Part shown: positions 1 through 64,000 of the stretch, piece by piece | Position numbering within the stretch: position 1 is the first letter of the stretch | How the letters are laid out: the number at the start of each line of letters is the position of its first letter | Origin: Paracoccaceae bacterium | Lineage (GTDB): Bacteria; Pseudomonadota; Alphaproteobacteria; Rhodobacterales; Rhodobacteraceae | Reading direction: 5' to 3' | NCBI GenBank assembly: GCA_030758115.1 | Contig: JANREX010000049.1 | Coordinates: 1-64,000 of the forward strand | DNA length: 64,000 nt | Notes under the pieces: generated by a model | What the model was told of the DNA's origin: nothing | Seen by the model: the letters and a program-made list of their open reading frames with translations, nothing else | Database searches by the model: none | Program-made: the position numbers and the translations under genes

Positions 1-6
1 AATGCT

Positions 7-83
7 TGGTAGCGGAGGAGGGACTCGAACCCCCGACACGCGGATTATGATTCCGCTGCTCTAACCAACTGAGCTACTCCGCC
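7..83 (-). tRNA. tRNA-Met (CAU), elongator type
   Basis: Read on the minus strand, the gene folds into a full cloverleaf. The acceptor arm GGCGGAG pairs with CTCCGCT, with a G-U closing pair. The D arm is AGCTCAGTTGG, the anticodon stem GCGGA/TCCGC encloses the loop ATCATAA with anticodon CAT, and the T arm carries GGTTCGAGTCC. The 3' CCA is encoded at 7-9. The overall sequence matches the elongator tRNA-Met type; tRNA-Ile with a lysidine-modified CAU is the alternative, but the stem sequences look like Met. Confidence 0.93.
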
Positions 84-313
84 GAAGCGAGTTGCGCTTT
101 ACGAAAGCGCGGGTGGCGCGTCAAGGGCCAAACAGCAAGACGCGCCCTGTTTGCCGAAAAAGCGACAGGTGGCAGGCCCGGCATCAGACCATGCTCGGCC
201 TGCAAGCCGCGGCCCATGATTGAACCACCCTCTCCAAAAAGCACAAAAATTAATCATACCGGCAAAAAATTAGGCGAACCCTCCGAATTGCCGGCCTGAA
301 ACCGTTGCGATCT

Positions 314-1276
314 ATGTCTCTCGCAAAAACAGACCGCCATGATCCGAGCGTCATGAAACCGTGGCTGTCGGCACATGTGCCGCAGGACACGCATCCAAGC
401 GAACCAAGGGAGGCGGCCATTCTGGACGCGGCGCAGATCCTACCGCCTGCCAGTTGCACCAGTCCTCCGCGCGCGGTGGGCACTCTGCTGCTGCAATCGA
501 AGCATCGCGCGGACAATGCAACATCGGCATTGGGCGACCTGCGGCATTCTGGCTGCCTCAAGGCGCTTTTTCCACGTGGACCGGCAGATCGTCTGAACGC
601 GGTCATGGTCAACACATCCGGCGGGATCACCGGTGGCGACGACCTGCGGATCGAGGCGCGGATCGGCACGCGCAGCCGGCTGAGCCTGACCACGCAGGCC
701 GCCGAGCGCATCTATCGCGCCAGTGGCACCGCGCCCGGTCGCGTCAGCACCCGCGTCACGGTCGAAGCCGGCGGCCGGCTGGACTGGTTGCCGCAGGAGA
801 CGATCCTTTTCGATGACGCGCGCCTTGACCGCAGGCTCAGGGTTGATCTTGCCCATGATGCGCAATGCCTTCTGGTCGAGACGCTGGTCTTTGGCCGGAC
901 GGCCATGGGCGAACATGTCGCGAAACTGGACCTTTCGGATCGTATTTCCGTCTGGCGCGACGGACAGCCCCTGTTCGTGGACCGGATGCGCCTTTGTGGC
1001 GACGCCTCGGTGATGTTGCGCCGCCGCGCCCTGGGCCAGGGTGCGGTTGCGATGGCATCGGTCCTTCTGGCCACCCAGGCGGACAGCGGTGCGGCCCCCG
1101 CGTTTCTCGAACAGTTGCGCCCGCAGTTGCCCGCGCAGGCCGGTGCCTCGCTGATCCGGCCGGGCCTGCTGTTCCTGCGTCTGACGGCCAGCGACAGTTT
1201 CGAATTGCGCCGGAGCCTGATCCCGGTGCTGGCAATGCTGAACGATGGGCCCTTGCCCCGAACATGGATGATCTGA
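314..1276 (+). CDS. ureD: Urease accessory protein UreD
   Basis: UreD is the scaffold that, with UreF and UreG, delivers nickel to apo-urease in the cytoplasm. The roughly 320-residue product has the family core: a [12 protein letters not shown] entry, the [10 protein letters not shown] segment, [10 protein letters not shown] and the [13 protein letters not shown] block. It is the first gene of a same-strand urease cluster and ends one base before ureA. The start is uncertain. I chose the ATG at 314; a TTG at 305 and an ATG at 353 are also in frame, and none has a convincing ribosome binding site. The 230 bases upstream, back to the tRNA, are AT-richer near 240-275 and may hold the promoter, but no clear motif was seen. 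Confidence 0.9.
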
Positions 1277-1277
1277 G

Positions 1278-1580
1278 ATGAACCTGACCCCGAGAGAAAA
1301 AGACAAGCTGCTGGTCGCCATGGCCGCCGAGGTTGCGCGCAAGCGCCTGGCGCGGGGGGTCAAGCTGAACCATCCCGAGGCAATCGCCCTGATCACCGAC
1401 ACGGTGGTGGAAGGCGCGCGCGATGGCCGGTCCGTCGCCGACATGATGCAGGCGGGCGCGCAGGTGATCACTCGCGCCGATTGCATGGAGGGCGTGCCCG
1501 AGATGATCCACGAGGTTCAGGTCGAGGCGACCTTTCCCGATGGCACCAAGCTGGTGACCGTTCATAATCCGATCCGTTGA
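1278..1580 (+). CDS. ureA: Urease subunit gamma UreA
   Basis: This is the smallest structural subunit of urease, which hydrolyses urea to ammonia and carbamate in the cytoplasm. The product is 100 residues, the normal length for a separate gamma subunit. It begins [12 protein letters not shown] and carries the family segments [13 protein letters not shown] and [20 protein letters not shown], ending in VTVHNPI. It follows ureD by one base, so the two are probably translationally coupled. Gamma and beta are separate genes here, unlike the fused UreAB of Helicobacter. Confidence 0.97.
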
Positions 1581-1600
1581 TAGTTGCAGGAGCTCATGGA

Positions 1601-1765
1601 ATGATCCGTATCACAATCCCCCTCGCCGCCCTCTGGGCCACCCCGCTTCTGGCCCATGACGGGATGCATTTGCATCCGCATGCCGATCATCCGGCCTGGT
1701 CGCTGGTCATGCTGGCCTCGGCCGTGGTCGGGGTTGCGGCCTATCTGGCCTGGCGCCGCAGATGA
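1601..1765 (+). CDS. Small membrane protein inside the urease cluster
   Basis: The product is about 54 residues. It has an N-terminal hydrophobic, signal-like segment ([18 protein letters not shown]), a histidine-rich stretch ([13 protein letters not shown], five His), then one membrane span and a basic end (AYLAWRRR). The ATG at 1601 sits about nine bases after GCAGGAG; a longer in-frame start at 1577 would overlap ureA and has no better site. Its stop overlaps the ureB start (1762-1765), so it is part of the operon. I do not recognise a named family. The histidines and the position suggest a nickel- or urea-related role at the membrane, which is inference only. Confidence 0.7.
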
Positions 1766-2067
1766 TCCCCGGCGAGCTTTTCCCCGCGGCGGGCGTGCTG
1801 ACCCTGAACGCAGGGCGCGACGCGATCACGCTGATGGTGGCGAATACCGGCGACCGCCCGGTGCAGGTGGGCAGTCACTATCATTTCGCCGAGACGAACC
1901 CGGCGCTGGAGTTTGACCGTGCCGCCGCGCGCGGGATGCGGCTGGATATCGCCGCCGGGACCGCCGTGCGCTTCGAGCCGGGGCAGCGGCGCGAGGTGCA
2001 GCTGATCCCCTATGGTGGGGACCGCATCGTGCAGGGGTTCAATCAGGCGGTGATGGGGCCACTCTAG
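1762..2067 (+). CDS. ureB: Urease subunit beta UreB
   Basis: This is the beta structural subunit of the urease (UreABC)3 trimer. The 101-residue product starts [11 protein letters not shown] and has the conserved [19 protein letters not shown] segment, then [21 protein letters not shown] and a C-terminal GFNQAVMG. It overlaps the preceding small membrane gene by four bases (ATGA) and precedes ureC by 38 bases. Length and motifs are normal for the family. Confidence 0.97.
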
Positions 2068-2105
2068 GTCCCGCCGCGCGCAACATTCGTCAAAGGATCA
2101 TTCCG

Positions 2106-3866
2106 ATGCCCGTCAATATCTCCCGCCCCGACTATGCCGCCATGTATGGCCCCACCACGGGTGACAGGCTGCGGCTGGCCGATACCGACCTGATCATCGA
2201 GGTCGAGCGCGACCTGACCGCCCTTGCCGTGGGCAGCGCCATGAGCGGGGGCAGCGGGCCGAACGCCGCCATCTATGGCGAGGAGGTCAAGTTCGGCGGC
2301 GGCAAGGTGATCCGCGACGGGATGGGCCAGTCTCAGGTGACCCGCGCAGGCGGGGCGGTGGATACGGTCATCACCAATGCGCTGATCGTGGACTGGACGG
2401 GCATATACAAGGCCGATGTCGGTCTGCGCGACGGGCGCATCCATGCCATCGGCAAGGCGGGCAATCCCGATACGCAACCCGGTGTCAGCATCATCGTCGG
2501 ACCGGGGACCGAGGTGATCGCAGGCGAAGGGCGCATCCTGACAGCGGGCGGGTTCGACAGCCATATCCATTACATCTGCCCGCAGCAGATGGAGGATGCG
2601 CTCCATTCCGGCGTGACCACGATGCTGGGCGGTGGAACTGGCCCGGCGCATGGGACGCTGGCCACCACGGTGACGCCGGGGCCGTGGCACATGGCGCGGA
2701 TGTTGCAGGCGGCGGATGCCTTTCCGATGAACCTTGCCTTTGCAGGCAAGGGCAATGCCTCGCGCCCCGCCGCACTGGAAGAGCAGATCCTTGCCGGGGC
2801 CTGCGCACTGAAACTGCATGAGGATTGGGGCACCACCCCTGCCGCGATCGATTGCTGCCTGTCGGTGGCCGATGCCATGGACGTGCAGGTGATGATCCAT
2901 ACCGATACGCTGAACGAAAGCGGTTTTGTGGAACATACCGTGGCGGCGCTCAAGGGGCGCACGATCCATGCCTTCCACACCGAAGGCGCGGGCGGCGGGC
3001 ATGCACCCGACATCATCAAGATCTGCGGGCTGCCGAATGTCCTGCCGTCGTCGACGAACCCGACGCGGCCTTTCACGGTCAATACGGTGGATGAACACCT
3101 CGACATGCTGATGGTCTGCCATCATCTGGACAAGTCCATCCCCGAGGATGTGGCCTTTGCCGAAAGCCGGATCCGGCGCGAGACGATTGCAGCGGAAGAC
3201 ATCCTGCATGACATGGGCGCGTTTTCCATCATCGCCTCGGACAGTCAGGCCATGGGCCGGGTGGGCGAGGTGCTGATCCGCACATGGCAGACCGCCGACA
3301 AGATGCGCAAGCAGCGCGGGCGCCTGCCCGAAGAAACCGGCGAGAATGACAATTTCCGGGTGCGCCGCTATATCGCGAAATACACGATCAACCCGGCCAT
3401 CGCGCATGGCATCTCGGCCCATATTGGCAGTATCGAGGTCGGCAAACGCGCCGATCTGGTGCTGTGGAACCCGGCCTTCTTTGGCGTGAAGCCCGAGATG
3501 GTGCTGATGGCGGGCACGATCGTGCTGGCGCAGATGGGTGATCCGAATGCTTCGATCCCGACGCCGCAGCCGGTCTATTCGCGCCCCATGTTCGGGGCTT
3601 ACGGGCGGTCGCTGGAACATAGCGCCGTGACCTTCGTGTCCGAGGCGGCGCAGGCCGACGGGATCAGGGGCAAGCTGGGTCTGGCGAAACAGACGCTGGC
3701 CGTGACCAACACGCGCCAGATCGGCAAGGCCGATCTGAAGCTGAACACGGCCACACCCCATATCGACGTGAACCCCGAAACCTACGAGGTGCGTGCGGAT
3801 GGCGAATTGCTGACCTGCGAACCTGCGACCGTGCTGCCGATGGCACAGCGCTATTTCCTGTATTGA
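2106..3866 (+). CDS. ureC: Urease catalytic subunit alpha UreC
   Basis: This is the nickel-containing catalytic subunit. The active-site residues are in place: His153 and His155 in DSHIHYIC, the carbamylated lysine at 236 in ALKLHEDWG, the [12 protein letters not shown] and [20 protein letters not shown] flap segments, and [12 protein letters not shown] with the nickel-ligating Asp. The protein is 586 residues against the usual 567-570. The numbering offset of 19 from classic urease arises from an extra segment of about 18 residues ([18 protein letters not shown]) between VERDLT and [10 protein letters not shown]. The start follows AAGGATC. It lies between ureB and ureE in the same operon. 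Confidence 0.98.
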
Positions 3867-3884
3867 TCCGAAAGGCCTGATCCG

Positions 3885-4466
3885 ATGACCCTGCCCCATA
3901 GCCATCATCTGACCCGCGCCGCCGATCTGCCGCCCGCGACGGATCACTGCCTGCTGACCTATGACGCGCGTTTTCTGCGCCGCAAGCGGCTGGAGACGGT
4001 GGCAGGTGCGCCTTTCCTGATCGATCTGGCGCAGACCGTATCGGTGGATCAGGGCGACGGATTCATCCTGTCGGACGGGCGCGTGATCGCGGTGCAGGCC
4101 GCCGCCGAGGCGCTGCTGGAGGTGCGCGGCACCGATCTGGTGCGGCTGGCCTGGCATATCGGCAACCGCCACACCCCCTGCCAGATCGAGGCGGACCGCC
4201 TGCTGATCCAGCGGGACAGGGTGATGCGCGACATGCTGGCCCTGCTGGGGGCTGACGTGGCCGAGGTGACGGAACCCTTCACGCCTGAGGGCGGCGCCTA
4301 TGGCCATGGTCGCACCCATGGGCACAGCCATGGCGATGCGCATGGCAATCCGGTTGCGGATGAACATACGCACGCGCATGGGCATGGGCACGACCATGAT
4401 CACGATCACAGCCATGGGCATGAGCATGAGCATGGTCATCACCATCATCACGCGCATGAGCATTGA
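3885..4466 (+). CDS. ureE: Urease accessory nickel metallochaperone UreE
   Basis: UreE binds nickel and hands it to the UreDFG complex. Residues about 20-135 form the two usual UreE domains, recognisable from RRKRLETVAG, the VSVDQGDGFILSDGRVIAVQ region and LAWHIGNRHTPCQIE, which contains the conserved metal-binding His. The last 54 or so residues are an extreme histidine tail with 24 His alternating with Gly, Asp and Glu. The coding sequence of this tail is a degenerate CAT/CAC-rich repeat, which creates large spurious open frames on both strands. The 3' end overlaps ureF by 11 bases. Confidence 0.96.
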   Translation: MTLPHSHHLTRAADLPPATDHCLLTYDARFLRRKRLETVAGAPFLIDLAQTVSVDQGDGFILSDGRVIAVQAAAEALLEVRGTDLVRLAWHIGNRHTPCQIEADRLLIQRDRVMRDMLALLGADVAEVTEPFTPEGGAYGHGRTHGHSHGDAHGNPVADEHTHAHGHGHDHDHDHSHGHEHEHGHHHHHAHEH

Positions 4467-5118
4467 GTTGATACCGACACCCCATCTTGTGACGCTGATG
4501 CAATGGCTCTCGCCCGCCTATCCGGTCGGGGGGTTCAGCTATTCGCACGGCCTGGAATGGGCGGTCGAAGCCGGGGACGTCACCGATGCCGCCGGGTTCC
4601 GGGAATGGCTGGCCGACATCCTTGAATATGGCACCGGTCGCAATGATGCGATCCTGCTGGCGGCTGCCTATCGCGCCACGGACGCGGCAGCATTGGGTCA
4701 TGTGGATGCCGTCGCCCGCGCGCTTGCGCCCTCGGCCGAACGGCTGCTGGAGACCACGGCGCAGGGGGCTGCCTTCGTGCGCACCACCGCCGACATCTGG
4801 GCGATCGAGCTGCCGACACTGTGCTATCCGGTCGCCGTCGGCCGGGCCGCAGCCCTGATTGGTGTGGGGCTTGAACAGGTGCTGCCGCTTTACCTGCACG
4901 GCTTTGCCTCCAATCTGACCGGTGCGGCGATGCGGCTGGTCCCGCTGGGCCAGACCGAGGGCCAGCGCGTGCTGGCCGCGATGACCCCGCTGTGCGATCT
5001 GCTGGCGCAAGAGGCGCTGGCCGGCGATGGCCTGGACGATCTGGGCGGCTGCACCCTGTTGGCGGATATCGCGGCGATGAAACATGAAACCCAATACACA
5101 AGGCTTTTCAGATCATGA
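4456..5118 (+). CDS. ureF: Urease accessory protein UreF
   Basis: UreF is the all-helical activator in the UreD-UreF-UreG complex that loads nickel into urease. The 220-residue product has [24 protein letters not shown] near the N-terminus and [15 protein letters not shown], matching the family. I chose the ATG at 4456, inside the last codons of ureE. A longer reading in this frame would begin within the antisense-like His-tail coding and gives a Met/Arg-rich leader that is clearly an artefact. It overlaps ureG by four bases. Confidence 0.94.
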
Positions 5119-5726
5119 CCTCACCCCATGGACCCTTGCGGATCGGTATCGGCGGCCCTGTGGGCGCGGGCAAGACCACGCTGACCGCCGCCCTGTGCCG
5201 CGCCTTGCGCGACGATTATTCCGTGGGGGCGATCACCAATGACATCTACACTCAGGAAGACGCCGAAGCGCTGATGCGCATGCAGGTCCTGCCCATGGAC
5301 CGGATCATCGGGGTGGAAACCGGGGGCTGTCCGCACACTGCCATCCGCGAGGATGCCTCGATCAACCTGGCGGCTGTCGCCGAAATGCGCGCACGCCACC
5401 CCGAGGTCGAGGTGGTGCTGATCGAGAGCGGCGGCGACAACCTGTCGGCCACCTTCAGCCCGGAACTGGCGGACCTGACGATCTATGTGATCGACGTGGC
5501 GGCAGGCGAGGAAATCCCGCGCAAGGGCGGGCCTGCGATCACGCGGTCGGATATCCTTGTGATCAACAAGACCGATCTTGCCCCGCATGTTGGCGCCTCG
5601 CTCGAGGTGATGGAGCGTGACGCGACCCGGATGCGGGCGGGGCGCCCCTTTGTCTTTGCCGCCCTGCGCAAGAGTGAAGGGCTGGATGATGTGGTCGGCC
5701 TGATCAAGACGATCGGCGGACTGTGA
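5115..5726 (+). CDS. ureG: Urease accessory GTPase UreG
   Basis: UreG is a SIMIBI-class GTPase whose GTP hydrolysis drives nickel insertion into urease. The 203-residue protein has the P-loop [11 protein letters not shown] near residue 14, the switch region [13 protein letters not shown], the nickel-binding CPH motif in [20 protein letters not shown], and the guanine-specificity motif NKTDLAPHV. It overlaps ureF by four bases and is the last urease gene. A dispersed repeat follows its stop. Confidence 0.97.
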
Positions 5727-5755
5727 TCCTGCAGCCTTGCACCTGCCGCGCGGGC

Positions 5756-5795
5756 GGAGCCTCCGGCGGGGATATTTGGGGCAAGAAGAAGCAGG
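5756..5795 (+). repeat. Dispersed intergenic repeat, copy 1
   Basis: This copy reads CTCCGGCGGGGATATTT then GGGGCAAGAAGAAGCAGG. It lies between the convergent ureG and thiolase genes. Related copies occur at 26609-26645, 31074-31129 and 36280-36315. They share the core GGGATATTT-N2-GGCAAGAAGAAG. Confidence 0.75.
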
Positions 5796-5798
5796 CGG

Positions 5799-7061
5799 TC
5801 ACGCGCCTGCCGGCCCCTCCAGCAGGATGACGGAGCACGCGGCCTCGTCAAAGCCGATGACGCCGCCGCCGTTTTCGGCCAGCGCGATGCGCGCCTTTTC
5901 CGCCTGACGGTCACCTGCCTCGTGGCGCAGTTGCAACGTCAGTTCGTGGATCATCGAGAGGCCCGTGGCGCCCACCGGGTGCCCCTTGGACACGAGCCCG
6001 CCCGAGAGGTTGATGGGCAGGCGTCCACCAAGGGAGGTAGCGCCCGATTCCATCAGCGCGCCCCCCTTGCCATCGTCACAGAAGCCCAGCATCTCGGCCT
6101 GGAAAATCTCGCAGAAGGAGGTGGCGTCATGCACCTCGGCCAAGTCGACATCCGCAGGGGTCAGGCCTGAGGCGGCATAGGCTTTTTGCGCGGCAACACG
6201 GGACAGCCCCGGCTCGTCAGGGGCGCGATACTTGCCCCCCGTCAGGACAGAGGCCCGCACCTTGACGGCGCGCGCCTGCACATCGGCAGGTTGGGCCCGC
6301 AGGAAGTCTTCCGAGCACAGGAGCGCCGCCGCAGCCCCGTCGCCGATGGGCGCGCACATGGAACGTGTGAGCGGATAGGATATCGGCCGATCCGCCAGCA
6401 CATCGTCCACGGGCACCTCGAACCGGTACTGCGCCTTGGGGTTCAGCGATCCGTGGTGATGGTTCTTGGATGCGGCGATGGCGATCTGGCGCTGGGTCGT
6501 GCCGTAGCGCTTCATGTGCCAGGCAGCCTGCATCGCATAGGTATCCATGAAAACGGTGCCGCCGCCCGCCTTGGCATCGAAGGGCTTGCCGGCCTCATCG
6601 CCGCGCGCGGCGTAATAGGCATGCCATTCCTCGGGATCGAGCTGATCGATGCCGCCGTCAAAGATTTCCTGCGTGCGGGCCGCGTCACCGGGAAAGAAGG
6701 TCTTTTCGACACCGATCGCGAGCGACACCTCGGCCTGACCCGACAGGATATCCTTCCATGCGCCGTGAAACGCCATGGAGGCCGTGGCGCAGCCGCCTTC
6801 CACATTGATCATGCCGACGCGTTCGGGGAACAGCCCCTCGCGCACCAGCGGTGTGAAACAGACCTGTCCGCGAATGTTGCGCTGCCCGAAGGTGCCCATG
6901 CCGCAATTGCCGAACCATCCCATCTCGATATCGGCGCCGGTTTCAAGCCCGGCATCGGCCAGCACATCCAGATAGGCCTCGCGGGTCAGGTCCTTGAAAC
7001 CCGCATCGGGCCGCTTGCCAAAGACGGTACAGGAAGTGCCGAGGATATAGACGTCACGCAT
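5799..7061 (-). CDS. SCP2-type thiolase family protein
   Basis: This 420-residue protein resembles the thiolase or lipid-transfer (SCP-x) branch, which cleaves or forms 3-ketoacyl-CoA. The nucleophile is probably Cys91 in EGGCATASMAF. LAEVHDATSFCE replaces the NEAFA of classic thiolases, HPVGATGLSM supplies the catalytic His, and AENGGG stands near the end. The start at 7061 follows GGAAGG. A longer frame to 7136 lacks a good site and would add a non-conserved leader. It is divergent from the TRAP operon starting at 7319, and a CAAAC-N4-ATTTG site lies 65 bases upstream. The substrate is unknown. Confidence 0.85.
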   Translation of the reverse strand: MRDVYILGTSCTVFGKRPDAGFKDLTREAYLDVLADAGLETGADIEMGWFGNCGMGTFGQRNIRGQVCFTPLVREGLFPERVGMINVEGGCATASMAFHGAWKDILSGQAEVSLAIGVEKTFFPGDAARTQEIFDGGIDQLDPEEWHAYYAARGDEAGKPFDAKAGGGTVFMDTYAMQAAWHMKRYGTTQRQIAIAASKNHHHGSLNPKAQYRFEVPVDDVLADRPISYPLTRSMCAPIGDGAAAALLCSEDFLRAQPADVQARAVKVRASVLTGGKYRAPDEPGLSRVAAQKAYAASGLTPADVDLAEVHDATSFCEIFQAEMLGFCDDGKGGALMESGATSLGGRLPINLSGGLVSKGHPVGATGLSMIHELTLQLRHEAGDRQAEKARIALAENGGGVIGFDEAACSVILLEGPAGA

Positions 7062-7125
7062 GCGGGGTTTCCTTCCGATCCCAGTGAATTGGCTCTGTTC
7101 GTCGATCTTTGTGTTTGACAGTCGC

Positions 7126-7139
7126 CAAACAATCATTTG
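7126..7139. promoter_or_regulatory. PsrA-like operator, site A
   Basis: The sequence CAAAC-AATC-ATTTG is an imperfect inverted repeat 65 bases before the SCP2-type thiolase. It belongs to a set of four related sites in this catabolic block (7209-7222, 16557-16570, 22583-22596). The set resembles the CAAAC-N4-GTTTG palindrome known for the TetR-family fatty-acid regulator PsrA. The function is inferred. Confidence 0.5.
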
Positions 7140-7208
7140 ATTTATGTCATGGAACGATCATCGCTTCAAGGTATCGATCATGCGATTCGGAACATGGCAG
7201 GATTTGAG

Positions 7209-7222
7209 CAAACAGTTGTTTG
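7209..7222. promoter_or_regulatory. PsrA-like operator, site B
   Basis: The sequence CAAAC-AGTT-GTTTG has perfect five-base arms, extendable to CAAACA/TGTTTG. It lies about 97 bases before the first TRAP substrate-binding gene. Of the four sites it is the closest to the published PsrA consensus. Flanking bases (AGC before, CTTG shortly after) are shared with site C, which supports a common regulator. Confidence 0.55.
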
Positions 7223-7318
7223 TTACTTGCGCGTCATGTTGAATGGCCATCTGCATCAGGGAAAAGGGATGCAGGACGGCAAGACAAAGATCAACCAACG
7301 ATCAGGGAGGACGTTGTA

Positions 7319-8365
7319 ATGAAACCGATTTTCAAGGCCATCGCCATCACAGGCGCCATGGCGGGCCTGCTGGCGGGAACGGCAGGCCAGGTCACGGCGC
7401 AGGACTATCCGTCGCTGTCATTGCGCCTGGCGCATCCGCTGCCGCAAACATGGCCAGCTGCGGAATGGGACGGCTGGTGGGCCGAAGAAGTCGCCCGTCG
7501 GTCCGGCGGCAAGATCCAGATCGAGGTCTTCTGGGCTGGCCAGATCGGCAGCCTGACCGAGATCAAGTCGCTGGTCTCGAACGGCGCGGTCGACCTGGGT
7601 GTCTTCGCACAGGCTGTCCATGCCGAGGAACTGCCGCTGACCTCGGTGTCGGCCGGGTTGCTCAACCGTGTGTCGGCAAGCCCTGCGGTGGCCGACACCC
7701 TGGCAGGTGCGCTATACGCCACCGATCCCATCCGCGATGAACTGGGTGGTCAGAACCTGCATGTCCTGAAATGGACCGTTCCCTCGACCTATACCTTGCA
7801 GTGCAACCGTCCGATCAACAGCACCGCCGACCTGGCCGGGCTGCGGGTGCGCGCGGTGGGCGGGGCCTATGTTCCGATCTGGATGGAGTCACTGGGCATG
7901 GTGCCGACCCGTGTGCAGGCAACCGAGATCCGCGAAGGGCTGACGCGCGGCACACTGGACTGCAACTTCGGCCCGATCGAATGGGCGACCTTCTCGGGTT
8001 TCGAAACGGCAGCCCCCTACTGGTCCGACATCAACACCGGCAGTTTCACCACCTTCCAGCTTTATGTGTCGAAATCCGCCTGGGACGCTTTCCCGCAAGA
8101 GGTGCGTGACCTGATGACCGAGGTCGCCGAAGAGGCGATGGCCAAGGACCAGGCGGCGCTTGAAGGCGCGGCGGCCAAGGCTGTCGAGGCGTACAAGGCT
8201 GCAGGCGGTCAGATCGTGAACCTGTCGGACATGGACGCGCTGGTGGCGAAATCACCCGACATGATCAGCATCTGGGAACAGCGCATGACCGAGGCCGGGA
8301 TGGCGGAAAAGATTGCCCCCCTTGTCGGACCGATGCGCGAGGCGCAAAAATCCTTCCAGAACTGA
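7319..8365 (+). CDS. TRAP transporter substrate-binding protein (DctP family)
   Basis: This is a periplasmic solute receptor of a tripartite ATP-independent transporter. The product is 348 residues, with a signal peptide of about 28 residues ending near QVTAQ. It then shows LRLAHPLPQTWPAAE, ARRSGGKIQIEVF and the ligand-contact region GLRVRAVGGAYVPIWMESLGM. The ATG at 7319 follows AGGGAGGA. It is the first gene of a five-gene operon with the two TRAP membrane subunits, a CoA ligase and an SDR, so its ligand is probably an organic acid that is activated to a CoA thioester. The ligand itself cannot be read from the sequence. Confidence 0.9.
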   Translation: MKPIFKAIAITGAMAGLLAGTAGQVTAQDYPSLSLRLAHPLPQTWPAAEWDGWWAEEVARRSGGKIQIEVFWAGQIGSLTEIKSLVSNGAVDLGVFAQAVHAEELPLTSVSAGLLNRVSASPAVADTLAGALYATDPIRDELGGQNLHVLKWTVPSTYTLQCNRPINSTADLAGLRVRAVGGAYVPIWMESLGMVPTRVQATEIREGLTRGTLDCNFGPIEWATFSGFETAAPYWSDINTGSFTTFQLYVSKSAWDAFPQEVRDLMTEVAEEAMAKDQAALEGAAAKAVEAYKAAGGQIVNLSDMDALVAKSPDMISIWEQRMTEAGMAEKIAPLVGPMREAQKSFQN

Positions 8366-8381
8366 TGCGTTGACATGTGAT

Positions 8382-8409
8382 CGGGCGGTCATGTCCAAAT
8401 GGCCGCCCG
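8382..8409 (+). other. Intercistronic stem-loop between dctP and dctQ
   Basis: CGGGCGGTCAT (8382-8392) pairs with ATGGCCGCCCG (8399-8409) around a six-base loop, with one G-U pair. There is no U-tract. In TRAP operons such hairpins can favour expression of the binding protein over the membrane subunits. That role is inferred here. Confidence 0.5.
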
Positions 8410-8435
8410 TGCCACGCCGTCTGACAGGAGGGACG

Positions 8436-8918
8436 ATGCTGATTGAAAGACTGGCCAGTGCCGTGGCCGCAATAGCCCTGGCCTTGGTCATGCTTGTCGG
8501 GGTCACCGATATCGTCGCGGGCGAAATCCTTGGCGTCTTCCTGGCCTTCAAGGTCGACATGTCGGGCACACTGACGGCGGCGGCCATCTTTCTGGCATGG
8601 CCGCTTGTTCAATCACGCAATGAACACATAAACGTCGACCTGTTTTCCGGAATATTTCCGCGCTGGAGCATCATCCCGCGCGAGATCATTGCAAAACTTG
8701 CAGGTTTCATCTTCTTCGCGCTGATCGCGCGCGGCACCTGGAAGGTCGCCCTCGACAGTCTTGCGATCCGCGAGAAATCGGCCGCCACCCTGGGCTATCC
8801 GATTTGGCCCGCAAAACTGGCCTGCGCCATCGGTGCAAGCCTGGTGCTGCTGGTGATCACCCTGCAGATCGGGCGGCTGATCCACGAGATGTGGCGCGGC
8901 CGGAACAGGCATATCTGA
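8436..8918 (+). CDS. TRAP transporter small membrane subunit (DctQ family)
   Basis: The product is about 160 residues with four predicted membrane segments: MLIERLASAVAAIALALVMLVGV, a second around residues 40-60, AGFIFFALIARGTW and ACAIGASLVLLVITL. This is typical of the small permease subunit that pairs with DctM. The ATG at 8436 follows ACAGGAGGG, and its stop overlaps the start of dctM as TGATG. It shares the operon with the binding protein 70 bases upstream. Confidence 0.87.
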   Translation: MLIERLASAVAAIALALVMLVGVTDIVAGEILGVFLAFKVDMSGTLTAAAIFLAWPLVQSRNEHINVDLFSGIFPRWSIIPREIIAKLAGFIFFALIARGTWKVALDSLAIREKSAATLGYPIWPAKLACAIGASLVLLVITLQIGRLIHEMWRGRNRHI

Positions 8919-10222
8919 TGGGCGGGCTCGAGACAGGTCTGATCGCCTTCGCGGCGCTTCTGGGATTGCTGGCCATGGGTGTCCCCGTTGCCTTTGCCTT
9001 GGGCGTTGTCGCGGCTGCGGGGATGTATCTGACGGTCGGATCCACCTTCCTGTTCACGACGTTTCAGACCACGCCCTATACGCTGACCAGCGACTATACA
9101 TTCGTGGTCGTGCCGATGTTCGTGCTGATGGGCGGGATCGCGGGGCGCGCGGGCATCATCAGCGATCTCTATACCGCCGCGCATTACATGCTGGACCGGA
9201 TCAAGGGCAGCCTGCTGATGGCGACGATCATCGCCCAGGCGGGTTTTGCCGCGGCATCGGGCTCGACCGTCGTCGCCTCCAGCGTCTTCACGCGCATGGC
9301 CCTGCCGGAAATGCTGCGCTTTGGCTACAATGGCGGCATCGCGGGGGGCTGCATCGCGGCGGCAGGCACGCTGGCGGGGTTGATCCCGCCTTCGATCGCG
9401 ATGGTGCTTTACGCGATGCTGACCACGCAGCCTGTGGGCGAGCTGCTGATCGCGGGTGTCATTCCCGGCGTGCTGACTGCGGGGGCCTACATGATCGGGG
9501 TGCGGATCTTGCTGATCTTCCGCCCCGAATGGGCGCCGCCCTCGAAGATGACCATCACATGGGGGATGCGTGGCCGCGCCATGGCGAAGGTCTGGAGCGT
9601 TCTTCTGCTGATGACGCTGGTCATGGGCGGCATCTATGCAGGCTATTACCCACCTTCCGCCGCAGGGGCCGTGGGGGCCGCGGGCGCGCTGGTGATCGCG
9701 CTGTCGATGCGCCGGATCGGCGGGCGCGACATCTGGGATGCGCTGCTCGAGGCGGCGCGCATATCGGCCATGATCTTTGCCATCGTGATCGCGGGGCTGA
9801 TCTTCAGCCGCTTCCTGCTGATCAGCGGCTTCATCGGCGAGGTGCGCGGCTTCGTCATCGCAAGCGATCTGGGCGTGACGGGTTTCCTGCTCATCACCAT
9901 CGCGATCTTCCTGGTGCTGGGGATGTTCATCGACTCGGTCTCGCTTCTGGTGATCGCGGTGCCGTTCCTTTATCCGATCGCCCAGGCGCTGCAGATCGAC
10001 CCGATCTGGTTCGCCGTGATCATCATCAAGTTGATCGAGATTGCCGCCATCACCCCGCCCGTGGGCCTGAACCTCTATGCGGTTCTGGCAGCCGCCAATG
10101 GCGCCTTGAAACCGGGCGAGCTGTTTCGCGGGATCACGCCCTTCATCGCGATCGAATTCGTGGTGCTGGGCCTGCTGATCGCCTTTCCGGCGCTGGTCAC
10201 CTGGCTGCCGACGACAATGTAG
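8918..10222 (+). CDS. TRAP transporter large membrane subunit (DctM family)
   Basis: This is the main sodium-coupled translocator of the TRAP system. It has 434 residues and about twelve hydrophobic segments. Family features are MGVPVAFALGVVAA near the start, VVVPMFVLMGGIAGRAGI, the AAASGSTVVASSVFTRMALPEM loop, GTLAGLIPPSIAMVLY, and near the end GMFIDSVSLLVIAVPFLYPIA and ITPPVGLNLYA. The start overlaps the dctQ stop. Thirteen bases separate its stop from the CoA ligase gene. Confidence 0.93.
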   Translation: MGGLETGLIAFAALLGLLAMGVPVAFALGVVAAAGMYLTVGSTFLFTTFQTTPYTLTSDYTFVVVPMFVLMGGIAGRAGIISDLYTAAHYMLDRIKGSLLMATIIAQAGFAAASGSTVVASSVFTRMALPEMLRFGYNGGIAGGCIAAAGTLAGLIPPSIAMVLYAMLTTQPVGELLIAGVIPGVLTAGAYMIGVRILLIFRPEWAPPSKMTITWGMRGRAMAKVWSVLLLMTLVMGGIYAGYYPPSAAGAVGAAGALVIALSMRRIGGRDIWDALLEAARISAMIFAIVIAGLIFSRFLLISGFIGEVRGFVIASDLGVTGFLLITIAIFLVLGMFIDSVSLLVIAVPFLYPIAQALQIDPIWFAVIIIKLIEIAAITPPVGLNLYAVLAAANGALKPGELFRGITPFIAIEFVVLGLLIAFPALVTWLPTTM

Positions 10223-10235
10223 GAAGGATGACGAC

Positions 10236-11789
10236 ATGACCGAATTGCTGGATCAGCCCTTCGTGAACATCAGCGACATGCTGGCCCAACACGGGCGCTT
10301 CAAGGCAAAGCGCGTGGCCGTTGTCTGTGGCGACCAGAGCCGGACATGGGGCGATTTCGATGCGGGCATCAGCCGCGTCGCCCATGCGCTGATCGCGGAT
10401 GGATTGCAGCGCGGCGACCGGGTCGCGGTGCTGATGGACAACGCGGCCGAGATGCTCGAGGTGGTGTTCGGCGTGATCCGTGCGGGCGGCTGCGCCGTGC
10501 CGCTGTCGGGGCTGCTGACCGGCGCGCAGATGGCGGGGCTCATCGCGGACAGCCGGGCAACCCGCGCTTTTGCCAGCGCAGGTTTCCGGGAACGTCTGGA
10601 CAGCGTGCGCGGCGAACTGGGGCAGGTCACGCTTTGGGTCGGCTTCGGCTTTGCCGGCGCAGGCTGGACGCCGCTTGAGGGTTTCACCGCCGGCCAACCC
10701 GCCAAGGTGCCCGGCATAGGCCACCGTCCGGGCGATGATTTCAACATCATCTATTCATCGGGTACCACGGGCCTGCCCAAGGGGATCGTGCAGACCCATG
10801 CCGCGCGGCTGCATTTCGCCTTTTCCAATGCGATCGAGCTGGGCATCACCTCGGATGCGCGGACCTTGACCACGACATCGCTCTATTCCAACGGCACATG
10901 GATCGTGATGCTGCCCACGCTTTTCGCGGGCGGCACGCTGCATGTGATGCCCGCCTTCGATCCGGCCGGTTTCCTGGAGACGGTCAAGGCGCAGCAGATC
11001 ACCCACAGTTTCATGGTGCCTGCGCAGTTCATCATGATCCTGGATCATCCGGCGATGGCGGGGGCGGATACGTCATCCTTGCAGCGGGTGCTTTGCGCCG
11101 GCTCGCCGCTGCGGCGCGACGTGAAGAAGAAGGTACTGGAACGTCTGACACCGGGCCTGTGCGAGCTTTACGGCTTTTCCGAAGGCTTCGCCGCGATCCT
11201 CAAGCCCGGCGAGCCGGATGACAAATTCGCCACCGTCGGCACGCCCGTGATGGGTTTCGACATGCGGGTGATCGATGCGGAGGGGCGCGAGTGCCCGCCC
11301 GGCCAACCCGGCGAGATCGTGGGCTATGGGGCGGGGATGCTGCGCGAATACAATGGCCAGCCCGCACTGACCGAGGCGCTGATCTGGCACGACGCCCATG
11401 GGCGGACCTTCATCCGGTCGGGTGATGTGGGTGTTTTGGATGAAGACGGATACCTGACCATCATCGACCGCAAGAAGGACATGATCATCTCGGGCGGGTT
11501 CAACGTCTTTCCCACCGATGTCGAGGCGGTCGTGGGCCAGCACCCCGCCGTGGCCGATGTCTGCGTGATCGGTGTGCCGCATGACAAATGGGGCGAGACA
11601 TGCCTTGCCCTGGTGATCCCGCGCGGGGATGCGGACCCCGCTGACATCAGGGAATGGGCGAACGCGCGGCTTGCGAAATACCAGCGCCTGCATGCCGTGG
11701 AACTGCGCGACGAGTTTCCGCGCAACGCCTTGGGCAAGGTTCTCAAACGCCTGCTGCGCGATCCCTACTGGTCGGAGGCCAAGATATGA
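10236..11789 (+). CDS. AMP-forming acyl-CoA ligase
   Basis: This 517-residue ANL-superfamily enzyme would activate a carboxylic acid to its CoA thioester with ATP. The P-loop motif YSSGTTGLPKGI, the YGFSEG adenine-binding segment, RSGDVGVLDEDGYLTIIDRKKD and ISGGFNVFPTDVE are all present. The catalytic C-terminal lysine is in ALGKVLKRLL. It lies directly behind a TRAP transporter and overlaps the following SDR by four bases, which suggests that the imported acid is its substrate. The exact acid cannot be named. The start follows AGGAAGG. Confidence 0.92.
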   Translation: MTELLDQPFVNISDMLAQHGRFKAKRVAVVCGDQSRTWGDFDAGISRVAHALIADGLQRGDRVAVLMDNAAEMLEVVFGVIRAGGCAVPLSGLLTGAQMAGLIADSRATRAFASAGFRERLDSVRGELGQVTLWVGFGFAGAGWTPLEGFTAGQPAKVPGIGHRPGDDFNIIYSSGTTGLPKGIVQTHAARLHFAFSNAIELGITSDARTLTTTSLYSNGTWIVMLPTLFAGGTLHVMPAFDPAGFLETVKAQQITHSFMVPAQFIMILDHPAMAGADTSSLQRVLCAGSPLRRDVKKKVLERLTPGLCELYGFSEGFAAILKPGEPDDKFATVGTPVMGFDMRVIDAEGRECPPGQPGEIVGYGAGMLREYNGQPALTEALIWHDAHGRTFIRSGDVGVLDEDGYLTIIDRKKDMIISGGFNVFPTDVEAVVGQHPAVADVCVIGVPHDKWGETCLALVIPRGDADPADIREWANARLAKYQRLHAVELRDEFPRNALGKVLKRLLRDPYWSEAKI

Positions 11790-12544
11790 TCACCTCAGGA
11801 CAGGCCGCCATCGTGACCGGCGCGGGCTCGGGTCTGGGCGAAGCGGTGGCGCGCCGTCTGGCTGCGGATGGTGCGCGCGTGGCGGTCATGGACCGGGACG
11901 CAGCGGCGGCGGAACGGGTGGCCGCGGATATCGGCGGGCTGGCGATCGCCTGCGACGTGACCGATGCGGCCGGGATGGCGGCGGGCTTTGCCCGCGCCCG
12001 CGCCGCACATGGCCCGGCGCGGATCTGCGTGGCCTGCGCGGGCATCGGCCCGTCCCGCAAGATCCTGTCCCGCGAGGGCGATCCCATGCCGCTTGAGGCC
12101 TTCGACAGCGTCCTCGCCGTGAACCTGTCCGGCACCTTCAACACGCTGCGCCTTGCCGCGGCCGAGATGGCGCAAGCCGACCCGCTGGAGGGTGGCGAAC
12201 GCGGGGTGGTCGTCACCACGGCCTCTGTTGCGGGTCATGAGGGGCAGATAGGCCAGGCCGCCTATGCCGCATCCAAGGCCGGGGTCATGGGCCTGACCCT
12301 GCCTGCGTCGCGCGAACTGGCGCGCTTCGGCATACGTGTCGCCTGTATCGCGCCGGGCGTCTTCGGCACACCGATGTTCTACACTGTCGCACCGGAATGG
12401 CGCAAATCCATCACCGATGGCGTCCCCTTTCCCAAACGCGAAGGAACCCCGGCCGAATTCGCCGACATGGTCGCCTTCATCGTCGGCAACCAGATGGTGA
12501 ACGGCACGACCTTCCGTCTGGACGGCGCAGTGCGGCTGACCTGA
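11786..12544 (+). CDS. SDR-family oxidoreductase, 3-hydroxyacyl-CoA dehydrogenase type 2-like
   Basis: The 252-residue protein is a classical short-chain dehydrogenase with the NAD(P)-binding motif TGAGSGLG and an acidic Asp (VMDRD) that favours NAD. It has CAGIG, the catalytic Ser in TTASVAG, and YAASKAG. The long middle region and the C-terminal TFRLDGAVRLT resemble HSD17B10-like 3-hydroxyacyl-CoA dehydrogenases, which would fit a beta-oxidation-type pathway after the CoA ligase. The ATG at 11786 overlaps the ligase stop. It is the last gene of the first TRAP operon and faces the convergent GST gene. Confidence 0.87.
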   Translation: MITSGQAAIVTGAGSGLGEAVARRLAADGARVAVMDRDAAAAERVAADIGGLAIACDVTDAAGMAAGFARARAAHGPARICVACAGIGPSRKILSREGDPMPLEAFDSVLAVNLSGTFNTLRLAAAEMAQADPLEGGERGVVVTTASVAGHEGQIGQAAYAASKAGVMGLTLPASRELARFGIRVACIAPGVFGTPMFYTVAPEWRKSITDGVPFPKREGTPAEFADMVAFIVGNQMVNGTTFRLDGAVRLT

Positions 12545-12548
12545 GGCG

Positions 12549-13151
12549 TCACGCCTCGCGTGGCATGGTGCTGTCCAGGGATGCGCGCCCCGCTTGTCGT
12601 GCGCGCCATGCAGCCAGGTTCGGCCTGCTGCCCAGCCAGTCCCGATCCGGGAAGCGGAACGCCGCATAGTCAAGCGCCGTCGCCGTGGCGATGGCGGCCA
12701 TGTCCGGCCCCTCGGCCATGTCGCGGGGTGGCGCGGCCTCAAGCAGGTCGAAGGCCGCGTTGACGGTACGGAACCGTTTTTGCCCGATCACCATGCTGTC
12801 GAAATCCGGCGCCGACTTGCGGGTGATGATGATGGCGGCCATCACGTCGATCGCCCCCAGCGCCGCCCCCGCCTGGCGCAGCATGCCGGCCAGACCGTCC
12901 TGCGGGAAAAGCGGCGGCTCGGGCACCAGTTGATCCAGCCAGTGCAGCACCATCGCGCTTTCGGAAATGCCGGTGCCATCGTCGGTGATCAGCGCGGGCA
13001 CACGCTCGTGCACATTGCCGCCCACGAATGCGGGATCGCCGCCCCAGGGGTCGATCACACGCACCTCGACCCTGTCGGCCAGACCCTTTTCGATCACCGC
13101 GATGCGCGACAGGCGGGCAAAGGGCGAGGTCAGGTTGGTGAACAGGATCAT
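12549..13151 (-). CDS. Glutathione S-transferase family protein
   Basis: The 200-residue protein has an N-terminal thioredoxin-like domain (ILFTNLTSPFARLSRIAVIEKG, then VPALITDDGTGISESAMVLHWL, the cis-Pro and ESxx glutathione site) and a helical C-terminal domain (residues about 85-195). The Ser in SPFAR could be the thiol-activating residue. It is the last gene of the second TRAP operon, 11 bases behind the DctM gene. This may point to detoxification or glutathione-dependent processing of the transported compound, which is inference. Confidence 0.85.
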   Translation of the reverse strand: MILFTNLTSPFARLSRIAVIEKGLADRVEVRVIDPWGGDPAFVGGNVHERVPALITDDGTGISESAMVLHWLDQLVPEPPLFPQDGLAGMLRQAGAALGAIDVMAAIIITRKSAPDFDSMVIGQKRFRTVNAAFDLLEAAPPRDMAEGPDMAAIATATALDYAAFRFPDRDWLGSRPNLAAWRARQAGRASLDSTMPREA

Positions 13152-13162
13152 GCGTATCTCCG

Positions 13163-14758
13163 TCAATTGCCCAGCATCATCGCCGGAAGCCATGTGGCCA
13201 GCATCGGAAAGCTTGCCACCAGAAGCAAGCCCACAAGTTGCAGGCCGATATAGGGGATTGCGCCCCGCCAGATCTGTGTGGTCCTGACCGTCGCCGGGGC
13301 GGCGGCGCGCAGATAGAACAGCGCGAACCCGAAGGGCGGCGTCAGGAAGGATGTCTGCAGGTTCATCGCGATCATGACGCCCAGCCAGACCGGATCGGCG
13401 CCCATCATGATCAGCACCGGGCAGAGGATCGGCACAAGGATGAAGATGATCTCGAGGAAATCCAGAAAGAAGCCCAGCAGGAACATCAGGGCCATGGTGA
13501 AGATCATCGCCCCGGTCAGCCCGCCCGGCAGACCTTCCAGCAGATGCTTGATGGTTTCCTCTCCGCCCAGGCCGCGGAACACCAGGGTAAAGAGCGTGGC
13601 CCCGATCAGCACGGTAAAGATCATCGCCGTGATGCGCGCCGTTCTGAAGGTCACGTCCATCAGCGCGCCATCCCTGAAGGTCACCCAAAGCGCCAGGGCG
13701 ACCGAGATGCAGATCATCAGCATCATCAGCCCTGCCACCCGGATCGCCCATAGCTCGGCCGGGGATGTATCCATCCGCCCCACGCGCAGATCGAAGATGG
13801 ACAGCAGCGCCAGGATCGCGATGGCGGCCAGAAGGCCCATGCCCAGAACCAGACGCAGATGCGGCGCAGACCGCCAGGCCGCAAGCAGCACCGCCCCGAC
13901 CGCCCCGACACCCGCGGCCTCGGTCGGGGTGGCGACGCCGCCCAGGATCGACCCCAGCACCGCGACGATCAGCAGAAGCGGCGCCACCAGCGCCCGCAGG
14001 AAAAGTGCGATGTCGGACTCGGCCGTGCCACCGCCCACCTCCGCAAGCGCGCGGGGCGGCAAGGGCGGCGCAACCTGCGGTCGCCGCCATGTCAGGACAA
14101 GCTGGTAGATGATGTAGCAGCCCACCAGCGCCAGTCCCGGCAGCAAGGCGCCCGCAAACAGGTCCGCGACACCGACAGAGCGGCCCGTCGGATTGCCGCT
14201 GACCAGGTTGGCCTGCTGATTGGCCAGCGTCAGGAAATCACCCAGAAAGACAAGCACGATCGAGGGCGGGATGATCTGGCCCAGCGTGCCCGAGGCGCAG
14301 ATCGCCCCGCAGGCCGCGACCGGATCATAGCCGTTCTTGAGCATCACGGGCAGCGCCAGAAGGCCCATCGTCACCACGGTCGCACCGACGATTCCGGTCG
14401 ATGCCGCCATGAGCGCGCCGACAACCGTGGTCGCGATCAGCAACCCGCCGGGCCGCGTGCCGAACAGCCGCGCCATGGCGGTCAGCATATCCTCGGCCAG
14501 CCGGCAGCGTTCCAGAACCAGCCCCATGAAGATGAAGAGCGGGGCCGCGACCAGGACCGAGTTGTTCAGGATGGCCCAGACCCGCTGTGGCAGGAAGTTC
14601 AGCGTCGCCCAGCGAAAGACGCCAAGTTCCGCCCCGATCCATGCAAAGCCCAGCGCCACGCCCGCCAGCGTGAAGGCAACCGGAAAGCCGAACATCATCA
14701 GGACGATGGCCGCACCGAAAAGGACAACATCCAGATGCGTCGCCAGGAATGCGATCAT
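13163..14758 (-). CDS. TRAP transporter large membrane subunit, long type
   Basis: This DctM-type translocator has 531 residues, about 100 more than the plain family. Typical segments include FGFPVAFTLAGVALGFAW, AAPLFIFMGLVLERCRLAEDM, the AAPTGIVGATVV-like loop (read as AASTGIVGATVV), CASGTLGQIIPPSIVLVFLGD and TPPFGFALFYLRA. The extra length is a central insertion with further hydrophobic helices (residues about 250-350), as in TakM/FcbT3-like subunits. The ATG overlaps the DctQ stop as TGATG. It works with the DctQ and TakP-like proteins upstream. Confidence 0.92.
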   Translation of the reverse strand: MIAFLATHLDVVLFGAAIVLMMFGFPVAFTLAGVALGFAWIGAELGVFRWATLNFLPQRVWAILNNSVLVAAPLFIFMGLVLERCRLAEDMLTAMARLFGTRPGGLLIATTVVGALMAASTGIVGATVVTMGLLALPVMLKNGYDPVAACGAICASGTLGQIIPPSIVLVFLGDFLTLANQQANLVSGNPTGRSVGVADLFAGALLPGLALVGCYIIYQLVLTWRRPQVAPPLPPRALAEVGGGTAESDIALFLRALVAPLLLIVAVLGSILGGVATPTEAAGVGAVGAVLLAAWRSAPHLRLVLGMGLLAAIAILALLSIFDLRVGRMDTSPAELWAIRVAGLMMLMICISVALALWVTFRDGALMDVTFRTARITAMIFTVLIGATLFTLVFRGLGGEETIKHLLEGLPGGLTGAMIFTMALMFLLGFFLDFLEIIFILVPILCPVLIMMGADPVWLGVMIAMNLQTSFLTPPFGFALFYLRAAAPATVRTTQIWRGAIPYIGLQLVGLLLVASFPMLATWLPAMMLGN

Positions 14759-15258
14759 CAGCGCCCCCTGACCAGTTTCTGCAGGGCACGCAGGACAAAC
14801 GCCAGGCCCGCTATGGCCAACACCAGAACAAAGATCAAAAGTGCCGTCTTGAGCAGCCAGACATAGGGGATGCCCGATATTTCCATCGAACCTTCGCGCA
14901 TGCCCCAGGATCGGACGACATACGGCAGCGAACGGTCCCACATCAGCCAGAGGAACGGCCCCATCAGCGCAACCGCGCCGACAAGGTCGATCAGACCCTG
15001 AAACCGGGCAGGCAGCGCGGCATAAAGGATATCGACGCGCACATGTTCATTCGTGGTCAAGGTCCAGCCGGCCAGCCCCGCCATCACCAGCACGAAACAA
15101 TAGATCACGGATTCATACAGCCAGACCGAGCCATAGCCAAAGACATAGCGCAGCAGCGCATTGGCAAAAACCAACAGAACCATTGGAATGACAAGCAGCG
15201 CCACCAGCTTGGCAAAGCCGATCGTGATGCGGTCCAGAAAGCGGATGAGGGTGTCCAT
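14758..15258 (-). CDS. TRAP transporter small membrane subunit (DctQ family)
   Basis: The 166-residue product has four membrane segments, including VALLVIPMVLLVFANALLRY, ESVIYCFVLVMAGLAGW and LLKTALLIFVLVLAIAGLAF. LTTNEHVRVDILYAALP between spans 2 and 3 is a conserved stretch of the family. It lies between the TakP-like binding protein (66-base gap containing a weak CAGGCG/CGCCTG hairpin) and the long DctM subunit, which it overlaps. Confidence 0.88.
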   Translation of the reverse strand: MDTLIRFLDRITIGFAKLVALLVIPMVLLVFANALLRYVFGYGSVWLYESVIYCFVLVMAGLAGWTLTTNEHVRVDILYAALPARFQGLIDLVGAVALMGPFLWLMWDRSLPYVVRSWGMREGSMEISGIPYVWLLKTALLIFVLVLAIAGLAFVLRALQKLVRGR

Positions 15259-15324
15259 GACAGCCTTTCGGGACGAAACAGGCGACAGCCCCGGGTGCCG
15301 CCGCCTGCGCTTTTCACAAGGACA

Positions 15325-16416
15325 TCAGAGGGCCGCGAACTGCCGCGCACGCGAGGCGAAGAAGGGCGCCTCGGTCTTGACGGAATAGGCCAGCGCCTTC
15401 TTGAAATAGTCCATGTAGCTGTCGTGCACTTCCTTGCCGCGTTCGTCCACATTCGCCAGTTCGGCCACCACCTCGGCCGAGGTCTTGGCCAGTGCGTCGA
15501 TGACATCCTCGGGGAACACGCGGACATCGACCTTGTGCTCGTTCAGCAGGGTCTGAAAGAACATCGCGTTGTTATAGGCCCATTCGCCGACATTGATGGA
15601 ATTCGCCGCCTCTGCCGCCCGTTGCACGGCAGCCTTGTGCTGTGGCGACAGGCTGTCCCAGACTTCGGCGTTCAGGCCGATCTCGCCGGCCGAGTTCACT
15701 TCCTGCCAGCCAGGGGCATAGTAGAACTTGGTCACCTGATGGAAGCCCGAGGATGTATCCAGCCAGGGCCCCTGCAGTTCGGTGGCGTCGATGGTGCCGG
15801 CTTGCAGCGCGGGAAAGATCTCTTGCGCGGGGATCAGCACGGCATTGGCGCCCACGCGGCGCATCACCTCGCCGCCAAGTCCGGGCAGACGGATGGTCAG
15901 GCCGCGGAAATCGTCAAGGTTGTTGACCTCCTTGTTGAACCAGCCTGCCATCTGCAGCCCTGTCTGGCCGCAGGTGAAGGGCATCACGTTGAACAGTTCG
16001 CGGAAGTGCTTTTGCTGCAATTCCTGCCCGCCACCGTGATACATCCAGCCCAGATGTTCCGTCGCGGTGAAGCCGAAAGGCACCTGCGCGAAAAACACGG
16101 AAGGTTGCCACTGGCCCGCCAGATAGACCGGTGTCGAGTGGTAGCAATCGGCCGCCCCCGAGCCTACGGCATCGAAAACCTCGAATGCCGCGACAAGCTC
16201 TCCGGCGGCGGCCACGTCGACCGTCAGTTGACCGTCGGTCAGCTCGTCCAGGAATTTGGCGAAGTTGTAGGCGATCGACGCCAGACCCGGAAAATTATGC
16301 GGCCAGCTCATCACCATCTGCAGCTTGCGGTTGCCTTGTGCGATCGCCGGCGCGGCCAGCACCGCGGCCGGTCCGGCGGCAGCAGCCATTACAAAATTTC
16401 TGCGGTTCAGTGCCAT
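15325..16416 (-). CDS. TRAP transporter substrate-binding protein, TakP-like
   Basis: This exported solute receptor of 363 residues has an N-terminus (MALNRRNFVMAAAAGPAAVLAAPAIAQ) that looks like a Tat or Sec signal. The mature part matches the TakP/mannitol-chloroaromatic branch: WMYHGGGQEL, GQTGLQMAGWFNKEV, LGGEVMRRVGANAV and GTIDATELQGPW. TakP itself binds 2-oxo acids with a metal ion, so this ligand may be similar, but the site residues have not been checked structurally. The start at 16416 follows GGGGAGGA. It is divergent from the P450 operon. Confidence 0.9.
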   Translation of the reverse strand: MALNRRNFVMAAAAGPAAVLAAPAIAQGNRKLQMVMSWPHNFPGLASIAYNFAKFLDELTDGQLTVDVAAAGELVAAFEVFDAVGSGAADCYHSTPVYLAGQWQPSVFFAQVPFGFTATEHLGWMYHGGGQELQQKHFRELFNVMPFTCGQTGLQMAGWFNKEVNNLDDFRGLTIRLPGLGGEVMRRVGANAVLIPAQEIFPALQAGTIDATELQGPWLDTSSGFHQVTKFYYAPGWQEVNSAGEIGLNAEVWDSLSPQHKAAVQRAAEAANSINVGEWAYNNAMFFQTLLNEHKVDVRVFPEDVIDALAKTSAEVVAELANVDERGKEVHDSYMDYFKKALAYSVKTEAPFFASRARQFAAL

Positions 16417-16544
16417 GTTTATCCTCCCCACATGACATGTTCCGGGCGTCTTGCGCCCTTCCCGCCGAAAACCGGTAAAACCCTTTTTCGGCATGCGACC
16501 CGTCCTCCCCGACGCGCCATGACTGGACAATGCGAAAAGCCGAT

Positions 16545-16586
16545 GCAATAGTCAAGCAAACGATTGCTTGGTAACTTGACTATTGC
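16545..16586. promoter_or_regulatory. Nested palindrome in the TRAP/P450 divergent promoter, with operator site C
   Basis: Perfect 12-base arms GCAATAGTCAAG (16545-16556) and CTTGACTATTGC (16575-16586) enclose an inner inverted repeat CAAGCAA/TTGCTTG (16553-16570). That inner repeat contains CAAAC-GATT-GCTTG (16557-16570), site C of the PsrA-like set. TTGACT within each outer arm could act as a -35 box in each direction. The geometry fits a regulator dimer controlling both promoters at once. Confidence 0.6.
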
Positions 16587-16658
16587 TAGTAAGGCGGCGC
16601 GAAACGCTATGGATGCAACCCAGCAGCGAATCGCGCCAGGCATGACCGGGAGGAGCCC

Positions 16659-17888
16659 TTGAACAACCCGTTGAAATCGGCGGCGGCGCATTACGACCCG
16701 ACGCTTCCACAAGTGGTCAGGAACCCCTACCCCTCGCTTCTGGCGTTGCAACGTCACGACCCGGCACATTGGAGTCCCAGGCTGAAGGCCTGGGTCCTGA
16801 CACGCTATGACGATGTCAAGGCGGCCCTCACCTCGACGGACATGTCGGTCGACCGGATCAAGCCGTTCTATGAAAACCTGCCAGCGGCGGAAAAAAGCGT
16901 GCTGTCCGAATTGATGCGCTACCTGACCCTTTGGCTGGTGTTTCGTGATCCGCCGGAACACACCCGGCTACGCCAGTTGATGAGCCGCGCCTTCACCATG
17001 CGCGCGGTCGAGGTGCTGCGCCCCGGCGTGGAAGATATCTGCGACATGCTGACGGACCGGTTGCCGCGCGGCACGGCCTTCGATTTCGTCAACGATTTCG
17101 CCATGCAACTGCCTGCCATGGTCATCATGGACCTGCTTGGCGTGCCGCGCGAGCACATGTTCCACCTGAAGTCCTGTTCCGACCGGATGCAGCTGTTCAT
17201 CGGATCCGCCCGCAACGCGCCCGACAAGTACGAGCGCGCCGCAGAAGGCGCGCATGATATGGCAACCCTGTTCCGCGGGCTGATCGCCGAACGCCGTGCA
17301 GAACCCCGCGACGACCTGATCTCGGCCTTTATCGCCGCGCGCGAAGCCGATGACGCCATGTCCGAGGATGAGCTTGTCGCCGCCTGCATGCTGGTCATGT
17401 TCGGCGGACATGAAACCACAGCGAACCTTCTGGCCGGCGGCATGGCCAAGTTCATCGCCTATCCCGAGGCGGCGCGGTTGCTGGCCGACAATCCCGAGCT
17501 TGCGAAATCCGCGGTCGAGGAATGCCTGCGGCTGGATGGTCCCTCGGGGTCGATGGCGCGCCTGGTGGCGACTGAACACCAGTTGCATGACAAGACACTG
17601 CGCCCGGGCGAACGGGTCTTTGCAATGATCAATACCGCCAATCAGGACCCTGATGTTTTCGACCGTCCCGATGAATTCGACATCACGCGCAAGCCGAACC
17701 GGCACCTGACATTCGGTTATGGAGCGCATTTCTGCATGGGTGCGGCCCTGGCACGTCTGGAGGCCGAGGTGACGTTTCCCCGACTGGTCCAGCGGCTTCC
17801 GACCTTGAAGCTGGCCAAGGAGCCGATCGAATGGCATGCAACAATCATCATGCGCGGTCCGCGCGTCATGCCGGTAGAGTTGCACTGA
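16659..17888 (+). CDS. Cytochrome P450
   Basis: This soluble bacterial P450 of 409 residues is a haem-thiolate monooxygenase. It shows the I-helix motif GGHETT (residues 249-254, with the acid-alcohol pair E252-T253), ESRR-like EECLRLDGP, and the haem loop FGYGAHFCMGAALAR with the axial Cys at 359. The start is TTG at 16659, five bases after GGGAGGAG; no in-frame ATG fits better. No ferredoxin or reductase gene is adjacent, so electron partners must come from elsewhere. It heads an operon with a thiolase, CoA ligase and enoyl-CoA hydratase. The substrate is unknown. Confidence 0.95.
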   Translation: MNNPLKSAAAHYDPTLPQVVRNPYPSLLALQRHDPAHWSPRLKAWVLTRYDDVKAALTSTDMSVDRIKPFYENLPAAEKSVLSELMRYLTLWLVFRDPPEHTRLRQLMSRAFTMRAVEVLRPGVEDICDMLTDRLPRGTAFDFVNDFAMQLPAMVIMDLLGVPREHMFHLKSCSDRMQLFIGSARNAPDKYERAAEGAHDMATLFRGLIAERRAEPRDDLISAFIAAREADDAMSEDELVAACMLVMFGGHETTANLLAGGMAKFIAYPEAARLLADNPELAKSAVEECLRLDGPSGSMARLVATEHQLHDKTLRPGERVFAMINTANQDPDVFDRPDEFDITRKPNRHLTFGYGAHFCMGAALARLEAEVTFPRLVQRLPTLKLAKEPIEWHATIIMRGPRVMPVELH

Positions 17889-17940
17889 CGCGGAACATCC
17901 TTGCGGGCAGCGTTCCGCATCAGCAGAGGACAGGAAGAAC

Positions 17941-19131
17941 ATGGCAGAGACAGTCATCGCCGGCGGTATCCGCAGCGCACTGGGGGGCTTCGACGGATCC
18001 CTGAGCGGGATCGAAATGACCGACCTGGCCGCAACCGTGGCCGCCGGTTGCATTGCCCGCGCGGGCATCACCGCCGCCGATCTTGATCACATCGTTCTGG
18101 CCTCGACCGTGCCATCCGGGCGAGACAGCCTGTTCGGCGCCCGCGTCGTCGGGATCAAGGCGGGGCTGCCGGAATCCTCGGGGGCGTTGGCGGTTGTTCG
18201 GGCCTGCGCATCTGGTCTGCAGGCAATCCTGTCAGCCGCGCAACAGGTGGATAGCGGCCATTCGCGACTGGCGATCGCGGGCGGGGCCGAAAGCTATTCC
18301 CGTGTACCGCACGCCGTCAGCACCCTGCGCGGCGGGGTCAAGCGCGGCCCGACCATGCTGGAAGACATGCTCGACTGGGCCTATCGCTGCCCTTTCAGCC
18401 AGGAATACATGGGCGAGACGGCCGAAAACCTGGCCGAGGATTTCGGCCTGACCCGCGCCGCGATGGACGATTGGGGCGCGATGAGCCAGAGCCGCGCCTT
18501 GGCGGCACAGGCCTCGGGGTTCCTGGCGCGGCAGATCATGGGCGTCACGGTTCCCGATCCCGCGGCAGGCAAGGGTGCCACGCGCATCTTCGATACCGAT
18601 GAATGCGTGCGCGCCGATGCCACGCCCGAGAAACTGGCCCGCCTGCGCCCGGCCTTCCGCGAGGGGGGCAAGGTCACGGCGGGCAATGCCTCGACCGTGA
18701 ATGATGCCGCGGCATTCGTTCTGGTGGGCGACCGTGCTGCACTTGAGGCCAAGGGCGTCACTGCGCGCGCGCGCATCGTGGACTGGACCGTCGTGGGAGT
18801 GCCGCCCCGCATCATGGGCCATGGCCCGGTGCCTGCGATCCGCGCGCTGCTGGACAAGCAGGGGCTGCGGATGGCCGATATCGACTATGTCGAGATCAAC
18901 GAGGCCTTCGCCGCCGTGAACATCCACGCCGAGGCGCAACTGGGCATCCCCCGCGACATCCACAACCTTTATGGCGGCGGCATCAGCCTGGGCCATCCAC
19001 CCGGCGTCACCGGTGTGCGGATGTGCCTGACAGCCATGCAGCATCTTGAGGACACGGGCGGTCGCCGCGCGATCCTGTCGATGTGCCTGGGCGCGGGACA
19101 AGGCATGGCCATGCTGATCGAGAGGATGTGA
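17941..19131 (+). CDS. Thiolase (acetyl-CoA C-acyltransferase)
   Basis: This classic thiolase of 396 residues carries out thiolytic cleavage of 3-ketoacyl-CoA or Claisen condensation. The nucleophile is Cys89 in VVRACASGLQ. NEAFAAVN, GGGISLGHPPGVTG with the catalytic His, and the C-terminal MCLGAGQGMAM with the second Cys are all present. The ATG at 17941 follows ACAGGAAGA. It lies between the P450 and the second CoA ligase, and its stop overlaps the ligase start as TGATG. Confidence 0.93.
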   Translation: MAETVIAGGIRSALGGFDGSLSGIEMTDLAATVAAGCIARAGITAADLDHIVLASTVPSGRDSLFGARVVGIKAGLPESSGALAVVRACASGLQAILSAAQQVDSGHSRLAIAGGAESYSRVPHAVSTLRGGVKRGPTMLEDMLDWAYRCPFSQEYMGETAENLAEDFGLTRAAMDDWGAMSQSRALAAQASGFLARQIMGVTVPDPAAGKGATRIFDTDECVRADATPEKLARLRPAFREGGKVTAGNASTVNDAAAFVLVGDRAALEAKGVTARARIVDWTVVGVPPRIMGHGPVPAIRALLDKQGLRMADIDYVEINEAFAAVNIHAEAQLGIPRDIHNLYGGGISLGHPPGVTGVRMCLTAMQHLEDTGGRRAILSMCLGAGQGMAMLIERM

Positions 19132-20753
19132 TGCAGACGCTCTACGAGGCTTTGGCGCGCATCGTCGCAGCTTGCGGAGAGCGGCCATTCCTTTGCGTGC
19201 CCCCGCGCGCGGGCCGTCCCTATCTGCCGCAAGGGGCCGAGATCAGCTTTGCAGGCATGCTGGGTGCCGTGGACACGCTGGCCGAGGCCTGGGCAAGGGC
19301 TGGTTGGGGGCCGGGGCATCGCGTGGCGCTTGCACTGGACAATCATCCCGCACATGTGATGCATTTCCTGGCATTGAACCGGCTTGGCGTGTCCCAGGTT
19401 CCGGTCAATCCCTATTACCTGCGCCACGAGATGGCGTATCTGCTGGACCATTCCGAGGTTGACGCGGCTGTCAGCCTGCCATGGAACAAGGCCAAGATCA
19501 CGGATGTGTCGGATATTCCCGTGGTGGACTGGAGCGATGACAGCATACCGGCGGATTTCATACCGCCACCCGCGCCACGGCCCGCGCAGGATGAACAGCC
19601 CGGCCTGAACACCGAAATCGCGCTGATCTATACCTCGGGCACGACCTCGCGCCCCAAGGGGGCGATCATCGACAATGACTATGCCTTTGCGGTCGGGCGT
19701 GTCTATGCGGAACATGGCGGCGCGCTGACAGTGCGCGACGGGGTCGAACGGATCTTCATTCCCCTGCCCTATTTTCACGTCAACGCCGGGATCAACACCA
19801 TAGCGATGGCGCTGCTGAAAGGCGTCTGCCTGATCGTGCCGGACCGGTTTCACGCCGAAACATGGTGGGACGATCTGGCGGCAAGCCGCGCCACGGCGAT
19901 CCATTATCTGGGAATCATTCCACCGGTGCTGATGAAGGCGCCACCCGGCCCGCGCGACCGAAGCCACGGGTTGCGCTATGGCCTTGGCGCGGGTCTGGAC
20001 CCTGCGATCCACCGCGCCTTCGAGGAACGTTTCGCCCTGCCCATGGTCGAGGTCTGGGGCATGACCGAGACCGGGCGCTTTCTGGCCGATTGCCATGAGC
20101 CGCGCCAGATCGACACCCGCGCCTTTGGCCGCCCCCTGCCCGATCATCTGCTGGCCAGAGTGGTGGACGATACCGGGCAGGAGGTGCCGCCCGGCACGGC
20201 AGGTGAGTTGGTGGTGCGCGCGCCCGGCCCGGATCCGCGGCAGGGGTTCTTCAAGGGCTATCTCAAGAACGATCAGGCGACCCAAGACGCATGGCGCGAC
20301 GGCTGGTTCCACACCGGCGACGTGGTGATGCAGGCCGCAGACGGGATGCTGATGTTCGTCGAGCGCGCCAAGAACATCATCCGCCGGTCTGGCGAGAACA
20401 TCTCGGCCGCCGAGGTCGAGAATGCGCTGATCGACTGCCCCGCCGTGGGGGCCGTCGCGGTGATCGCCGTACCGGACGCCATGCGGGACGAGGAGGTCTT
20501 TGCCGCCATCGTTCCCGCCCCCGGACATGCGCCGGGGCAGGGTACGGCCAATGCCGTGCTGGACTTCGCCCGCGACCGTCTGGCCTATTACAAGTTGCCG
20601 GGCTGGATCGTGTTCCGCGACAGCCTGCCCGTCACCGGCACGCAGAAGGTGCAGAAACACCGCCTTTACCCTGACGGGGTCGATCCCTGCGCCGATCCGG
20701 CCGCGATGGATCTGCGCGAGGCAAAGACCAATATTCGAAAGGCAGGCGCATGA
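19131..20753 (+). CDS. AMP-forming acyl-CoA ligase, CaiC-like
   Basis: This ANL-family ligase of 540 residues resembles the crotonobetaine/carnitine-CoA ligase group. It has IYTSGTTSRPKGAI, the EVWGMTETGRF adenine segment, FHTGDVVMQAADGMLMFVER, SGENISAAEVE and the C-terminal GTQKVQKHRL with the catalytic lysine. It would activate an acid, possibly one formed by the P450 pathway. The start at 19131 overlaps the thiolase stop; a start 48 bases earlier would lie inside the thiolase coding end. It overlaps the hydratase by four bases. Confidence 0.91.
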   Translation: MQTLYEALARIVAACGERPFLCVPPRAGRPYLPQGAEISFAGMLGAVDTLAEAWARAGWGPGHRVALALDNHPAHVMHFLALNRLGVSQVPVNPYYLRHEMAYLLDHSEVDAAVSLPWNKAKITDVSDIPVVDWSDDSIPADFIPPPAPRPAQDEQPGLNTEIALIYTSGTTSRPKGAIIDNDYAFAVGRVYAEHGGALTVRDGVERIFIPLPYFHVNAGINTIAMALLKGVCLIVPDRFHAETWWDDLAASRATAIHYLGIIPPVLMKAPPGPRDRSHGLRYGLGAGLDPAIHRAFEERFALPMVEVWGMTETGRFLADCHEPRQIDTRAFGRPLPDHLLARVVDDTGQEVPPGTAGELVVRAPGPDPRQGFFKGYLKNDQATQDAWRDGWFHTGDVVMQAADGMLMFVERAKNIIRRSGENISAAEVENALIDCPAVGAVAVIAVPDAMRDEEVFAAIVPAPGHAPGQGTANAVLDFARDRLAYYKLPGWIVFRDSLPVTGTQKVQKHRLYPDGVDPCADPAAMDLREAKTNIRKAGA

Positions 20754-21559
20754 GCGGACCAGATACCGGCAAGGTCGATGTGACCCGTGATGGCGCGATC
20801 GCGGTGATCCGCTTTTCCAATCCGCCCGAAGGGTTCATGGACGAAGGGACCGAGGCAGGACTGACCGCCGCATTGGACCAGATCGAAGCGGATGACGCGA
20901 TCCGCGCGGTGATCCTGACAGGCGGTCAAGCAGGCGTCTTCATCCGCCACTACGATGTCCGCATCCTCGAGGCGCGTGCGCGCAAGATGGCGGCGCGGGG
21001 TATGGTCTTCTCCCCCGACAGGCCGGTGCCGGAACCGGCGCTGCATCGCGCGATGCGGCGGATCGAAAGCAGCGCAAAACCCTATATCGCGGCGATCAAC
21101 GGGGCGGCGATGGGCGGCGGGTTCGAACTGGCCCTGGCCTGCGATATCCGCCTTGCGCAGGCAGGGGATTATCCCATCGGCCTGCCAGAGGTGAACCTTG
21201 GCATCCTGCCGGGGGCGGGCGGCACGCAACGCCTGCCGCTCTTGGTGGGACAGGCACGCGCGCTGGAATATTGCCTGACGGGCCGGACGTTTCTGCCGCA
21301 GGAGGCCGCCGAGGCCGGTCTTGTCAACGCCTGCGTCGCCGCCCCGGTTCTGGGTCACGCCGCAGCGATGGCGCGCCGGATGATCGCCAACCCGCCCTTG
21401 GCGGTGGCGCATATCAAGCGGTTGATCCGGGGCGCCACACCCGATCCCGAACAGATGGCGGTGGAGCGCACGCTGTTTTGCGACCTCATGGTGCAGGACG
21501 AGGCGATCGAGATCATGGCGCGGATGAACCGCAACGGCGGCGACATCCGCAATCCCTGA
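20750..21559 (+). CDS. Enoyl-CoA hydratase/isomerase (crotonase family)
   Basis: The 269-residue crotonase would add water to an enoyl-CoA. The oxyanion-hole segment AAINGAAMGGGFELALACD contains the first catalytic Glu, and LPEVNLGILPGAGGTQRL contains the second. KPYIAAINGAAMGGG and the helical C-terminus are normal. One oxyanion-hole region, usually AGADI, reads GVFIRHYDV here, so the substrate or reaction may differ from standard hydratases. It is the last gene of the P450 operon, and its stop abuts the convergent oxidoreductase stop. Confidence 0.9.
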   Translation: MSGPDTGKVDVTRDGAIAVIRFSNPPEGFMDEGTEAGLTAALDQIEADDAIRAVILTGGQAGVFIRHYDVRILEARARKMAARGMVFSPDRPVPEPALHRAMRRIESSAKPYIAAINGAAMGGGFELALACDIRLAQAGDYPIGLPEVNLGILPGAGGTQRLPLLVGQARALEYCLTGRTFLPQEAAEAGLVNACVAAPVLGHAAAMARRMIANPPLAVAHIKRLIRGATPDPEQMAVERTLFCDLMVQDEAIEIMARMNRNGGDIRNP

Positions 21560-22558
21560 TCAGGCGCGGCCCGCGTAGAACCGCGTGGTGATCAGCACCT
21601 TGCCATCACGCCCTTCGCGGGCGGCATGGGCCACGGCATCGGCGGCGCGTTCGATGGGGTAATGCGCATCGACCTTGGCGCCGATCCGTCCCTCGCCCAG
21701 CCATGTCACAAGCTGGCCATAGACCTGCTTGATCCGCGCGGGCCCGGCCGTGGCGAACCATGATGCCAGCCAGAAGCCTCGCAGGGTCAGGCCGCGAAAT
21801 ACCAGGTCATGCGCGCTCAGGCGCGGGCTTTCACCGGACAAGAGGCCGTAATTGACGACCATGCCCCGATCCGCCACAGCGGCGGCCAGACGCTCGGTCG
21901 CGTCGCCACCGATGGCATCCAGCGCCAGACGCGCCTTTGCGCCCTCGGGCAGGCTGGGCGCGGGCCCGGTGCCGTCATCGACGATCACGACCTCGGCGCC
22001 AAGCGCGCGCAACGCAGGCGCCGCCCCCTCGCGCCGCACCACGCAGGCGATACGCAGGCCCAGCGCGGCGCCGACCTTGACGACATTCTGCCCGACCGCC
22101 GAATTGGCCGCATTCAGGATCACCCAGTCACCCGCCTGCAGCGGCACGATATCCTCGAGCATCACAAGTGCGGTGGCCGGGTTCGCCTTGAGCATGGCCG
22201 CCTGATCCAGATCGACATCGGCGGGCAGCGGCACGACATGGCGCGCAGGCAGCGTGATCTGTTCGGTCCAGGTATTGCCCGGCATCGGCATCACGATATC
22301 GCCGGGCTTGAGCGTGACATCGGGCCCTACGGCGCTGACGCGGCCCACCCCCTCGCTTCCGGGCACGAAAGGTGCGGGCGGACGCACACCATAGCGCCCT
22401 TCCAGCATCAGCAGATCGGCCGGATTGATCGTCACGATCATCATGTCCACCGTCACTTCGCCAGGTCCGGGCGCGGCGGGTGCCGATTTTGTCGCAACAG
22501 CAAGCTCTGTCAGGCCATTTCCTGTTGCTTCAACGGCGCGGATAGTGTTCTCGGTCAT
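21560..22558 (-). CDS. Zinc-independent alcohol dehydrogenase / NADPH:quinone oxidoreductase family
   Basis: This MDR-superfamily protein of 332 residues has a GroES-like N-terminal domain (NPADLLMLEGRYGVRPPAPFVPGSEGVGRV) and a Rossmann domain around residues 130-270 (AGDWVILNAANSAVGQNVVKVGAALG). The catalytic zinc ligands of true alcohol dehydrogenases are absent, and the family includes quinone and trans-2-enoyl reductases (MECR/ETR1-like). It may therefore reduce an enoyl-CoA in this pathway, which is inference. It is divergent from the TetR gene, with site D between them. Confidence 0.85.
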   Translation of the reverse strand: MTENTIRAVEATGNGLTELAVATKSAPAAPGPGEVTVDMMIVTINPADLLMLEGRYGVRPPAPFVPGSEGVGRVSAVGPDVTLKPGDIVMPMPGNTWTEQITLPARHVVPLPADVDLDQAAMLKANPATALVMLEDIVPLQAGDWVILNAANSAVGQNVVKVGAALGLRIACVVRREGAAPALRALGAEVVIVDDGTGPAPSLPEGAKARLALDAIGGDATERLAAAVADRGMVVNYGLLSGESPRLSAHDLVFRGLTLRGFWLASWFATAGPARIKQVYGQLVTWLGEGRIGAKVDAHYPIERAADAVAHAAREGRDGKVLITTRFYAGRA

Positions 22559-22582
22559 GTCGAACCTGCTTGCGGAAGATAG

Positions 22583-22596
22583 TTAACAATCGTTCG
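22583..22596. promoter_or_regulatory. PsrA-like operator, site D
   Basis: On the minus strand the site reads CGAAC-GATT-GTTAA, a degenerate version of the CAAAC-GATT-GCTTG of site C. It lies 25 bases before the oxidoreductase start and 75 bases before the tetR start. This is the usual place for autoregulation by a divergently transcribed TetR protein. Confidence 0.45.
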
Positions 22597-22670
22597 TTCG
22601 TCAGATATATCGACATGACCCTATCCGCGCAACAACCCCTGTTCCACAGAAGATCAAGACAGGCTCGACA

Positions 22671-23279
22671 ATGACAGACCCAGAGACAGAGACAACGACG
22701 CCAGGCAACAGACGCGAGGAATTGCTGGACCGCGCCGGGGAGTTGATGGCCGCGAAAGGCTATGATGGCACGTCGATGCGCGATATTGCCAGCGCTGTCG
22801 GCATGTTGCCCGGTTCGCTCTACTACCATTTCGAGTCCAAGGAAGCCTTGTTCCTTGCCCTGCACCAGCGCGTTGTCGCGGTGATGGAGGCGCGGGTCAG
22901 CGCCGCCCTTGCGGCTGCGGATGACAGCGGTTTCGGCCCCTGGGACCGGCTGGAGGCGGCCGCCACGGCACATCTGGAAGGGCTGATCGAAACCGGGAAC
23001 CTGGTGGCGATCGTGTCGCCTGAATTCCTGGGCGAACGCGAGGGGATCAGTGCCCAGATCCGTCTTGAGCGGCGACGCTACGAGCAGATCTTCCGTGATC
23101 TTTTCAGTGCCTTGAGCATGCCGCAGGACGTGGACCGCACGCTTTTGCGACTGCATCTTTTCGGCGCGCTGAACTGGGCGCCGATCTGGTTCGATACGGC
23201 CAAGGGCCATGATGCACGCACCGTCGCGCGCCAGATCATGGGCGTGTTCCGCACGGCCTATGAAGGCAAGGGCGACTGA
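22671..23279 (+). CDS. TetR/AcrR-family transcriptional regulator
   Basis: The 202-residue regulator has an N-terminal TetR helix-turn-helix: RREELLDRAGELMAAKGYDGTSMRDIA, then VGMLPGSLYYHFESKEALF. The C-terminal ligand domain, residues about 70-200, is variable and hydrophobic, which would suit an acyl-CoA or fatty-acid-like effector. It is the only regulator in the catabolic block 5799-23279, whose promoters share PsrA-like operators, so it is the likely controller and probably represses its own divergent promoter. It stops two bases before the convergent AcuC stop. Confidence 0.92.
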   Translation: MTDPETETTTPGNRREELLDRAGELMAAKGYDGTSMRDIASAVGMLPGSLYYHFESKEALFLALHQRVVAVMEARVSAALAAADDSGFGPWDRLEAAATAHLEGLIETGNLVAIVSPEFLGEREGISAQIRLERRRYEQIFRDLFSALSMPQDVDRTLLRLHLFGALNWAPIWFDTAKGHDARTVARQIMGVFRTAYEGKGD

Positions 23280-23281
23280 GT

Positions 23282-24403
23282 TCAGACCGTCGCGGCGAAC
23301 CTTGCGGTCAGCACATCCAGATCCTTCCGGATTTCGGGGCGAATGGAACCATGGCGGGGCGCATCGCGCAGGCTGGTGAACCAATGGTCGGGCGGGGTAC
23401 GCCCGCGCCGGTTGCCGCGCCAGACAAGCCCGCGCAGCACATCCTCGGCGGCGGGGGGCAGCCTTTCGGGTATCTCCTGACCTGTCAGAGTGGCCCATAC
23501 ACCCGTCCAGGCACGACCGACGGACCAGGGATTGTATCCACCTCCACCCAGGACCAGGTAGCGGTCGCTGAGGGTGCGCAGCGCCGCCACAACGGACCAG
23601 AGCGCGCCGTTGGACAGCATCAAGCGTGACTGCGGGTCTTCGGCCAGCGCATCAGCCCCGCATTGCAGCACGATCGCCTGCGGTTTGAAACCGGCGACCG
23701 CCGGAAGGATCAGCCGGTCAAGGATCAGCGCCATCTCGGTGTCGTTCAGCCCTTTTGGCAGCGGCAGGTTGAACACATTGCCCGCGCCCTCATCCGTCAG
23801 GGCACCGGTGCGTGGCCAGCGGTTCACCTCATGGGTCGACACCAGCAGGACATCGGGATCGTCGCGAAAGGCATGATCCACGCCGTCGCAATGATGCGCG
23901 TCGATATCGACATAGGCGATGCGCCGCAGCCCCTGGCGTCGCAGCGACAGGATCGCCAGCACCGGATCGTTGAAATAGCAAAACCCGTTGGCATGATCGG
24001 GCATGCCGTGATGCGTGCCGCCTGCCGGGGCGTAGACAACGCCGGGCCGCGCCAGGATCTCACCCGCAAGAAGCGCACCGCCCGCCGATGTGGCGGGGCG
24101 GCGAAACACCTCTGCGAAGACCGGGTTGGCATGGGTGCCGATATTGTGGCGGGCGCGCACCTCGGACGAGACCTGTCCGTCGACTTCCGCCTGTTGCAAG
24201 GCCGCAATATAGGCCGGATCATGCCAGAGCGCCAAGGCGGCGGGCTTGGCCCGCGGGCTGGTGACATAGGCGGATGCGTCCAGCCATCCCAGCGCACGGG
24301 ACAGGTCCATCACCGTGGATACGCGCGGCACACGCAGCGGGTGCCAGTCCCCGTAGCTGGAGTTTCGGTAAATCTCCGAGCCTATGAACAGGGGGGGTGT
24401 CAT
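23282..24403 (-). CDS. Histone deacetylase-family protein, AcuC-like
   Basis: This Zn-dependent deacetylase of the arginase/deacetylase superfamily has 373 residues. It has GGTHHGMPDHANGFCYFND with the catalytic His pair, YVDIDAHHCDGVDHAF with metal-binding Asp and His, LQCGADAL with the second Asp, and LGGGGYN with the active-site Tyr. In Bacillus, AcuC deacetylates and reactivates acetyl-CoA synthetase. Two AMP-forming CoA ligases lie nearby, so a similar role is possible, but other Rhodobacteraceae paralogues act on polyamines or small molecules. Confidence 0.88.
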   Translation of the reverse strand: MTPPLFIGSEIYRNSSYGDWHPLRVPRVSTVMDLSRALGWLDASAYVTSPRAKPAALALWHDPAYIAALQQAEVDGQVSSEVRARHNIGTHANPVFAEVFRRPATSAGGALLAGEILARPGVVYAPAGGTHHGMPDHANGFCYFNDPVLAILSLRRQGLRRIAYVDIDAHHCDGVDHAFRDDPDVLLVSTHEVNRWPRTGALTDEGAGNVFNLPLPKGLNDTEMALILDRLILPAVAGFKPQAIVLQCGADALAEDPQSRLMLSNGALWSVVAALRTLSDRYLVLGGGGYNPWSVGRAWTGVWATLTGQEIPERLPPAAEDVLRGLVWRGNRRGRTPPDHWFTSLRDAPRHGSIRPEIRKDLDVLTARFAATV

Positions 24404-24427
24404 TTCCGCATGAGGCAGTCCGTAGGC

Positions 24428-24985
24428 TCAGCCCTTGGCCAGCATCGCCTCGATCTTGCTGGTGATACGCCCCGACAGCGGCTTGACCGGTGCGCTGAAC
24501 GTGCCCGCGACACTGCCATCCGGTGCAATCAGGACCTTGTTGAAATTCCAGCCCGGCACGAATCCTTCCGTCCGCGAGAGCCACTGATAGAAGGGATGCG
24601 CCGATTCTCCCTTGACCGAGGTGATCGTCGCCATCGGGAAGTCGAGGTCGAAATTGACCTCGCAGAACGCGGCGACTTCGGCATCGGTGGCCAATTCCTG
24701 GCGGAAATCGTTCGACGGCACGGCAAGCACGACAAGGCCACGGTCCCTGTAGCGGTCATAGAGCGCCTGAAGCTCGTCATACTGTCTGGTATAGCCGCAG
24801 CGCGAGGCCGTGTTCACCACCAGAACGGGCTGCCCGCGCCAATCTTCCAGCGACAATGTGCCCCCATCGATGGAGTCGAACAGGAACGTTCCACGCGCAT
24901 TGGCGGGGTAGGTCACTATCACCGATGCCACGGCCAGGAGCATGGTGAGAAGGATGACAGGGTAACTTTTTTGCAGAAGGGTCAT
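24428..24985 (-). CDS. Exported glutathione peroxidase family protein
   Basis: This thiol peroxidase of 185 residues uses Cys instead of selenocysteine, in NTASRCGYTRQYDELQ. PSNDFRQEL and the catalytic-triad segment FVPGWNFNKVLI are present. The N-terminus (LLQKSYPVILLTMLLAVASVIVTYPANA) is a signal peptide or anchor, so the enzyme acts in the periplasm. It would reduce peroxides, probably with thioredoxin-type donors. It starts 24 bases after a possible small ORF and ends 25 bases from the AcuC gene on the same strand. Confidence 0.9.
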   Translation of the reverse strand: MTLLQKSYPVILLTMLLAVASVIVTYPANARGTFLFDSIDGGTLSLEDWRGQPVLVVNTASRCGYTRQYDELQALYDRYRDRGLVVLAVPSNDFRQELATDAEVAAFCEVNFDLDFPMATITSVKGESAHPFYQWLSRTEGFVPGWNFNKVLIAPDGSVAGTFSAPVKPLSGRITSKIEAMLAKG

Positions 24986-25009
24986 CGGGTCGCACTTTCG
25001 CGTCGGGGA

Positions 25010-25129
25010 TCAATGGCCGCAGCCGGGCTCGTCTTCAGCTTGCGATGTCAGATAGGCGATAATGGCCTGCTGTCCAGTGACCCGGCGACCGATCGGCAGT
25101 TTGTCGCAGATCGCCGAAATCTGCGCCAT
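25010..25129 (-). CDS. Possible small protein upstream of glutathione peroxidase
   Basis: From the ATG at 25129 the product is 39 residues: MAQISAICDKLPIGRRVTGQ, then QAIIAYLTSQAEDEPGCGH. The frame stays open further upstream, where it would overlap the start region of the FAD-linked dehydrogenase. Codon choice looks plausible for this genome, with a cluster of Cys and His at the end. There is no clear ribosome binding site. It may instead be the tail of a decayed gene or a chance frame. No family is recognised. Confidence 0.3.
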   Translation of the reverse strand: MAQISAICDKLPIGRRVTGQQAIIAYLTSQAEDEPGCGH

Positions 25130-25199
25130 GGCTTGCCATTGGCGGCACTTCGGCCCCAGATGGCGCAGCAGGACCGGATGAAAGAGGGAGAGATACCGA

Positions 25200-26603
25200 A
25201 TGCTGGAGACGCTCGAAAAGATCGTGGGCCCCGCCAATGTGGTGAAGGGGACTGATCTGGCCAAATGGTCGCGCGACTGGACAGGCCTCTACACATGGAG
25301 CCCGCTGGCCGTGGTGCGGCCAGGCTCCACCGCCGAGGTTGCCGCCGTGCTGCGCATGGCCAATGATACCGGCACGGCGGTCGTGCCGGTTTCGGGCAAC
25401 ACGGGGCTGGCTGGCGGCACCAAGGCCGAGGGCGCGATCATGCTGTCGCTGGACCGGATGAACCGCATTCGCGAGGTGCGTCCCGAGGCACGGATCGCCA
25501 TCGTCGAGGCCGGTGTGATCCTGTCCAGCCTTCACGAGGCAGCCGACGCCCATGACCTGATCTTTCCGCTGACCTTCGGCGCGCGCGGATCGGCCATGGT
25601 CGGCGGGTTCCTGTCGACCAATGCGGGCGGGTCCAACGTGCTGCGCTATGGCAATACCCGCGATCTGTGCCTGGGGCTGGAGGTCGTTCTGCCCAGCGGC
25701 GAGGTGATGGACCTGATGAGCGAGCTGCACAAGGACAACTCGGGCTACAACCTCAAGCACCTGATGATCGGGGCGGAAGGCACGCTTGGTATCATCACGG
25801 CCGCCGTGCTGAAGCTGGCCCCGAAACCACGCGCCTATGCCACGGCGATGGTCGCGGCCCCGTCACTGGATCAGGCGCTGGTTCTGCTGAACCGTCTGCA
25901 GGAAGCGACGGGCGGCGGGGTCGAGGCCTTCGAATACATGCCGCGCGCCTATATCGAAGGGCATCTGGAGAAGTTCCCCGGTGCCAAGCCCCCGTTCGAG
26001 CAGATGCATGACGTCAATATCCTGGTCGAGGTCGGTGCGACAGCGCCGCGCGACTGCACCCCCGGTCCGGACGGGCGCGTGCCGGTGTCCGTGCACCTGG
26101 AAGAAGTGCTGGAGGGCATGTTCGAGGAGGGCATGATCCTTGATGCCGTCGTGGCACAGTCACAGGCCCAGCGCGCCGAGATGTGGCAACGCCGCGAAGC
26201 CGCGGCCGAGATTGCCCTGACCCGGCGGCCCATCGTGAACAATGACGTGGCCTTGCCGCTGGACAAGGTCGCGGTGTTCCTGTCGCGCATCCACGACCGC
26301 CTGGCCGTTCTTGACGCGGGCGCAAAAGAGCTGATCGTGTCGCATCTGGGTGATGGCAACGTGCATTACACCGTCTGGCCCGTCTCGCAGGACCCGGCCG
26401 TGCATGACGCGATCATGGAAACGGTGGAAGATGTCGTATTGGACCTTGGCGGCAGCTTTTCGGCCGAACACGGGATCGGCACATCGAAACTGCCCTCGAT
26501 GGCGCGGCGCAAGAACAAGGTGGCGCTGGCCGCGATGCGCGCGATCAAGGGAGCGTTTGATCCGAACGGTATCCTCAACCCCGGCAAGGTCTTGCCAGGT
26601 TGA
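25200..26603 (+). CDS. FAD-linked oxidase, GlcD/D-2-hydroxyglutarate dehydrogenase family
   Basis: This VAO/PCMH-fold flavoprotein of 467 residues has an N-terminal FAD-binding domain: PVSGNTGLAGGTKAEGAIMLSLDRMN, TFGARGSAMVGGFLSTNAGGSNVLRYG and MIGAEGTLGIIT. The C-terminal FAD-oxidase domain contains the metal-site motif SHLGDGNVHY and SAEHGIGTSKL. These enzymes oxidise D-2-hydroxy acids such as D-lactate, glycolate or D-2-hydroxyglutarate, passing electrons to ETF or a cytochrome. The start at 25200 follows AGAGGGAGAG. It is divergent from the peroxidase gene and convergent with hemC. Confidence 0.9.
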   Translation: MLETLEKIVGPANVVKGTDLAKWSRDWTGLYTWSPLAVVRPGSTAEVAAVLRMANDTGTAVVPVSGNTGLAGGTKAEGAIMLSLDRMNRIREVRPEARIAIVEAGVILSSLHEAADAHDLIFPLTFGARGSAMVGGFLSTNAGGSNVLRYGNTRDLCLGLEVVLPSGEVMDLMSELHKDNSGYNLKHLMIGAEGTLGIITAAVLKLAPKPRAYATAMVAAPSLDQALVLLNRLQEATGGGVEAFEYMPRAYIEGHLEKFPGAKPPFEQMHDVNILVEVGATAPRDCTPGPDGRVPVSVHLEEVLEGMFEEGMILDAVVAQSQAQRAEMWQRREAAAEIALTRRPIVNNDVALPLDKVAVFLSRIHDRLAVLDAGAKELIVSHLGDGNVHYTVWPVSQDPAVHDAIMETVEDVVLDLGGSFSAEHGIGTSKLPSMARRKNKVALAAMRAIKGAFDPNGILNPGKVLPG

Positions 26604-26608
26604 AACCT

Positions 26609-26645
26609 GCGCCTCCGGCGGGGATATTTCCGGCAAGATGAAAAG
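26609..26645 (+). repeat. Dispersed intergenic repeat, copy 2
   Basis: This copy reads CCTCCGGCGGGGATATTT then CCGGCAAGATGAAAAGG. It lies between the convergent FAD-linked oxidase and hemC genes. The 3' half is partly diverged (AAGATGAAA instead of AAGAAGAAG). Confidence 0.7.
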
Positions 26646-26656
26646 GCTGGCGCGGA

Positions 26657-27601
26657 TCAGCGCCAGTCGAAGAATCCCGGCCCCGCCTGCTTGAGCAGGG
26701 ATTGCGCCATCTCCCGCGCCATGTCGGGCGCGTCGGCAATGGTGCTGCTGCGGTCATCGGCGATCTTTTCGGACCCGTCGGGGCGCAGCACCTCGCCGCG
26801 CAGGCGCAGGGTGGTGCCATCCAGTTCCGCAAGCCCCGCGATCGGCGTCTCGCAGGACCCGTCCAGCGTGGCCAGAAAGGCGCGCTCGGCGGCCAGGCGC
26901 TGGCCTGTTTCGACGTGATGAATCGCCTCGAGCATGGCGGCCGTGTTGGTATCATCGGCGCGCCGCTCGATCCCGATGGCGCCCTGCGCCACGGCGGGCA
27001 GCATGTCATCGGGCGAAATGGCACCACGCGCCACATGGGCCATGCCGAGGCGGTTCAACCCGGCCTGCGCAAGGAAAGTGGCCGCGGCCACGCCATCCGC
27101 CAGTTTCTTGAGGCGCGTCTGCACATTGCCGCGGAATTCAACGACTTCCAGATGCGGGAAGGCATTCAAAAGTTGTGCCCGGCGGCGCAGCGAGGACGAA
27201 CCCACCCGCGCCCCTGCGGGCAGGTCTTTCAACGATCCCGCCTCCTGTGCGACGAAAGCATCGCGCACATCCTCGCGCGGCAGATATGTGTCCAGCAACA
27301 GGCCCGCAGGCTGCAGAACCGGCATGTCCTTCATCGAATGCACCGCGATGTCGATGGCGCCGTCCAGCAGCGCCTCCTCGATCTCGCGGGTGAACAGGCC
27401 CTTGCCGCCGATGTCCTTGAGAGGGCGATCCTGGATCGCGTCGCCGGTCACCTTGATGACCACGATGGCGAAAGCTTCTTCGGGCAGATCGAACGCCGCC
27501 ATGAGGCGCGCGCGCGTCTCATGCGCCTGGGCCAGAGCCAGCGGAGAGCCACGGGTGCCGATCTTCAGCGGTGAGGCGGGTGTGGGGCATGTCAGAGTCA
27601 T
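26657..27601 (-). CDS. hemC: Hydroxymethylbilane synthase (porphobilinogen deaminase)
   Basis: HemC joins four porphobilinogen units into hydroxymethylbilane in tetrapyrrole synthesis. The 314-residue protein starts near LKIGTRGSPLALAQA and has IKVTGDAIQDRPL, GGKGLFTREIEEALL, AVHSMKDMP, the VGSSSLRRRAQ anion-binding site and LDGSCETPIAG with the Cys that holds the dipyrromethane cofactor. I chose the ATG at 27601; an in-frame ATG at 27619 with AGGTC upstream is also possible. It is divergent from hemE with about 100 bases between. Confidence 0.96.
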   Translation of the reverse strand: MTLTCPTPASPLKIGTRGSPLALAQAHETRARLMAAFDLPEEAFAIVVIKVTGDAIQDRPLKDIGGKGLFTREIEEALLDGAIDIAVHSMKDMPVLQPAGLLLDTYLPREDVRDAFVAQEAGSLKDLPAGARVGSSSLRRRAQLLNAFPHLEVVEFRGNVQTRLKKLADGVAAATFLAQAGLNRLGMAHVARGAISPDDMLPAVAQGAIGIERRADDTNTAAMLEAIHHVETGQRLAAERAFLATLDGSCETPIAGLAELDGTTLRLRGEVLRPDGSEKIADDRSSTIADAPDMAREMAQSLLKQAGPGFFDWR

Positions 27602-27700
27602 GAGACAGTTGTTAGTCATGTAAAGCTGACCTGACAAGCACCAGATGCTTGACATCTTTGCGCCCAAAGGGGACGAAACTGTCAACCGAAGGGAACAGAT

Positions 27701-28744
27701 ATGACTGATAAAACGATTTTGCGGGCACTTGCCGGGGAAACGCTGCCCACTCCGCCGATCTGGATGATGCGACAGGCGGGCCGCTACCTGCCCGAGTATC
27801 GCGCCACGCGGGAAAAGGCCGGCGATTTCCTGTCGCTTTGCTACAACAGCGAACTGGCCGCGGAAGTGACCCTGCAACCGATCCGGCGCTACGGTTTCGA
27901 TGCGGCGATCCTGTTTGCGGATATCCTGCTGGTGCCGCAGGCGCTGGGGGCCGATCTGTGGTTCGTCACCGGCGAAGGCCCGCGCCTGTCCACGATCACC
28001 TCGCAGGCGGGGGTTGATGCGCTCAAACCCGTCGAGGCCATCCACGAGACGCTGAACCCGGTCTACGAGACCGTCCGCATCCTGAGCCGCGAACTGCCGC
28101 GCGAGACGACGCTGATCGGTTTTGCCGGCGCGCCATGGACGGTGGCGACCTATATGATCGCGGGGCAAGGCACCAGGGATCAGGGCCCTGCCCATGCCCT
28201 GAAGGCCGAGAATCGTCCGGTGTTCGAGGCGCTTCTGGCGCGGATCACGGCGGCCACGATCGAATATCTGTCCGCGCAGATCGACGCCGGGGCCGAGGTG
28301 GTGAAGCTCTTTGACAGCTGGGCGGGATCGCTCAAGGGGGCCGATTTCGACGCCTATGCGCTGGAACCGGCGAAAGAGATCATCGCGGCCCTGAAAGCCC
28401 GCCATCCCGGCATCCCGATCATCGCCTTCCCGCGCGAGGCGGGCGAGAAATACATCGGCTTCGCAAAAGCAACCGGCGCAGATTGCGTGGCCGTGGATGA
28501 TTCGGTCACCGCGGAATGGGTCGCGCAGCATGTGCAGCCCGACAGCTGCGTGCAGGGCAACCTCAAGTCATCGCATATGGTGACGGGCGGCCAGGCGCTG
28601 GTGGACGAGACGCGGCGCATCGTGCGCGCCCTGCAGAATGGCCCGCATATCTTCAACCTTGGCCACGGCATCACGCCCGATGCCGATCCGGCCAATGTGC
28701 AACTGATGATCGACACGGTGCGCAGCACGACGCGCGACGCCTGA
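27701..28744 (+). CDS. hemE: Uroporphyrinogen decarboxylase
   Basis: HemE removes four acetate carboxyl groups from uroporphyrinogen III to give coproporphyrinogen III. The 347-residue protein has [17 protein letters not shown] near residue 18, the catalytic Asp in [30 protein letters not shown] and [13 protein letters not shown]. The start follows GAAGGGAAC. It is divergent from hemC, and a strong bidirectional hairpin follows its stop. Confidence 0.97.
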
Positions 28745-28763
28745 TCACGCGGACAGCAGGAAA

Positions 28764-28791
28764 AAACGCGCAAGGCTTGCCTTGCGCGTTT
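28764..28791. terminator. Bidirectional hairpin between hemE and the peroxidase gene
   Basis: AAACGCGCAAGG (28764-28775) pairs perfectly with CCTTGCGCGTTT (28780-28791) around the loop CTTG. A-rich bases precede the stem (28761-28766), which gives a U-run in the minus-strand transcript. It sits between the convergent hemE and ccp genes and can end both. Confidence 0.8.
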
Positions 28792-28819
28792 CGCCTTCGG
28801 CCATTCGACCGGTCGCGGC

Positions 28820-29866
28820 TTACTTCACCTCACCCGTCGGGCGCGGCGTCGACAGGGTTTCGGCCGGCAGCAGCGGATAGACCACCTCGGGCATGGCGCC
28901 TGTCAGCGACCCGAGGAAGGCAACGATCTGATCGACCTCGGCATCGTTCAGCGCTTCACCCAGTTGCGAGGTGCCCATGATCGCCACGGCCACGCGCAGA
29001 TCCCAGACCTTGCCGGAATGGAAATAGGGGGCCGTCTGGTCGATGTTGCGCAGGGGTGACGCGCGGAAGACATAGGAGTCATCAGCCGTCTCGGTCACGG
29101 CAAAACGGCCCTTGTCATCGGGGGGCAACACATCGGCCCCGGGCTTTTCGATAAGGCCAAAGGGAAAATAGCCGTTGCCGCCGATATTGACCCCGTTGTG
29201 GCAAGCCGAACAGCCCTTGTCCATGAACAGTTCAAGACCGACTTTTTGCATATCGCTCAACGCATTGTCATCGCCGTTCAGGAAGGCGTCGAAGGGCGAG
29301 GGCGTGATCAGCGTCGCCTCATAGGCTTCGATCGCCTTGGCGAAATTGTCGAAGGTCACGGGATCGGCCTCGTCGGGGAAGGCGGCCTTGAACCATTCCA
29401 CGTATTGCGGCATCGAATTCAGGGTCATCACCACGTTATCGGGCGTATTTGCCATTTCGACCCCGGCCTGCACCGGCCCCTTGGCCTGCTCGGCCAGATC
29501 GGCGGCGCGCCCGTCCCAGAACTGCGCCTCGTTGAAGACCGAGTTCAGCACCGTGGGCGAGTTGCGCGGCCCCTTCTGCCATGCATGCCCGATCGAGGTT
29601 TCCATGTTGTCATCGCCGCCCGTCGCAAGATTGTGGCAGGAGTTGCAGGAAAACACGCCTGAGGCCGACATCCGCGGATCAAAGAACAACGCCTTGCCCA
29701 GCGCGACTTTCTCAGGGGTGACCGTGTTGTTGTTCAGCGCAGGCACCGTCGAGGGGAGCGGCTTGAATATCTCGAGCGCTGCCTCGCGCAGATCCGATGC
29801 TGCGGCCAGTTGCGGCAAGGCCAAAAGAGCGATTGCGCCAGCAACACTCAGGGATGATTTTTTCAT
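28820..29866 (-). CDS. Dihaem cytochrome c peroxidase (CcpA/MauG family)
   Basis: This is a periplasmic peroxidase of 348 residues with a signal peptide (MKKSSLSVAGAIALLALPQLAAA). Two CXXCH haem sites are present: CNSCH at residues 74-78 and CSACH at 219-223. VTPEKVALGKALFFDPRMS is the usual N-terminal segment, and YFHSGKVWDLRVAVAIMG is near the end. It reduces hydrogen peroxide with electrons from cytochrome c. The ATG at 29866 lies eight bases after GGAGG; an upstream in-frame ATG at 29881 is poorer. An FNR box at 29944 suggests low-oxygen induction, as known for bacterial ccp genes. Confidence 0.92.
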   Translation of the reverse strand: MKKSSLSVAGAIALLALPQLAAASDLREAALEIFKPLPSTVPALNNNTVTPEKVALGKALFFDPRMSASGVFSCNSCHNLATGGDDNMETSIGHAWQKGPRNSPTVLNSVFNEAQFWDGRAADLAEQAKGPVQAGVEMANTPDNVVMTLNSMPQYVEWFKAAFPDEADPVTFDNFAKAIEAYEATLITPSPFDAFLNGDDNALSDMQKVGLELFMDKGCSACHNGVNIGGNGYFPFGLIEKPGADVLPPDDKGRFAVTETADDSYVFRASPLRNIDQTAPYFHSGKVWDLRVAVAIMGTSQLGEALNDAEVDQIVAFLGSLTGAMPEVVYPLLPAETLSTPRPTGEVK

Positions 29867-29943
29867 AGCTTGGGCCTCCATAACCCAGATTCAAACTCGC
29901 ACGTATCCGAGATACGGGCTTACATGATCCGAGGTTGGCAGCC

Positions 29944-29957
29944 TTGACATGAGTCAA
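29944..29957. promoter_or_regulatory. FNR box upstream of ccp
   Basis: The sequence TTGAC-ATGA-GTCAA matches the FnrL consensus TTGAY-N4-RTCAA. It lies 78 bases before the cytochrome c peroxidase start, a suitable distance for activation. Confidence 0.8.
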
Positions 29958-30075
29958 GTAAGCTTATGAATTAACTAAAGATATTTCGAAAACATCACTT
30001 ATTGATCGCGATCCTTGCGACAGCGGCAAGAGCCAGCCGGCCCCTGCCGCCTTTATGCGTGTCAGGCGTCGCGCG

Positions 30076-30984
30076 TCAGATCCACTTGGCAAGCGGCGGC
30101 AAGCTCATGAGCACGGCATTGGCGTCATGTCCTGTCTCGAGGCCGAACTTGGTGCCACGGTCATAGACAAGGTTGTATTCGGCATAGAGCCCACGATGCA
30201 CCAGCTGCACGTCCTTGTCCGCCTCGCTCCAGCCTTGGGTGCGGCGCTTTTCGACCAGCGGCAGATAGGCGGGCAGGAAGGCGCGTCCGATATCCTGGAT
30301 CAGGGTGAAATCCTGCGCCCAGTCACCGGTGTTGTGATCATCAAGGAAAATACCACCCACGCCGCGCGCGCGTCCGCGATGCGGCACGAAGAAATACTCG
30401 TCAGCCCAGGCCTTGAGGCGCGGGTAGTGATCTTCGCCATGCGGGTCCAGATGCGCTTTCTGCACGGCGTGGAAATGGGCCGTATCCTCGGCATATTCGA
30501 TGCAGGGGTTCAAATCGGACCCGCCACCGAACCACCATGCACCGGGGGTCCAGAACATGCGGGTGTTCATGTGCACCGCCGGGCAATGCGGGTTCTGCAT
30601 ATGCGCGACAAGGCTGATGCCGGATGCCCAGAAACGCGGATCATCCTCCATCCCCGGCACACCGCGCGCGGCCATCGCCTTTTGGGCGCGCGCGCCCAGC
30701 GTGCCATAGACGGTCGAGATATTGACGCCGACCTTCTCGAACACCCGACCGCCGCGCATCACGCTCATCAGGCCGCCACCGGCATCCGATCCGTCGTCCG
30801 AAGATCGCCGGGTCTGTGTCACCTCGAACCGACCTGCAGGCAGGCTGGCCGTGGGGCCTGCGGTCTGGCTGTCTTCCAGCGCCTCGAAAGCGGCCACGAT
30901 ATCGTTGCGCAACTGGCGGAACCAGCCGGCTGCGGTGTCTTTCTCGGTCTGCATGGCCGTGGCGATGGTCGAGGTCTGGGTCAT
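30076..30984 (-). CDS. hemF: Oxygen-dependent coproporphyrinogen III oxidase
   Basis: HemF performs the oxygen-requiring decarboxylation of coproporphyrinogen III to protoporphyrinogen IX. The 302-residue protein has GGGLMSVMRGGRVFEKVGVN, the catalytic region NPHCPAVHMNTRMFW, AWWFGGGSDLNPCIEY and RGVGGIFLDDHN. The family is aerobic, whereas hemN in this window encodes the anaerobic alternative, so both routes are covered. The ATG at 30984 directly follows an in-frame TTG at 30987. Confidence 0.96.
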   Translation of the reverse strand: MTQTSTIATAMQTEKDTAAGWFRQLRNDIVAAFEALEDSQTAGPTASLPAGRFEVTQTRRSSDDGSDAGGGLMSVMRGGRVFEKVGVNISTVYGTLGARAQKAMAARGVPGMEDDPRFWASGISLVAHMQNPHCPAVHMNTRMFWTPGAWWFGGGSDLNPCIEYAEDTAHFHAVQKAHLDPHGEDHYPRLKAWADEYFFVPHRGRARGVGGIFLDDHNTGDWAQDFTLIQDIGRAFLPAYLPLVEKRRTQGWSEADKDVQLVHRGLYAEYNLVYDRGTKFGLETGHDANAVLMSLPPLAKWI

Positions 30985-31073
30985 CAAGGCGTCCTGTCTG
31001 GTTTCGGTCTACACTGCACGAAAACCTAACAGCCGATAAAGGCCAGCGCCAGACGCCCGTTGCGCCCCTGCCC

Positions 31074-31129
31074 GCTTCTTCTTGCCGCAAATATCCCGGG
31101 GGAGTCCGCAGGACGGGGGCAGCGCCCCC
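31074..31129 (-). repeat. Dispersed intergenic repeat, copy 3 (inverted)
   Basis: Read on the minus strand, this copy has a GGGGGCGCTGCCCCC hairpin followed by CTCCCCCGGGATATTT and GCGGCAAGAAGAAGC. It lies downstream of the SDR gene and upstream of hemF, the only copy not between convergent genes. It shows the longest form of the element. Confidence 0.75.
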
Positions 31130-31144
31130 CTTGCAACCTTCGGA

Positions 31145-31948
31145 TCAATGCGCCGGTGCAATCACCGGGTCCAGAAGGCCGCGTCCGCCATCCACCGTCA
31201 TGATCTGCCCGGTCATGAAGCTGGAACAGTCGGACGCCAGATACTGGACCGCTTCCGCCAGTTCGGAGGGCGGCGCGATACGGCCCAATGGGGTGCGCGC
31301 TATGATCTGGTCGCGATAATCGGGGTTGTCCTTGATCGCCGCTTTCAGGCTTGCCGACATGACCGATCCGAAGGCCACCGCATTGACCCGGATGCGGTGC
31401 GGCGCCAAGGTCAGCGCCAGCGACCGGGTCATCTGGTCGAGCGCCGCGGTCGAGATGGAATAGCCCATCAAGTCGGGATGGGTCCGCTGCGCGGCAAGGC
31501 AGGAAATGTTGACGATGGTGCCCGCCGTCTCGACCTCTTCCAGGTCTTCGGCCTGCTTTATCATCCGCCGCGCCACCATCTGCGACAGGCGCAGCGAGGT
31601 CAGCAAATTCTGCTCCAGCAGCGTATCGACCGAGGTATCCTCGGGATCCAGCGCATCTGTCGTCACGATCTGGCGCGCGCCGTTGACCAGGATGTCCACA
31701 CGGTCGAAGGCATCGATCGTCGCCGACAGAAGGTTGGCGATGGTCAGGCGCTCGCGCAGGTCACCGGCGAAATAGCGGTGGCTGTTGCCGTCCTCGTTCG
31801 GGCCCAGTTCCTTGCGCAGGCGGTCCTCATCAAGGTCCGCAAAGACGACATTGGCGCCCTTGTCCAGGAAATGCCTGCCGATGGCATGACCGATTCCGTA
31901 GGCGCCTCCGGTGACGATGGCGGTCTTGCCGCTGATGGAAAAGGACAT
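31145..31948 (-). CDS. SDR-family protein with altered catalytic residues
   Basis: The product is about 267 residues with a short-chain dehydrogenase fold: TGGAYGIG cofactor loop, ADLDED, NGAR, and the C-terminal MTVDGGRGL. In the active site the usual Ser thirteen residues before Tyr is Cys (VNISCLAA) and the YxxxK lysine is Thr (GYSISTAAL). Only Tyr and the helix-4 Asn are kept. The start at 31948 is an ATG after CCCGGAACAACGGAG. The protein may be catalytically changed or a binding-only homologue. It lies between hemF and the RsmC-like gene on the same strand. Confidence 0.85.
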   Translation of the reverse strand: MSFSISGKTAIVTGGAYGIGHAIGRHFLDKGANVVFADLDEDRLRKELGPNEDGNSHRYFAGDLRERLTIANLLSATIDAFDRVDILVNGARQIVTTDALDPEDTSVDTLLEQNLLTSLRLSQMVARRMIKQAEDLEEVETAGTIVNISCLAAQRTHPDLMGYSISTAALDQMTRSLALTLAPHRIRVNAVAFGSVMSASLKAAIKDNPDYRDQIIARTPLGRIAPPSELAEAVQYLASDCSSFMTGQIMTVDGGRGLLDPVIAPAH

Positions 31949-31985
31949 GTCGGGTCTCCGTTGTTCCGGGGAAAGCTAGCCGATC

Positions 31986-32993
31986 TCAGCGTCTCTGGCG
32001 AGACCGTGGCGCGGTGGGCCGCGCGGCCGCGAGAATCTTGAACCGGTTGTCGCCGACAAGTTCGCTGACTTCCGCGAAATGCTGCGCCAATGCGGTCTCG
32101 TAGGGCAAGTGCCGGTTGGCGACAAGCCAAAGCCGGCCCTGCGCTGTCAGCATGGCGGCGGCCGCGGCGATGAAGGCGCGGCCAAGGTCGGGATCGGCGG
32201 CGCGGCCCGTGTGAAAGGGCGGGTTCATCACCACCCCGTCCACAAGGCTGTCGGGGCGCCAGTTCATTGCATCGGCCCAGTGAAACCGCGCGCGCGGGTC
32301 TGCCAGATTGGCACGGGCACAGTCCAGCGCGGTATGGTCCGCCTCGACCAGATCAAGACTGCGCACCGTGTCGCGCGCGAGGATCCGGGACGCCAGATAG
32401 CCCCAGCCCGCACCCAGATCGACCAGATGTGCGCCCAGCTTGTCGGGCAGGCTGTCCGCCAGCAGGCGCGAGGCCGGGTCGATCCCGTCGGCCGAAAATA
32501 CACCCTCGGCCGTCACGAAACCGCCTTCGACAGGCTGCGGCCCCCGCGCATGCCAGTCTGCGGGCATCGGCCGCGCGGCGAACCACAGCATCTTGCCATG
32601 CGCCTTGGACAGCACCATCGGCGACAGGCCATGCGCGCGCAGGTCGCGCAGCATCGATTCTATTCCGTCGGTCTTTTGCCCGTCCACGATCAGCAGACCG
32701 TCTGTCCCGACAAGATCCGCCGCCCGCGCCAGAAGCGCGCGGCCCTGCGCCTTGGCGCGCGGCAGGCAGACCAGCGCCGCCGCGCAGGGCCCCGTCGCGT
32801 CACGCGCACAGGGATAGCCCGCCGCGGCAAAGGCGTCATGATCCGGTTTGAATCCGGTGATCACCATGACCCTGTCATGCGGCAGACTGGACAGATCGGT
32901 TCCTGCCCTGGGGCCGAATACGGCAATCATGCCGCCTTCGGGCAGGGTCAGGTCGCCGCCCGCAAGGGCAAGCGACAGGCGCTCGGACAACAT
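31986..32993 (-). CDS. RsmC/RlmG-like class I methyltransferase
   Basis: The 335-residue protein has two domains. The N-terminal half (residues 1-165) is degenerate. The C-terminal half is a SAM-dependent methyltransferase with LVDLGAGWGYLA, LDLVEADHTALDCARANLA, and the catalytic NPPF motif in VVMNPPFHTGRAAD. This arrangement matches 16S rRNA m2G1207 methyltransferase RsmC and the related 23S enzyme RlmG. The stop precedes the SDR start by 37 bases, and the start is five bases from clpS. Confidence 0.85.
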   Translation of the reverse strand: MLSERLSLALAGGDLTLPEGGMIAVFGPRAGTDLSSLPHDRVMVITGFKPDHDAFAAAGYPCARDATGPCAAALVCLPRAKAQGRALLARAADLVGTDGLLIVDGQKTDGIESMLRDLRAHGLSPMVLSKAHGKMLWFAARPMPADWHARGPQPVEGGFVTAEGVFSADGIDPASRLLADSLPDKLGAHLVDLGAGWGYLASRILARDTVRSLDLVEADHTALDCARANLADPRARFHWADAMNWRPDSLVDGVVMNPPFHTGRAADPDLGRAFIAAAAAMLTAQGRLWLVANRHLPYETALAQHFAEVSELVGDNRFKILAAARPTAPRSRQRR

Positions 32994-32997
32994 GTGG

Positions 32998-33336
32998 TTA
33001 TTCTTTTTCCATGGTGCATTGCAGCGGGTGCTGATGCCGCCGGGCGAAATCCATGACCTGGGTCACCTTGGTTTCCGCGATCTCGTGGCTGAAGACACCC
33101 ACCACGGCCAGGCCTTTCTTGTGCACCGTCAGCATGATCTCGAAGGCCTGGGCATGGGACATGCCGAAAAACCGTTCCAGCACATGCACGACGAATTCCA
33201 TCGGCGTGTAGTCATCGTTCAGCAAAAGTACCTTGTAAAGCGGCGGACGCTTGGTCTTCGGCCGCGTCTGAAGCACAACCGAGGCATCGCCGTCGCCGTC
33301 TTTCTTTTCAGACATCATGATAGGCCGCTGGATCAT
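32998..33336 (-). CDS. clpS: ATP-dependent Clp protease adaptor ClpS
   Basis: ClpS binds ClpA and delivers N-end-rule substrates to ClpAP. The conserved core is clear: [43 protein letters not shown] and [15 protein letters not shown]. It ends in [16 protein letters not shown] took the ATG at 33336, giving 112 residues; the ATGs at 33318 and 33315 are equally possible because the N-terminus is not conserved. It is divergent from the HAD gene. Confidence 0.95.
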
Positions 33337-33443
33337 TTGGCGCTGCTTCGCTTTCGCATTCGTGCTGAGTTTTGGCTTTGATGGTTTATATAACCTCAAT
33401 GGCCCGATAGAAAAGAGGCTGCTCCGGGATCGATGGGCAAGAG

Positions 33444-34142
33444 ATGCAGAATCTGACCACAATCGGCTTTGATGCGGATGACACGCTCTGGCAGAACGAG
33501 CGGTTCTTCCGGCTGACGCAGGCACATTTCGCCGACCTCTTGCGCGACCATGCAGAGCCCGAGCACCTGATGGAACGCCTGCTTGCCGCGGAACGGCGCA
33601 ATCTTGGCCACTACGGTTTCGGCATCAAGGGGTTCGTCCTGTCGATGATCGAAACAGCGATAGAAGTGACCGAGGAGCGGGTTCCGGCCAGCGTGATCGG
33701 CGAATTGATCGCCGCCGGGCAGGACATGCTGCGTCACCCGATCGAACTGCTGCCCCATGCAAGGGACGCGATCGAGGCCCTGTCAGGCACCCATCGCGTG
33801 CTTTTGATCACCAAGGGGGATCTTCTGGACCAGGAACGGAAGCTGGCGCAATCGGGACTGGGCGATCTGTTCGACGGCGTGGAAATCGTCTCGGCCAAGA
33901 CGCAACCGGTCTACGAGGCGATCTTTGCCCGCCACGGCGACGGGGCGGCGCGCGCGATGATGGTGGGTGATTCCATGCGCTCGGATGTGGTGCCGGTGAT
34001 CGAGGCGGGCGGTTGGGGTGTCTATGTCCCGCATGGCCCGGCCTGGGAAATCGAAAAAGCCGATCCTCCGGCACAGGCGCCCCGCTATCATGAACTGGGC
34101 AACCTTGCGGACCTGCCCGATCTGGTGCGTGGCATCGGCTGA
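33444..34142 (+). CDS. HAD-superfamily hydrolase
   Basis: The 232-residue protein has all four HAD motifs: DADDTLW (residues 10-16, nucleophile Asp), LLITKGD (motif II), the lysine in [11 protein letters not shown], and [15 protein letters not shown] (motif IV). It is probably a small-molecule phosphatase; the substrate cannot be deduced. The start at 33444 follows AGAGATGCAG-type spacing with a weak site. No gene lies between it and the carboxypeptidase, and the 276-base gap has only a weak AGCCGAAA/TTTCGGCT hairpin at 34158-34188. Confidence 0.87.
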
Positions 34143-34418
34143 AAAGCGGCAGACGGCAGCCGAAAAATGTCTTTTCCCGATTTCGGCTTGAGCACCACAG
34201 GGCGCGCAAAGCGGTGCAAGGCGTCAACACAACCATACCGGTTGTTATACGACCCGACGATGCCACAACATGTTGCGTCACAAACCTGAAAACCACACAG
34301 GCAAACCAAGAAAGCCTTTGGAAATGAACACTTTATTCAGCGCAACCCATGTGGTAACCTTAAGATATAAAAATTGACCGACCGAAATATCGGCGGCGTG
34401 AGGCAGAAGGCAGTGACA

Positions 34419-36215
34419 ATGAAGGTTCGGCGCAGGCAGCCGGCCCGATACGGGCTATTTATATTCACGGCACTTTGGTTGATCGTTGTGCTTCCGTTCA
34501 GCGTGAGGGCCGCGCCCTATGCCGCGCTGGTGATGGATGCGCGCAACGGCGAAGTCCTGCATGCCGAAAATGCCGATACGCGGCTGCACCCCGCCTCGCT
34601 GACAAAGATGATGACGCTCTATGTCGCCTTTCAGGCGATCGAACGGGGCGAGATCAGTCTTGATACCGTCGTGACGATCCCCGCCGCCGCCGCGGCAGAG
34701 CCGCCCAGCAAACTTGGCTTGCGCGCAGGGCAGAAGATCAAATTGCGCTACCTGATCCGCGCAGCTGCCATCAAATCCGCGAATGATGCGGCACATGCCA
34801 TCGGCACCGCCGTCGAAGGATCCGAGGCCGCCTTTGCCCGCCGCATGAACCGCACGGCCGCCGCCATGGGCATGACCCGCACGAACTTCAAGAACATGCA
34901 TGGCCTGACGGAAGAGGGGCACATGTCGACGGCCCGCGACATGACCCTCCTGGGCCGTCATCTGCTCTATGACTTCCCTGAATATTACAACCTTTTCTCG
35001 CGACGCTCGACGGATGCGGGGATCGCGCAGGTGAACAACACCAATCGCCGCCTGCTGGATGCCTATCGCGGTGCGGACGGGATCAAGACCGGTTACACGC
35101 GGGCCGCCGGGTTCAACCTTGTGGCGTCAGCAGAGCGGGGCGACACGCGGATCATCGCCACGGTCTTTGGCGGACGCTCGACCGTGTCACGCAACCAGCG
35201 TGTCGCCGAACTGCTGGACCTTGGCTTCAAGAAGGCACCGTCGCGCGTGGCGCTGCGCAAGCCGGTCAAACCAGATGCGATCCCCGGTCGCGGCCCCGGT
35301 CAGGGCGATGTGGAAACGCAGGTCGCATCCGCTGGCAGCACTGACACAGGACGGCCCGCCGCGGGCAAGACGATCCGCCTGGTCACGGCGGTCTCATCCA
35401 GCTTGCGCCCCGTGGCCCGTCCCGGACAAGAGATGCCAGCCCCGGTTCTGGTCGCTCTGAAAGACGATATCTCGCAGGCCTTGAGCGAAGTCGCCGCCCA
35501 GACCGCGGCACGCGAAGCCGCCGCTGCACAGACGGCCTCGACACCCTCGGATGTGGCGGTTGCCGTATCGCTGACGCCGCCTGCCACCATTCCGGACCGT
35601 CCCGCGTCCACAGCTGCGGACGACCCGGCACCCGAGGTTCTGGCCGAAGTCGAGACCGAGGGCACGGATGAAGCGCTTGCTGCATTGACGCAAGCCGTGG
35701 TGACCGCGACAGCCGCGCCCCCTGCCCCGGATGCGCCCGAGACCGCAGAGGCAACAGCTGCCGAAACGGTCGAGGTGGCCGCAGCGGCACCTGCCGCGCC
35801 TGTGGTGAACGCAGCCCTGGCCGCGATCAAGCCGCGCGCGCGCCCCGAGGGGTTGGTCGTGCTGGCAAGCCTGCCCAGGGACAGCGCCGTGGCCGCCGAA
35901 ACGCAGATCACCGAAACCGCGCAGGCCAGCCCGGCAAGCCAGGAACCCGAAGTCGTGACACGGCTGAGCACCTCCGGCGGGCGCCACTGGGGCATCAACG
36001 TCGGCCGCTACGGCAACCGGCACGCCGCCGAAAAGATCCTGCTGCAAACCGCCCTGACCGAGATCAACACGCTGGATGGGACCCTGCGCAAGGTCGTGCC
36101 GGGCGGTGGCGGGTTCGATGCCAATTTCATGGGAATGACCCGCGAAACGGCCGATCTTGCCTGCCGCAGATTGCAGGCCCGGCAGATCCAGTGCTTCATG
36201 ATCGGGCCAAGCTGA
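34419..36215 (+). CDS. D-alanyl-D-alanine carboxypeptidase with C-terminal SPOR domain
   Basis: This low-molecular-weight penicillin-binding protein (peptidase S11) has 598 residues and trims the stem peptide of peptidoglycan. It has a signal peptide or anchor (residues about 10-31), the SLTK nucleophile motif (S60-K63), SAN (120-122) and KTG (223-225). Residues about 290-515 form a long Ala/Pro/Thr-rich linker of low complexity. Residues about 525-598 form a SPOR-like domain (HWGINVGRYGNRHAAEKILL and CRRLQARQIQCFMIGP), which binds denuded glycan at the septum. I chose the ATG at 34419; a TTG at 34374 is in frame. Confidence 0.92.
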   Translation: MKVRRRQPARYGLFIFTALWLIVVLPFSVRAAPYAALVMDARNGEVLHAENADTRLHPASLTKMMTLYVAFQAIERGEISLDTVVTIPAAAAAEPPSKLGLRAGQKIKLRYLIRAAAIKSANDAAHAIGTAVEGSEAAFARRMNRTAAAMGMTRTNFKNMHGLTEEGHMSTARDMTLLGRHLLYDFPEYYNLFSRRSTDAGIAQVNNTNRRLLDAYRGADGIKTGYTRAAGFNLVASAERGDTRIIATVFGGRSTVSRNQRVAELLDLGFKKAPSRVALRKPVKPDAIPGRGPGQGDVETQVASAGSTDTGRPAAGKTIRLVTAVSSSLRPVARPGQEMPAPVLVALKDDISQALSEVAAQTAAREAAAAQTASTPSDVAVAVSLTPPATIPDRPASTAADDPAPEVLAEVETEGTDEALAALTQAVVTATAAPPAPDAPETAEATAAETVEVAAAAPAAPVVNAALAAIKPRARPEGLVVLASLPRDSAVAAETQITETAQASPASQEPEVVTRLSTSGGRHWGINVGRYGNRHAAEKILLQTALTEINTLDGTLRKVVPGGGGFDANFMGMTRETADLACRRLQARQIQCFMIGPS

Positions 36216-36279
36216 TCACGCTTTGACAGGATCAAAGGGGGGGCTTTCTGCCCCCCCCAACGCCTCACTCCGTTCGACG

Positions 36280-36315
36280 CCCCCCCCGAGGATATTTGCG
36301 GCAAGAAGAAGCAGG
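36280..36315 (+). repeat. Dispersed intergenic repeat, copy 4
   Basis: This copy reads CCCCCCCGAGGATATTT then GCGGCAAGAAGAAGCAGG. It is preceded by a GGGGGGGC/GCCCCCCCC hairpin at 36237-36259. It lies between the convergent carboxypeptidase gene and ccoS. Confidence 0.75.
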
Positions 36316-36321
36316 TGCCGT

Positions 36322-36480
36322 TCAGGGCTTGGGGTGGTCGTCCCAATCCTTGTTCAGGATGCGGCGCGCGTCGCCTTCGGGGTCGTCATACTGGTTGCTG
36401 CGCACCGTGTAGAGGAAAGCCACGAGGCCGACGCCCCCCAGCAGCAGGGATATCGGGATCAGGTAGGACAGAACTTCCAT
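36322..36480 (-). CDS. ccoS: cbb3-type oxidase assembly protein CcoS
   Basis: This 52-residue protein starts MEVLSYLIPISLLLGGVGLV, with one membrane span, followed by AFLYTVRSNQYDDPEGDARR and the end ILNKDWDDHPKP. The QYDDxxG(D)xxRIL signature is typical of CcoS, needed to mature the cytochrome cbb3 oxidase. It starts four bases after the ccoI stop and is the last gene of ccoGHIS. It is easy to miss because it is short and overlapped by longer open frames on the other strand. Confidence 0.93.
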   Translation of the reverse strand: MEVLSYLIPISLLLGGVGLVAFLYTVRSNQYDDPEGDARRILNKDWDDHPKP

Positions 36481-36484
36481 CGGA

Positions 36485-38671
36485 TTACTTGAGCCTCAGC
36501 GCGTTGAGAGAAACGGTGATCGAGGATAGCGACATCGCCAGCGCCGCCACCAGCGGCGTGGCAAGGCCGATCACCGCCACGGGCACCGCAATGACATTGT
36601 ACCACGTGGCGATGCGGAAGTTTTCCTTGATGCGGCGGATGGCAGATTGCGCGGTTGTCAACGCGTCACCAATGGGTTCCAGATCGCTGCCCAAAAGGAC
36701 GATGTCCGAGGCGACCCGCGCCGCATCCAGCGCAGAGGCCGGCGAGATCGACACATCGGCCGCGGTCAGCGCGGCGGTATCGTTCAACCCGTCGCCCACC
36801 ATCAGCACATGCTGCCCCTCGGCCTGCAATTCCGCGATACGCGCGGCCTTGTCGGCGGGCAGTGCATCGGCCTTCCATTCGGCAATGCCCAGACGCGCGG
36901 CCAGCGCCGCGACGACCGGTTCGGTATCGCCCGACATCAGGATCACGCGCTTGCCCTGCCGCATGAGGTGCTGCACGGCATTGGCCGCACCGGGCCGCAG
37001 GCGGTCGGTGAAGGTAAAGGCGCGCGGGGCGGCATCGCCGATGGCCAGCCAGGCGGTTGTCTCGGCCCCCGGGGTGGCACCTGTCCAGGCGGCACGGCCC
37101 AAACGCACGCGCTGTCCTTGCCAGATGCCTTGCGTGCCGTAACCCGGCACCTCGGCCAGGTCATCGACCTTGGCGGGCGTGATCCCGGCTGCGCGCGCCG
37201 CATTGGCCAGCGAGACTGCCAGCGGATGCGACGACATCTGGGCCAGAGCCATGGCAATCGCGGCATCATTTCCGTCATGCGCGGACAGGTTGGTCAGTTC
37301 CGGCGTGCCTGCGGTCAGGGTGCCGGTCTTGTCGAAGACGACCGTGTCGACCTGCGCCAGCCGTTCCAGCGCCGTTGCATCCTTGATCAGCATCCCCTTG
37401 CGGAACAACCGGCCCGAGGCCGCTGTGGTCACCGCCGGCACCGCAAGACCCAGGGCGCAGGGGCAGGTGATGATCAGAACGGCGGCCGCGATGTTCAGGG
37501 CGGTGCGCACATCCCAGGAATAGAGATACCAGCCCAGGAAACTGAGCGCCGACAGGATATGCACCCCCGGCGCGTAAAGCTTCGCGGCGCTGTCGGCCAG
37601 CGAGGTGTAGCGCGACCGACCGCTTTCGGCGATGGCCACAAGATCGGCCATGCGGTGCAGCGAGGTATCGCGCCCCACGGCTGTCGCGCGAATGGTCAGC
37701 GGTCCGGTCAGGTTGACCTCGCCAGCCGAGACGGCGCGACCGGGTTCGGCAAACACGGGCAGGGTTTCGCCGGTCAGCAGCGAGCGGTCGATCTCGGACC
37801 GGCCATCGGCGATCACGCCGTCGACGGGCATCCGCCCACCGGGGCGGACCAGTATCAGATCGCCAATGCGCAGTTCGGCCACCGGCAGCTGCACCTCGGC
37901 CCCGTCGCGCAGGGCGATGGCGCGTGGCACTTCAAGGGCTGACAACTCCTGTGCGGCGGACCGCGCGATGGCGCGGGTCCGGTGATCCAGGTAGCGCCCC
38001 GTCAGAAGGAAGAAGACCAATGCCACGGTCGCGTCGAAATAGGCATGATGCCCGGACAGCGCCGTTTCCCACAGCGATGTGGCAAGCGCCAGAACCAGCG
38101 CCAGCACGATGGGCACATCCATGTTCAGGCGGCGCGCGCGCAGGGCCGCCCAGGCGCTTTTGTAAAAGGGCACGCCCGAGAAGGCGAGCGTCGGCAGGGC
38201 AATCGCGGCCGATATCCAGTGAAACAGATCGCGCGTGGCATCCGTGGCACCCGACCAGACCGCCACGGACAGCAGCATGACGTTCATCATGGCAAAACCC
38301 GCCACCGCCATCCGCATCAAGAGGTCGCGACCCGCGCGGTCGTTCTGCGTCACGGACAGGGTGCCGGCATCCAGCTCATGCGCCTCATAGCCCGCCCCTT
38401 CGAGGACCTTGACCAGCTGATCCGGCATGATCGCGGGGTCGGCCTCGACGGTGGCGCGGCGCAGGGTCAGGTTGACGCGGGCCGAACGGACACCCGGCAC
38501 CGCGGCAAGCGCCTTCTCGACCGTCGATATACAGGCAGAACAGTGGATCGTCGGCAGTGACAACGCGATCTGGGCGTCCTTGTGCAGGGCCTGTTCGGCC
38601 AGGGCCTGCGCGCCCGGAGCGGCGACACAGGCAGGGCAGGCCGAAATCGAAGGGCGCAGGGCTGCTGTCAT
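36485..38671 (-). CDS. ccoI: Copper-exporting P-type ATPase CcoI (FixI)
   Basis: CcoI is the CopA2-type P1B ATPase that exports Cu(I) for insertion into the CcoN binuclear centre. The 728-residue protein has an N-terminal cysteine pair (SACPAC), a heavy-metal-associated domain with HCSAC (Cys44/Cys47), TGE in LLTGETLP, the membrane CPCAL motif, DKTGTLT phosphorylation site and MVGDGLNDTAAL. About eight membrane segments are visible. It follows ccoH by 16 bases. Confidence 0.96.
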   Translation of the reverse strand: MTAALRPSISACPACVAAPGAQALAEQALHKDAQIALSLPTIHCSACISTVEKALAAVPGVRSARVNLTLRRATVEADPAIMPDQLVKVLEGAGYEAHELDAGTLSVTQNDRAGRDLLMRMAVAGFAMMNVMLLSVAVWSGATDATRDLFHWISAAIALPTLAFSGVPFYKSAWAALRARRLNMDVPIVLALVLALATSLWETALSGHHAYFDATVALVFFLLTGRYLDHRTRAIARSAAQELSALEVPRAIALRDGAEVQLPVAELRIGDLILVRPGGRMPVDGVIADGRSEIDRSLLTGETLPVFAEPGRAVSAGEVNLTGPLTIRATAVGRDTSLHRMADLVAIAESGRSRYTSLADSAAKLYAPGVHILSALSFLGWYLYSWDVRTALNIAAAVLIITCPCALGLAVPAVTTAASGRLFRKGMLIKDATALERLAQVDTVVFDKTGTLTAGTPELTNLSAHDGNDAAIAMALAQMSSHPLAVSLANAARAAGITPAKVDDLAEVPGYGTQGIWQGQRVRLGRAAWTGATPGAETTAWLAIGDAAPRAFTFTDRLRPGAANAVQHLMRQGKRVILMSGDTEPVVAALAARLGIAEWKADALPADKAARIAELQAEGQHVLMVGDGLNDTAALTAADVSISPASALDAARVASDIVLLGSDLEPIGDALTTAQSAIRRIKENFRIATWYNVIAVPVAVIGLATPLVAALAMSLSSITVSLNALRLK

Positions 38672-38687
38672 GATCCTGTCTTTCGGC

Positions 38688-39149
38688 TTAGCGGGTCACA
38701 TGCAGGATGACGCGCTGGGTGAACGGCGTGCCATCCTCGGCAAGGGCGGACATGCGGATGTTCCAGTTGCCATCCGCCAGCGACACGGGCGCAACATAGG
38801 CCGCCCCGTCAAAGATGAACTCGGGGCGGATATCGTCCGCGACATGGGTGGCGCGGCCGATCACCGCGTCAAGACCGCCCACACGCACCGGCGTGCCCTG
38901 CGCGTCGGTGATGCTCAGGATCACCTCGCCGTCGGCCGCATCGGCCCTGACGGTCCAACCCAGCGCCTCCTGGGCGGCCTTGCGCGCGTTGAACTCCTGG
39001 CTTGCCACGTAGGAGTTCTTGACCTCGAGCCCTGGGAAGGTGGCGACCGCGGACCAGGCCAGCATGAGGTTGACACCGATGATGACGCCGAATGCACCCA
39101 CGAAGATCATGAGGACATGGCGTCCGGTCAGTTGTTTCTCGGCCTTCAT
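38688..39149 (-). CDS. ccoH: cbb3 oxidase maturation protein CcoH (FixH)
   Basis: The 153-residue product has a single N-terminal membrane span (GRHVLMIFVGAFGVIIGVNLMLAW) after a short basic start. A periplasmic FixH domain follows, with NSYVASQEFNARKAAQEALGW, the usual spacing, and NWNIRMSALAEDGTPF near the end. It assists assembly of the cbb3 oxidase. Its start overlaps the ccoG stop by four bases. Confidence 0.94.
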   Translation of the reverse strand: MKAEKQLTGRHVLMIFVGAFGVIIGVNLMLAWSAVATFPGLEVKNSYVASQEFNARKAAQEALGWTVRADAADGEVILSITDAQGTPVRVGGLDAVIGRATHVADDIRPEFIFDGAAYVAPVSLADGNWNIRMSALAEDGTPFTQRVILHVTR

Positions 39150-40582
39150 TGTACTCTCCCGTTGAAGATCGTGTCCTTGTAGACGCGCAGGTCATTGGTC
39201 ATGTCCTGCACCCAGAGGCGGATATCCACACGGCCCTGCGTCGCGGCCGGGGTGTCAGGCCCCGCCACCACATAGACCCGCTGCAGGAATGTCGTGTCGG
39301 CGGGCACCATGACAGTGTCGCCTTCCACCGATTCCAGCACAACCGTGAAGGGCTGGTCGCCCTCGACCGTGACGCGGAAGGGATGATCCTCGCCCTGCTT
39401 GTTCAGCAGGCGCACGTCATAGGTGTTGCGGATAGACCCGTCAGACAGGACCACGAAAGTGGGGTTGCGGATCGGCGCGACCGTCATCTCGATATCCGAT
39501 CGCACCAGCAGCGCGACCATCAGGCCGACGCCCACGAGGGACCACAGGCCGGTATAGAGCATGGTGCGCGGGCGCAGCACATGTTTCCAGATCGGCTTGG
39601 GCGCGTGGCCCGCACGCTCTGCCGTCTCGTCGGTCAGGGCCATGTAGTCGATCAGCCCGCGCGGCTTGCCGATCTTGTCCATCACGTCGTCACAGGCGTC
39701 GATGCACAAGGCGCAGGTGATGCATTCCAGTTGCTGCCCGTCGCGAATGTCGATCCCCATGGGGCAAACGTTGACGCAGGCCATGCAGTCGATGCAGTCG
39801 CCCAGCTGTTCTGCGCCCTCGCCCTTGCGATGCTTGCCACGCGGCTCGCCGCGCCAGTCGCGATAGGCGACGGTCAGCGTGTCCTCGTCCATCATCGCCG
39901 CCTGGATGCGCGGCCAGGGGCAGGCATAGATGCAGATCTGTTCGCGCGCGAAACCGCCGAAGAAAAAGGTCGTCAAGGTCAGGATCAGCATCGTCGTATA
40001 GGCGACGGGATGGGCGTTCAGCGTGACCAGATCGCGCGCCAGCGTGGGCGCATCGGTGAAGTAGAAAACCCAGGCACCGCCGGTGGCCAGCCCGATCAGA
40101 AACCAGGATGTCCATTTCGTCAGCCGCAAGCGCAGCTTGCGCAGGTCCCATTTTTCCTGCCGGTGCAGGCGCAGGCGTGCGTTCCGGTCACCCTCGATCC
40201 AGCGTTCGACGAGGATGAAAAGATCGGTCCAGACCGTCTGCGGGCAGGCATAGCCGCACCAGACCCGGCCCAGCGCCGAGGTGAACAGGAACAGGCCCAG
40301 CCCGGCCATGACCAGAAGACCCGCGATGAAATAGAATTCATGCGGCCAGATCTCGATCCAGAAAAAGAAGAAGCGGCGGTTGGCAAGATCGACCAGCACG
40401 GCCTGATCCGGCAGGTTCGGTCCACGGTCCCACCGCAGCCAGGGGGTAATGTAGTAGATACCCAGTGTGACCGCCATGATCACCCATTTCAGGCTACGGA
40501 AATTACCCGAAACGCGGCGCGGAAAGATCGGCTCTCGCGCGACGTAAAGGCTTGGCGGGACATCTGGTTCAGTCTGGGACAC
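39146..40582 (-). CDS. ccoG: cbb3 oxidase accessory iron-sulfur protein CcoG (FixG/RdxB)
   Basis: CcoG is a membrane-bound 4Fe-4S protein that reduces Cu(II) to Cu(I) for cbb3 oxidase biogenesis. The 478-residue protein has five membrane segments, a CGYACPQTVWTD and a CIYACPWPRIQ motif, and two ferredoxin clusters, CIDCMACVNVCPMG and CITCALCIDACDDV. A C-terminal immunoglobulin-like domain follows residue 370. An FNR box stands 66 bases upstream at 40648-40661. It is the first gene of ccoGHIS. Confidence 0.95.
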   Translation of the reverse strand: MSQTEPDVPPSLYVAREPIFPRRVSGNFRSLKWVIMAVTLGIYYITPWLRWDRGPNLPDQAVLVDLANRRFFFFWIEIWPHEFYFIAGLLVMAGLGLFLFTSALGRVWCGYACPQTVWTDLFILVERWIEGDRNARLRLHRQEKWDLRKLRLRLTKWTSWFLIGLATGGAWVFYFTDAPTLARDLVTLNAHPVAYTTMLILTLTTFFFGGFAREQICIYACPWPRIQAAMMDEDTLTVAYRDWRGEPRGKHRKGEGAEQLGDCIDCMACVNVCPMGIDIRDGQQLECITCALCIDACDDVMDKIGKPRGLIDYMALTDETAERAGHAPKPIWKHVLRPRTMLYTGLWSLVGVGLMVALLVRSDIEMTVAPIRNPTFVVLSDGSIRNTYDVRLLNKQGEDHPFRVTVEGDQPFTVVLESVEGDTVMVPADTTFLQRVYVVAGPDTPAATQGRVDIRLWVQDMTNDLRVYKDTIFNGRVQ

Positions 40583-40647
40583 GGGGGAATCGCTCCATCA
40601 CATGCATGTCGGATGGCCCCTTTTCACAGTCTTGCGGCGACCTAGCC

Positions 40648-40661
40648 TTGACCTGCATCAA
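40648..40661. promoter_or_regulatory. FNR box upstream of ccoGHIS
   Basis: The sequence TTGAC-CTGC-ATCAA matches TTGAY-N4-RTCAA and lies 66 bases before the ccoG start. It supports FnrL activation of the oxidase assembly operon at low oxygen. Confidence 0.82.
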
Positions 40662-40921
40662 ATTCTGACTCTGCGAGATACCTATTCCGTCAGGTCAACC
40701 GGATCTGCGGGTTGCCAGCCACAGTGGCAAGGCGGCCCGGGATGGCGGTTGGTACAGGCCGGAAATGGACCCGCCGCCCGACCGGAGGAACCGATGAGGC
40801 GGCGGATCTGCTTGCCGGTCAGGGAGGGCCGGCAAGGACAGGATTGCCTTGGCTATCCCGTCCGATGAATTGGTGCCGGCCTTCCTGGAAACGCGCGAAC
40901 AGGACGGAAGGTCCGGCACCC

Positions 40922-40950
40922 ACCCTTGGGCGCATGTGACGCCCAAGGGT
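40922..40950 (-). terminator. Hairpin after ccoNOQP
   Basis: ACCCTTGGGCG (40922-40932) pairs perfectly with CGCCCAAGGGT (40940-40950) around a seven-base loop, 14 bases past the ccoP stop. There is no strong U-run, so it may stabilise the 3' end rather than terminate by itself. Confidence 0.65.
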
Positions 40951-40964
40951 ATCTCTCGCGGCGA

Positions 40965-41840
40965 TTACTCGCCGCCGCCCAACTGGTGGACATAGGTCGC
41001 GACGGCGCGGATCTCGGCCTCGGACAGACGGTTCGACCAGGACGGCATCACGCCGAAGCGCGAATATGTCACGGACTGGGTCAGCGTGTCGTGGCTGCCG
41101 CCATAGAGCCAGATCGCGTCGGTCAGGTTCGGTGCGCCCTGGGCGCGATCGCCTGTGCCGTTTTCCATGTGGCAGGCCGCGCAGTTGTCCTGGTAGACGA
41201 CCGATCCGGCCTCGACCATGGACGCATCCTGTGGTGTGCCCGACAAGGACATCACGTAGTTCACGACCTGGTCGATCTCTTCCTTGGCCAGGATGTCGCC
41301 AAAGGCGGGCATCTGCGACCAACGCGCATCAGGGTCCTCTTCGTTGCGGATCCCGTGGTTGATCGTGGCATGGATCGCCTCGATATCGCCGCCCCAAAGC
41401 CAGTCATCGTCCAGCAGGTTCGGATAGCCGGATGCCGCGACACCGGCCGCACCAGATCCGTGGCACTGGGCGCACCAGGTACGGAACACGGCGGCCCCGG
41501 CCGAGGTGGCATAGGTGCGCAGCTCCGCATCATCGGCGATCGCCGTCAGCTCGGCCGAGGCCAGCTTTGCGTTGATCGTGGCGTTGGCCGCTTCGGCCGC
41601 GTCGATTTCGGCCTGCACGTTGGCCCGGGTGGACCAGCCCAGAAGGCCGGGCGTGGCCGCCTTGATCCCCGGCCAGGCCGGATAGGCGATCGTGTAGAGA
41701 ACCGCCCAGACGATACAGGCATAGAAGGTCCACAGCCACCAGCGCGGCAGCGGGTTGTTGTACTCCTCGATCCCGTCCCAGCTGTGGCCGGTCGTATCCA
41801 CCTCGGGCTTCTTGGAGTGGTTCTGCGGTTGCTTTGCCAT
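40965..41840 (-). CDS. ccoP: cbb3-type cytochrome c oxidase subunit III (CcoP)
   Basis: CcoP is the membrane-anchored dihaem cytochrome c of the cbb3 oxidase. The 291-residue protein has the N-terminal [22 protein letters not shown] segment, one membrane span ([19 protein letters not shown]) and two haem sites, CAQCH and CAACH, with a Met ligand in each lobe (SQMPAFG and GVMPSW). The ATG at 41840 follows a sequence ending GGAGGCGTGAGG. It follows ccoQ by four bases. Confidence 0.97.
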
Positions 41841-41844
41841 GTCC

Positions 41845-42054
41845 TCACGCCTCCTTGGCGTCACGGGCGCGGGCAGGTTTGTCACCTGCGGCGGCTGGTT
41901 TGTCGTCGTGCCGGAACGGGATGTTTGCCACGTCGCGATAGGTCTTGGAGCTGCCGGGACGCATCACGAAGATGACCATCCCGATGAAGAACAAGAACAG
42001 CGCAAGCAGCATCCAGCTGTCGGCGAATTCGCGCAGAAAGGAATAGGTTTCCAT
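41845..42054 (-). CDS. ccoQ: cbb3-type oxidase subunit CcoQ
   Basis: The 69-residue product has one membrane span ([20 protein letters not shown]) followed by [20 protein letters not shown], the typical CcoQ/FixQ arrangement. It stabilises the cbb3 complex. It lies between ccoO and ccoP with short gaps. Confidence 0.94.
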
Positions 42055-42069
42055 GATCCATATCCCCCC

Positions 42070-42795
42070 TTAGCGGCTGGCGTCGGGCGTGAAGGTCGAG
42101 AAATCGACCAGAGTGCCCAACATCTGCAGGTAGGCAATCAGCGCATCGGTTTCCGAAATGCCGGGCTGCCCGTCGAAGTTGCGCACCTGCGCACCGGGAT
42201 AGCGTTCCACCAGCCCGTCCCAGTCACCGTCGGGATCGACCTGCACCGCGAAATCGACCCGCGCGTTCTCGATCATCTCGTCGGTATAGGGCACGCCAAC
42301 CATGCGATGGGTGGCCATCAGCTCGCCGATATACTCGCCATCGATCAGCCGGTTCTCCAGGAAGCCATATTTCGGCATCACGGATTCCGGCACCACCGAT
42401 TGCGGATCACGCAAGTGAACCAGGTGCCAGTCGTCCGAGTAGCGTCCGCCGACACGGGCCAGGTCCGGCCCGGTGCGTTTGGACCCCCACTGGAACGGGT
42501 GGTCATACTTGCTTTCGGCGGCCAGCGAATAGTGGCCATAGCGTTCGACCTCGTCCCGCATCGGGCGGATCATCTGGCTATGGCACACATAGCAGCCTTC
42601 GCGGATGTAGATATCGCGTCCGGCCAGTTCCAGCGGGGAGTAGGGGCGCACGCCCTCTACATCCTCGATGGTGTTTTCCAGCCAGAACAGCGGTGCGATC
42701 TGCACGATCCCGCCCACGGTCACCACAAGGAAGGCGAAGATGGCCAGCAGCGTCACGTTCTTTTCGAGAACGGCGTGTTTGTCGAGAATTGCCAT
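42070..42795 (-). CDS. ccoO: cbb3-type cytochrome c oxidase subunit II (CcoO)
   Basis: CcoO is the monohaem cytochrome c subunit. The 241-residue protein has an N-terminal anchor ([20 protein letters not shown]) and the haem site [11 protein letters not shown] near residue 68. [16 protein letters not shown] and MPKYGFLE, which supplies the Met ligand, are also present. It transfers electrons from CcoP to CcoN. It lies 14 bases behind ccoN. Confidence 0.97.
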
Positions 42796-42809
42796 TGATC
42801 CGGCCCTCC

Positions 42810-44414
42810 TTATTCAGCCGGGACTGCGGAATGCGTGGCCTCAACGGCCGGTGCGCGCTTCACAGTCATCCAGAGGTTGTAGCACATGATGATGGCCCCC
42901 ATGAGGAACATGACCCCACCCAGACCGCGCACCACATACATCGGGAACTTGGCGGCCACGGTGTCGGCAAAGCTGTTCACCAGGAAACCGTTGGCATCCA
43001 CTTCGCGCCACATCAGGCCTTCCATGATGCCGGTCACCCACATGGCGGCGGCGTAGAGAATGATGCCGATGGTGGCGAGCCAGAAGTGCCAGCTCACGAG
43101 CGAGAGAGAATAGAGCCGCTCACGGTTCCACAGTTTCGGCACCAGGAAGTAGAGCGCGCCGAAGGTGATCATCCCGTTCCAGCCAAGCGCGCCGGAATGC
43201 ACGTGCCCGATCGTCCAGTCGGTGTAATGCGACAGCGAGTTGACCGCGCGGATCGACATCATCGGACCCTCGAATGTGGACATGCCGTAGAAGCCCACGG
43301 AAATCACCATCATGCGGATGATCGGATCGGTGCGCAGCTTGTCCCAAGCCCCCGACAGCGTCATCAGGCCGTTGATCATGCCACCCCAGGAGGGCATCCA
43401 CAGAACGATCGAGAACACCATGCCAAGCGTCGAGGCCCAGTCAGGCAGCGCGGTATAGTGCAGGTGGTGCGGACCAGCCCAGATGTAGATGAAGATCAGC
43501 GCCCAGAAGTGGATGATCGACAGCTTGTAGCTGAAGACCGGCCGTTCGGCCTGTTTCGGCACGAAGTAATACATCATGCCCAGGAAGCCGGCGGTCAGGA
43601 AGAAGCCCACGGCGTTATGGCCGTACCACCACTGCACCATCGCATCCTGCACACCCGAGAAGACCTGCACGGACTTGGATCCGAAGACCGATACCGGAAT
43701 GCTGAGGTTGTTGACCACATGCAGCATCGCCACGGTGATGATGAAGGACAGGTAGAACCAGTTCGCCACGTAGATATGCGGCTCCTTGCGCTTGACCAAT
43801 GTGCCCAGGAACACGGCCAGGTAGGCCAGCCAGACGATGGTCAGCCACCAGTCGACATACCATTCAGGCTCGGCGTATTCCTTGGACTGGGTCGCCCCCA
43901 GCAGATAGCCGGTTGCCGCCAGCACGATCACCAGCTGGTAACCCCAGAAGACGAACCACGCCAGGTTTCCACCCCACAGGCGCGCGGCGCTTGTGCGCTG
44001 CACCACGTAGAAGGAGGTCGCGATCAGCGCGTTGCCCCCAAAGGCGAAAATCACCGCTGACGTATGCAACGGGCGCAAACGCCCGAAATTCAGGAAACCC
44101 TGCGCCCATTCGAAATTGAGCACCGGAAAGGCAAGCTGAAAGGCGATGATCACGCCAACCAGAAACCCGACAACCCCCCAACCAGCGGTGGCGATCACGC
44201 CGGCGCGCACGACGCCGTCCATGTATTCCCCGGAAAGATCGCGTTTTACGACCGGTTCCCCGGTCTGGCGCAGCGTCCAGAGAAAGACCCCACCCGCTGC
44301 TGCCGCCACGAGAAGGGCGTTCACCAGATAGGCAAGGTCACGTGCATAATTGGCCGCAATCAACGCGAACAGCGTGATGAGGCCAAGCACGATCAGCTTG
44401 ATATAATTCAACAT
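42810..44414 (-). CDS. ccoN: cbb3-type cytochrome c oxidase subunit I (CcoN)
   Basis: CcoN is the catalytic haem-copper subunit that reduces oxygen with high affinity and pumps protons. The 534-residue protein has about twelve spans, His ligands in [37 protein letters not shown] and [13 protein letters not shown], and the cbb3-type segment [13 protein letters not shown]. Two FNR boxes lie upstream, at about 94-107 and 126-139 bases. It is divergent from the universal stress protein gene. Confidence 0.98.
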
Positions 44415-44507
44415 TTTGCGTCCCTTTTGTCCTGTCCCGGTGATTCGTCACGATCTCGGGGTTTCTTAAGACTGGGCCAGTGATGCAATCTGCCGGGCCG
44501 GGCTGCC

Positions 44508-44521
44508 TTGATCTGTGTCAA
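44508..44521. promoter_or_regulatory. FNR box 1 between ccoN and usp
   Basis: The sequence TTGAT-CTGT-GTCAA matches the FnrL consensus. It is nearer ccoN (about 94 bases before its start) and probably drives ccoNOQP. Confidence 0.85.
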
Positions 44522-44539
44522 GGCTGGGGGGCTAGGTCC

Positions 44540-44553
44540 TTGACGCGTGTCAA
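44540..44553. promoter_or_regulatory. FNR box 2 between ccoN and usp
   Basis: The sequence TTGAC-GCGT-GTCAA matches the FnrL consensus. It is nearer the universal stress gene (about 61 bases before its start) and probably drives it in the other direction. Confidence 0.83.
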
Positions 44554-44613
44554 AGTGGTCAACCGGCGCGCGTGTTAGCCTTCTTGGAATGCAAGATTTC
44601 AAAGGAGAGTGAC

Positions 44614-45453
44614 ATGGCGTACAAGACACTGTTTTCGGTAATCACCGACACCGCCTTGGCGGGTCCCGTGCTGGATCAGGCAACCGCCATGGCAAAGGCA
44701 TGGGACGCGCATCTGGATGTCCTGTGCATGGGGCTGGATCGCACGCAGACCGGTTTTTACTATGCCGGCGCGAATGCGATGATCCTTCAGGAAACGATCA
44801 CCCGCGCGCAGGAAGAAGCGCAGGAGGTCGAGGCACATGTGAAGGAAATCCTGTCCAGAAGCGATCTACGCTGGAGCCTGGACAGCGGTGTGGCACAGCT
44901 GGCCGACATGGGGCGGCACGTGGCACAGCGCGCGCGCTTCTCGGATCTGGCGATCCTGCCGAAACCTTACGGCGAAAAACGCGGGGTCGAACAGGAGCCG
45001 ATCCTCGAATCCGCGATGTTCGACGGCGCGACGCCCGTGCTGATGGTGCCCGAATCCGGGCCGGTCGTGACCAATCCCAAACGGATCATGCTGGCCTGGA
45101 ACGAGAGCGACGAGGCCTTGGCGGCGTCGCGTACCGCCCTGCCCTTTCTGAAGCAGGCCGATCTGGTGCGGATCGTCGTCATTGATCCGCCGGTGCACAG
45201 CCCCACGCGGTCAGATCCGGGCGGTCTGTTGTCGCAATACCTGTCACGGCATGGCGTCACTTGCGAGATCGACGTGCTGTCCAAAACCCTGCCCCGTGTG
45301 TCGGATGTGTTGATGCGCCATGCAGCGGACACGGACTCGGACATGATCGTGATGGGTGCCTATGGTCACTCGCGGTTCCGCGAGGCGATCCTGGGCGGCG
45401 CGACACGCAACATGCTGGAAAACGCCAAGATCCCGGTGTTCCTGGCACATTGA
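44614..45453 (+). CDS. Universal stress protein family, tandem-domain
   Basis: The 279-residue product has two Usp-like halves. The first starts MAYKTLFSVITDTALAGPVLDQA. The second contains RIMLAWNESDEALAASRTALPFL and ends with the nucleotide-binding pattern DMIVMGAYGHSRFREAILGGATRNML. Such proteins are often induced at low oxygen, which fits the FNR box at 44540. The ATG at 44614 follows AAAGGAGAG; the frame extends back to 44572 without a site. Confidence 0.9.
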   Translation: MAYKTLFSVITDTALAGPVLDQATAMAKAWDAHLDVLCMGLDRTQTGFYYAGANAMILQETITRAQEEAQEVEAHVKEILSRSDLRWSLDSGVAQLADMGRHVAQRARFSDLAILPKPYGEKRGVEQEPILESAMFDGATPVLMVPESGPVVTNPKRIMLAWNESDEALAASRTALPFLKQADLVRIVVIDPPVHSPTRSDPGGLLSQYLSRHGVTCEIDVLSKTLPRVSDVLMRHAADTDSDMIVMGAYGHSRFREAILGGATRNMLENAKIPVFLAH

Positions 45454-45465
45454 AGCATCGAATAT

Positions 45466-45498
45466 AGGCGCGGCCGTCCCGTGGCGGTCGCGCCTTTT
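45466..45498 (+). terminator. Intrinsic terminator after usp
   Basis: AGGCGCGGCCG (45466-45476) pairs with CGGTCGCGCCT (45485-45495), with one G-U pair, and TTT follows. It lies between convergent usp and fnrL. Confidence 0.75.
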
Positions 45499-45546
45499 CC
45501 TGTCAGGAATGCATGGGCGTGTCGTGTCGGCGCGCCAGTGGCGACA

Positions 45547-46293
45547 TCAGGCCAGCAGGCCACCGTCGCTGTCGTCACCCGCTTCTTCCAGAAGGCGGGA
45601 GAAATCGGGCACGGTCACATGCCGCTTGCCCTGAAGCGAAATCACCCCGTCACGCTTGAGGGCTGATATCTGGCGGCTGACCGTTTCCAGCGTCAGGCCA
45701 AGATAATCCGCCATCGCCTCGCGCGTCAGGGGCAGGTCAAAGACCATGGCGCCCTTTGGTGTCCGCAGGTTCAGCGAGGCATCACGCCGCGCGATGATCG
45801 TCAGAAGCGATGCGATCTTTTCGCGCGCGGTCTTGCGGCCCAGCACCAGCATCCATTCACGCGCTGCATCCAGCTCGTCCAGGGTCATTTCCAGAAGGCG
45901 ATGTGCGATATGGGGAGTCCGCTCCATCATCGCCTCGAAAGGCTTCTTGCGGAAACAGCACATGACAAGGTCGGTTGTTGCCACGACATCATAGGCGGAT
46001 CCGTCGCGGCCCGGGCGGCCCACGAAATCAGAAGGCAGCAGCAGGCCCACCATCTGGGTGCGGCCATCCTCCATGGTCTGCGTCAGCGTGGCGATGCCGG
46101 ACACGACAGATCCCACGAAATCCATGCGATCGCCCGACCATATGACGGTCTGGCCAGCTTCGAACGAGCGGTAATATTTGATCTCTTCAAGACGCTCAAG
46201 CTCGTCGCTTTCGCAACGGGCGCAAACTGCCCTGTGTCTGATTGGACAATCGCCACACTCGACCGAGTGAGACACGGTTTTCTCATTCAGCAT
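45547..46293 (-). CDS. fnrL: Oxygen-sensing regulator FnrL
   Basis: FnrL is a Crp/Fnr-family global activator of micro-oxic genes using an oxygen-labile 4Fe-4S cluster. The 248-residue protein has the N-terminal cluster cysteines at 13, 16, 24 and 27 (ECGDCPIRHRAVCARC) and a further Cys in VMCCFRK. The cyclic-nucleotide-like beta roll follows, then the recognition helix LTLETVSRQISALKR, whose E-SR pattern reads TTGAT half-sites. An FNR box lies only 18 bases before its start, which suggests autoregulation. It is divergent from hemN. Confidence 0.97.
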   Translation of the reverse strand: MLNEKTVSHSVECGDCPIRHRAVCARCESDELERLEEIKYYRSFEAGQTVIWSGDRMDFVGSVVSGIATLTQTMEDGRTQMVGLLLPSDFVGRPGRDGSAYDVVATTDLVMCCFRKKPFEAMMERTPHIAHRLLEMTLDELDAAREWMLVLGRKTAREKIASLLTIIARRDASLNLRTPKGAMVFDLPLTREAMADYLGLTLETVSRQISALKRDGVISLQGKRHVTVPDFSRLLEEAGDDSDGGLLA

Positions 46294-46310
46294 GTTGACA
46301 CTTCGCGCAC

Positions 46311-46324
46311 TTGATCTGGGTCAA
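46311..46324. promoter_or_regulatory. FNR box between fnrL and hemN
   Basis: The sequence TTGAT-CTGG-GTCAA matches the FnrL consensus. Its centre is about 41 bases before the hemN ATG and 25 before the fnrL start, so the two genes cannot both use it in the standard -41.5 arrangement with an ordinary leader. Confidence 0.85.
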
Positions 46325-46358
46325 AGAATTTTTCCCAATTGTCTAGAAGGGTAGACAC

Positions 46359-47714
46359 ATGATGGTGAAAAAGCAACTCGCAAAACTTGGTCTCTTCGAC
46401 GCGAAAGTGCCGAGATATACCAGTTACCCAACCGCTCCGCATTTCTCCAATGCGGTTAGCGAAGACAATTACACAAGCTGGATCAAAGAGATAGCCCCTG
46501 GCTCGGACATATCTCTTTATCTGCATGTCCCCTTTTGTCGCAGGCTGTGCTGGTTTTGCGCCTGCCGGACGCAAGGCACCCAGAGCGACGCCCCCGTCGC
46601 GGCCTATCTGGAGACGCTGAAAGCGGAATTGACACTCCTCAAGCGCATCCTGCCTGAAGGCGTGCGCCTGTCGCGACTGCATTGGGGCGGCGGCACACCC
46701 ACGCTGATGTCGGCAGCCATGATGAGCGATCTGGCCGGTGCCGTTTTCGATGTGGCGCCCATGGCGCCGCAGGGCGAGTTTTCCGTCGAGATCGACCCGA
46801 ATGAAATCGACGATGCCAGGCTGGATGCCCTTGCTGCGGCCGGGATGAACCGCGCCTCGATCGGGGTGCAGGATTTCGACGAGGCGATCCAGCAGACCAT
46901 CGGGCGCATTCAGGGCTATGACATCACCCGTGATGCGGTGCTGGCGATCCGCGCGCGCGGCGTCACCAGCCTCAATGCGGATATCCTGTTCGGCCTGCCG
47001 GACCAGTCGCGCGCACGAATCACCGAAAGCGTGCAAAAGCTTCTGTCGCTCAACCCCGACCGGGTGGCGCTTTATGGTTATGCGCATGTGCCGTGGATGG
47101 CCAAGCGCCAGCAGATGATCCCATCTGATGCCCTGCCCACGCCAGAAGAACGGCTGGAACTGTTCGAGACCGCGCGGAAACTGTTTCTCTGGGATGGCTA
47201 TGCCGAGATCGGGATCGACCATTTCGCCACCCAGACCGATGGGCTGACCGTGGCGCAGAAGGCGGGGAAACTGCGGCGCAACTTCCAGGGTTATACGGAT
47301 GATCCGGCGGATGTGCTGATCGGGGTCGGGGCCTCATCGATTTCGCGGTTCCCACAGGGATATGCGCAGAACGCACCGGCCACGGGGGCGCATACGGCGG
47401 CCATTCGCGACGGGCGGTTCTCTGTGTCAAAGGGTCATGTGTTCACCCCGGATGACAAGCTGCGCGGGCGGATGATCGAGGCGCTGATGTGCGATTTCAA
47501 GGTCGACAGCCATGAATTGCAGGACAGGTTCAATGTGTCCGAGGCCCATGTCACCTCTCTGTTCGGCAAGGTGATGACGGATTTCCCCGGCATGCTGACC
47601 CTCGATTCCGGGGTGCTTGGCGTCCCGGTCGCGGCGCGCCCCCTGACCCGGATGATCGCACGGAGTTTCGACGCCTATGACATGAGCAAGGCCGGGCATA
47701 GTTCGGCCATCTGA
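46359..47714 (+). CDS. hemN: Oxygen-independent coproporphyrinogen III dehydrogenase
   Basis: HemN is the radical-SAM enzyme that makes protoporphyrinogen IX without oxygen. The 451-residue protein has PRYTSYPTAPHF near the N-terminus and the cluster motif HVPFCRRLCWFCAC, where CxxxCxxC plus the next Cys are HemN features. HWGGGTPTLMS, GVQDFDEAIQQTIGRIQ and the C-terminal helical domain with IEALMCDFKVD complete it. An FNR box lies upstream, and a GTCTA/TAGAC hairpin with GAAGGG in its loop precedes the start. Confidence 0.97.
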   Translation: MMVKKQLAKLGLFDAKVPRYTSYPTAPHFSNAVSEDNYTSWIKEIAPGSDISLYLHVPFCRRLCWFCACRTQGTQSDAPVAAYLETLKAELTLLKRILPEGVRLSRLHWGGGTPTLMSAAMMSDLAGAVFDVAPMAPQGEFSVEIDPNEIDDARLDALAAAGMNRASIGVQDFDEAIQQTIGRIQGYDITRDAVLAIRARGVTSLNADILFGLPDQSRARITESVQKLLSLNPDRVALYGYAHVPWMAKRQQMIPSDALPTPEERLELFETARKLFLWDGYAEIGIDHFATQTDGLTVAQKAGKLRRNFQGYTDDPADVLIGVGASSISRFPQGYAQNAPATGAHTAAIRDGRFSVSKGHVFTPDDKLRGRMIEALMCDFKVDSHELQDRFNVSEAHVTSLFGKVMTDFPGMLTLDSGVLGVPVAARPLTRMIARSFDAYDMSKAGHSSAI

Positions 47715-47738
47715 CAGGACCAGAAAGGGGGCAACCCC

Positions 47739-48683
47739 GTGCGGCTGGCGAGTTTCAATGTCCAAAGCCTGCGGCTGCGCTGGCCGGGCGGCCGCCCCAG
47801 GCTGGACGGGGCGCGCGATGCCGATGTCCCGGCTGATCGCGGCCCCGCAGCAGAAGCGCTTGATGCCCAGGACCGTCGCCTGACCGCTGCGGTTCTGGCC
47901 CATGCCCGTGCCGATGTGATCGCCCTGCAAGAGGTGTTCGATCAAGCCACGCTGGATCATTTTCACGATCATTGCCTTTTGGCCACGGGTGCTGCCCCCT
48001 ACCCTTACCGCCATTGCATCCCCGGAAATGACGGACGGGGTCTTGATGTGGCGGTCATCAGCCGCCTGCCCCTGCGTTCCGTGGTCAGCCATGCGCAGGA
48101 GACACCGACCAGCCTCGGACTTGAGGTGGAGCCCGAGGTCGACCCGGACATGCCGGTATTCCGGCGCGATTGCCTGCGGGTCGAGGTCGGTCTGATCACC
48201 CTTTTCATCTGCCATTTCAAAGCCCCCTACCCCGATGCCAGCGCCACATGGCCCGTGCGCCGCGCCGAAGCACTGGCGCTGCATCGCCTGATCGCGCGGC
48301 AATTCCCCGATCCTGCGTCGGGGCTTTGGCTGATCCTTGGCGATCTGAACGAACCACGCCAGACCGCGCCCGCAAGGCCCGCGCCCGCCATCGCCCCGGT
48401 GACCGCCCCTTTCAGCATAGACCTGCTGGAACGCCTGCCGGTCGCCGAACGATGGTCATGGCACGAACCTTTCGGCCCTGATCTTGGCAGTCCGGATGTG
48501 ATGCTGGCCAGCCCGGCACTGGCCCGGCGCTGGCCGGATGCCTGCCCGCAGATCATCCGGCACGGTCTTGCGCTTGAGGCCGCCGCATATGACGGGCCAC
48601 GTCTGGCAGGTGTGGGCAGGCATCGCCCGCATGCCAGCGATCATGCCGCACTGATGATAGAACTTCCGGGGGCCGAAGGATGA
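47739..48683 (+). CDS. Endonuclease/exonuclease/phosphatase-family protein
   Basis: The 314-residue protein has the EEP-fold motifs: LASFNVQSLRLRW, the metal-binding Glu in VIALQEVFD, LWLILGDLNEPR and the final HASDHAALM. Family members are DNases, phosphodiesterases or lipid phosphatases, and nothing seen here tells which. No signal peptide is visible. The GTG start at 47739 follows AGAAAGGGGG. Its end overlaps the next gene by four bases, so they are probably co-expressed. Confidence 0.87.
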   Translation: MRLASFNVQSLRLRWPGGRPRLDGARDADVPADRGPAAEALDAQDRRLTAAVLAHARADVIALQEVFDQATLDHFHDHCLLATGAAPYPYRHCIPGNDGRGLDVAVISRLPLRSVVSHAQETPTSLGLEVEPEVDPDMPVFRRDCLRVEVGLITLFICHFKAPYPDASATWPVRRAEALALHRLIARQFPDPASGLWLILGDLNEPRQTAPARPAPAIAPVTAPFSIDLLERLPVAERWSWHEPFGPDLGSPDVMLASPALARRWPDACPQIIRHGLALEAAAYDGPRLAGVGRHRPHASDHAALMIELPGAEG

Positions 48684-49363
48684 TACGCAATCTGCTCTAT
48701 TCAGCCGCGATCCTGACATTCGCCGGCATATCGCCGCTTCGGGCGCAGGGTCACGCTTGCGAAAACGCGCAAACGCAGGTCACCGGGGCCGACCCCGATC
48801 TTGCCGGGCATGTCTGCAAGGTGGTGGACCGCGCGCTGGAACAATTGGCCCAATGCCATCTTGCCCAGAAAGACCCTTTGACCATCAACATCGTGGATGG
48901 GTTCAGCGATGACAGGCCCGGATGCGTTGGAATTTTCGATTGCGCCAACGACCGGATCGAGATCCTGCAGCCCGAGGTGATGGGCAAGAGCCTTGAGGAC
49001 AATCGCCGCTTTTCGCGCCTGCCCTTGATGTCGCTCTTCGACAGCGTGGTGGCGCATGAATTGACCCATGCGCTTGTGTACCAGAACCTCGGCGAAGATA
49101 GCGGCAGCTGGGCCCAGAACGAATACATGGCCTATGCGATGCAGATGGCCTTTCTGTCTTCCGAGGACAGGGCCCTTTTCATGCAGGGTTTCACGACCGA
49201 CAGGCCCGGATCATTGGCCGGGATCAATATCCTGATCATGTTGATGGCCCCGGACGCCTTTGCCGCAGAGGTCTGGCTGCATTTCAGCGCAAAGGGCAAT
49301 GGCTGCGACTTCATGGGGCAGCTTTTGTCAGGCGAGAAGGCGATCGGACGGGTTTCGCCTTGA
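48680..49363 (+). CDS. Exported HExxH protein of unknown function
   Basis: The 227-residue product has a signal peptide (MIRNLLYSAAILTFAGISPL, then RAQG). A zinc-metallopeptidase-like motif HELTH (residues 126-130) is followed 18 residues later by Glu in AQNEYMAYAMQM, the distance expected for a gluzincin third ligand. Six cysteines in the mature part (27, 46, 59, 82, 88 and one near 214) could form disulfides. Otherwise no family was recognised. It overlaps the upstream EEP gene (ATGA) and ends 12 bases from the convergent yejF-like gene. Confidence 0.8.
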   Translation: MIRNLLYSAAILTFAGISPLRAQGHACENAQTQVTGADPDLAGHVCKVVDRALEQLAQCHLAQKDPLTINIVDGFSDDRPGCVGIFDCANDRIEILQPEVMGKSLEDNRRFSRLPLMSLFDSVVAHELTHALVYQNLGEDSGSWAQNEYMAYAMQMAFLSSEDRALFMQGFTTDRPGSLAGINILIMLMAPDAFAAEVWLHFSAKGNGCDFMGQLLSGEKAIGRVSP

Positions 49364-49375
49364 CCCGGCGTATGC

Positions 49376-50965
49376 TCAGGCGGTCAGGTCCAATGCCGCC
49401 GCCAGCAGGGTGCGGGCGTACTCCGTGCGCGGGTTGGCGAACAATTCCTGCGCCTCGCCTGCCTCGACCACATCGCCCTGTTTCATCACGATCATCTTGT
49501 GGCTCATGGCGCGCACGACGTTCAGGTCGTGGCTGATGAACAGATAGGCCAGCCCGTATTTCAGCTGCAGCGCGCGCAGCAGGTCGACGATCTGCACCTG
49601 CACCGTCATGTCCAGCGCCGAAGTCGGCTCGTCCAGCACCAGCAGCTTGGGCCGCAGGATCATGGCGCGGGCGATGGCGATGCGCTGGCGCTGACCACCT
49701 GAAAATTCGTGCGGGTAGCGATGCATCGTGGCCGGGTCCAGCCCGACCTCGGTCATGATCTCGGCCACCATCTGGCGCTTGTCCTGACCGGGCGCGACAC
49801 CATGCACACCCAGGCCTTCCGCGATGATCTGCTCGCAGGTCATGCGCGGCGACAGGCTGCCGAACGGATCCTGGAACACGATCTGCATGTCCTTGCGCAA
49901 GGCGCGCAGCTTTGACGTTGACCAGGCCCGCACATCCTGACCGTCGAAGGTGATCGCGCCCTCCGATCCGATCAGGCGCATGATGGCCAGCGCCAGCGTG
50001 GTCTTGCCCGATCCGCTTTCGCCGACGATCCCCAACGTCTCGCCCGCGCGGACACTGATCGTGGCGTCGTTCACCGCCTTCACATGGCCCACCGTGCGCT
50101 TGAGAAAGCCGCGCTGGATCGGGAACCAGACCTTCAGATGATCGGTGCGGATCAGTTCGGGGGCGTCTTCCGGCACCGGGGAAGGCTTGCCCACCGCGCG
50201 CGCGCCCAGCAGCTTGCGGGTATAGTCATGCTGCGGATTGGCGAAAATCTCGGCCGTCGGCCCCTGTTCGACGATCTCGCCGCCTTTCATCACGCAGACC
50301 TTGTCGGCGATGCGGCGCACGATGCCCAGGTCATGGGTGATGAACAGCAACCCCATGTTCTCGGTCCGCTTCAACTCGGCCAGCAGGTCAAGGATCTGCG
50401 CCTGAATGGTCACGTCCAGCGCGGTTGTCGGCTCATCAGCGATCAGCACATCAGGCTTGTTGGCCAGCGCCATGGCGATCATCACCCGCTGCCGCTGCCC
50501 GCCCGACAACTGGTGCGGATAGGCGCCAAGGCGGCTTTCGGGATCACGGATACCGACCTTTTCCAGAAGCTCGATGATACGCGCCCGCGCGGCGTCACCC
50601 ACGATACCCTGATGCAGGGCCAGCGATTCAGACAGCTGCCGCTCCAACGTGTGCAGGGGGTTCAGACTGGTCATCGGCTCCTGAAAGATGAAGCTGATGT
50701 CATTGCCGCGTACCTTGCGCAGCATCGCCTCATCCGCGCCGATCATCTGCTGGCCGTCATAGGTCACAGACCCGGACACCTGCGCACTATCGCCCAGCAG
50801 CGACACCGTGCTGAGGGCGGTTACCGATTTGCCCGACCCGCTTTCGCCGACCAGCGCCACGGTCTCGCCCCGCTCCAGCGTGAATGACACACCGCGCACG
50901 GCCTGCGTCAGCTTGCCGTCCTGCCGGAAGGACACGTTCAGGTCACGGACCTCAAGCAGGCTCAT
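49376..50965 (-). CDS. Peptide ABC transporter, double ATP-binding protein (YejF type)
   Basis: The 529-residue protein fuses two oligopeptide-type ATPase domains. The first has [21 protein letters not shown] and [11 protein letters not shown], and the second has [23 protein letters not shown] and [11 protein letters not shown]. Each domain ends with the oligopeptide/dipeptide C-terminal segment. It powers the YejABE importer. The start overlaps the yejE-like permease by four bases, and it is the last gene of the operon. Confidence 0.94.
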
Positions 50966-52137
50966 TGAAAGGTCTTTCTGGGGTCGAACGCGTCACGCAC
51001 GCCTTCAAAGATGAAGACCAGCAGCGACAACATGATGGCAAAGACGAAAAACGCGGTGAAGCCCAGCCAGGGCGCCTGAAGGTTCTGCTTGGCCTGAAGC
51101 GTCAGTTCGCCCAGCGACGGGGCCGAGGACGGCAGACCGAAGCCCAGGAAATCCAGACCCGCCAGCGTGGCGATCGTGCCCGTCACGATGAAGGGCAGCA
51201 TCGTCACGGTCGCCACCATCGCGTTGGGCAACATGTGGCGGAACATGATCGTGGTATTGCTGACGCCCAGCGCCTTGGCCGCGCGCACGTATTCCAGGTT
51301 CCGCGCGCGCAGGAATTCCGCGCGCACCACACCCACCAGCGCGGTCCAGCCGAACAGGACCGTGATGAAGACCAGCAACCAGAAACTTCGCCCCAATATC
51401 GCGAACAGGATGATGATCACGTAAAGCGCGGGCGTCGCCCCCCAGATCTCGATGATGCGCTGAAAGATCAGGTCGACCCAGCCGCCGAAATAGCCCTGGA
51501 TCGCGCCGGCCATGATCCCCACCAGGGAGGCCAGCGTCGTCACGATCAATGTGAACAGGATCGACAGGCGGAAGCCATAGATCACCCGCGCCATCACATC
51601 GCGCTTGGTGTCATCGGTGCCCAGCCAGTTCTGGCTGTTGGGTGGCAGGGGTGCGGCACCGGGGCGATCCACCGTCGTGCGGTAGCTATAGGGGATCAGC
51701 GGCCAGAGCGCCCAGCCCTGCTCGATCGCCTGCCCGTTCACCATGCCGGTTTCGGCCTGCTCCATGATCCCTTCGGGATCGTCGAAACAATCCTCAAGCC
51801 CGCCGGATGCGATCAGGCATTGCACCTCGATATCGCGATAAGGCGCTTCGGTCTGGAAATCGCCGCCAAAGGTGGTCTCGGGGTAGAAGCGGAAGATCGG
51901 CGCATAGAATTCGCCCTGGTATTTCACCAGGATCGGCTTGTCATTGGCGATGAACTCGGCGCAGAGCGACAGGCCGAACAGCACCGAGAAGATGATCAGC
52001 GACCAGAAGGCGCGCCGGTTACGCTTGAAATTGTTCCAGCGGCGCTGGTTCAGCGGCGACAGGAACGCCTTTTTCGGCGCGGCGATCTCGGCGGGCATGG
52101 GTGCGGGTGTCACGGTGGGATCGGGCAGGGTCGCCAT
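50962..52137 (-). CDS. Peptide ABC transporter permease (YejE type)
   Basis: The 391-residue inner-membrane permease has a cytoplasmic N-terminus with the SPLNQRRWNNFKRNRRAFWS segment of YejE and a long periplasmic insert (residues about 60-160). Its membrane domain includes the EAA loop ARNLEYVRAAKALGVSNTTIMFRHMLPNA. It lies between the yejB- and yejF-like genes with short spacing. Confidence 0.93.
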   Translation of the reverse strand: MATLPDPTVTPAPMPAEIAAPKKAFLSPLNQRRWNNFKRNRRAFWSLIIFSVLFGLSLCAEFIANDKPILVKYQGEFYAPIFRFYPETTFGGDFQTEAPYRDIEVQCLIASGGLEDCFDDPEGIMEQAETGMVNGQAIEQGWALWPLIPYSYRTTVDRPGAAPLPPNSQNWLGTDDTKRDVMARVIYGFRLSILFTLIVTTLASLVGIMAGAIQGYFGGWVDLIFQRIIEIWGATPALYVIIILFAILGRSFWLLVFITVLFGWTALVGVVRAEFLRARNLEYVRAAKALGVSNTTIMFRHMLPNAMVATVTMLPFIVTGTIATLAGLDFLGFGLPSSAPSLGELTLQAKQNLQAPWLGFTAFFVFAIMLSLLVFIFEGVRDAFDPRKTFQ

Positions 52138-52140
52138 CGC

Positions 52141-53232
52141 TTATCCCTCCCTCTTTTCGAAATCGATGCGTGGATCGACCAGCACATACATCAGGTCCGA
52201 CAGGATGCCCACCACCAGCCCGATCAGGCCAAAGATGAACAGCGTGCCGAAGATCACCGGATAGTCACGCGCCACCGCCGCCTCGAACCCAAGGCGGCCA
52301 AGGCCGTCCAGCGAAAAGATCGTCTCGATGATCAAGGAACCGCCGAAGAACACGCCGATGAACACCGCCGGGAAACCCGCGATCACGATCAGCATCGCGT
52401 TGCGGAAGACATGGCCGTAAAGCACCTTCTTCTCTGACAGGCCCTTGGCGCGGGCGGTCATGACATAGTGCTTCTTGATCTCGTCCAGAAAGCTGTTCTT
52501 GGTCAGCAGCGTAAGTGTGGCAAAGGCCGAGATGGTCGAGGCCGTCACCGGCAGCGCGATATGCCAGAAATAGTCGGCAACCTTGCCCAGCAGGGACAGC
52601 TCATCGAAATTGTCCGAGGTCAGCCCCCGCAGCGGGAATATCTGCCAGTAGGACCCGCCCGCGAAAAGCACCAGCAGCAGGATCGCGAACAGGAAACCGG
52701 GGATCGCATAGGCCACGATGATCATGCCCGACGTCCAGGTATCAAAAGGCGAGCCATCCTTGACCGCCTTGCGGATCCCCAGCGGGATCGACACCGCATA
52801 GGCAATCAGGGTGGACCACAGGCCAAGGGTGATCGACACGGGCATCTTTTCCAGCACAAGGTCGATCACGCTGATCGAACGGAAGTAGCTTTCGCCGAAA
52901 TCCAGCCGCATGTAGTTCCACAGCATGTTCAGGAACCGCTCCAGCGGCGGTTTGTCGAACCCGAATTCCTTCTCCAGCTGGGCGATGAACTCGGGCGGCA
53001 GGCCCCGCGCACCGGCATATTCGCTGTCAGCCCCCGATCCCGCGCCCGCGCTGGCCCCGGCATCGCCGCCACCGGCGAACCCTTCGAACACGTCGCCCTG
53101 CCCTTGCACCTGGGCGATGATCTGCTCGATCGGTCCGCCCGGCACGAATTGCACCAGGGCAAAGTTGATCACCATGATCCCCAGCAGCGTCGGGATCACC
53201 AGCGCCAGACGGCGAAGGATATAGGCGCCCAT
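52141..53232 (-). CDS. Peptide ABC transporter permease (YejB type)
   Basis: The 363-residue permease begins [29 protein letters not shown] and has the usual insert with the [11 protein letters not shown] segment. The EAA loop [22 protein letters not shown] is present. A Gly/Ala-rich stretch at residues about 50-70 is a loop. It pairs with the YejE-type permease, whose start is three bases past its stop. Confidence 0.94.
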
Positions 53233-53244
53233 GCCCCGCGCCCC

Positions 53245-55158
53245 TTAACGGATCGCGCCAGAGGCGCGCAGCGCCTGCGCCTTGTCCGCGTTGAACCACC
53301 AGATCGACAGCTCGCCCATGCCGTTGGGCGGCGGGTTGTCGGTATAGGGACGCTCGTACATGTCGAAATAGGCGATGTTATGCTCGCCCTTGTACCACTG
53401 GGGCACCCAGATGTGCATGGCGCGCAAGACGCGATCCAGCGCCGACACGGCGGTTTCCAGGTCTTCACGGGTGGTCGCGTTCTCGATCGTCTTGATCAGC
53501 GCGTCCACCGCGACATTGTTCACGCCGGCGATGTTGTTCGACCCTTCCACATCGGCCGCCTCGCCACCGAAGATGCCGCGCAATTCGATGCCCGGTGTCT
53601 GCGACATGGAATAACGGCGCGTCACGATGTCGAAATCGAACTTCTTCTCCCGCTCCTGGGACTGGGCGCTGTCGACACGGGTATAGACCGCGTCCACGCC
53701 AAGACGGCGCAGGTTCTCGACATAGGGGTTGATGATCCGCTCGAAACTGGCGCTGTCGTTCAACACCTCGATCCGCAGCGGCTGACCCGCCGCGTTCACC
53801 CGGATGCCGTCGGCGCCCACGGTCCAGCCCGCATCATCCAGCAAACGCCCGGCGGCGCGCAGCACCCGGCGGTCGGCCACGTTGTCGGGGCTGGATACAG
53901 CCGGTGTGAAGGCGGGTTCGCTGAACACCGTGTCCGGGATATGTTCGCGCAGGGGTTCCAGCAGGGCCAGTTCCGCATCCGAGGGCAGCCCCTCGGCCTG
54001 CATGGTGGAGTTCTCCCAGAAACTGTCGGTCCGCGCATAGATTCCGTAGAACAGGCTTTCATTGGCCCATTCGAAGTTGAAGGCCATGCCGATGGCCTGA
54101 CGCACGCGCGGATCCTCGAACACGGGACGGCGCAGGTTGAACCAGAAGCCCTGCGTGCCGGCGGGGCGGCCATCTGGCAGGGTTTCCACCTTGACCGCGC
54201 CGCTTTGCACGGCCGGGAATTCATATCCCGTGGCCCAGAGCAGCGACATGAATTCCTCGCGATACATGTAGGCGCCCGCCTTGAAGGCTTCGAAGGCGGT
54301 GGTGTAATCGGCGAAATATTCGATCTGCAGGATATCGAAATTGCTCTGACCCAGGTTCACGTTCAGATCGCGCGCCCAGTAGTCATCGCGCCGCTTGTAG
54401 CTGACTGACCGGCCCGGATCGACCCGGTCCAGCATATAGGGACCCGAGCCAAGCGGCGGCTCCAGCGTGGATTCCGCGAAATCGCGGGTCTCGTAATAGG
54501 CGCGCGAAAAGATCGGCAGTCCGGCCGCGCTCATGGCCAGTTCGCGCAGGGCACCATCAGGGTTGAAGGTGAACTTGACCGTCAGATCGTCGATCGCCTC
54601 GACCGATTTGAAATCCTTGAACAGCACCCGATAGGATGGCTGGCCCTTGTCGCGCAGCACCTCGTAGCTGAAGACCACATCATGGGCGGTGACAGGTGTT
54701 CCGTCGGAAAACCGCGCCTCGGGCCGCATGTGAAAGATCGCCCATTCACGGCTTTCGGGATATTCGATCGTATGGGCGACCAGACCATACATCGCGTCAG
54801 GCTCGTCCAGCGATCCGGTCATCAGCGTGTCGAAAAACACGGTCGACAGGGCAGCGGCGTTGCCCTTCAGGATATAGGGCGTGAGGCTGTCGAAAGTGCC
54901 GAACCCCCAGGTCGAGAAGGTCCCGCCTTTCGGCGCCTCCGGGTTCACATAGTCGAAATGGGCAAAGCCTTCGGGATATTTCAGATCCCCGAAGGTCGAG
55001 ATGCCATGGGCGCGGATGATGCGCTCCTCGGCTCTGACGGGCGCAAATGACGCCAAAAGAAGCAGGCAGGCCATCCCCAGCGCCAACAACATGGCGACAT
55101 GGCGGGGCGGCGTGGATTGGGCGGTGCGCGCGGCGGCGCTGCTGCGGGGCCGGTTCAA
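53245..55158 (-). CDS. Peptide ABC transporter substrate-binding protein (YejA type)
   Basis: This periplasmic receptor of 637 residues belongs to the SBP_bac_5 family. A long basic start leads into a signal peptide around MLLALGMACLLLLASFAPVRA. The mature part has HGISTFGDLKYPEGFAHFDYVNP, LGSGPYMLDRVDPGRSVSYKRR and NFDILQIEYF, all typical of YejA. I chose the TTG at 55158, eight bases after AGGAGG; an internal ATG at 55092 would also keep the signal peptide. Related proteins import peptides and microcin-like compounds. Confidence 0.92.
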   Translation of the reverse strand: MNRPRSSAAARTAQSTPPRHVAMLLALGMACLLLLASFAPVRAEERIIRAHGISTFGDLKYPEGFAHFDYVNPEAPKGGTFSTWGFGTFDSLTPYILKGNAAALSTVFFDTLMTGSLDEPDAMYGLVAHTIEYPESREWAIFHMRPEARFSDGTPVTAHDVVFSYEVLRDKGQPSYRVLFKDFKSVEAIDDLTVKFTFNPDGALRELAMSAAGLPIFSRAYYETRDFAESTLEPPLGSGPYMLDRVDPGRSVSYKRRDDYWARDLNVNLGQSNFDILQIEYFADYTTAFEAFKAGAYMYREEFMSLLWATGYEFPAVQSGAVKVETLPDGRPAGTQGFWFNLRRPVFEDPRVRQAIGMAFNFEWANESLFYGIYARTDSFWENSTMQAEGLPSDAELALLEPLREHIPDTVFSEPAFTPAVSSPDNVADRRVLRAAGRLLDDAGWTVGADGIRVNAAGQPLRIEVLNDSASFERIINPYVENLRRLGVDAVYTRVDSAQSQEREKKFDFDIVTRRYSMSQTPGIELRGIFGGEAADVEGSNNIAGVNNVAVDALIKTIENATTREDLETAVSALDRVLRAMHIWVPQWYKGEHNIAYFDMYERPYTDNPPPNGMGELSIWWFNADKAQALRASGAIR

Positions 55159-55298
55159 GTGCTCATCCTCCTGCTGGCAAGACCGGTACGATCCGGTCCT
55201 CATTGATCAAACTAAGCTAAAGGGCGGCAAGGGCCATATTCAAGTTGAGATTGGGTGATCTTTCCGTGATCGACGGCAAAGTGACCGGCGCGGAAAGA

Positions 55299-55332
55299 AA
55301 AAGACCGCCGATGCAAGGCACGGCGGTCTTTT
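55299..55332 (-). terminator. Intrinsic terminator after cycM
   Basis: AAAAGACCGCCG (55299-55310) pairs perfectly with CGGCGGTCTTTT (55321-55332), and the minus-strand transcript continues with a U-rich run (TTTTTCTTT). It lies 23 bases past the cycM stop. Confidence 0.85.
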
Positions 55333-55355
55333 CGGGTCGTGGCATGACGACTGGA

Positions 55356-55865
55356 TCAGTCGCCGATGGTGTCCAGGTAGGCGATCAGGTCGGCGCGATC
55401 CTCGGGGGATTTCAGGCCTGCGAAGGCCATCGAGGTGCCGGGCGCGTAGCCGCGCGGATTTTCCAGGAACGCCGACAGGTTTTCGGGGGACCAGACGTCG
55501 TCAGTGGCAATGGCACCGGAATAGCCAAAGCCTTCGGCCGCGCCCTTCTGACGGCCGACAATACCGTAGAGGTAGGGGCCGGTTCCGTTCGCGCCGGCTT
55601 CCAGCTTGTGGCAGGCAGCGCATTTGTTGAACTGGCGCGCACCACGGCCGATGTCCGCCGCAGCCAGCAGTTCCTCGAAATTGACCTCTTCGGCCACTTC
55701 GACGACTTCTTCGGCGCCAGTGTCGATCACATAGGCCTGCTGGGTTTCGCCGTGACCACCGCCCGTATGATAAAGTTCCTCTGCGCCCCACTTGGCGAGA
55801 AGGAAAATCAGAAGAGCGCCGCAGAAGGCACCCAGGGTCTTGGTGAAGGTCATCGTATCAAGCAT
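55356..55865 (-). CDS. cycM: Membrane-anchored cytochrome c (CycM/cytochrome cy type)
   Basis: The 169-residue protein has an uncleaved anchor (LGAFCGALLIFLLAKW), an acidic linker rich in Glu and Val (AEEVVEVAEEVNFEE), and a class I cytochrome domain. That domain has the CAACHKL haem site, GPYLYGIVGRQKG, and the Met ligand in APGTSMAFAGLKSPEDR. It shuttles electrons between the bc1 complex and oxidases such as cbb3, whose genes are also in this window. The ATG at 55865 was taken; an ATG at 55853 is also possible. Confidence 0.93.
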   Translation of the reverse strand: MLDTMTFTKTLGAFCGALLIFLLAKWGAEELYHTGGGHGETQQAYVIDTGAEEVVEVAEEVNFEELLAAADIGRGARQFNKCAACHKLEAGANGTGPYLYGIVGRQKGAAEGFGYSGAIATDDVWSPENLSAFLENPRGYAPGTSMAFAGLKSPEDRADLIAYLDTIGD

Positions 55866-56012
55866 GTCTCGCCCGTCCGTTGAATCGGTTTGCAATTTGG
55901 TCGCTATCCGCCGGGTATCTATTGCTTCCCCTTCTGCGTGGCAAGGTATAGTTACCGCGACCAAACGCCCACCGGGGCGAAAAGTGATCCGAATTCGACA
56001 GGAATTGACCGT

Positions 56013-56843
56013 ATGACCAATCGCATTGCCTTCCAGGGGGACCTTGGCGCCTATTCGCACGAGGCCTGCGTGGCCGCACGACCGGACCTTGAGGCGCTGC
56101 CCTGCCGCACCTTCGAAGACGTCATCGAGGCGGTGAATTCGGGTCGTGCCGCCATGGCGATGTTGCCGGTGGAAAACTCGACCTACGGAAGGGTGGCCGA
56201 CATTCACAGGCTGTTGCCCGAATCCGGCCTGCACATCGTGGGCGAGGTTTTCGTGCGGGTGCGAATCTGCCTGATGGCGCAACCGGGCACCCGGCTTGAG
56301 GATATCCGCAAGGTGCGTGCCCATCTGGTGCTGATCCCGCAGGCGCGTGCCTTCCTGGAAACGCATGGCATTGCCGCCGAAGCCGCCGCAGACAGTGCGG
56401 GTGCCGCGGCAGAACTGGCGCGCGGGGGCGCCGCGGACCAGGGCGTTCTGGCCAGCGAACTGGCCGCGCAGATCCACGGGCTCGAGGTTCTGGCCCCGGA
56501 CATCGAAGATCACGGCCACAACACCACGCGTTTCCTGCTGATGGCCCCCAAGGCTGACCTGACACGCCGGTCCGATCACATGATGACGACATTCATCTTC
56601 CAGGTCCGCAACATCCCCGCCGCGCTTTACAAGGCAATGGGCGGTTTTGCGACGAATGGCGTGAACATGACCAAGCTGGAAAGCTACATGGTCGGTGGTT
56701 CCTTCACGGCGACGCAGTTCTATGCCGATATCGAGGGGCACCCGGATGATGAGAATGTGCAGCGCGCTCTCGAGGAATTGCGCTATTTCACCAACGAGTT
56801 GACGATCCTGGGTGTCTATCCGGCCGACCCCAAGCGTTACTGA
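56013..56843 (+). CDS. pheA: Prephenate dehydratase
   Basis: This enzyme converts prephenate to phenylpyruvate in phenylalanine synthesis. The 276-residue protein starts MTNRIAFQGDLGAYSHEAC, has LPVENSTYGRVADIHRLL, and the catalytic Thr-Arg-Phe in GHNTTRFLLMAP. A C-terminal ACT domain (residues about 190-270) contains GVNMTKLESYMVGGSFTATQF for feedback by Phe. No chorismate mutase domain is fused. The start follows ACAGGAATTG. Confidence 0.96.
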   Translation: MTNRIAFQGDLGAYSHEACVAARPDLEALPCRTFEDVIEAVNSGRAAMAMLPVENSTYGRVADIHRLLPESGLHIVGEVFVRVRICLMAQPGTRLEDIRKVRAHLVLIPQARAFLETHGIAAEAAADSAGAAAELARGGAADQGVLASELAAQIHGLEVLAPDIEDHGHNTTRFLLMAPKADLTRRSDHMMTTFIFQVRNIPAALYKAMGGFATNGVNMTKLESYMVGGSFTATQFYADIEGHPDDENVQRALEELRYFTNELTILGVYPADPKRY

Positions 56844-56881
56844 GCCAGCCTGCGCTCCGCGTCAGGACAAAAGGAAACCGC

Positions 56882-57859
56882 ATGAAAGTCCATATTCTCG
56901 ACGATTGGTTCGACACGCTGCGCGCCCTGCCCTCTTTCGCCCGGCTCGAAGGGCATGAGGTCACCGTGTGGACCGATCATGTGGAAGACCTGGACATCCT
57001 TGCCGACAGGCTGGCCGAGGCCGAGGTGCTGGTGCTGTTCCGCGAGCGTACGCCCGTGACGGCGGCGCTTCTGGACCGGCTGCCGAATCTGCGCCTCATC
57101 TCGCAGCGCGGGCCTTTCCCCCATGTGGACCTGCCCGCCTGCACGGCGCGCGGGGTGCTTGTGTCCTCGAACATGAGCGCGGGGCTGCCATCCTATGCCG
57201 CAGCGGAACTGACCTGGGGGTTGATCCTGGCCGCGATGCGCCAGATCCCCCAGCAGATGGCCAGCCTGCGCGCGGGGCACTGGCAGATGGGCGTGGGGCG
57301 CACATTGCGCGGACGACCACTTGGCCTGTTCGGATATGGCCGCATCTCGGGTGTCGTGGCGGGATATGCCCGCGCCTTCGGCATGCCGGTGCATGTCTGG
57401 GGATCAGAGGGCGCGCGCGACAGGGCGCGGGCTGACGGGCTGTTCGTTCCCGAAAGCCGCGAGGCGTTTTTTGCAGGCTGCGACGTCATCAGCCTGCATG
57501 TGAAGCTGACGCCCGAGACGCGCGGCATCGTCACATCGGCGGATCTGGGCGCGATGCGCCCCGGATCTGTGCTTGTGAACACCTCGCGCTCGGGCCTGAT
57601 CGCGGCGGGTGCGCTTCTGGACGGGCTGAACGCGGGCCGCCCCGGCATGGCGGCGCTGGATGTTTTCGACACCGAGCCGCTGACAAATGTCGCCGACCCG
57701 CTGATGTCGCATCCCAACGTGATATGCACGCCACATATCGGCTACGTGACCCAGGATGAGCTGGATATGCAGTTCGGCGATATCTACGACCAGATCACCG
57801 CCTATGCGCAGGGCGCGCCGATCCATCTGGCGAACCCCGAGATTGGCCCGAAGGGCTGA
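56882..57859 (+). CDS. D-isomer-specific 2-hydroxyacid dehydrogenase
   Basis: The 325-residue NAD-dependent dehydrogenase has the catalytic Arg in VNTSRSGLIAAGAL, Glu in DVFDTEPL and His in CTPHIGYVT. The Rossmann domain contains GLFGYGRISGVVAGYARAFG, where the dinucleotide loop GYGRIS departs slightly from the usual GxGxIG. The N-terminus DDWFDTLRALPSF resembles phosphoglycerate-dehydrogenase-like proteins. It starts 38 bases behind pheA, so the two may be co-transcribed. The substrate is unknown. Confidence 0.9.
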   Translation: MKVHILDDWFDTLRALPSFARLEGHEVTVWTDHVEDLDILADRLAEAEVLVLFRERTPVTAALLDRLPNLRLISQRGPFPHVDLPACTARGVLVSSNMSAGLPSYAAAELTWGLILAAMRQIPQQMASLRAGHWQMGVGRTLRGRPLGLFGYGRISGVVAGYARAFGMPVHVWGSEGARDRARADGLFVPESREAFFAGCDVISLHVKLTPETRGIVTSADLGAMRPGSVLVNTSRSGLIAAGALLDGLNAGRPGMAALDVFDTEPLTNVADPLMSHPNVICTPHIGYVTQDELDMQFGDIYDQITAYAQGAPIHLANPEIGPKG

Positions 57860-57870
57860 CCCGCAAGGGT

Positions 57871-58338
57871 TCAGCCCATGCGCTTTGCGCGGTCTTCCAG
57901 ATCGCGGGCATAATCGGCCATCCTGACGTGGAACTTCTTGTTCAGGTTGGTCCGCGCCAATTTCAGCGACTGCACCAGCAACCGGGCGGAAATGGACCGT
58001 GGCTTGATTTCCAGATCAACGCTCAGCCGTGTGCGACCCCGTGACAGGGCCAGCATTTCCACCTTCATGTCGGTTTCCAGACCCTGTGCCACCGAATGAA
58101 ACCGCATGTTGTTCGGGGGATCATACTCGGTCATCCGTATCTCGAGATGACGCTGGCGGCCACGGGCCATGAAACTGGCGGACCAGCTCATGCCGATACC
58201 GGGTTTGCGCATGTTGTCGGTGCGCTGCACCTCGGCCCCGCGCCGCAGAGCGGCCCTCTCGATCGTCTCGAAATCGCTGACCAGCGCAAAGACCTGCTCG
58301 ATCGGCGCTTCGATGTCTTCCTTGGAAGAGAATTTCAT
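57871..58338 (-). CDS. SRPBCC-family protein
   Basis: This 155-residue START/SRPBCC-like protein begins MKFSSKEDIEAPIEQVFALVSDFETIERAALRRG. The fold binds hydrophobic ligands in a helix-grip cavity. RHLEIRMTEYDPPNNMRF and SVDLEIKPRSISARLLVQSLKL form the later strands and helix. No catalytic residues are implied. Its ATG overlaps the stop of a possible small ORF behind nudC, suggesting coupling. Confidence 0.87.
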   Translation of the reverse strand: MKFSSKEDIEAPIEQVFALVSDFETIERAALRRGAEVQRTDNMRKPGIGMSWSASFMARGRQRHLEIRMTEYDPPNNMRFHSVAQGLETDMKVEMLALSRGRTRLSVDLEIKPRSISARLLVQSLKLARTNLNKKFHVRMADYARDLEDRAKRMG

Positions 58339-58472
58339 AACCGTTCACTCGTACATTTGGCGCGCCGATACAGGCACATCCAACGACCGTTCCGCGCATG
58401 GTCTGCCTTGTCAGCCGACCAGGGACACAGCGCATTTCGGACCAGATGCGTCATATAGAGGCGCAGTTTCAT
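58335..58472 (-). CDS. Possible 45-residue protein between nudC and the SRPBCC gene
   Basis: The frame begins MKLRLYMTHLVRNALCPWSA, two bases after the nudC stop, and its TGA overlaps the ATG of the SRPBCC gene. The product is basic with Trp and Cys (NGRWMCLYRRAKC). Spacing at both ends fits translational coupling, but the sequence matches nothing I know and there is no clear ribosome binding site. Confidence 0.35.
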   Translation of the reverse strand: MKLRLYMTHLVRNALCPWSADKADHARNGRWMCLYRRAKCTSERL

Positions 58473-58473
58473 G

Positions 58474-59445
58474 TCAATCAAGCCGGTCCGCAAGCCAATT
58501 GCTGAGGATGAAGTGGGCAATCGCACCCTTGCGCGCCGGCAGCAGCTTTGGATGCCGTCCCGCGAAGGCTTCGAGCATCTCGTCGCGACTTACCCACATT
58601 GCATCCTCTATCTCGACCGGGTCGATCGTGATGTCGCGGCTGGTGGCCTCTCCGCGGCAGCCCAGCATCAGCGACGACGGAAACGGCCATGGCTGGCTGG
58701 CCAGATAGTCCACCTGCCCGACGCGCACGCCCGCCTCTTCCCAGACTTCCCGGCGCACTGCCGCCTCGATCGTCTCACCGGGTTCGATGAAACCGGCAAG
58801 CAGCGAATACATCCCCTCGGGCCAGCCGTGCGAGCGCCCCATCAGGACAGAATTCCCGTGCGTGATCAGCATGATGACCACAGGATCGGTACGCGGAAAA
58901 TGATGTGCGCCGCAGGCTGCGCAATCGCGCTGCCACCCTGCCTTGGCCACTTGGCTGGGCGCGCCACATACGGCGCAGAACCCATGCGTGGCATGCCAGT
59001 TCAGTAGCGCGCGGCCACTTGCGGCCAGTTCCGCGTCACGCGGGCTGATCCGCGTCATCACGGCGCGCAATTCCGCAAAACGGTGCGTTTGCGGCAAATC
59101 GGGATGCACCTGTTCGCTGCGATCGACAAAGCTGTTCACCGATGACAGGTCCTGGTCGTCAGGCGTCCAGCCCGCCAGGTCATGCGCAAAAACCGCGGCC
59201 CCGTCCTCGCGCCCCAGAAAGAAGGGATCGGATGCCGCAGCCGCCAGCACCGGATGATCAAGAGGCAGGCGTGCCAGCCCGCGCCCTTCGGCGCCATCCG
59301 CAAGCAAAGGCTTGCCGCGCCAGAAAAGGATGGTCCGGCTGGCAGGATCCGCCATCGCCCGGTCAAGCGCCGGCGCGTCGCCCCGCAGTTCGGCTGCCCG
59401 ATCCAGACCCGATCCGCCGAATGTCACTGTTTCCGCGATTTTCAT
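58474..59445 (-). CDS. nudC: NAD(+) diphosphatase NudC (Nudix family)
   Basis: NudC hydrolyses NADH to NMNH and AMP and can remove NAD caps from RNA. The 323-residue protein has an N-terminal domain, a zinc ribbon with CAVCG and CAACG (about residues 170-190), and the Nudix box GFIEPGETIEAAVRREVWEEAGV. The NudC SQPWPFPSSLM signature follows. I chose the ATG at 59445; the frame extends to 59520 without support. Confidence 0.94.
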   Translation of the reverse strand: MKIAETVTFGGSGLDRAAELRGDAPALDRAMADPASRTILFWRGKPLLADGAEGRGLARLPLDHPVLAAAASDPFFLGREDGAAVFAHDLAGWTPDDQDLSSVNSFVDRSEQVHPDLPQTHRFAELRAVMTRISPRDAELAASGRALLNWHATHGFCAVCGAPSQVAKAGWQRDCAACGAHHFPRTDPVVIMLITHGNSVLMGRSHGWPEGMYSLLAGFIEPGETIEAAVRREVWEEAGVRVGQVDYLASQPWPFPSSLMLGCRGEATSRDITIDPVEIEDAMWVSRDEMLEAFAGRHPKLLPARKGAIAHFILSNWLADRLD

Positions 59446-59680
59446 ACTGCTCTTCGCCTTTTTTTCTCCGGTCGCTCGCGTCGGCCCGGTATGTTTCCGA
59501 CGGGAGATTGGCACCGGCACCTACGGAATGCAAAGCATCGCGGTGAAAATTCCACGCTTTCGCTTTCAGGTAGTTTTTATTTGCGCTATGCTACCCTTGC
59601 TGGATACGACCGTGCCCCTCCACAACCGTTCCGCGCCCTTTGCATGTGGTCTGGCCTCGACCGGGGTCGATTTGGTTTGA

Positions 59681-61627
59681 TTGATCGTGACTTTCTCTTC
59701 GCTTGAACATGACCCGCCCCATTCCTCTTCACGGTTGGCAGAAATCGACCTGCGGCTCATGCAGACAACCGATCTGCACGCCCACCTTCTGGCCTATGAC
59801 TATTCCTCGGATCAGCCTGCGGACAGGATGGGGCTGGCACGGCTTGCCAGCCTGATCCACGCGGCACGGGCAGAGGTCGCGAATTGCCTTTTGCTGGATA
59901 CCGGCGATTTCCTGCAGGGCAACGCCTTGGGCGATCTTTACGCCGATCCGCAACTGACGGATACCGAGCGGCCCCATCCGGTGATCGCGACGATGAACAG
60001 CCTTGGCTATGACGCGGCAACCCTGGGCAATCACGATTTCAACTACGGCCTCGACTTCCTTGGCCGCACCCTCGTGGGCGCGGCCTTTCCGCTGGTCTGC
60101 GCCAATGTCGCGCACAGGCTTGGGCGCGATCCCTGCGACGATGACACATGGCTGCCCCCCTGGACGATCCTGACACGCAGGGTCCGCGACAGGACCGGGG
60201 GATGGCATGACCTGCGGATCGGCATGATCGGCCTTCTGCCGCCGCAGATCGACATCTGGGACCGCCAGCACCTGGAGGGGCGGCTCAAGACACGAGACAT
60301 GATACAGGCGGCACGCGCGCATCTGCCCGACATGCGCGCGGCGGGCGCCGACATCGTGGTGGTCCTCAGCCATTCCGGCATCGCGCCCGAAGACGGCAGA
60401 ACCCGGATGGAGAACGCAGCCTTGCCGCTGGCTGCGCTTTCCGGGGTGGATGCGTTGCTTTGCGGGCACCAGCACCTGACCTTTCCCGGCCCCGCCTTTT
60501 CCGGGATCGAGGGCGTTGATGAAAAGGCCGGAACGATCCACGGGAAACCTGCCGTCATGGCGGGGTTCTGGGGTTCGCATCTCGGGGTGATCGACCTGAC
60601 CCTGCGGCGCACCACCGATGGCTGGCATGTCAGCGACCATCGCAGCGCGTTGCGTCCGATCTACAAGCGCACCGAGGACCGCACGGGACGCGCGCTGGTG
60701 GGCGATGACGGCGCCGTGGTGGCCCTGGCCCGCGATGCGCATGCCAGAACCCTTGCCCATATGCGCCGCCCGATCGGCCACTGCAGCAAGCCGCTGCATT
60801 CCTTTTTTGCGCTGGTGGCCGATGATCCCTCGATCCAGCTGGTGGCCGAGGCGCAGCGCGCGCGCGTCGCCGCATTGCTGGCCGGAACGCGTGAAGGGGA
60901 CCTGCCTCTTCTGTCCGCCGTCGCGCCCTTCAAGGCAGGTGGCGCAGCGGGGCCCGAGCATTTCACCGATGTTCCGGCCGGGCCGTTGAGAATCCGCAAT
61001 CTGGCCGATCTCTATGCGTTTCCAAACCTGCTGACGGCGGTGCAGGTGACGGGTGAGGCCCTGTGCAACTGGCTGGAACATGCCGCCGGGCAGTTCAACA
61101 GGATCCAACCCGGCCTGCGCGACCAGATGCTCTGCAACCCCGACTTTCCCAGCTACAATTTCGATGTGATCTGCGGCCTGCGATACGTGATAGATCCGTC
61201 GCAGCCTGCGCGTTTCGCCCCGGACGGCAGGCTGCTGGACACCATGGCGCAGCGCGTGCGCGAGATCACGTGGAACGGGCGCGCCATTGCCCCGGACGAC
61301 AGGTTCATCGTGGCGACCAACAGCTATCGCGCCGGCGGCGGTGGCGGCTTTGCCCAGTCTGTCGAGATGCGCGATGTGGCCCTGAACAGACCGACCCGCG
61401 GCGGTGCCGAAACCATCCGCGACGTGCTTGAGGCCTATGTCGCAGGGCGCGGGCTGATCACGCAGGTCACGCGTCCGGTCTGGCGGTTTGCGCCCGCACC
61501 CAGGACCTCGGCCCTGTTCGACAGCGCGCCCGCCGCAGCCGAGGCGCTTCATGATCTGAGCGGTGTCAGAATAGAAAGCGCAGGCTGGGCGCCACATGGG
61601 TTTGCGCGGTTCCGGCTGCATTTCTGA
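59681..61627 (+). CDS. CpdB-like 2',3'-cyclic-nucleotide phosphodiesterase/3'-nucleotidase
   Basis: The 648-residue protein has a calcineurin-type metallophosphatase domain with QTTDLHAHL, LDTGDFLQGN, LGNHDFNYGLDF, VVLSHSG and CGHQHL. The 5'-nucleotidase C-terminal domain has LYAFPNLLTAVQVTGEALCNWLE, YNFDVICGLRY and TNSYRAGGGGGF. CpdB is normally exported, but here no signal peptide is seen after the TTG at 59681 (a GTG at 59687 is also possible). The ribosome binding site is weak, so the N-terminus is uncertain. It is divergent from nudC. Confidence 0.88.
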   Translation: MIVTFSSLEHDPPHSSSRLAEIDLRLMQTTDLHAHLLAYDYSSDQPADRMGLARLASLIHAARAEVANCLLLDTGDFLQGNALGDLYADPQLTDTERPHPVIATMNSLGYDAATLGNHDFNYGLDFLGRTLVGAAFPLVCANVAHRLGRDPCDDDTWLPPWTILTRRVRDRTGGWHDLRIGMIGLLPPQIDIWDRQHLEGRLKTRDMIQAARAHLPDMRAAGADIVVVLSHSGIAPEDGRTRMENAALPLAALSGVDALLCGHQHLTFPGPAFSGIEGVDEKAGTIHGKPAVMAGFWGSHLGVIDLTLRRTTDGWHVSDHRSALRPIYKRTEDRTGRALVGDDGAVVALARDAHARTLAHMRRPIGHCSKPLHSFFALVADDPSIQLVAEAQRARVAALLAGTREGDLPLLSAVAPFKAGGAAGPEHFTDVPAGPLRIRNLADLYAFPNLLTAVQVTGEALCNWLEHAAGQFNRIQPGLRDQMLCNPDFPSYNFDVICGLRYVIDPSQPARFAPDGRLLDTMAQRVREITWNGRAIAPDDRFIVATNSYRAGGGGGFAQSVEMRDVALNRPTRGGAETIRDVLEAYVAGRGLITQVTRPVWRFAPAPRTSALFDSAPAAAEALHDLSGVRIESAGWAPHGFARFRLHF

Positions 61628-61695
61628 CCCGCGGCCAATCGGCGGCAGGTGGGATACACCTGCTTGCAATGCAACGCAGCGCCGCCTATATGGGC

Positions 61696-61795
61696 GGTGA
61701 GAGGTTGGCGCGGGCAGGCACCTCGCCAACCCGGTCAGATCCGGAAGGAAGCAGCCGTAACGAGCCCCGCTTGGGTCGTTGTCCAGCCTCTCACC
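61696..61795 (+). ncRNA. ffs: Signal recognition particle RNA, small bacterial type (4.5S)
   Basis: GGTGAGAGG (61696-61704) pairs with CCTCTCACC (61787-61795) to close a long hairpin of 100 bases. Near the tip are the universally conserved SRP elements GGTCAGATCCGGAAGGAAGC and AGCCGTAACGA, which bind Ffh. The position in the 264-base gap before rsgA and the length are normal for the bacterial small SRP RNA. Confidence 0.95.
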
Positions 61796-61891
61796 TTCAT
61801 CCCCCGATGATCGCCGTTCAGACGCGGGCCTTGCGTCGGCCACTGAAACCCGCCAAGGATCGTGACTGATCGCGATCCCTGACGAAAGGCC

Positions 61892-63004
61892 ATGATGCCC
61901 GCTGACAGCCCCATGCACGACGACAATGGCACGCTTGACGGGCTGGCGGCCTTGGGATGGTCCGCCCATTTCGCGGATCAATGCGGAAACGAGGGCAGCG
62001 AGGCGCTGCACCCCATGCGCATCATTTCCGTGCAGCGCGCGATGGCGACCGGTCTGGACGCGCAGGGCGAACGACCGCTCGGGTTTCCGCCGGAATTGCG
62101 GGCGGGCGGTCTGGCCGTCGGAGACTGGGTGCTGGTCGACCCCGAAACCGGGCGCATCGAGACGGTGCTCGAACGGCAATCGCTGCTCAGCCGCCGCGCC
62201 GCCGGGGTCGAGGCCAAGCCGCAACTCTTGGCTGCCAATGTGGACACGCTGTTCATCACCACCTCCTGCAATGCCGACTTCAATCCCGCCCGGCTGGAAC
62301 GTTACCTCGTCCTTGCGCTGGATGCCGGGGTCGCCCCCGTGATCGTGCTGACCAAGACCGACCAGACAGACGATCCCCAACGCTATGTCGCCGAGGCCCG
62401 CGCCTTGTCGGACAAGCTGGCTGGCGTGATCGCGCTGAACGCCAAGGACCGCGCTCAGATCGCTGCTTTCTCGCAATGGTGCGGACCGGGGCGCACGGTG
62501 GCTTTTGTCGGATCGTCCGGGGTGGGGAAATCGACCTTGATCAATGCCTTGACCGGCAGCGTGCAGGCCACGGCAGACATGCGGCAGGATGATGCCAAGG
62601 GCCGGCATACGACAACCGCACGGTCCTTGCACCTGATCGAAGGCGGCGGTTTGGTCATCGACATGCCCGGCATGCGCGAACTGGGCCTGCATGATGTCTC
62701 GGGCGGGATCGACGAGCTGTTCGAGGATATCACCGCCCTGACCGGGCAATGCAAGTTCCGCGACTGCAAGCATGTCTCGGAACCCGGATGCGCGGTGCAG
62801 GCGGCCGTCGCAAGGGGTCAGCTTGACCCCGCGCGGCTGGACCGCTGGCGCAAACTGAAATCCGAGGACGCCCTGAACACGACCTCGATGACCGTCAGCC
62901 GCCGCCGCGCGCGTGCCCTGACACGGGCGCACAAGGCCGAATCGGACGCACAACGCAAGGCCAAGGGAAACAACCCGCCGCCTCAAAAGCCGCGCAAGGG
63001 CTGA
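61892..63004 (+). CDS. rsgA: Small ribosomal subunit biogenesis GTPase RsgA
   Basis: RsgA is a circularly permuted GTPase that checks late 30S assembly. The 370-residue protein has an N-terminal OB-like domain, the G4 motif VLTKTD before the G1 P-loop FVGSSGVGKSTL, DMPGMRELGL (G3), and a C-terminal zinc domain with CKFRDCKHVSEPGC. It ends in a basic tail (RRRARALTRAH and PQKPRKG). The ATG at 61892 was taken; an ATG at 61895 is equivalent. Confidence 0.96.
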   Translation: MMPADSPMHDDNGTLDGLAALGWSAHFADQCGNEGSEALHPMRIISVQRAMATGLDAQGERPLGFPPELRAGGLAVGDWVLVDPETGRIETVLERQSLLSRRAAGVEAKPQLLAANVDTLFITTSCNADFNPARLERYLVLALDAGVAPVIVLTKTDQTDDPQRYVAEARALSDKLAGVIALNAKDRAQIAAFSQWCGPGRTVAFVGSSGVGKSTLINALTGSVQATADMRQDDAKGRHTTTARSLHLIEGGGLVIDMPGMRELGLHDVSGGIDELFEDITALTGQCKFRDCKHVSEPGCAVQAAVARGQLDPARLDRWRKLKSEDALNTTSMTVSRRRARALTRAHKAESDAQRKAKGNNPPPQKPRKG

Positions 63005-63505
63005 TCAGCGCCGCGACTTGCGCCGCGCGGCCATGGCCCAACGCATCTGATCTTCGGTCTCGATGGCGCATGGCCTGATACCGCGCAGCCTGTCCAGCGC
63101 GTGACCGGGCACCTCGCCTGCCTCGATCATCAGCCGCAGCGCGATCATGCCGGACCGGCCGCAGCCGCCCTTGCAATGCACCAACACACGCCCCCCACCC
63201 GACAGGGCGGACAGGATCTGTTCGCTCACGGCAGGCCAGCGCGACGCCGTTGCACCATCGGGCACACCGTAATCCGCAATCGGCAGATGCACCCAGCGGG
63301 CGCCGCTTTCCTGCATGATCTGTCCCAGATGCTCGGATCCGTTCTCGATCATCTCGATCCGTGTGGTCAGGCTGAGAACAATGGCGGGCCGCCAGGCGCG
63401 CAGATGATCCAGATCGCCGACGGGATCACCCAGCCGCCCCGGCAAGGGGGCAATGGCCAGGATACCGCCGGACACCGGCAAGGCATGGATCACAAGACCG
63501 GACAT
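63005..63505 (-). CDS. Dual-specificity / tyrosine phosphatase-like protein
   Basis: The 166-residue protein has the Cys phosphatase signature VHCKGGCGRSG (HCxxGxxR) with a general-acid candidate Asp in IADYGVPDG. IVLSLTTRIEMIE near residue 45 resembles the cyclin-dependent kinase inhibitor-3/DSP fold. The ATG at 63505 directly follows the metallopeptidase stop on the same strand; a longer frame to 63655 overlaps that gene and is not supported. Confidence 0.87.
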   Translation of the reverse strand: MSGLVIHALPVSGGILAIAPLPGRLGDPVGDLDHLRAWRPAIVLSLTTRIEMIENGSEHLGQIMQESGARWVHLPIADYGVPDGATASRWPAVSEQILSALSGGGRVLVHCKGGCGRSGMIALRLMIEAGEVPGHALDRLRGIRPCAIETEDQMRWAMAARRKSRR

Positions 63506-63506
63506 G

Positions 63507-64000
63507 TCAGAGCACGCGCGCCGCGAATGTGTCGCAGCGTGCCATCTGCCCGCTGTCATAGCCGATGGCGAACCAGCGCGCCCGCTGGGCACTGGTGCCA
63601 TGGGTGAAGGTATGCGGCTGCGGCACCCGCCCGGCGCGGGCCTGAAGGCGGTCATCGCCGATCATCCGCGCGGCGTTCAGCGCCTCTTCCAGATCGCCGG
63701 GCTCCAGCAAGCCGTCCACGGCCCTTGCCCAGACGCCTGACAGGCAATCGGCCTGCAATTCCAGCCGCACGGTCAGGGCGTTGCCCTCGGCGGTGCTGGC
63801 GGCCTGCCGGGCACGGTGGACCTGGCCCAGAATGCCCATCTCGTTCTGGATGTGATGGGCCACCTCATGGGCGATCACGTAGGCGGCGGCGAAATCGCCC
63901 TTGGCCCCCAGTTGCCGTGACAGCGTCGCGAAGAAATCGGTATCCAGATAGGCCTTGCGATCGGCGGGGCAGTAGAACGGCCCCGTCGCCCCGGATGCGC
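63507..64000 (-). CDS. Neutral zinc metallopeptidase (YpfJ type), partial
   Basis: This is the C-terminal part of a zinc metallopeptidase whose start lies beyond the window edge. The visible 164 residues have FYCPADRKAYLDTDFF, the zinc-binding helix VIAHEVAHHIQN, RLELQADCLSGVWA with the third ligand Glu, and FTHGTSAQRARWFAIGYDSG near the end. All match the predicted-metalloprotease family of E. coli YpfJ. The stop is two bases before the phosphatase start. Confidence 0.93.
   Translation of the reverse strand, partial: ASGATGPFYCPADRKAYLDTDFFATLSRQLGAKGDFAAAYVIAHEVAHHIQNEMGILGQVHRARQAASTAEGNALTVRLELQADCLSGVWARAVDGLLEPGDLEEALNAARMIGDDRLQARAGRVPQPHTFTHGTSAQRARWFAIGYDSGQMARCDTFAARVL

Follow-up and report, generated by a model that had tools for sequence, protein, structure and literature searches.

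The gene at positions 48680 to 49363 on the forward strand of the window (the whole stretch of 64,000 nucleotides that was analysed) codes for a protein of the family DUF6639. It is likely that this protein is an exported, disulfide-stabilised zinc peptidase of the gluzincin type, and that its gene is the last one in an FnrL-controlled unit consisting of hemN, a gene for an EEP-fold protein and the DUF6639 gene. The open reading frame starts with ATG, ends with TGA and comprises 227 amino acids. Judged by eye, the N-terminus of the product, MIRNLLYSAAILTFAGISPLRAQ, resembles a short signal peptide with a charged start and a hydrophobic stretch (residues 1-22, positions 48680 to 48745, forward strand); the cleavage site, between LRA and Q, was also guessed by eye. 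The motif HELTH (residues 126-130, positions 49055 to 49069, forward strand) contains two putative zinc ligands and a putative catalytic glutamate, and Glu148 (positions 49121 to 49123, forward strand), which lies 18 residues after His130 with 17 residues in between, is the putative third zinc ligand. Furthermore, the protein possesses six cysteine residues at positions 27, 46, 59, 82, 88 and 209. The open reading frame, the signal-peptide-like start, the HELTH motif, Glu148 and the six cysteines had all been named in the preliminary description of this region and were found in the sequence.

The protein had initially been described as belonging to no recognised family, which proved to be wrong. 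In Pfam, the window protein matched PF20344 (DUF6639) with an E-value of 1.5e-12 and 48 bits against a curated gathering cut-off of 27, and the match was nearly full-length (residues 15-219 of 227 on profile positions 21-225 of 231). The same profile was matched by all 19 members of alignment A1. Going by its sequence, the window protein is therefore a member of this catalogued family, and nothing in it excludes membership; the family itself is uncharacterised and has no described function. A literature search for the names "DUF6639" and "PF20344" yielded no paper, and neither the window protein nor alignment A1 matched any solved structure by sequence at E ≤ 10.

Other families were matched much less convincingly. 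DUF3267, the SprT-like proteins and the M48 zincins gave weak local matches at the HExxH region (best E-values 0.02-0.05), each for only one or two of the 19 A1 members, and DUF3267 (PF11667) stayed at 14.4 bits below its curated cut-off of 27.1. In NCBIfam, the window protein showed just sub-threshold matches to SprT and flagellinolysin, and the best match in PHROGs had an E-value of only 0.18. At E ≤ 1 the 19 A1 members gave a list of 13 families, in which the M1 profile PF01433 did not appear, and no match of these members to the collagenase family in Pfam was obtained.

For the analysis of conserved residues a set of 47 copies was aligned, which consisted of 50 hits without the fragments L123 and L126 and without the broken copy in L124, which had been hit in two pieces, plus the window protein; L027, a near copy of the window protein (89% identical), was retained. 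His126, Glu127, His130 and Glu148 were each present in 47 of 47 copies, and the spacing HExxH-x17-E was found in 44 of them. The copies show 21-89% identity to the window protein and the motif is nevertheless invariant, which indicates that the HExxH motif is under strong constraint. Conservation of this motif in orthologues was one of the points on which the preliminary description had made the peptidase assignment depend, and it held throughout. Gluzincins are peptidases of clan MA with HExxH and a glutamate; both elements, the two histidines with the catalytic glutamate and the downstream glutamate as third metal ligand, occurred in every copy of the set. Glu148 is replaced by Asp in L143, a truncated metagenomic copy outside the set, in which Cys59 and Cys82 are also missing. 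Other conserved positions were Tyr149 (43 copies), Ala151 (45), Pro191 (46), Trp199 (42) and His201 (40 of 47). The latter residue (positions 49280 to 49282, forward strand) belongs to a W-x-H motif and is possibly a transition-state residue.

The cysteine residues showed a pattern of their own. Cys46 was found throughout (47 of 47); Cys27 was present in 46 copies and lacking in L033, which is cut by a contig end. Cys59 and Cys209 were absent from the same five copies and never singly; these five form two groups on the tree, so that the losses probably go back to about two events, which is few. Cys88 was missing in ten copies and Cys82 in three, all of which lie among those ten, and the remaining seven copies without Cys88 each possess one extra cysteine, aligned at position 143, 100 or 92. 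In the aligned mature part, 43 of the 47 copies had an even number of cysteines; the odd ones were L033 (truncated), L044, L107 and L125. Many copies additionally have two more cysteines in the loop that follows HExxH, at alignment columns close to 138 and 143. A role of the cysteines as metal ligands was considered and dropped, since they are gained and lost in pairs. The pattern is that of disulfides in an exported protein, and from the alignment we infer three pairs: Cys27 (48758-48760) with Cys46 (48815-48817), Cys59 (48854-48856) with Cys209 (49304-49306), and Cys82 (48923-48925) with Cys88 (48941-48943), spanning positions 48758 to 48817, 48854 to 49306 and 48923 to 48943 of the forward strand, respectively. 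The last pair would form a disulfide hairpin.

Fold models were built from four sequences. The better model was of low confidence (mean pLDDT 61.5, pTM 0.64); values exceeded 70 for most of residues 23-100 and for residues 121-140, and they were below 50 for 166-209 and 211-227. Modelling of the mature part gave a poorer second model (pLDDT 40.4). A Foldseek search of the PDB with the better model remained without a match at E ≤ 0.001; the highest-ranking entries were baculovirus capsid proteins, with deuterolysin at rank 5 (E 1.9). With VIA-align against 992 chains, the best 50 alignments of this model that were listed comprised 40 aminopeptidases and LTA4 hydrolases of peptidase family M1 and ten bacterial collagenases of family M9. 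The top alignment covered 134 residues at 3.8 A with a Z-score of 10.4, which has to be read against the fact that best Z-scores of 7-8 are common without true kinship. For the model with pLDDT 40.4, M1 enzymes likewise took the first two places (Z 5.6 and 5.4).

The DUF6639 proteins share with the catalytic domain of the M1 aminopeptidases and LTA4 hydrolase the HExxH motif and a glutamate one turn-length later, and these enzymes gave the best structural alignments of the pLDDT 61.5 model, with Z up to 10.4. However, DUF6639 consists of one small domain, whereas M1 enzymes are large multidomain proteins. The spacing between HExxH and Glu is x18 in M1 and x17 in 44 of the 47 DUF6639 copies, and GxMEN, the exopeptidase motif of family M1, was absent from 47 of 47 copies. 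In a profile comparison of DUF6639 with M1 domains, the match was confined to 16 columns around the HExxH helix (probability 27.5%); an alignment of EEP proteins, used as negative control, reached 0.2%. Peptidase_MA_2 (0 of 61 genomes over the cut-off) and DUF2268 (2 of 41 genomes) yielded too few sequences for use as comparison families. Because GxMEN is absent and the profile match to M1 is limited to these 16 columns, the DUF6639 protein is not a member of M1 and appears gluzincin-like outside this family. The peptidase domain of the M9 collagenases resembles the model likewise (ten of the best 50 alignments listed, Z up to 9.6), but DUF6639 is far smaller, and the identity in the structural alignments listed was 8-14%.

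Taken by itself, a mode of action like that of a gluzincin thus finds moderate support from the models and the comparisons. The exported zinc peptidase that had been put forward initially holds as a putative assignment: HExxH and Glu148 occur in 47 of 47 copies, the cysteines show the pattern of disulfide pairs, and the best structural matches of the low-confidence model are gluzincins. After export by means of its signal peptide, the protein would fold outside the cytoplasm with the disulfides 27-46, 59-209 and 82-88 and would use His126, His130 and Glu148 as ligands of a single zinc ion. Glu127 would then activate a water molecule for attack on the peptide bond, as in gluzincin metallopeptidases, and His201 may stabilise the transition state. 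Such a small periplasmic or secreted peptidase would cut peptide bonds in the periplasm or outside the cell. The most serious alternative is that the protein is exported, binds zinc and has a gluzincin fold but acts as something other than a peptidase, such as a binding protein or a regulator that depends on metal. This is unlikely: the family is without known activity, fold alone shows no function, and His201, which alone could serve as a second catalytic residue, is not kept in seven of the 47 copies, but the catalytic Glu127 is present in all 47 and would not be needed by a mere binding protein.

Beside the peptidase assignment as such, it is quite possible, if tentative, that the DUF6639 proteins represent a previously unrecognised group of small, disulfide-pinned periplasmic gluzincins with a minimal M1-like fold. 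In these proteins a C-x-G-x-(Y/F)-x-C hairpin (Cys82-Cys88) would replace the GxMEN edge strand, disulfides would be swapped in single lineages (Cys82 with the cysteine near 143, 100 or 92 when Cys88 is lost), and oxygen control by FnrL would apply in the lineage of the window.

The gene for the EEP-fold protein (Exo_endo_phos, PF03372, E 5.6e-16; positions 47739 to 48683, forward strand) overlaps the start of the DUF6639 gene by ATGA. Its product looks catalytically intact, because N7, E65, D202, N204, D301 and H302 were invariant in seven aligned EEP relatives. The EEP gene is preceded, with a gap of 24 bases, by hemN, which codes for the oxygen-independent coproporphyrinogen III oxidase (positions 46359 to 47714, forward strand; TIGR00538, 385 bits versus a cut-off of 325), and fnrL (positions 45547 to 46293) is oriented divergently from hemN. 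A palindrome search detected the FNR-type site TTGATCTGGGTCAA at positions 46311 to 46324 of the forward strand, 48 bases before the start of hemN. Sites of the same form were found 49 bases before hemN in L027, L028 and L128, so that an FNR-type site was present at four of four loci examined. In the window, seven perfect TTGAN6TCAA palindromes occur (29944-46642), with 0.48 expected. Three of the TTGAN6TCAA palindromes lie at 44398-44553, just before an open reading frame for a protein resembling universal stress proteins (44572-45453). For Dinoroseobacter shibae, a published study describes the Fnr site as TTGAT-N4-ATCAA and counts hemN among the FnrL-activated genes (PMC5398030). The EEP and DUF6639 genes are closely spaced behind hemN and are therefore probably transcribed from its promoter. 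The DUF6639 gene thus probably ends a hemN-EEP-DUF6639 unit under FnrL control, and as the last gene of a unit behind an FnrL site it would be expressed at low oxygen.

On the other side, genes of an ABC transporter of the peptide/nickel class (an ATPase and two permeases, PF00005 and PF00528; positions 49376 to 53232, reverse strand) are oriented convergently at a distance of 12 bases, with the gene of the binding protein beyond them; they are outside the transcription unit of the DUF6639 gene. The protein could also be imagined as a processing peptidase in the service of a peptide ABC transporter, as in L038, L040 and L099 the DUF6639 gene lies directly before a permease gene of the Opp/Nik class on the same strand, in L040 even between the genes for the binding protein and the permease, and a transporter of the same broad class adjoins the gene in the window. 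We nevertheless regard this function as rather improbable, since 3 of 47 copies are so placed, the transporter in the window is encoded on the opposite strand, and two of the three copies group together on the tree, if with low certainty.

Still less probable is a two-gene system in which the EEP and DUF6639 proteins act together. The ATGA overlap reported in the preliminary description is real in the window and recurs at the same-genus locus L003/L027 (L003 being from Rhodobacteraceae bacterium EhC02), and in a third pair from a different genus (L028, G070) the two genes are separated by 43 bases instead. Of 149 genomes, 6 contain both genes, 14 contain DUF6639 and ten contain a close EEP relative (18 at a loose cut-off): DUF6639 was found in 6 of the 10 genomes with a close EEP relative versus 8 of the 139 others (Fisher p 3.8e-5, kinship ignored). 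Without the two genomes in which the genes are adjacent, p was 0.0015, again with kinship ignored. Since relatedness between the genomes is left out of account in these tests and the EEP cut was fixed once the list had been seen, the co-occurrence is only a lead. Against a joint function, the pairing that had drawn attention initially is poorly conserved: an EEP gene lies upstream of DUF6639 in 3 of the 47 copies, the window included, a count to be read with the fact that some contigs end too near the DUF6639 gene to show the neighbour. In a third genus (G062) the order fnrL-hemN-EEP-ABC occurs without a DUF6639 gene between EEP and ABC, and the DUF6639 copy of this genome adjoins typA. Furthermore, the EEP protein has no signal peptide evident by eye, whereas its overlapping partner has one, so that the two proteins would work in different compartments. 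The EEP neighbour is accordingly a local accident or a lineage-specific partner, not a general one. Lastly, the possibility that the protein is an unrelated exported one whose HExxH is due to chance is for practical purposes refuted: the motif arose in 131 of 20,000 shuffles of the window protein and a single motif in a single protein is therefore weak, but more than chance is at work because HExxH and the third glutamate are kept in 47 of 47 copies.

Among the neighbours, typA was the commonest; of the 47 copies, 18 have it upstream on the same strand, and they come from 16 loci, two of which are tandem duplications (the gene pairs downstream of typA in L102 and L111). The varied positions suggest that members of the family were often moved or lost, with typA as the commonest place. 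A broken copy (L124, G265) also adjoins typA; its matches are split between reading frames with a stop.

With the window protein alone as query, 14 of the 149 genomes searched from the taxonomic family of the host yielded relatives, and the genome of the window itself contains a single copy. With the A1 profile, matches were obtained in 39 of 394 genomes, including a marginal one (G020) and the broken copy in G265. One of 385 genomes of a class sample matched, which was the window's own, and in a phylum sample there were four matches in 299 genomes, namely the genome of the window, G265 and two further genomes, which belong to a single genus outside the class. DUF6639 is nearly confined to the host's own bacterial family. 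Within the genus of the window, PF20344 was found in two of seven genomes; three of the other five are less than 90% complete. A copy with the annotation DUF6639 also occurs on one plasmid record, from Salipiger. Relatives from one genus outside the host's class were L125 and L126 (G928 and G836). On the tree L125 groups with a divergent copy from G070, and this grouping may reflect a transfer between classes.

Some copies were found on contigs labelled as viral. In L135/L142 the DUF6639 gene lies between typA and cysE and beside a DUF2793 gene, and in L143 it is located beside cysE-like and DUF2793 genes. A viral origin of DUF6639 was dropped on account of the position of the L135/L142 copy; the contigs of L142 and L143 are probably chromosomal DNA next to a gene cluster which we take to be a gene transfer agent. 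Contigs of the viral collection also encode small proteins (L136-L141) with the motif HELAHA followed by ETEEVMCYL, one of which (L137) matches PHROG 1365, whose function is not described, and no Pfam family. These phage proteins were rejected as members of DUF6639, as the matches cover only part of the protein; they seem to form a small HExxH family of their own.

DUF6639 has hitherto been a family with a profile and no function. The interpretation as an exported gluzincin supplies residues that can be tested (His126, Glu127, His130, Glu148 and His201), a testable disulfide pattern and, in the lineage of the window, low oxygen as a testable condition. Nothing known is overturned by it. If it is true, the set of envelope proteases in the Rhodobacteraceae-like group would gain one small enzyme family.
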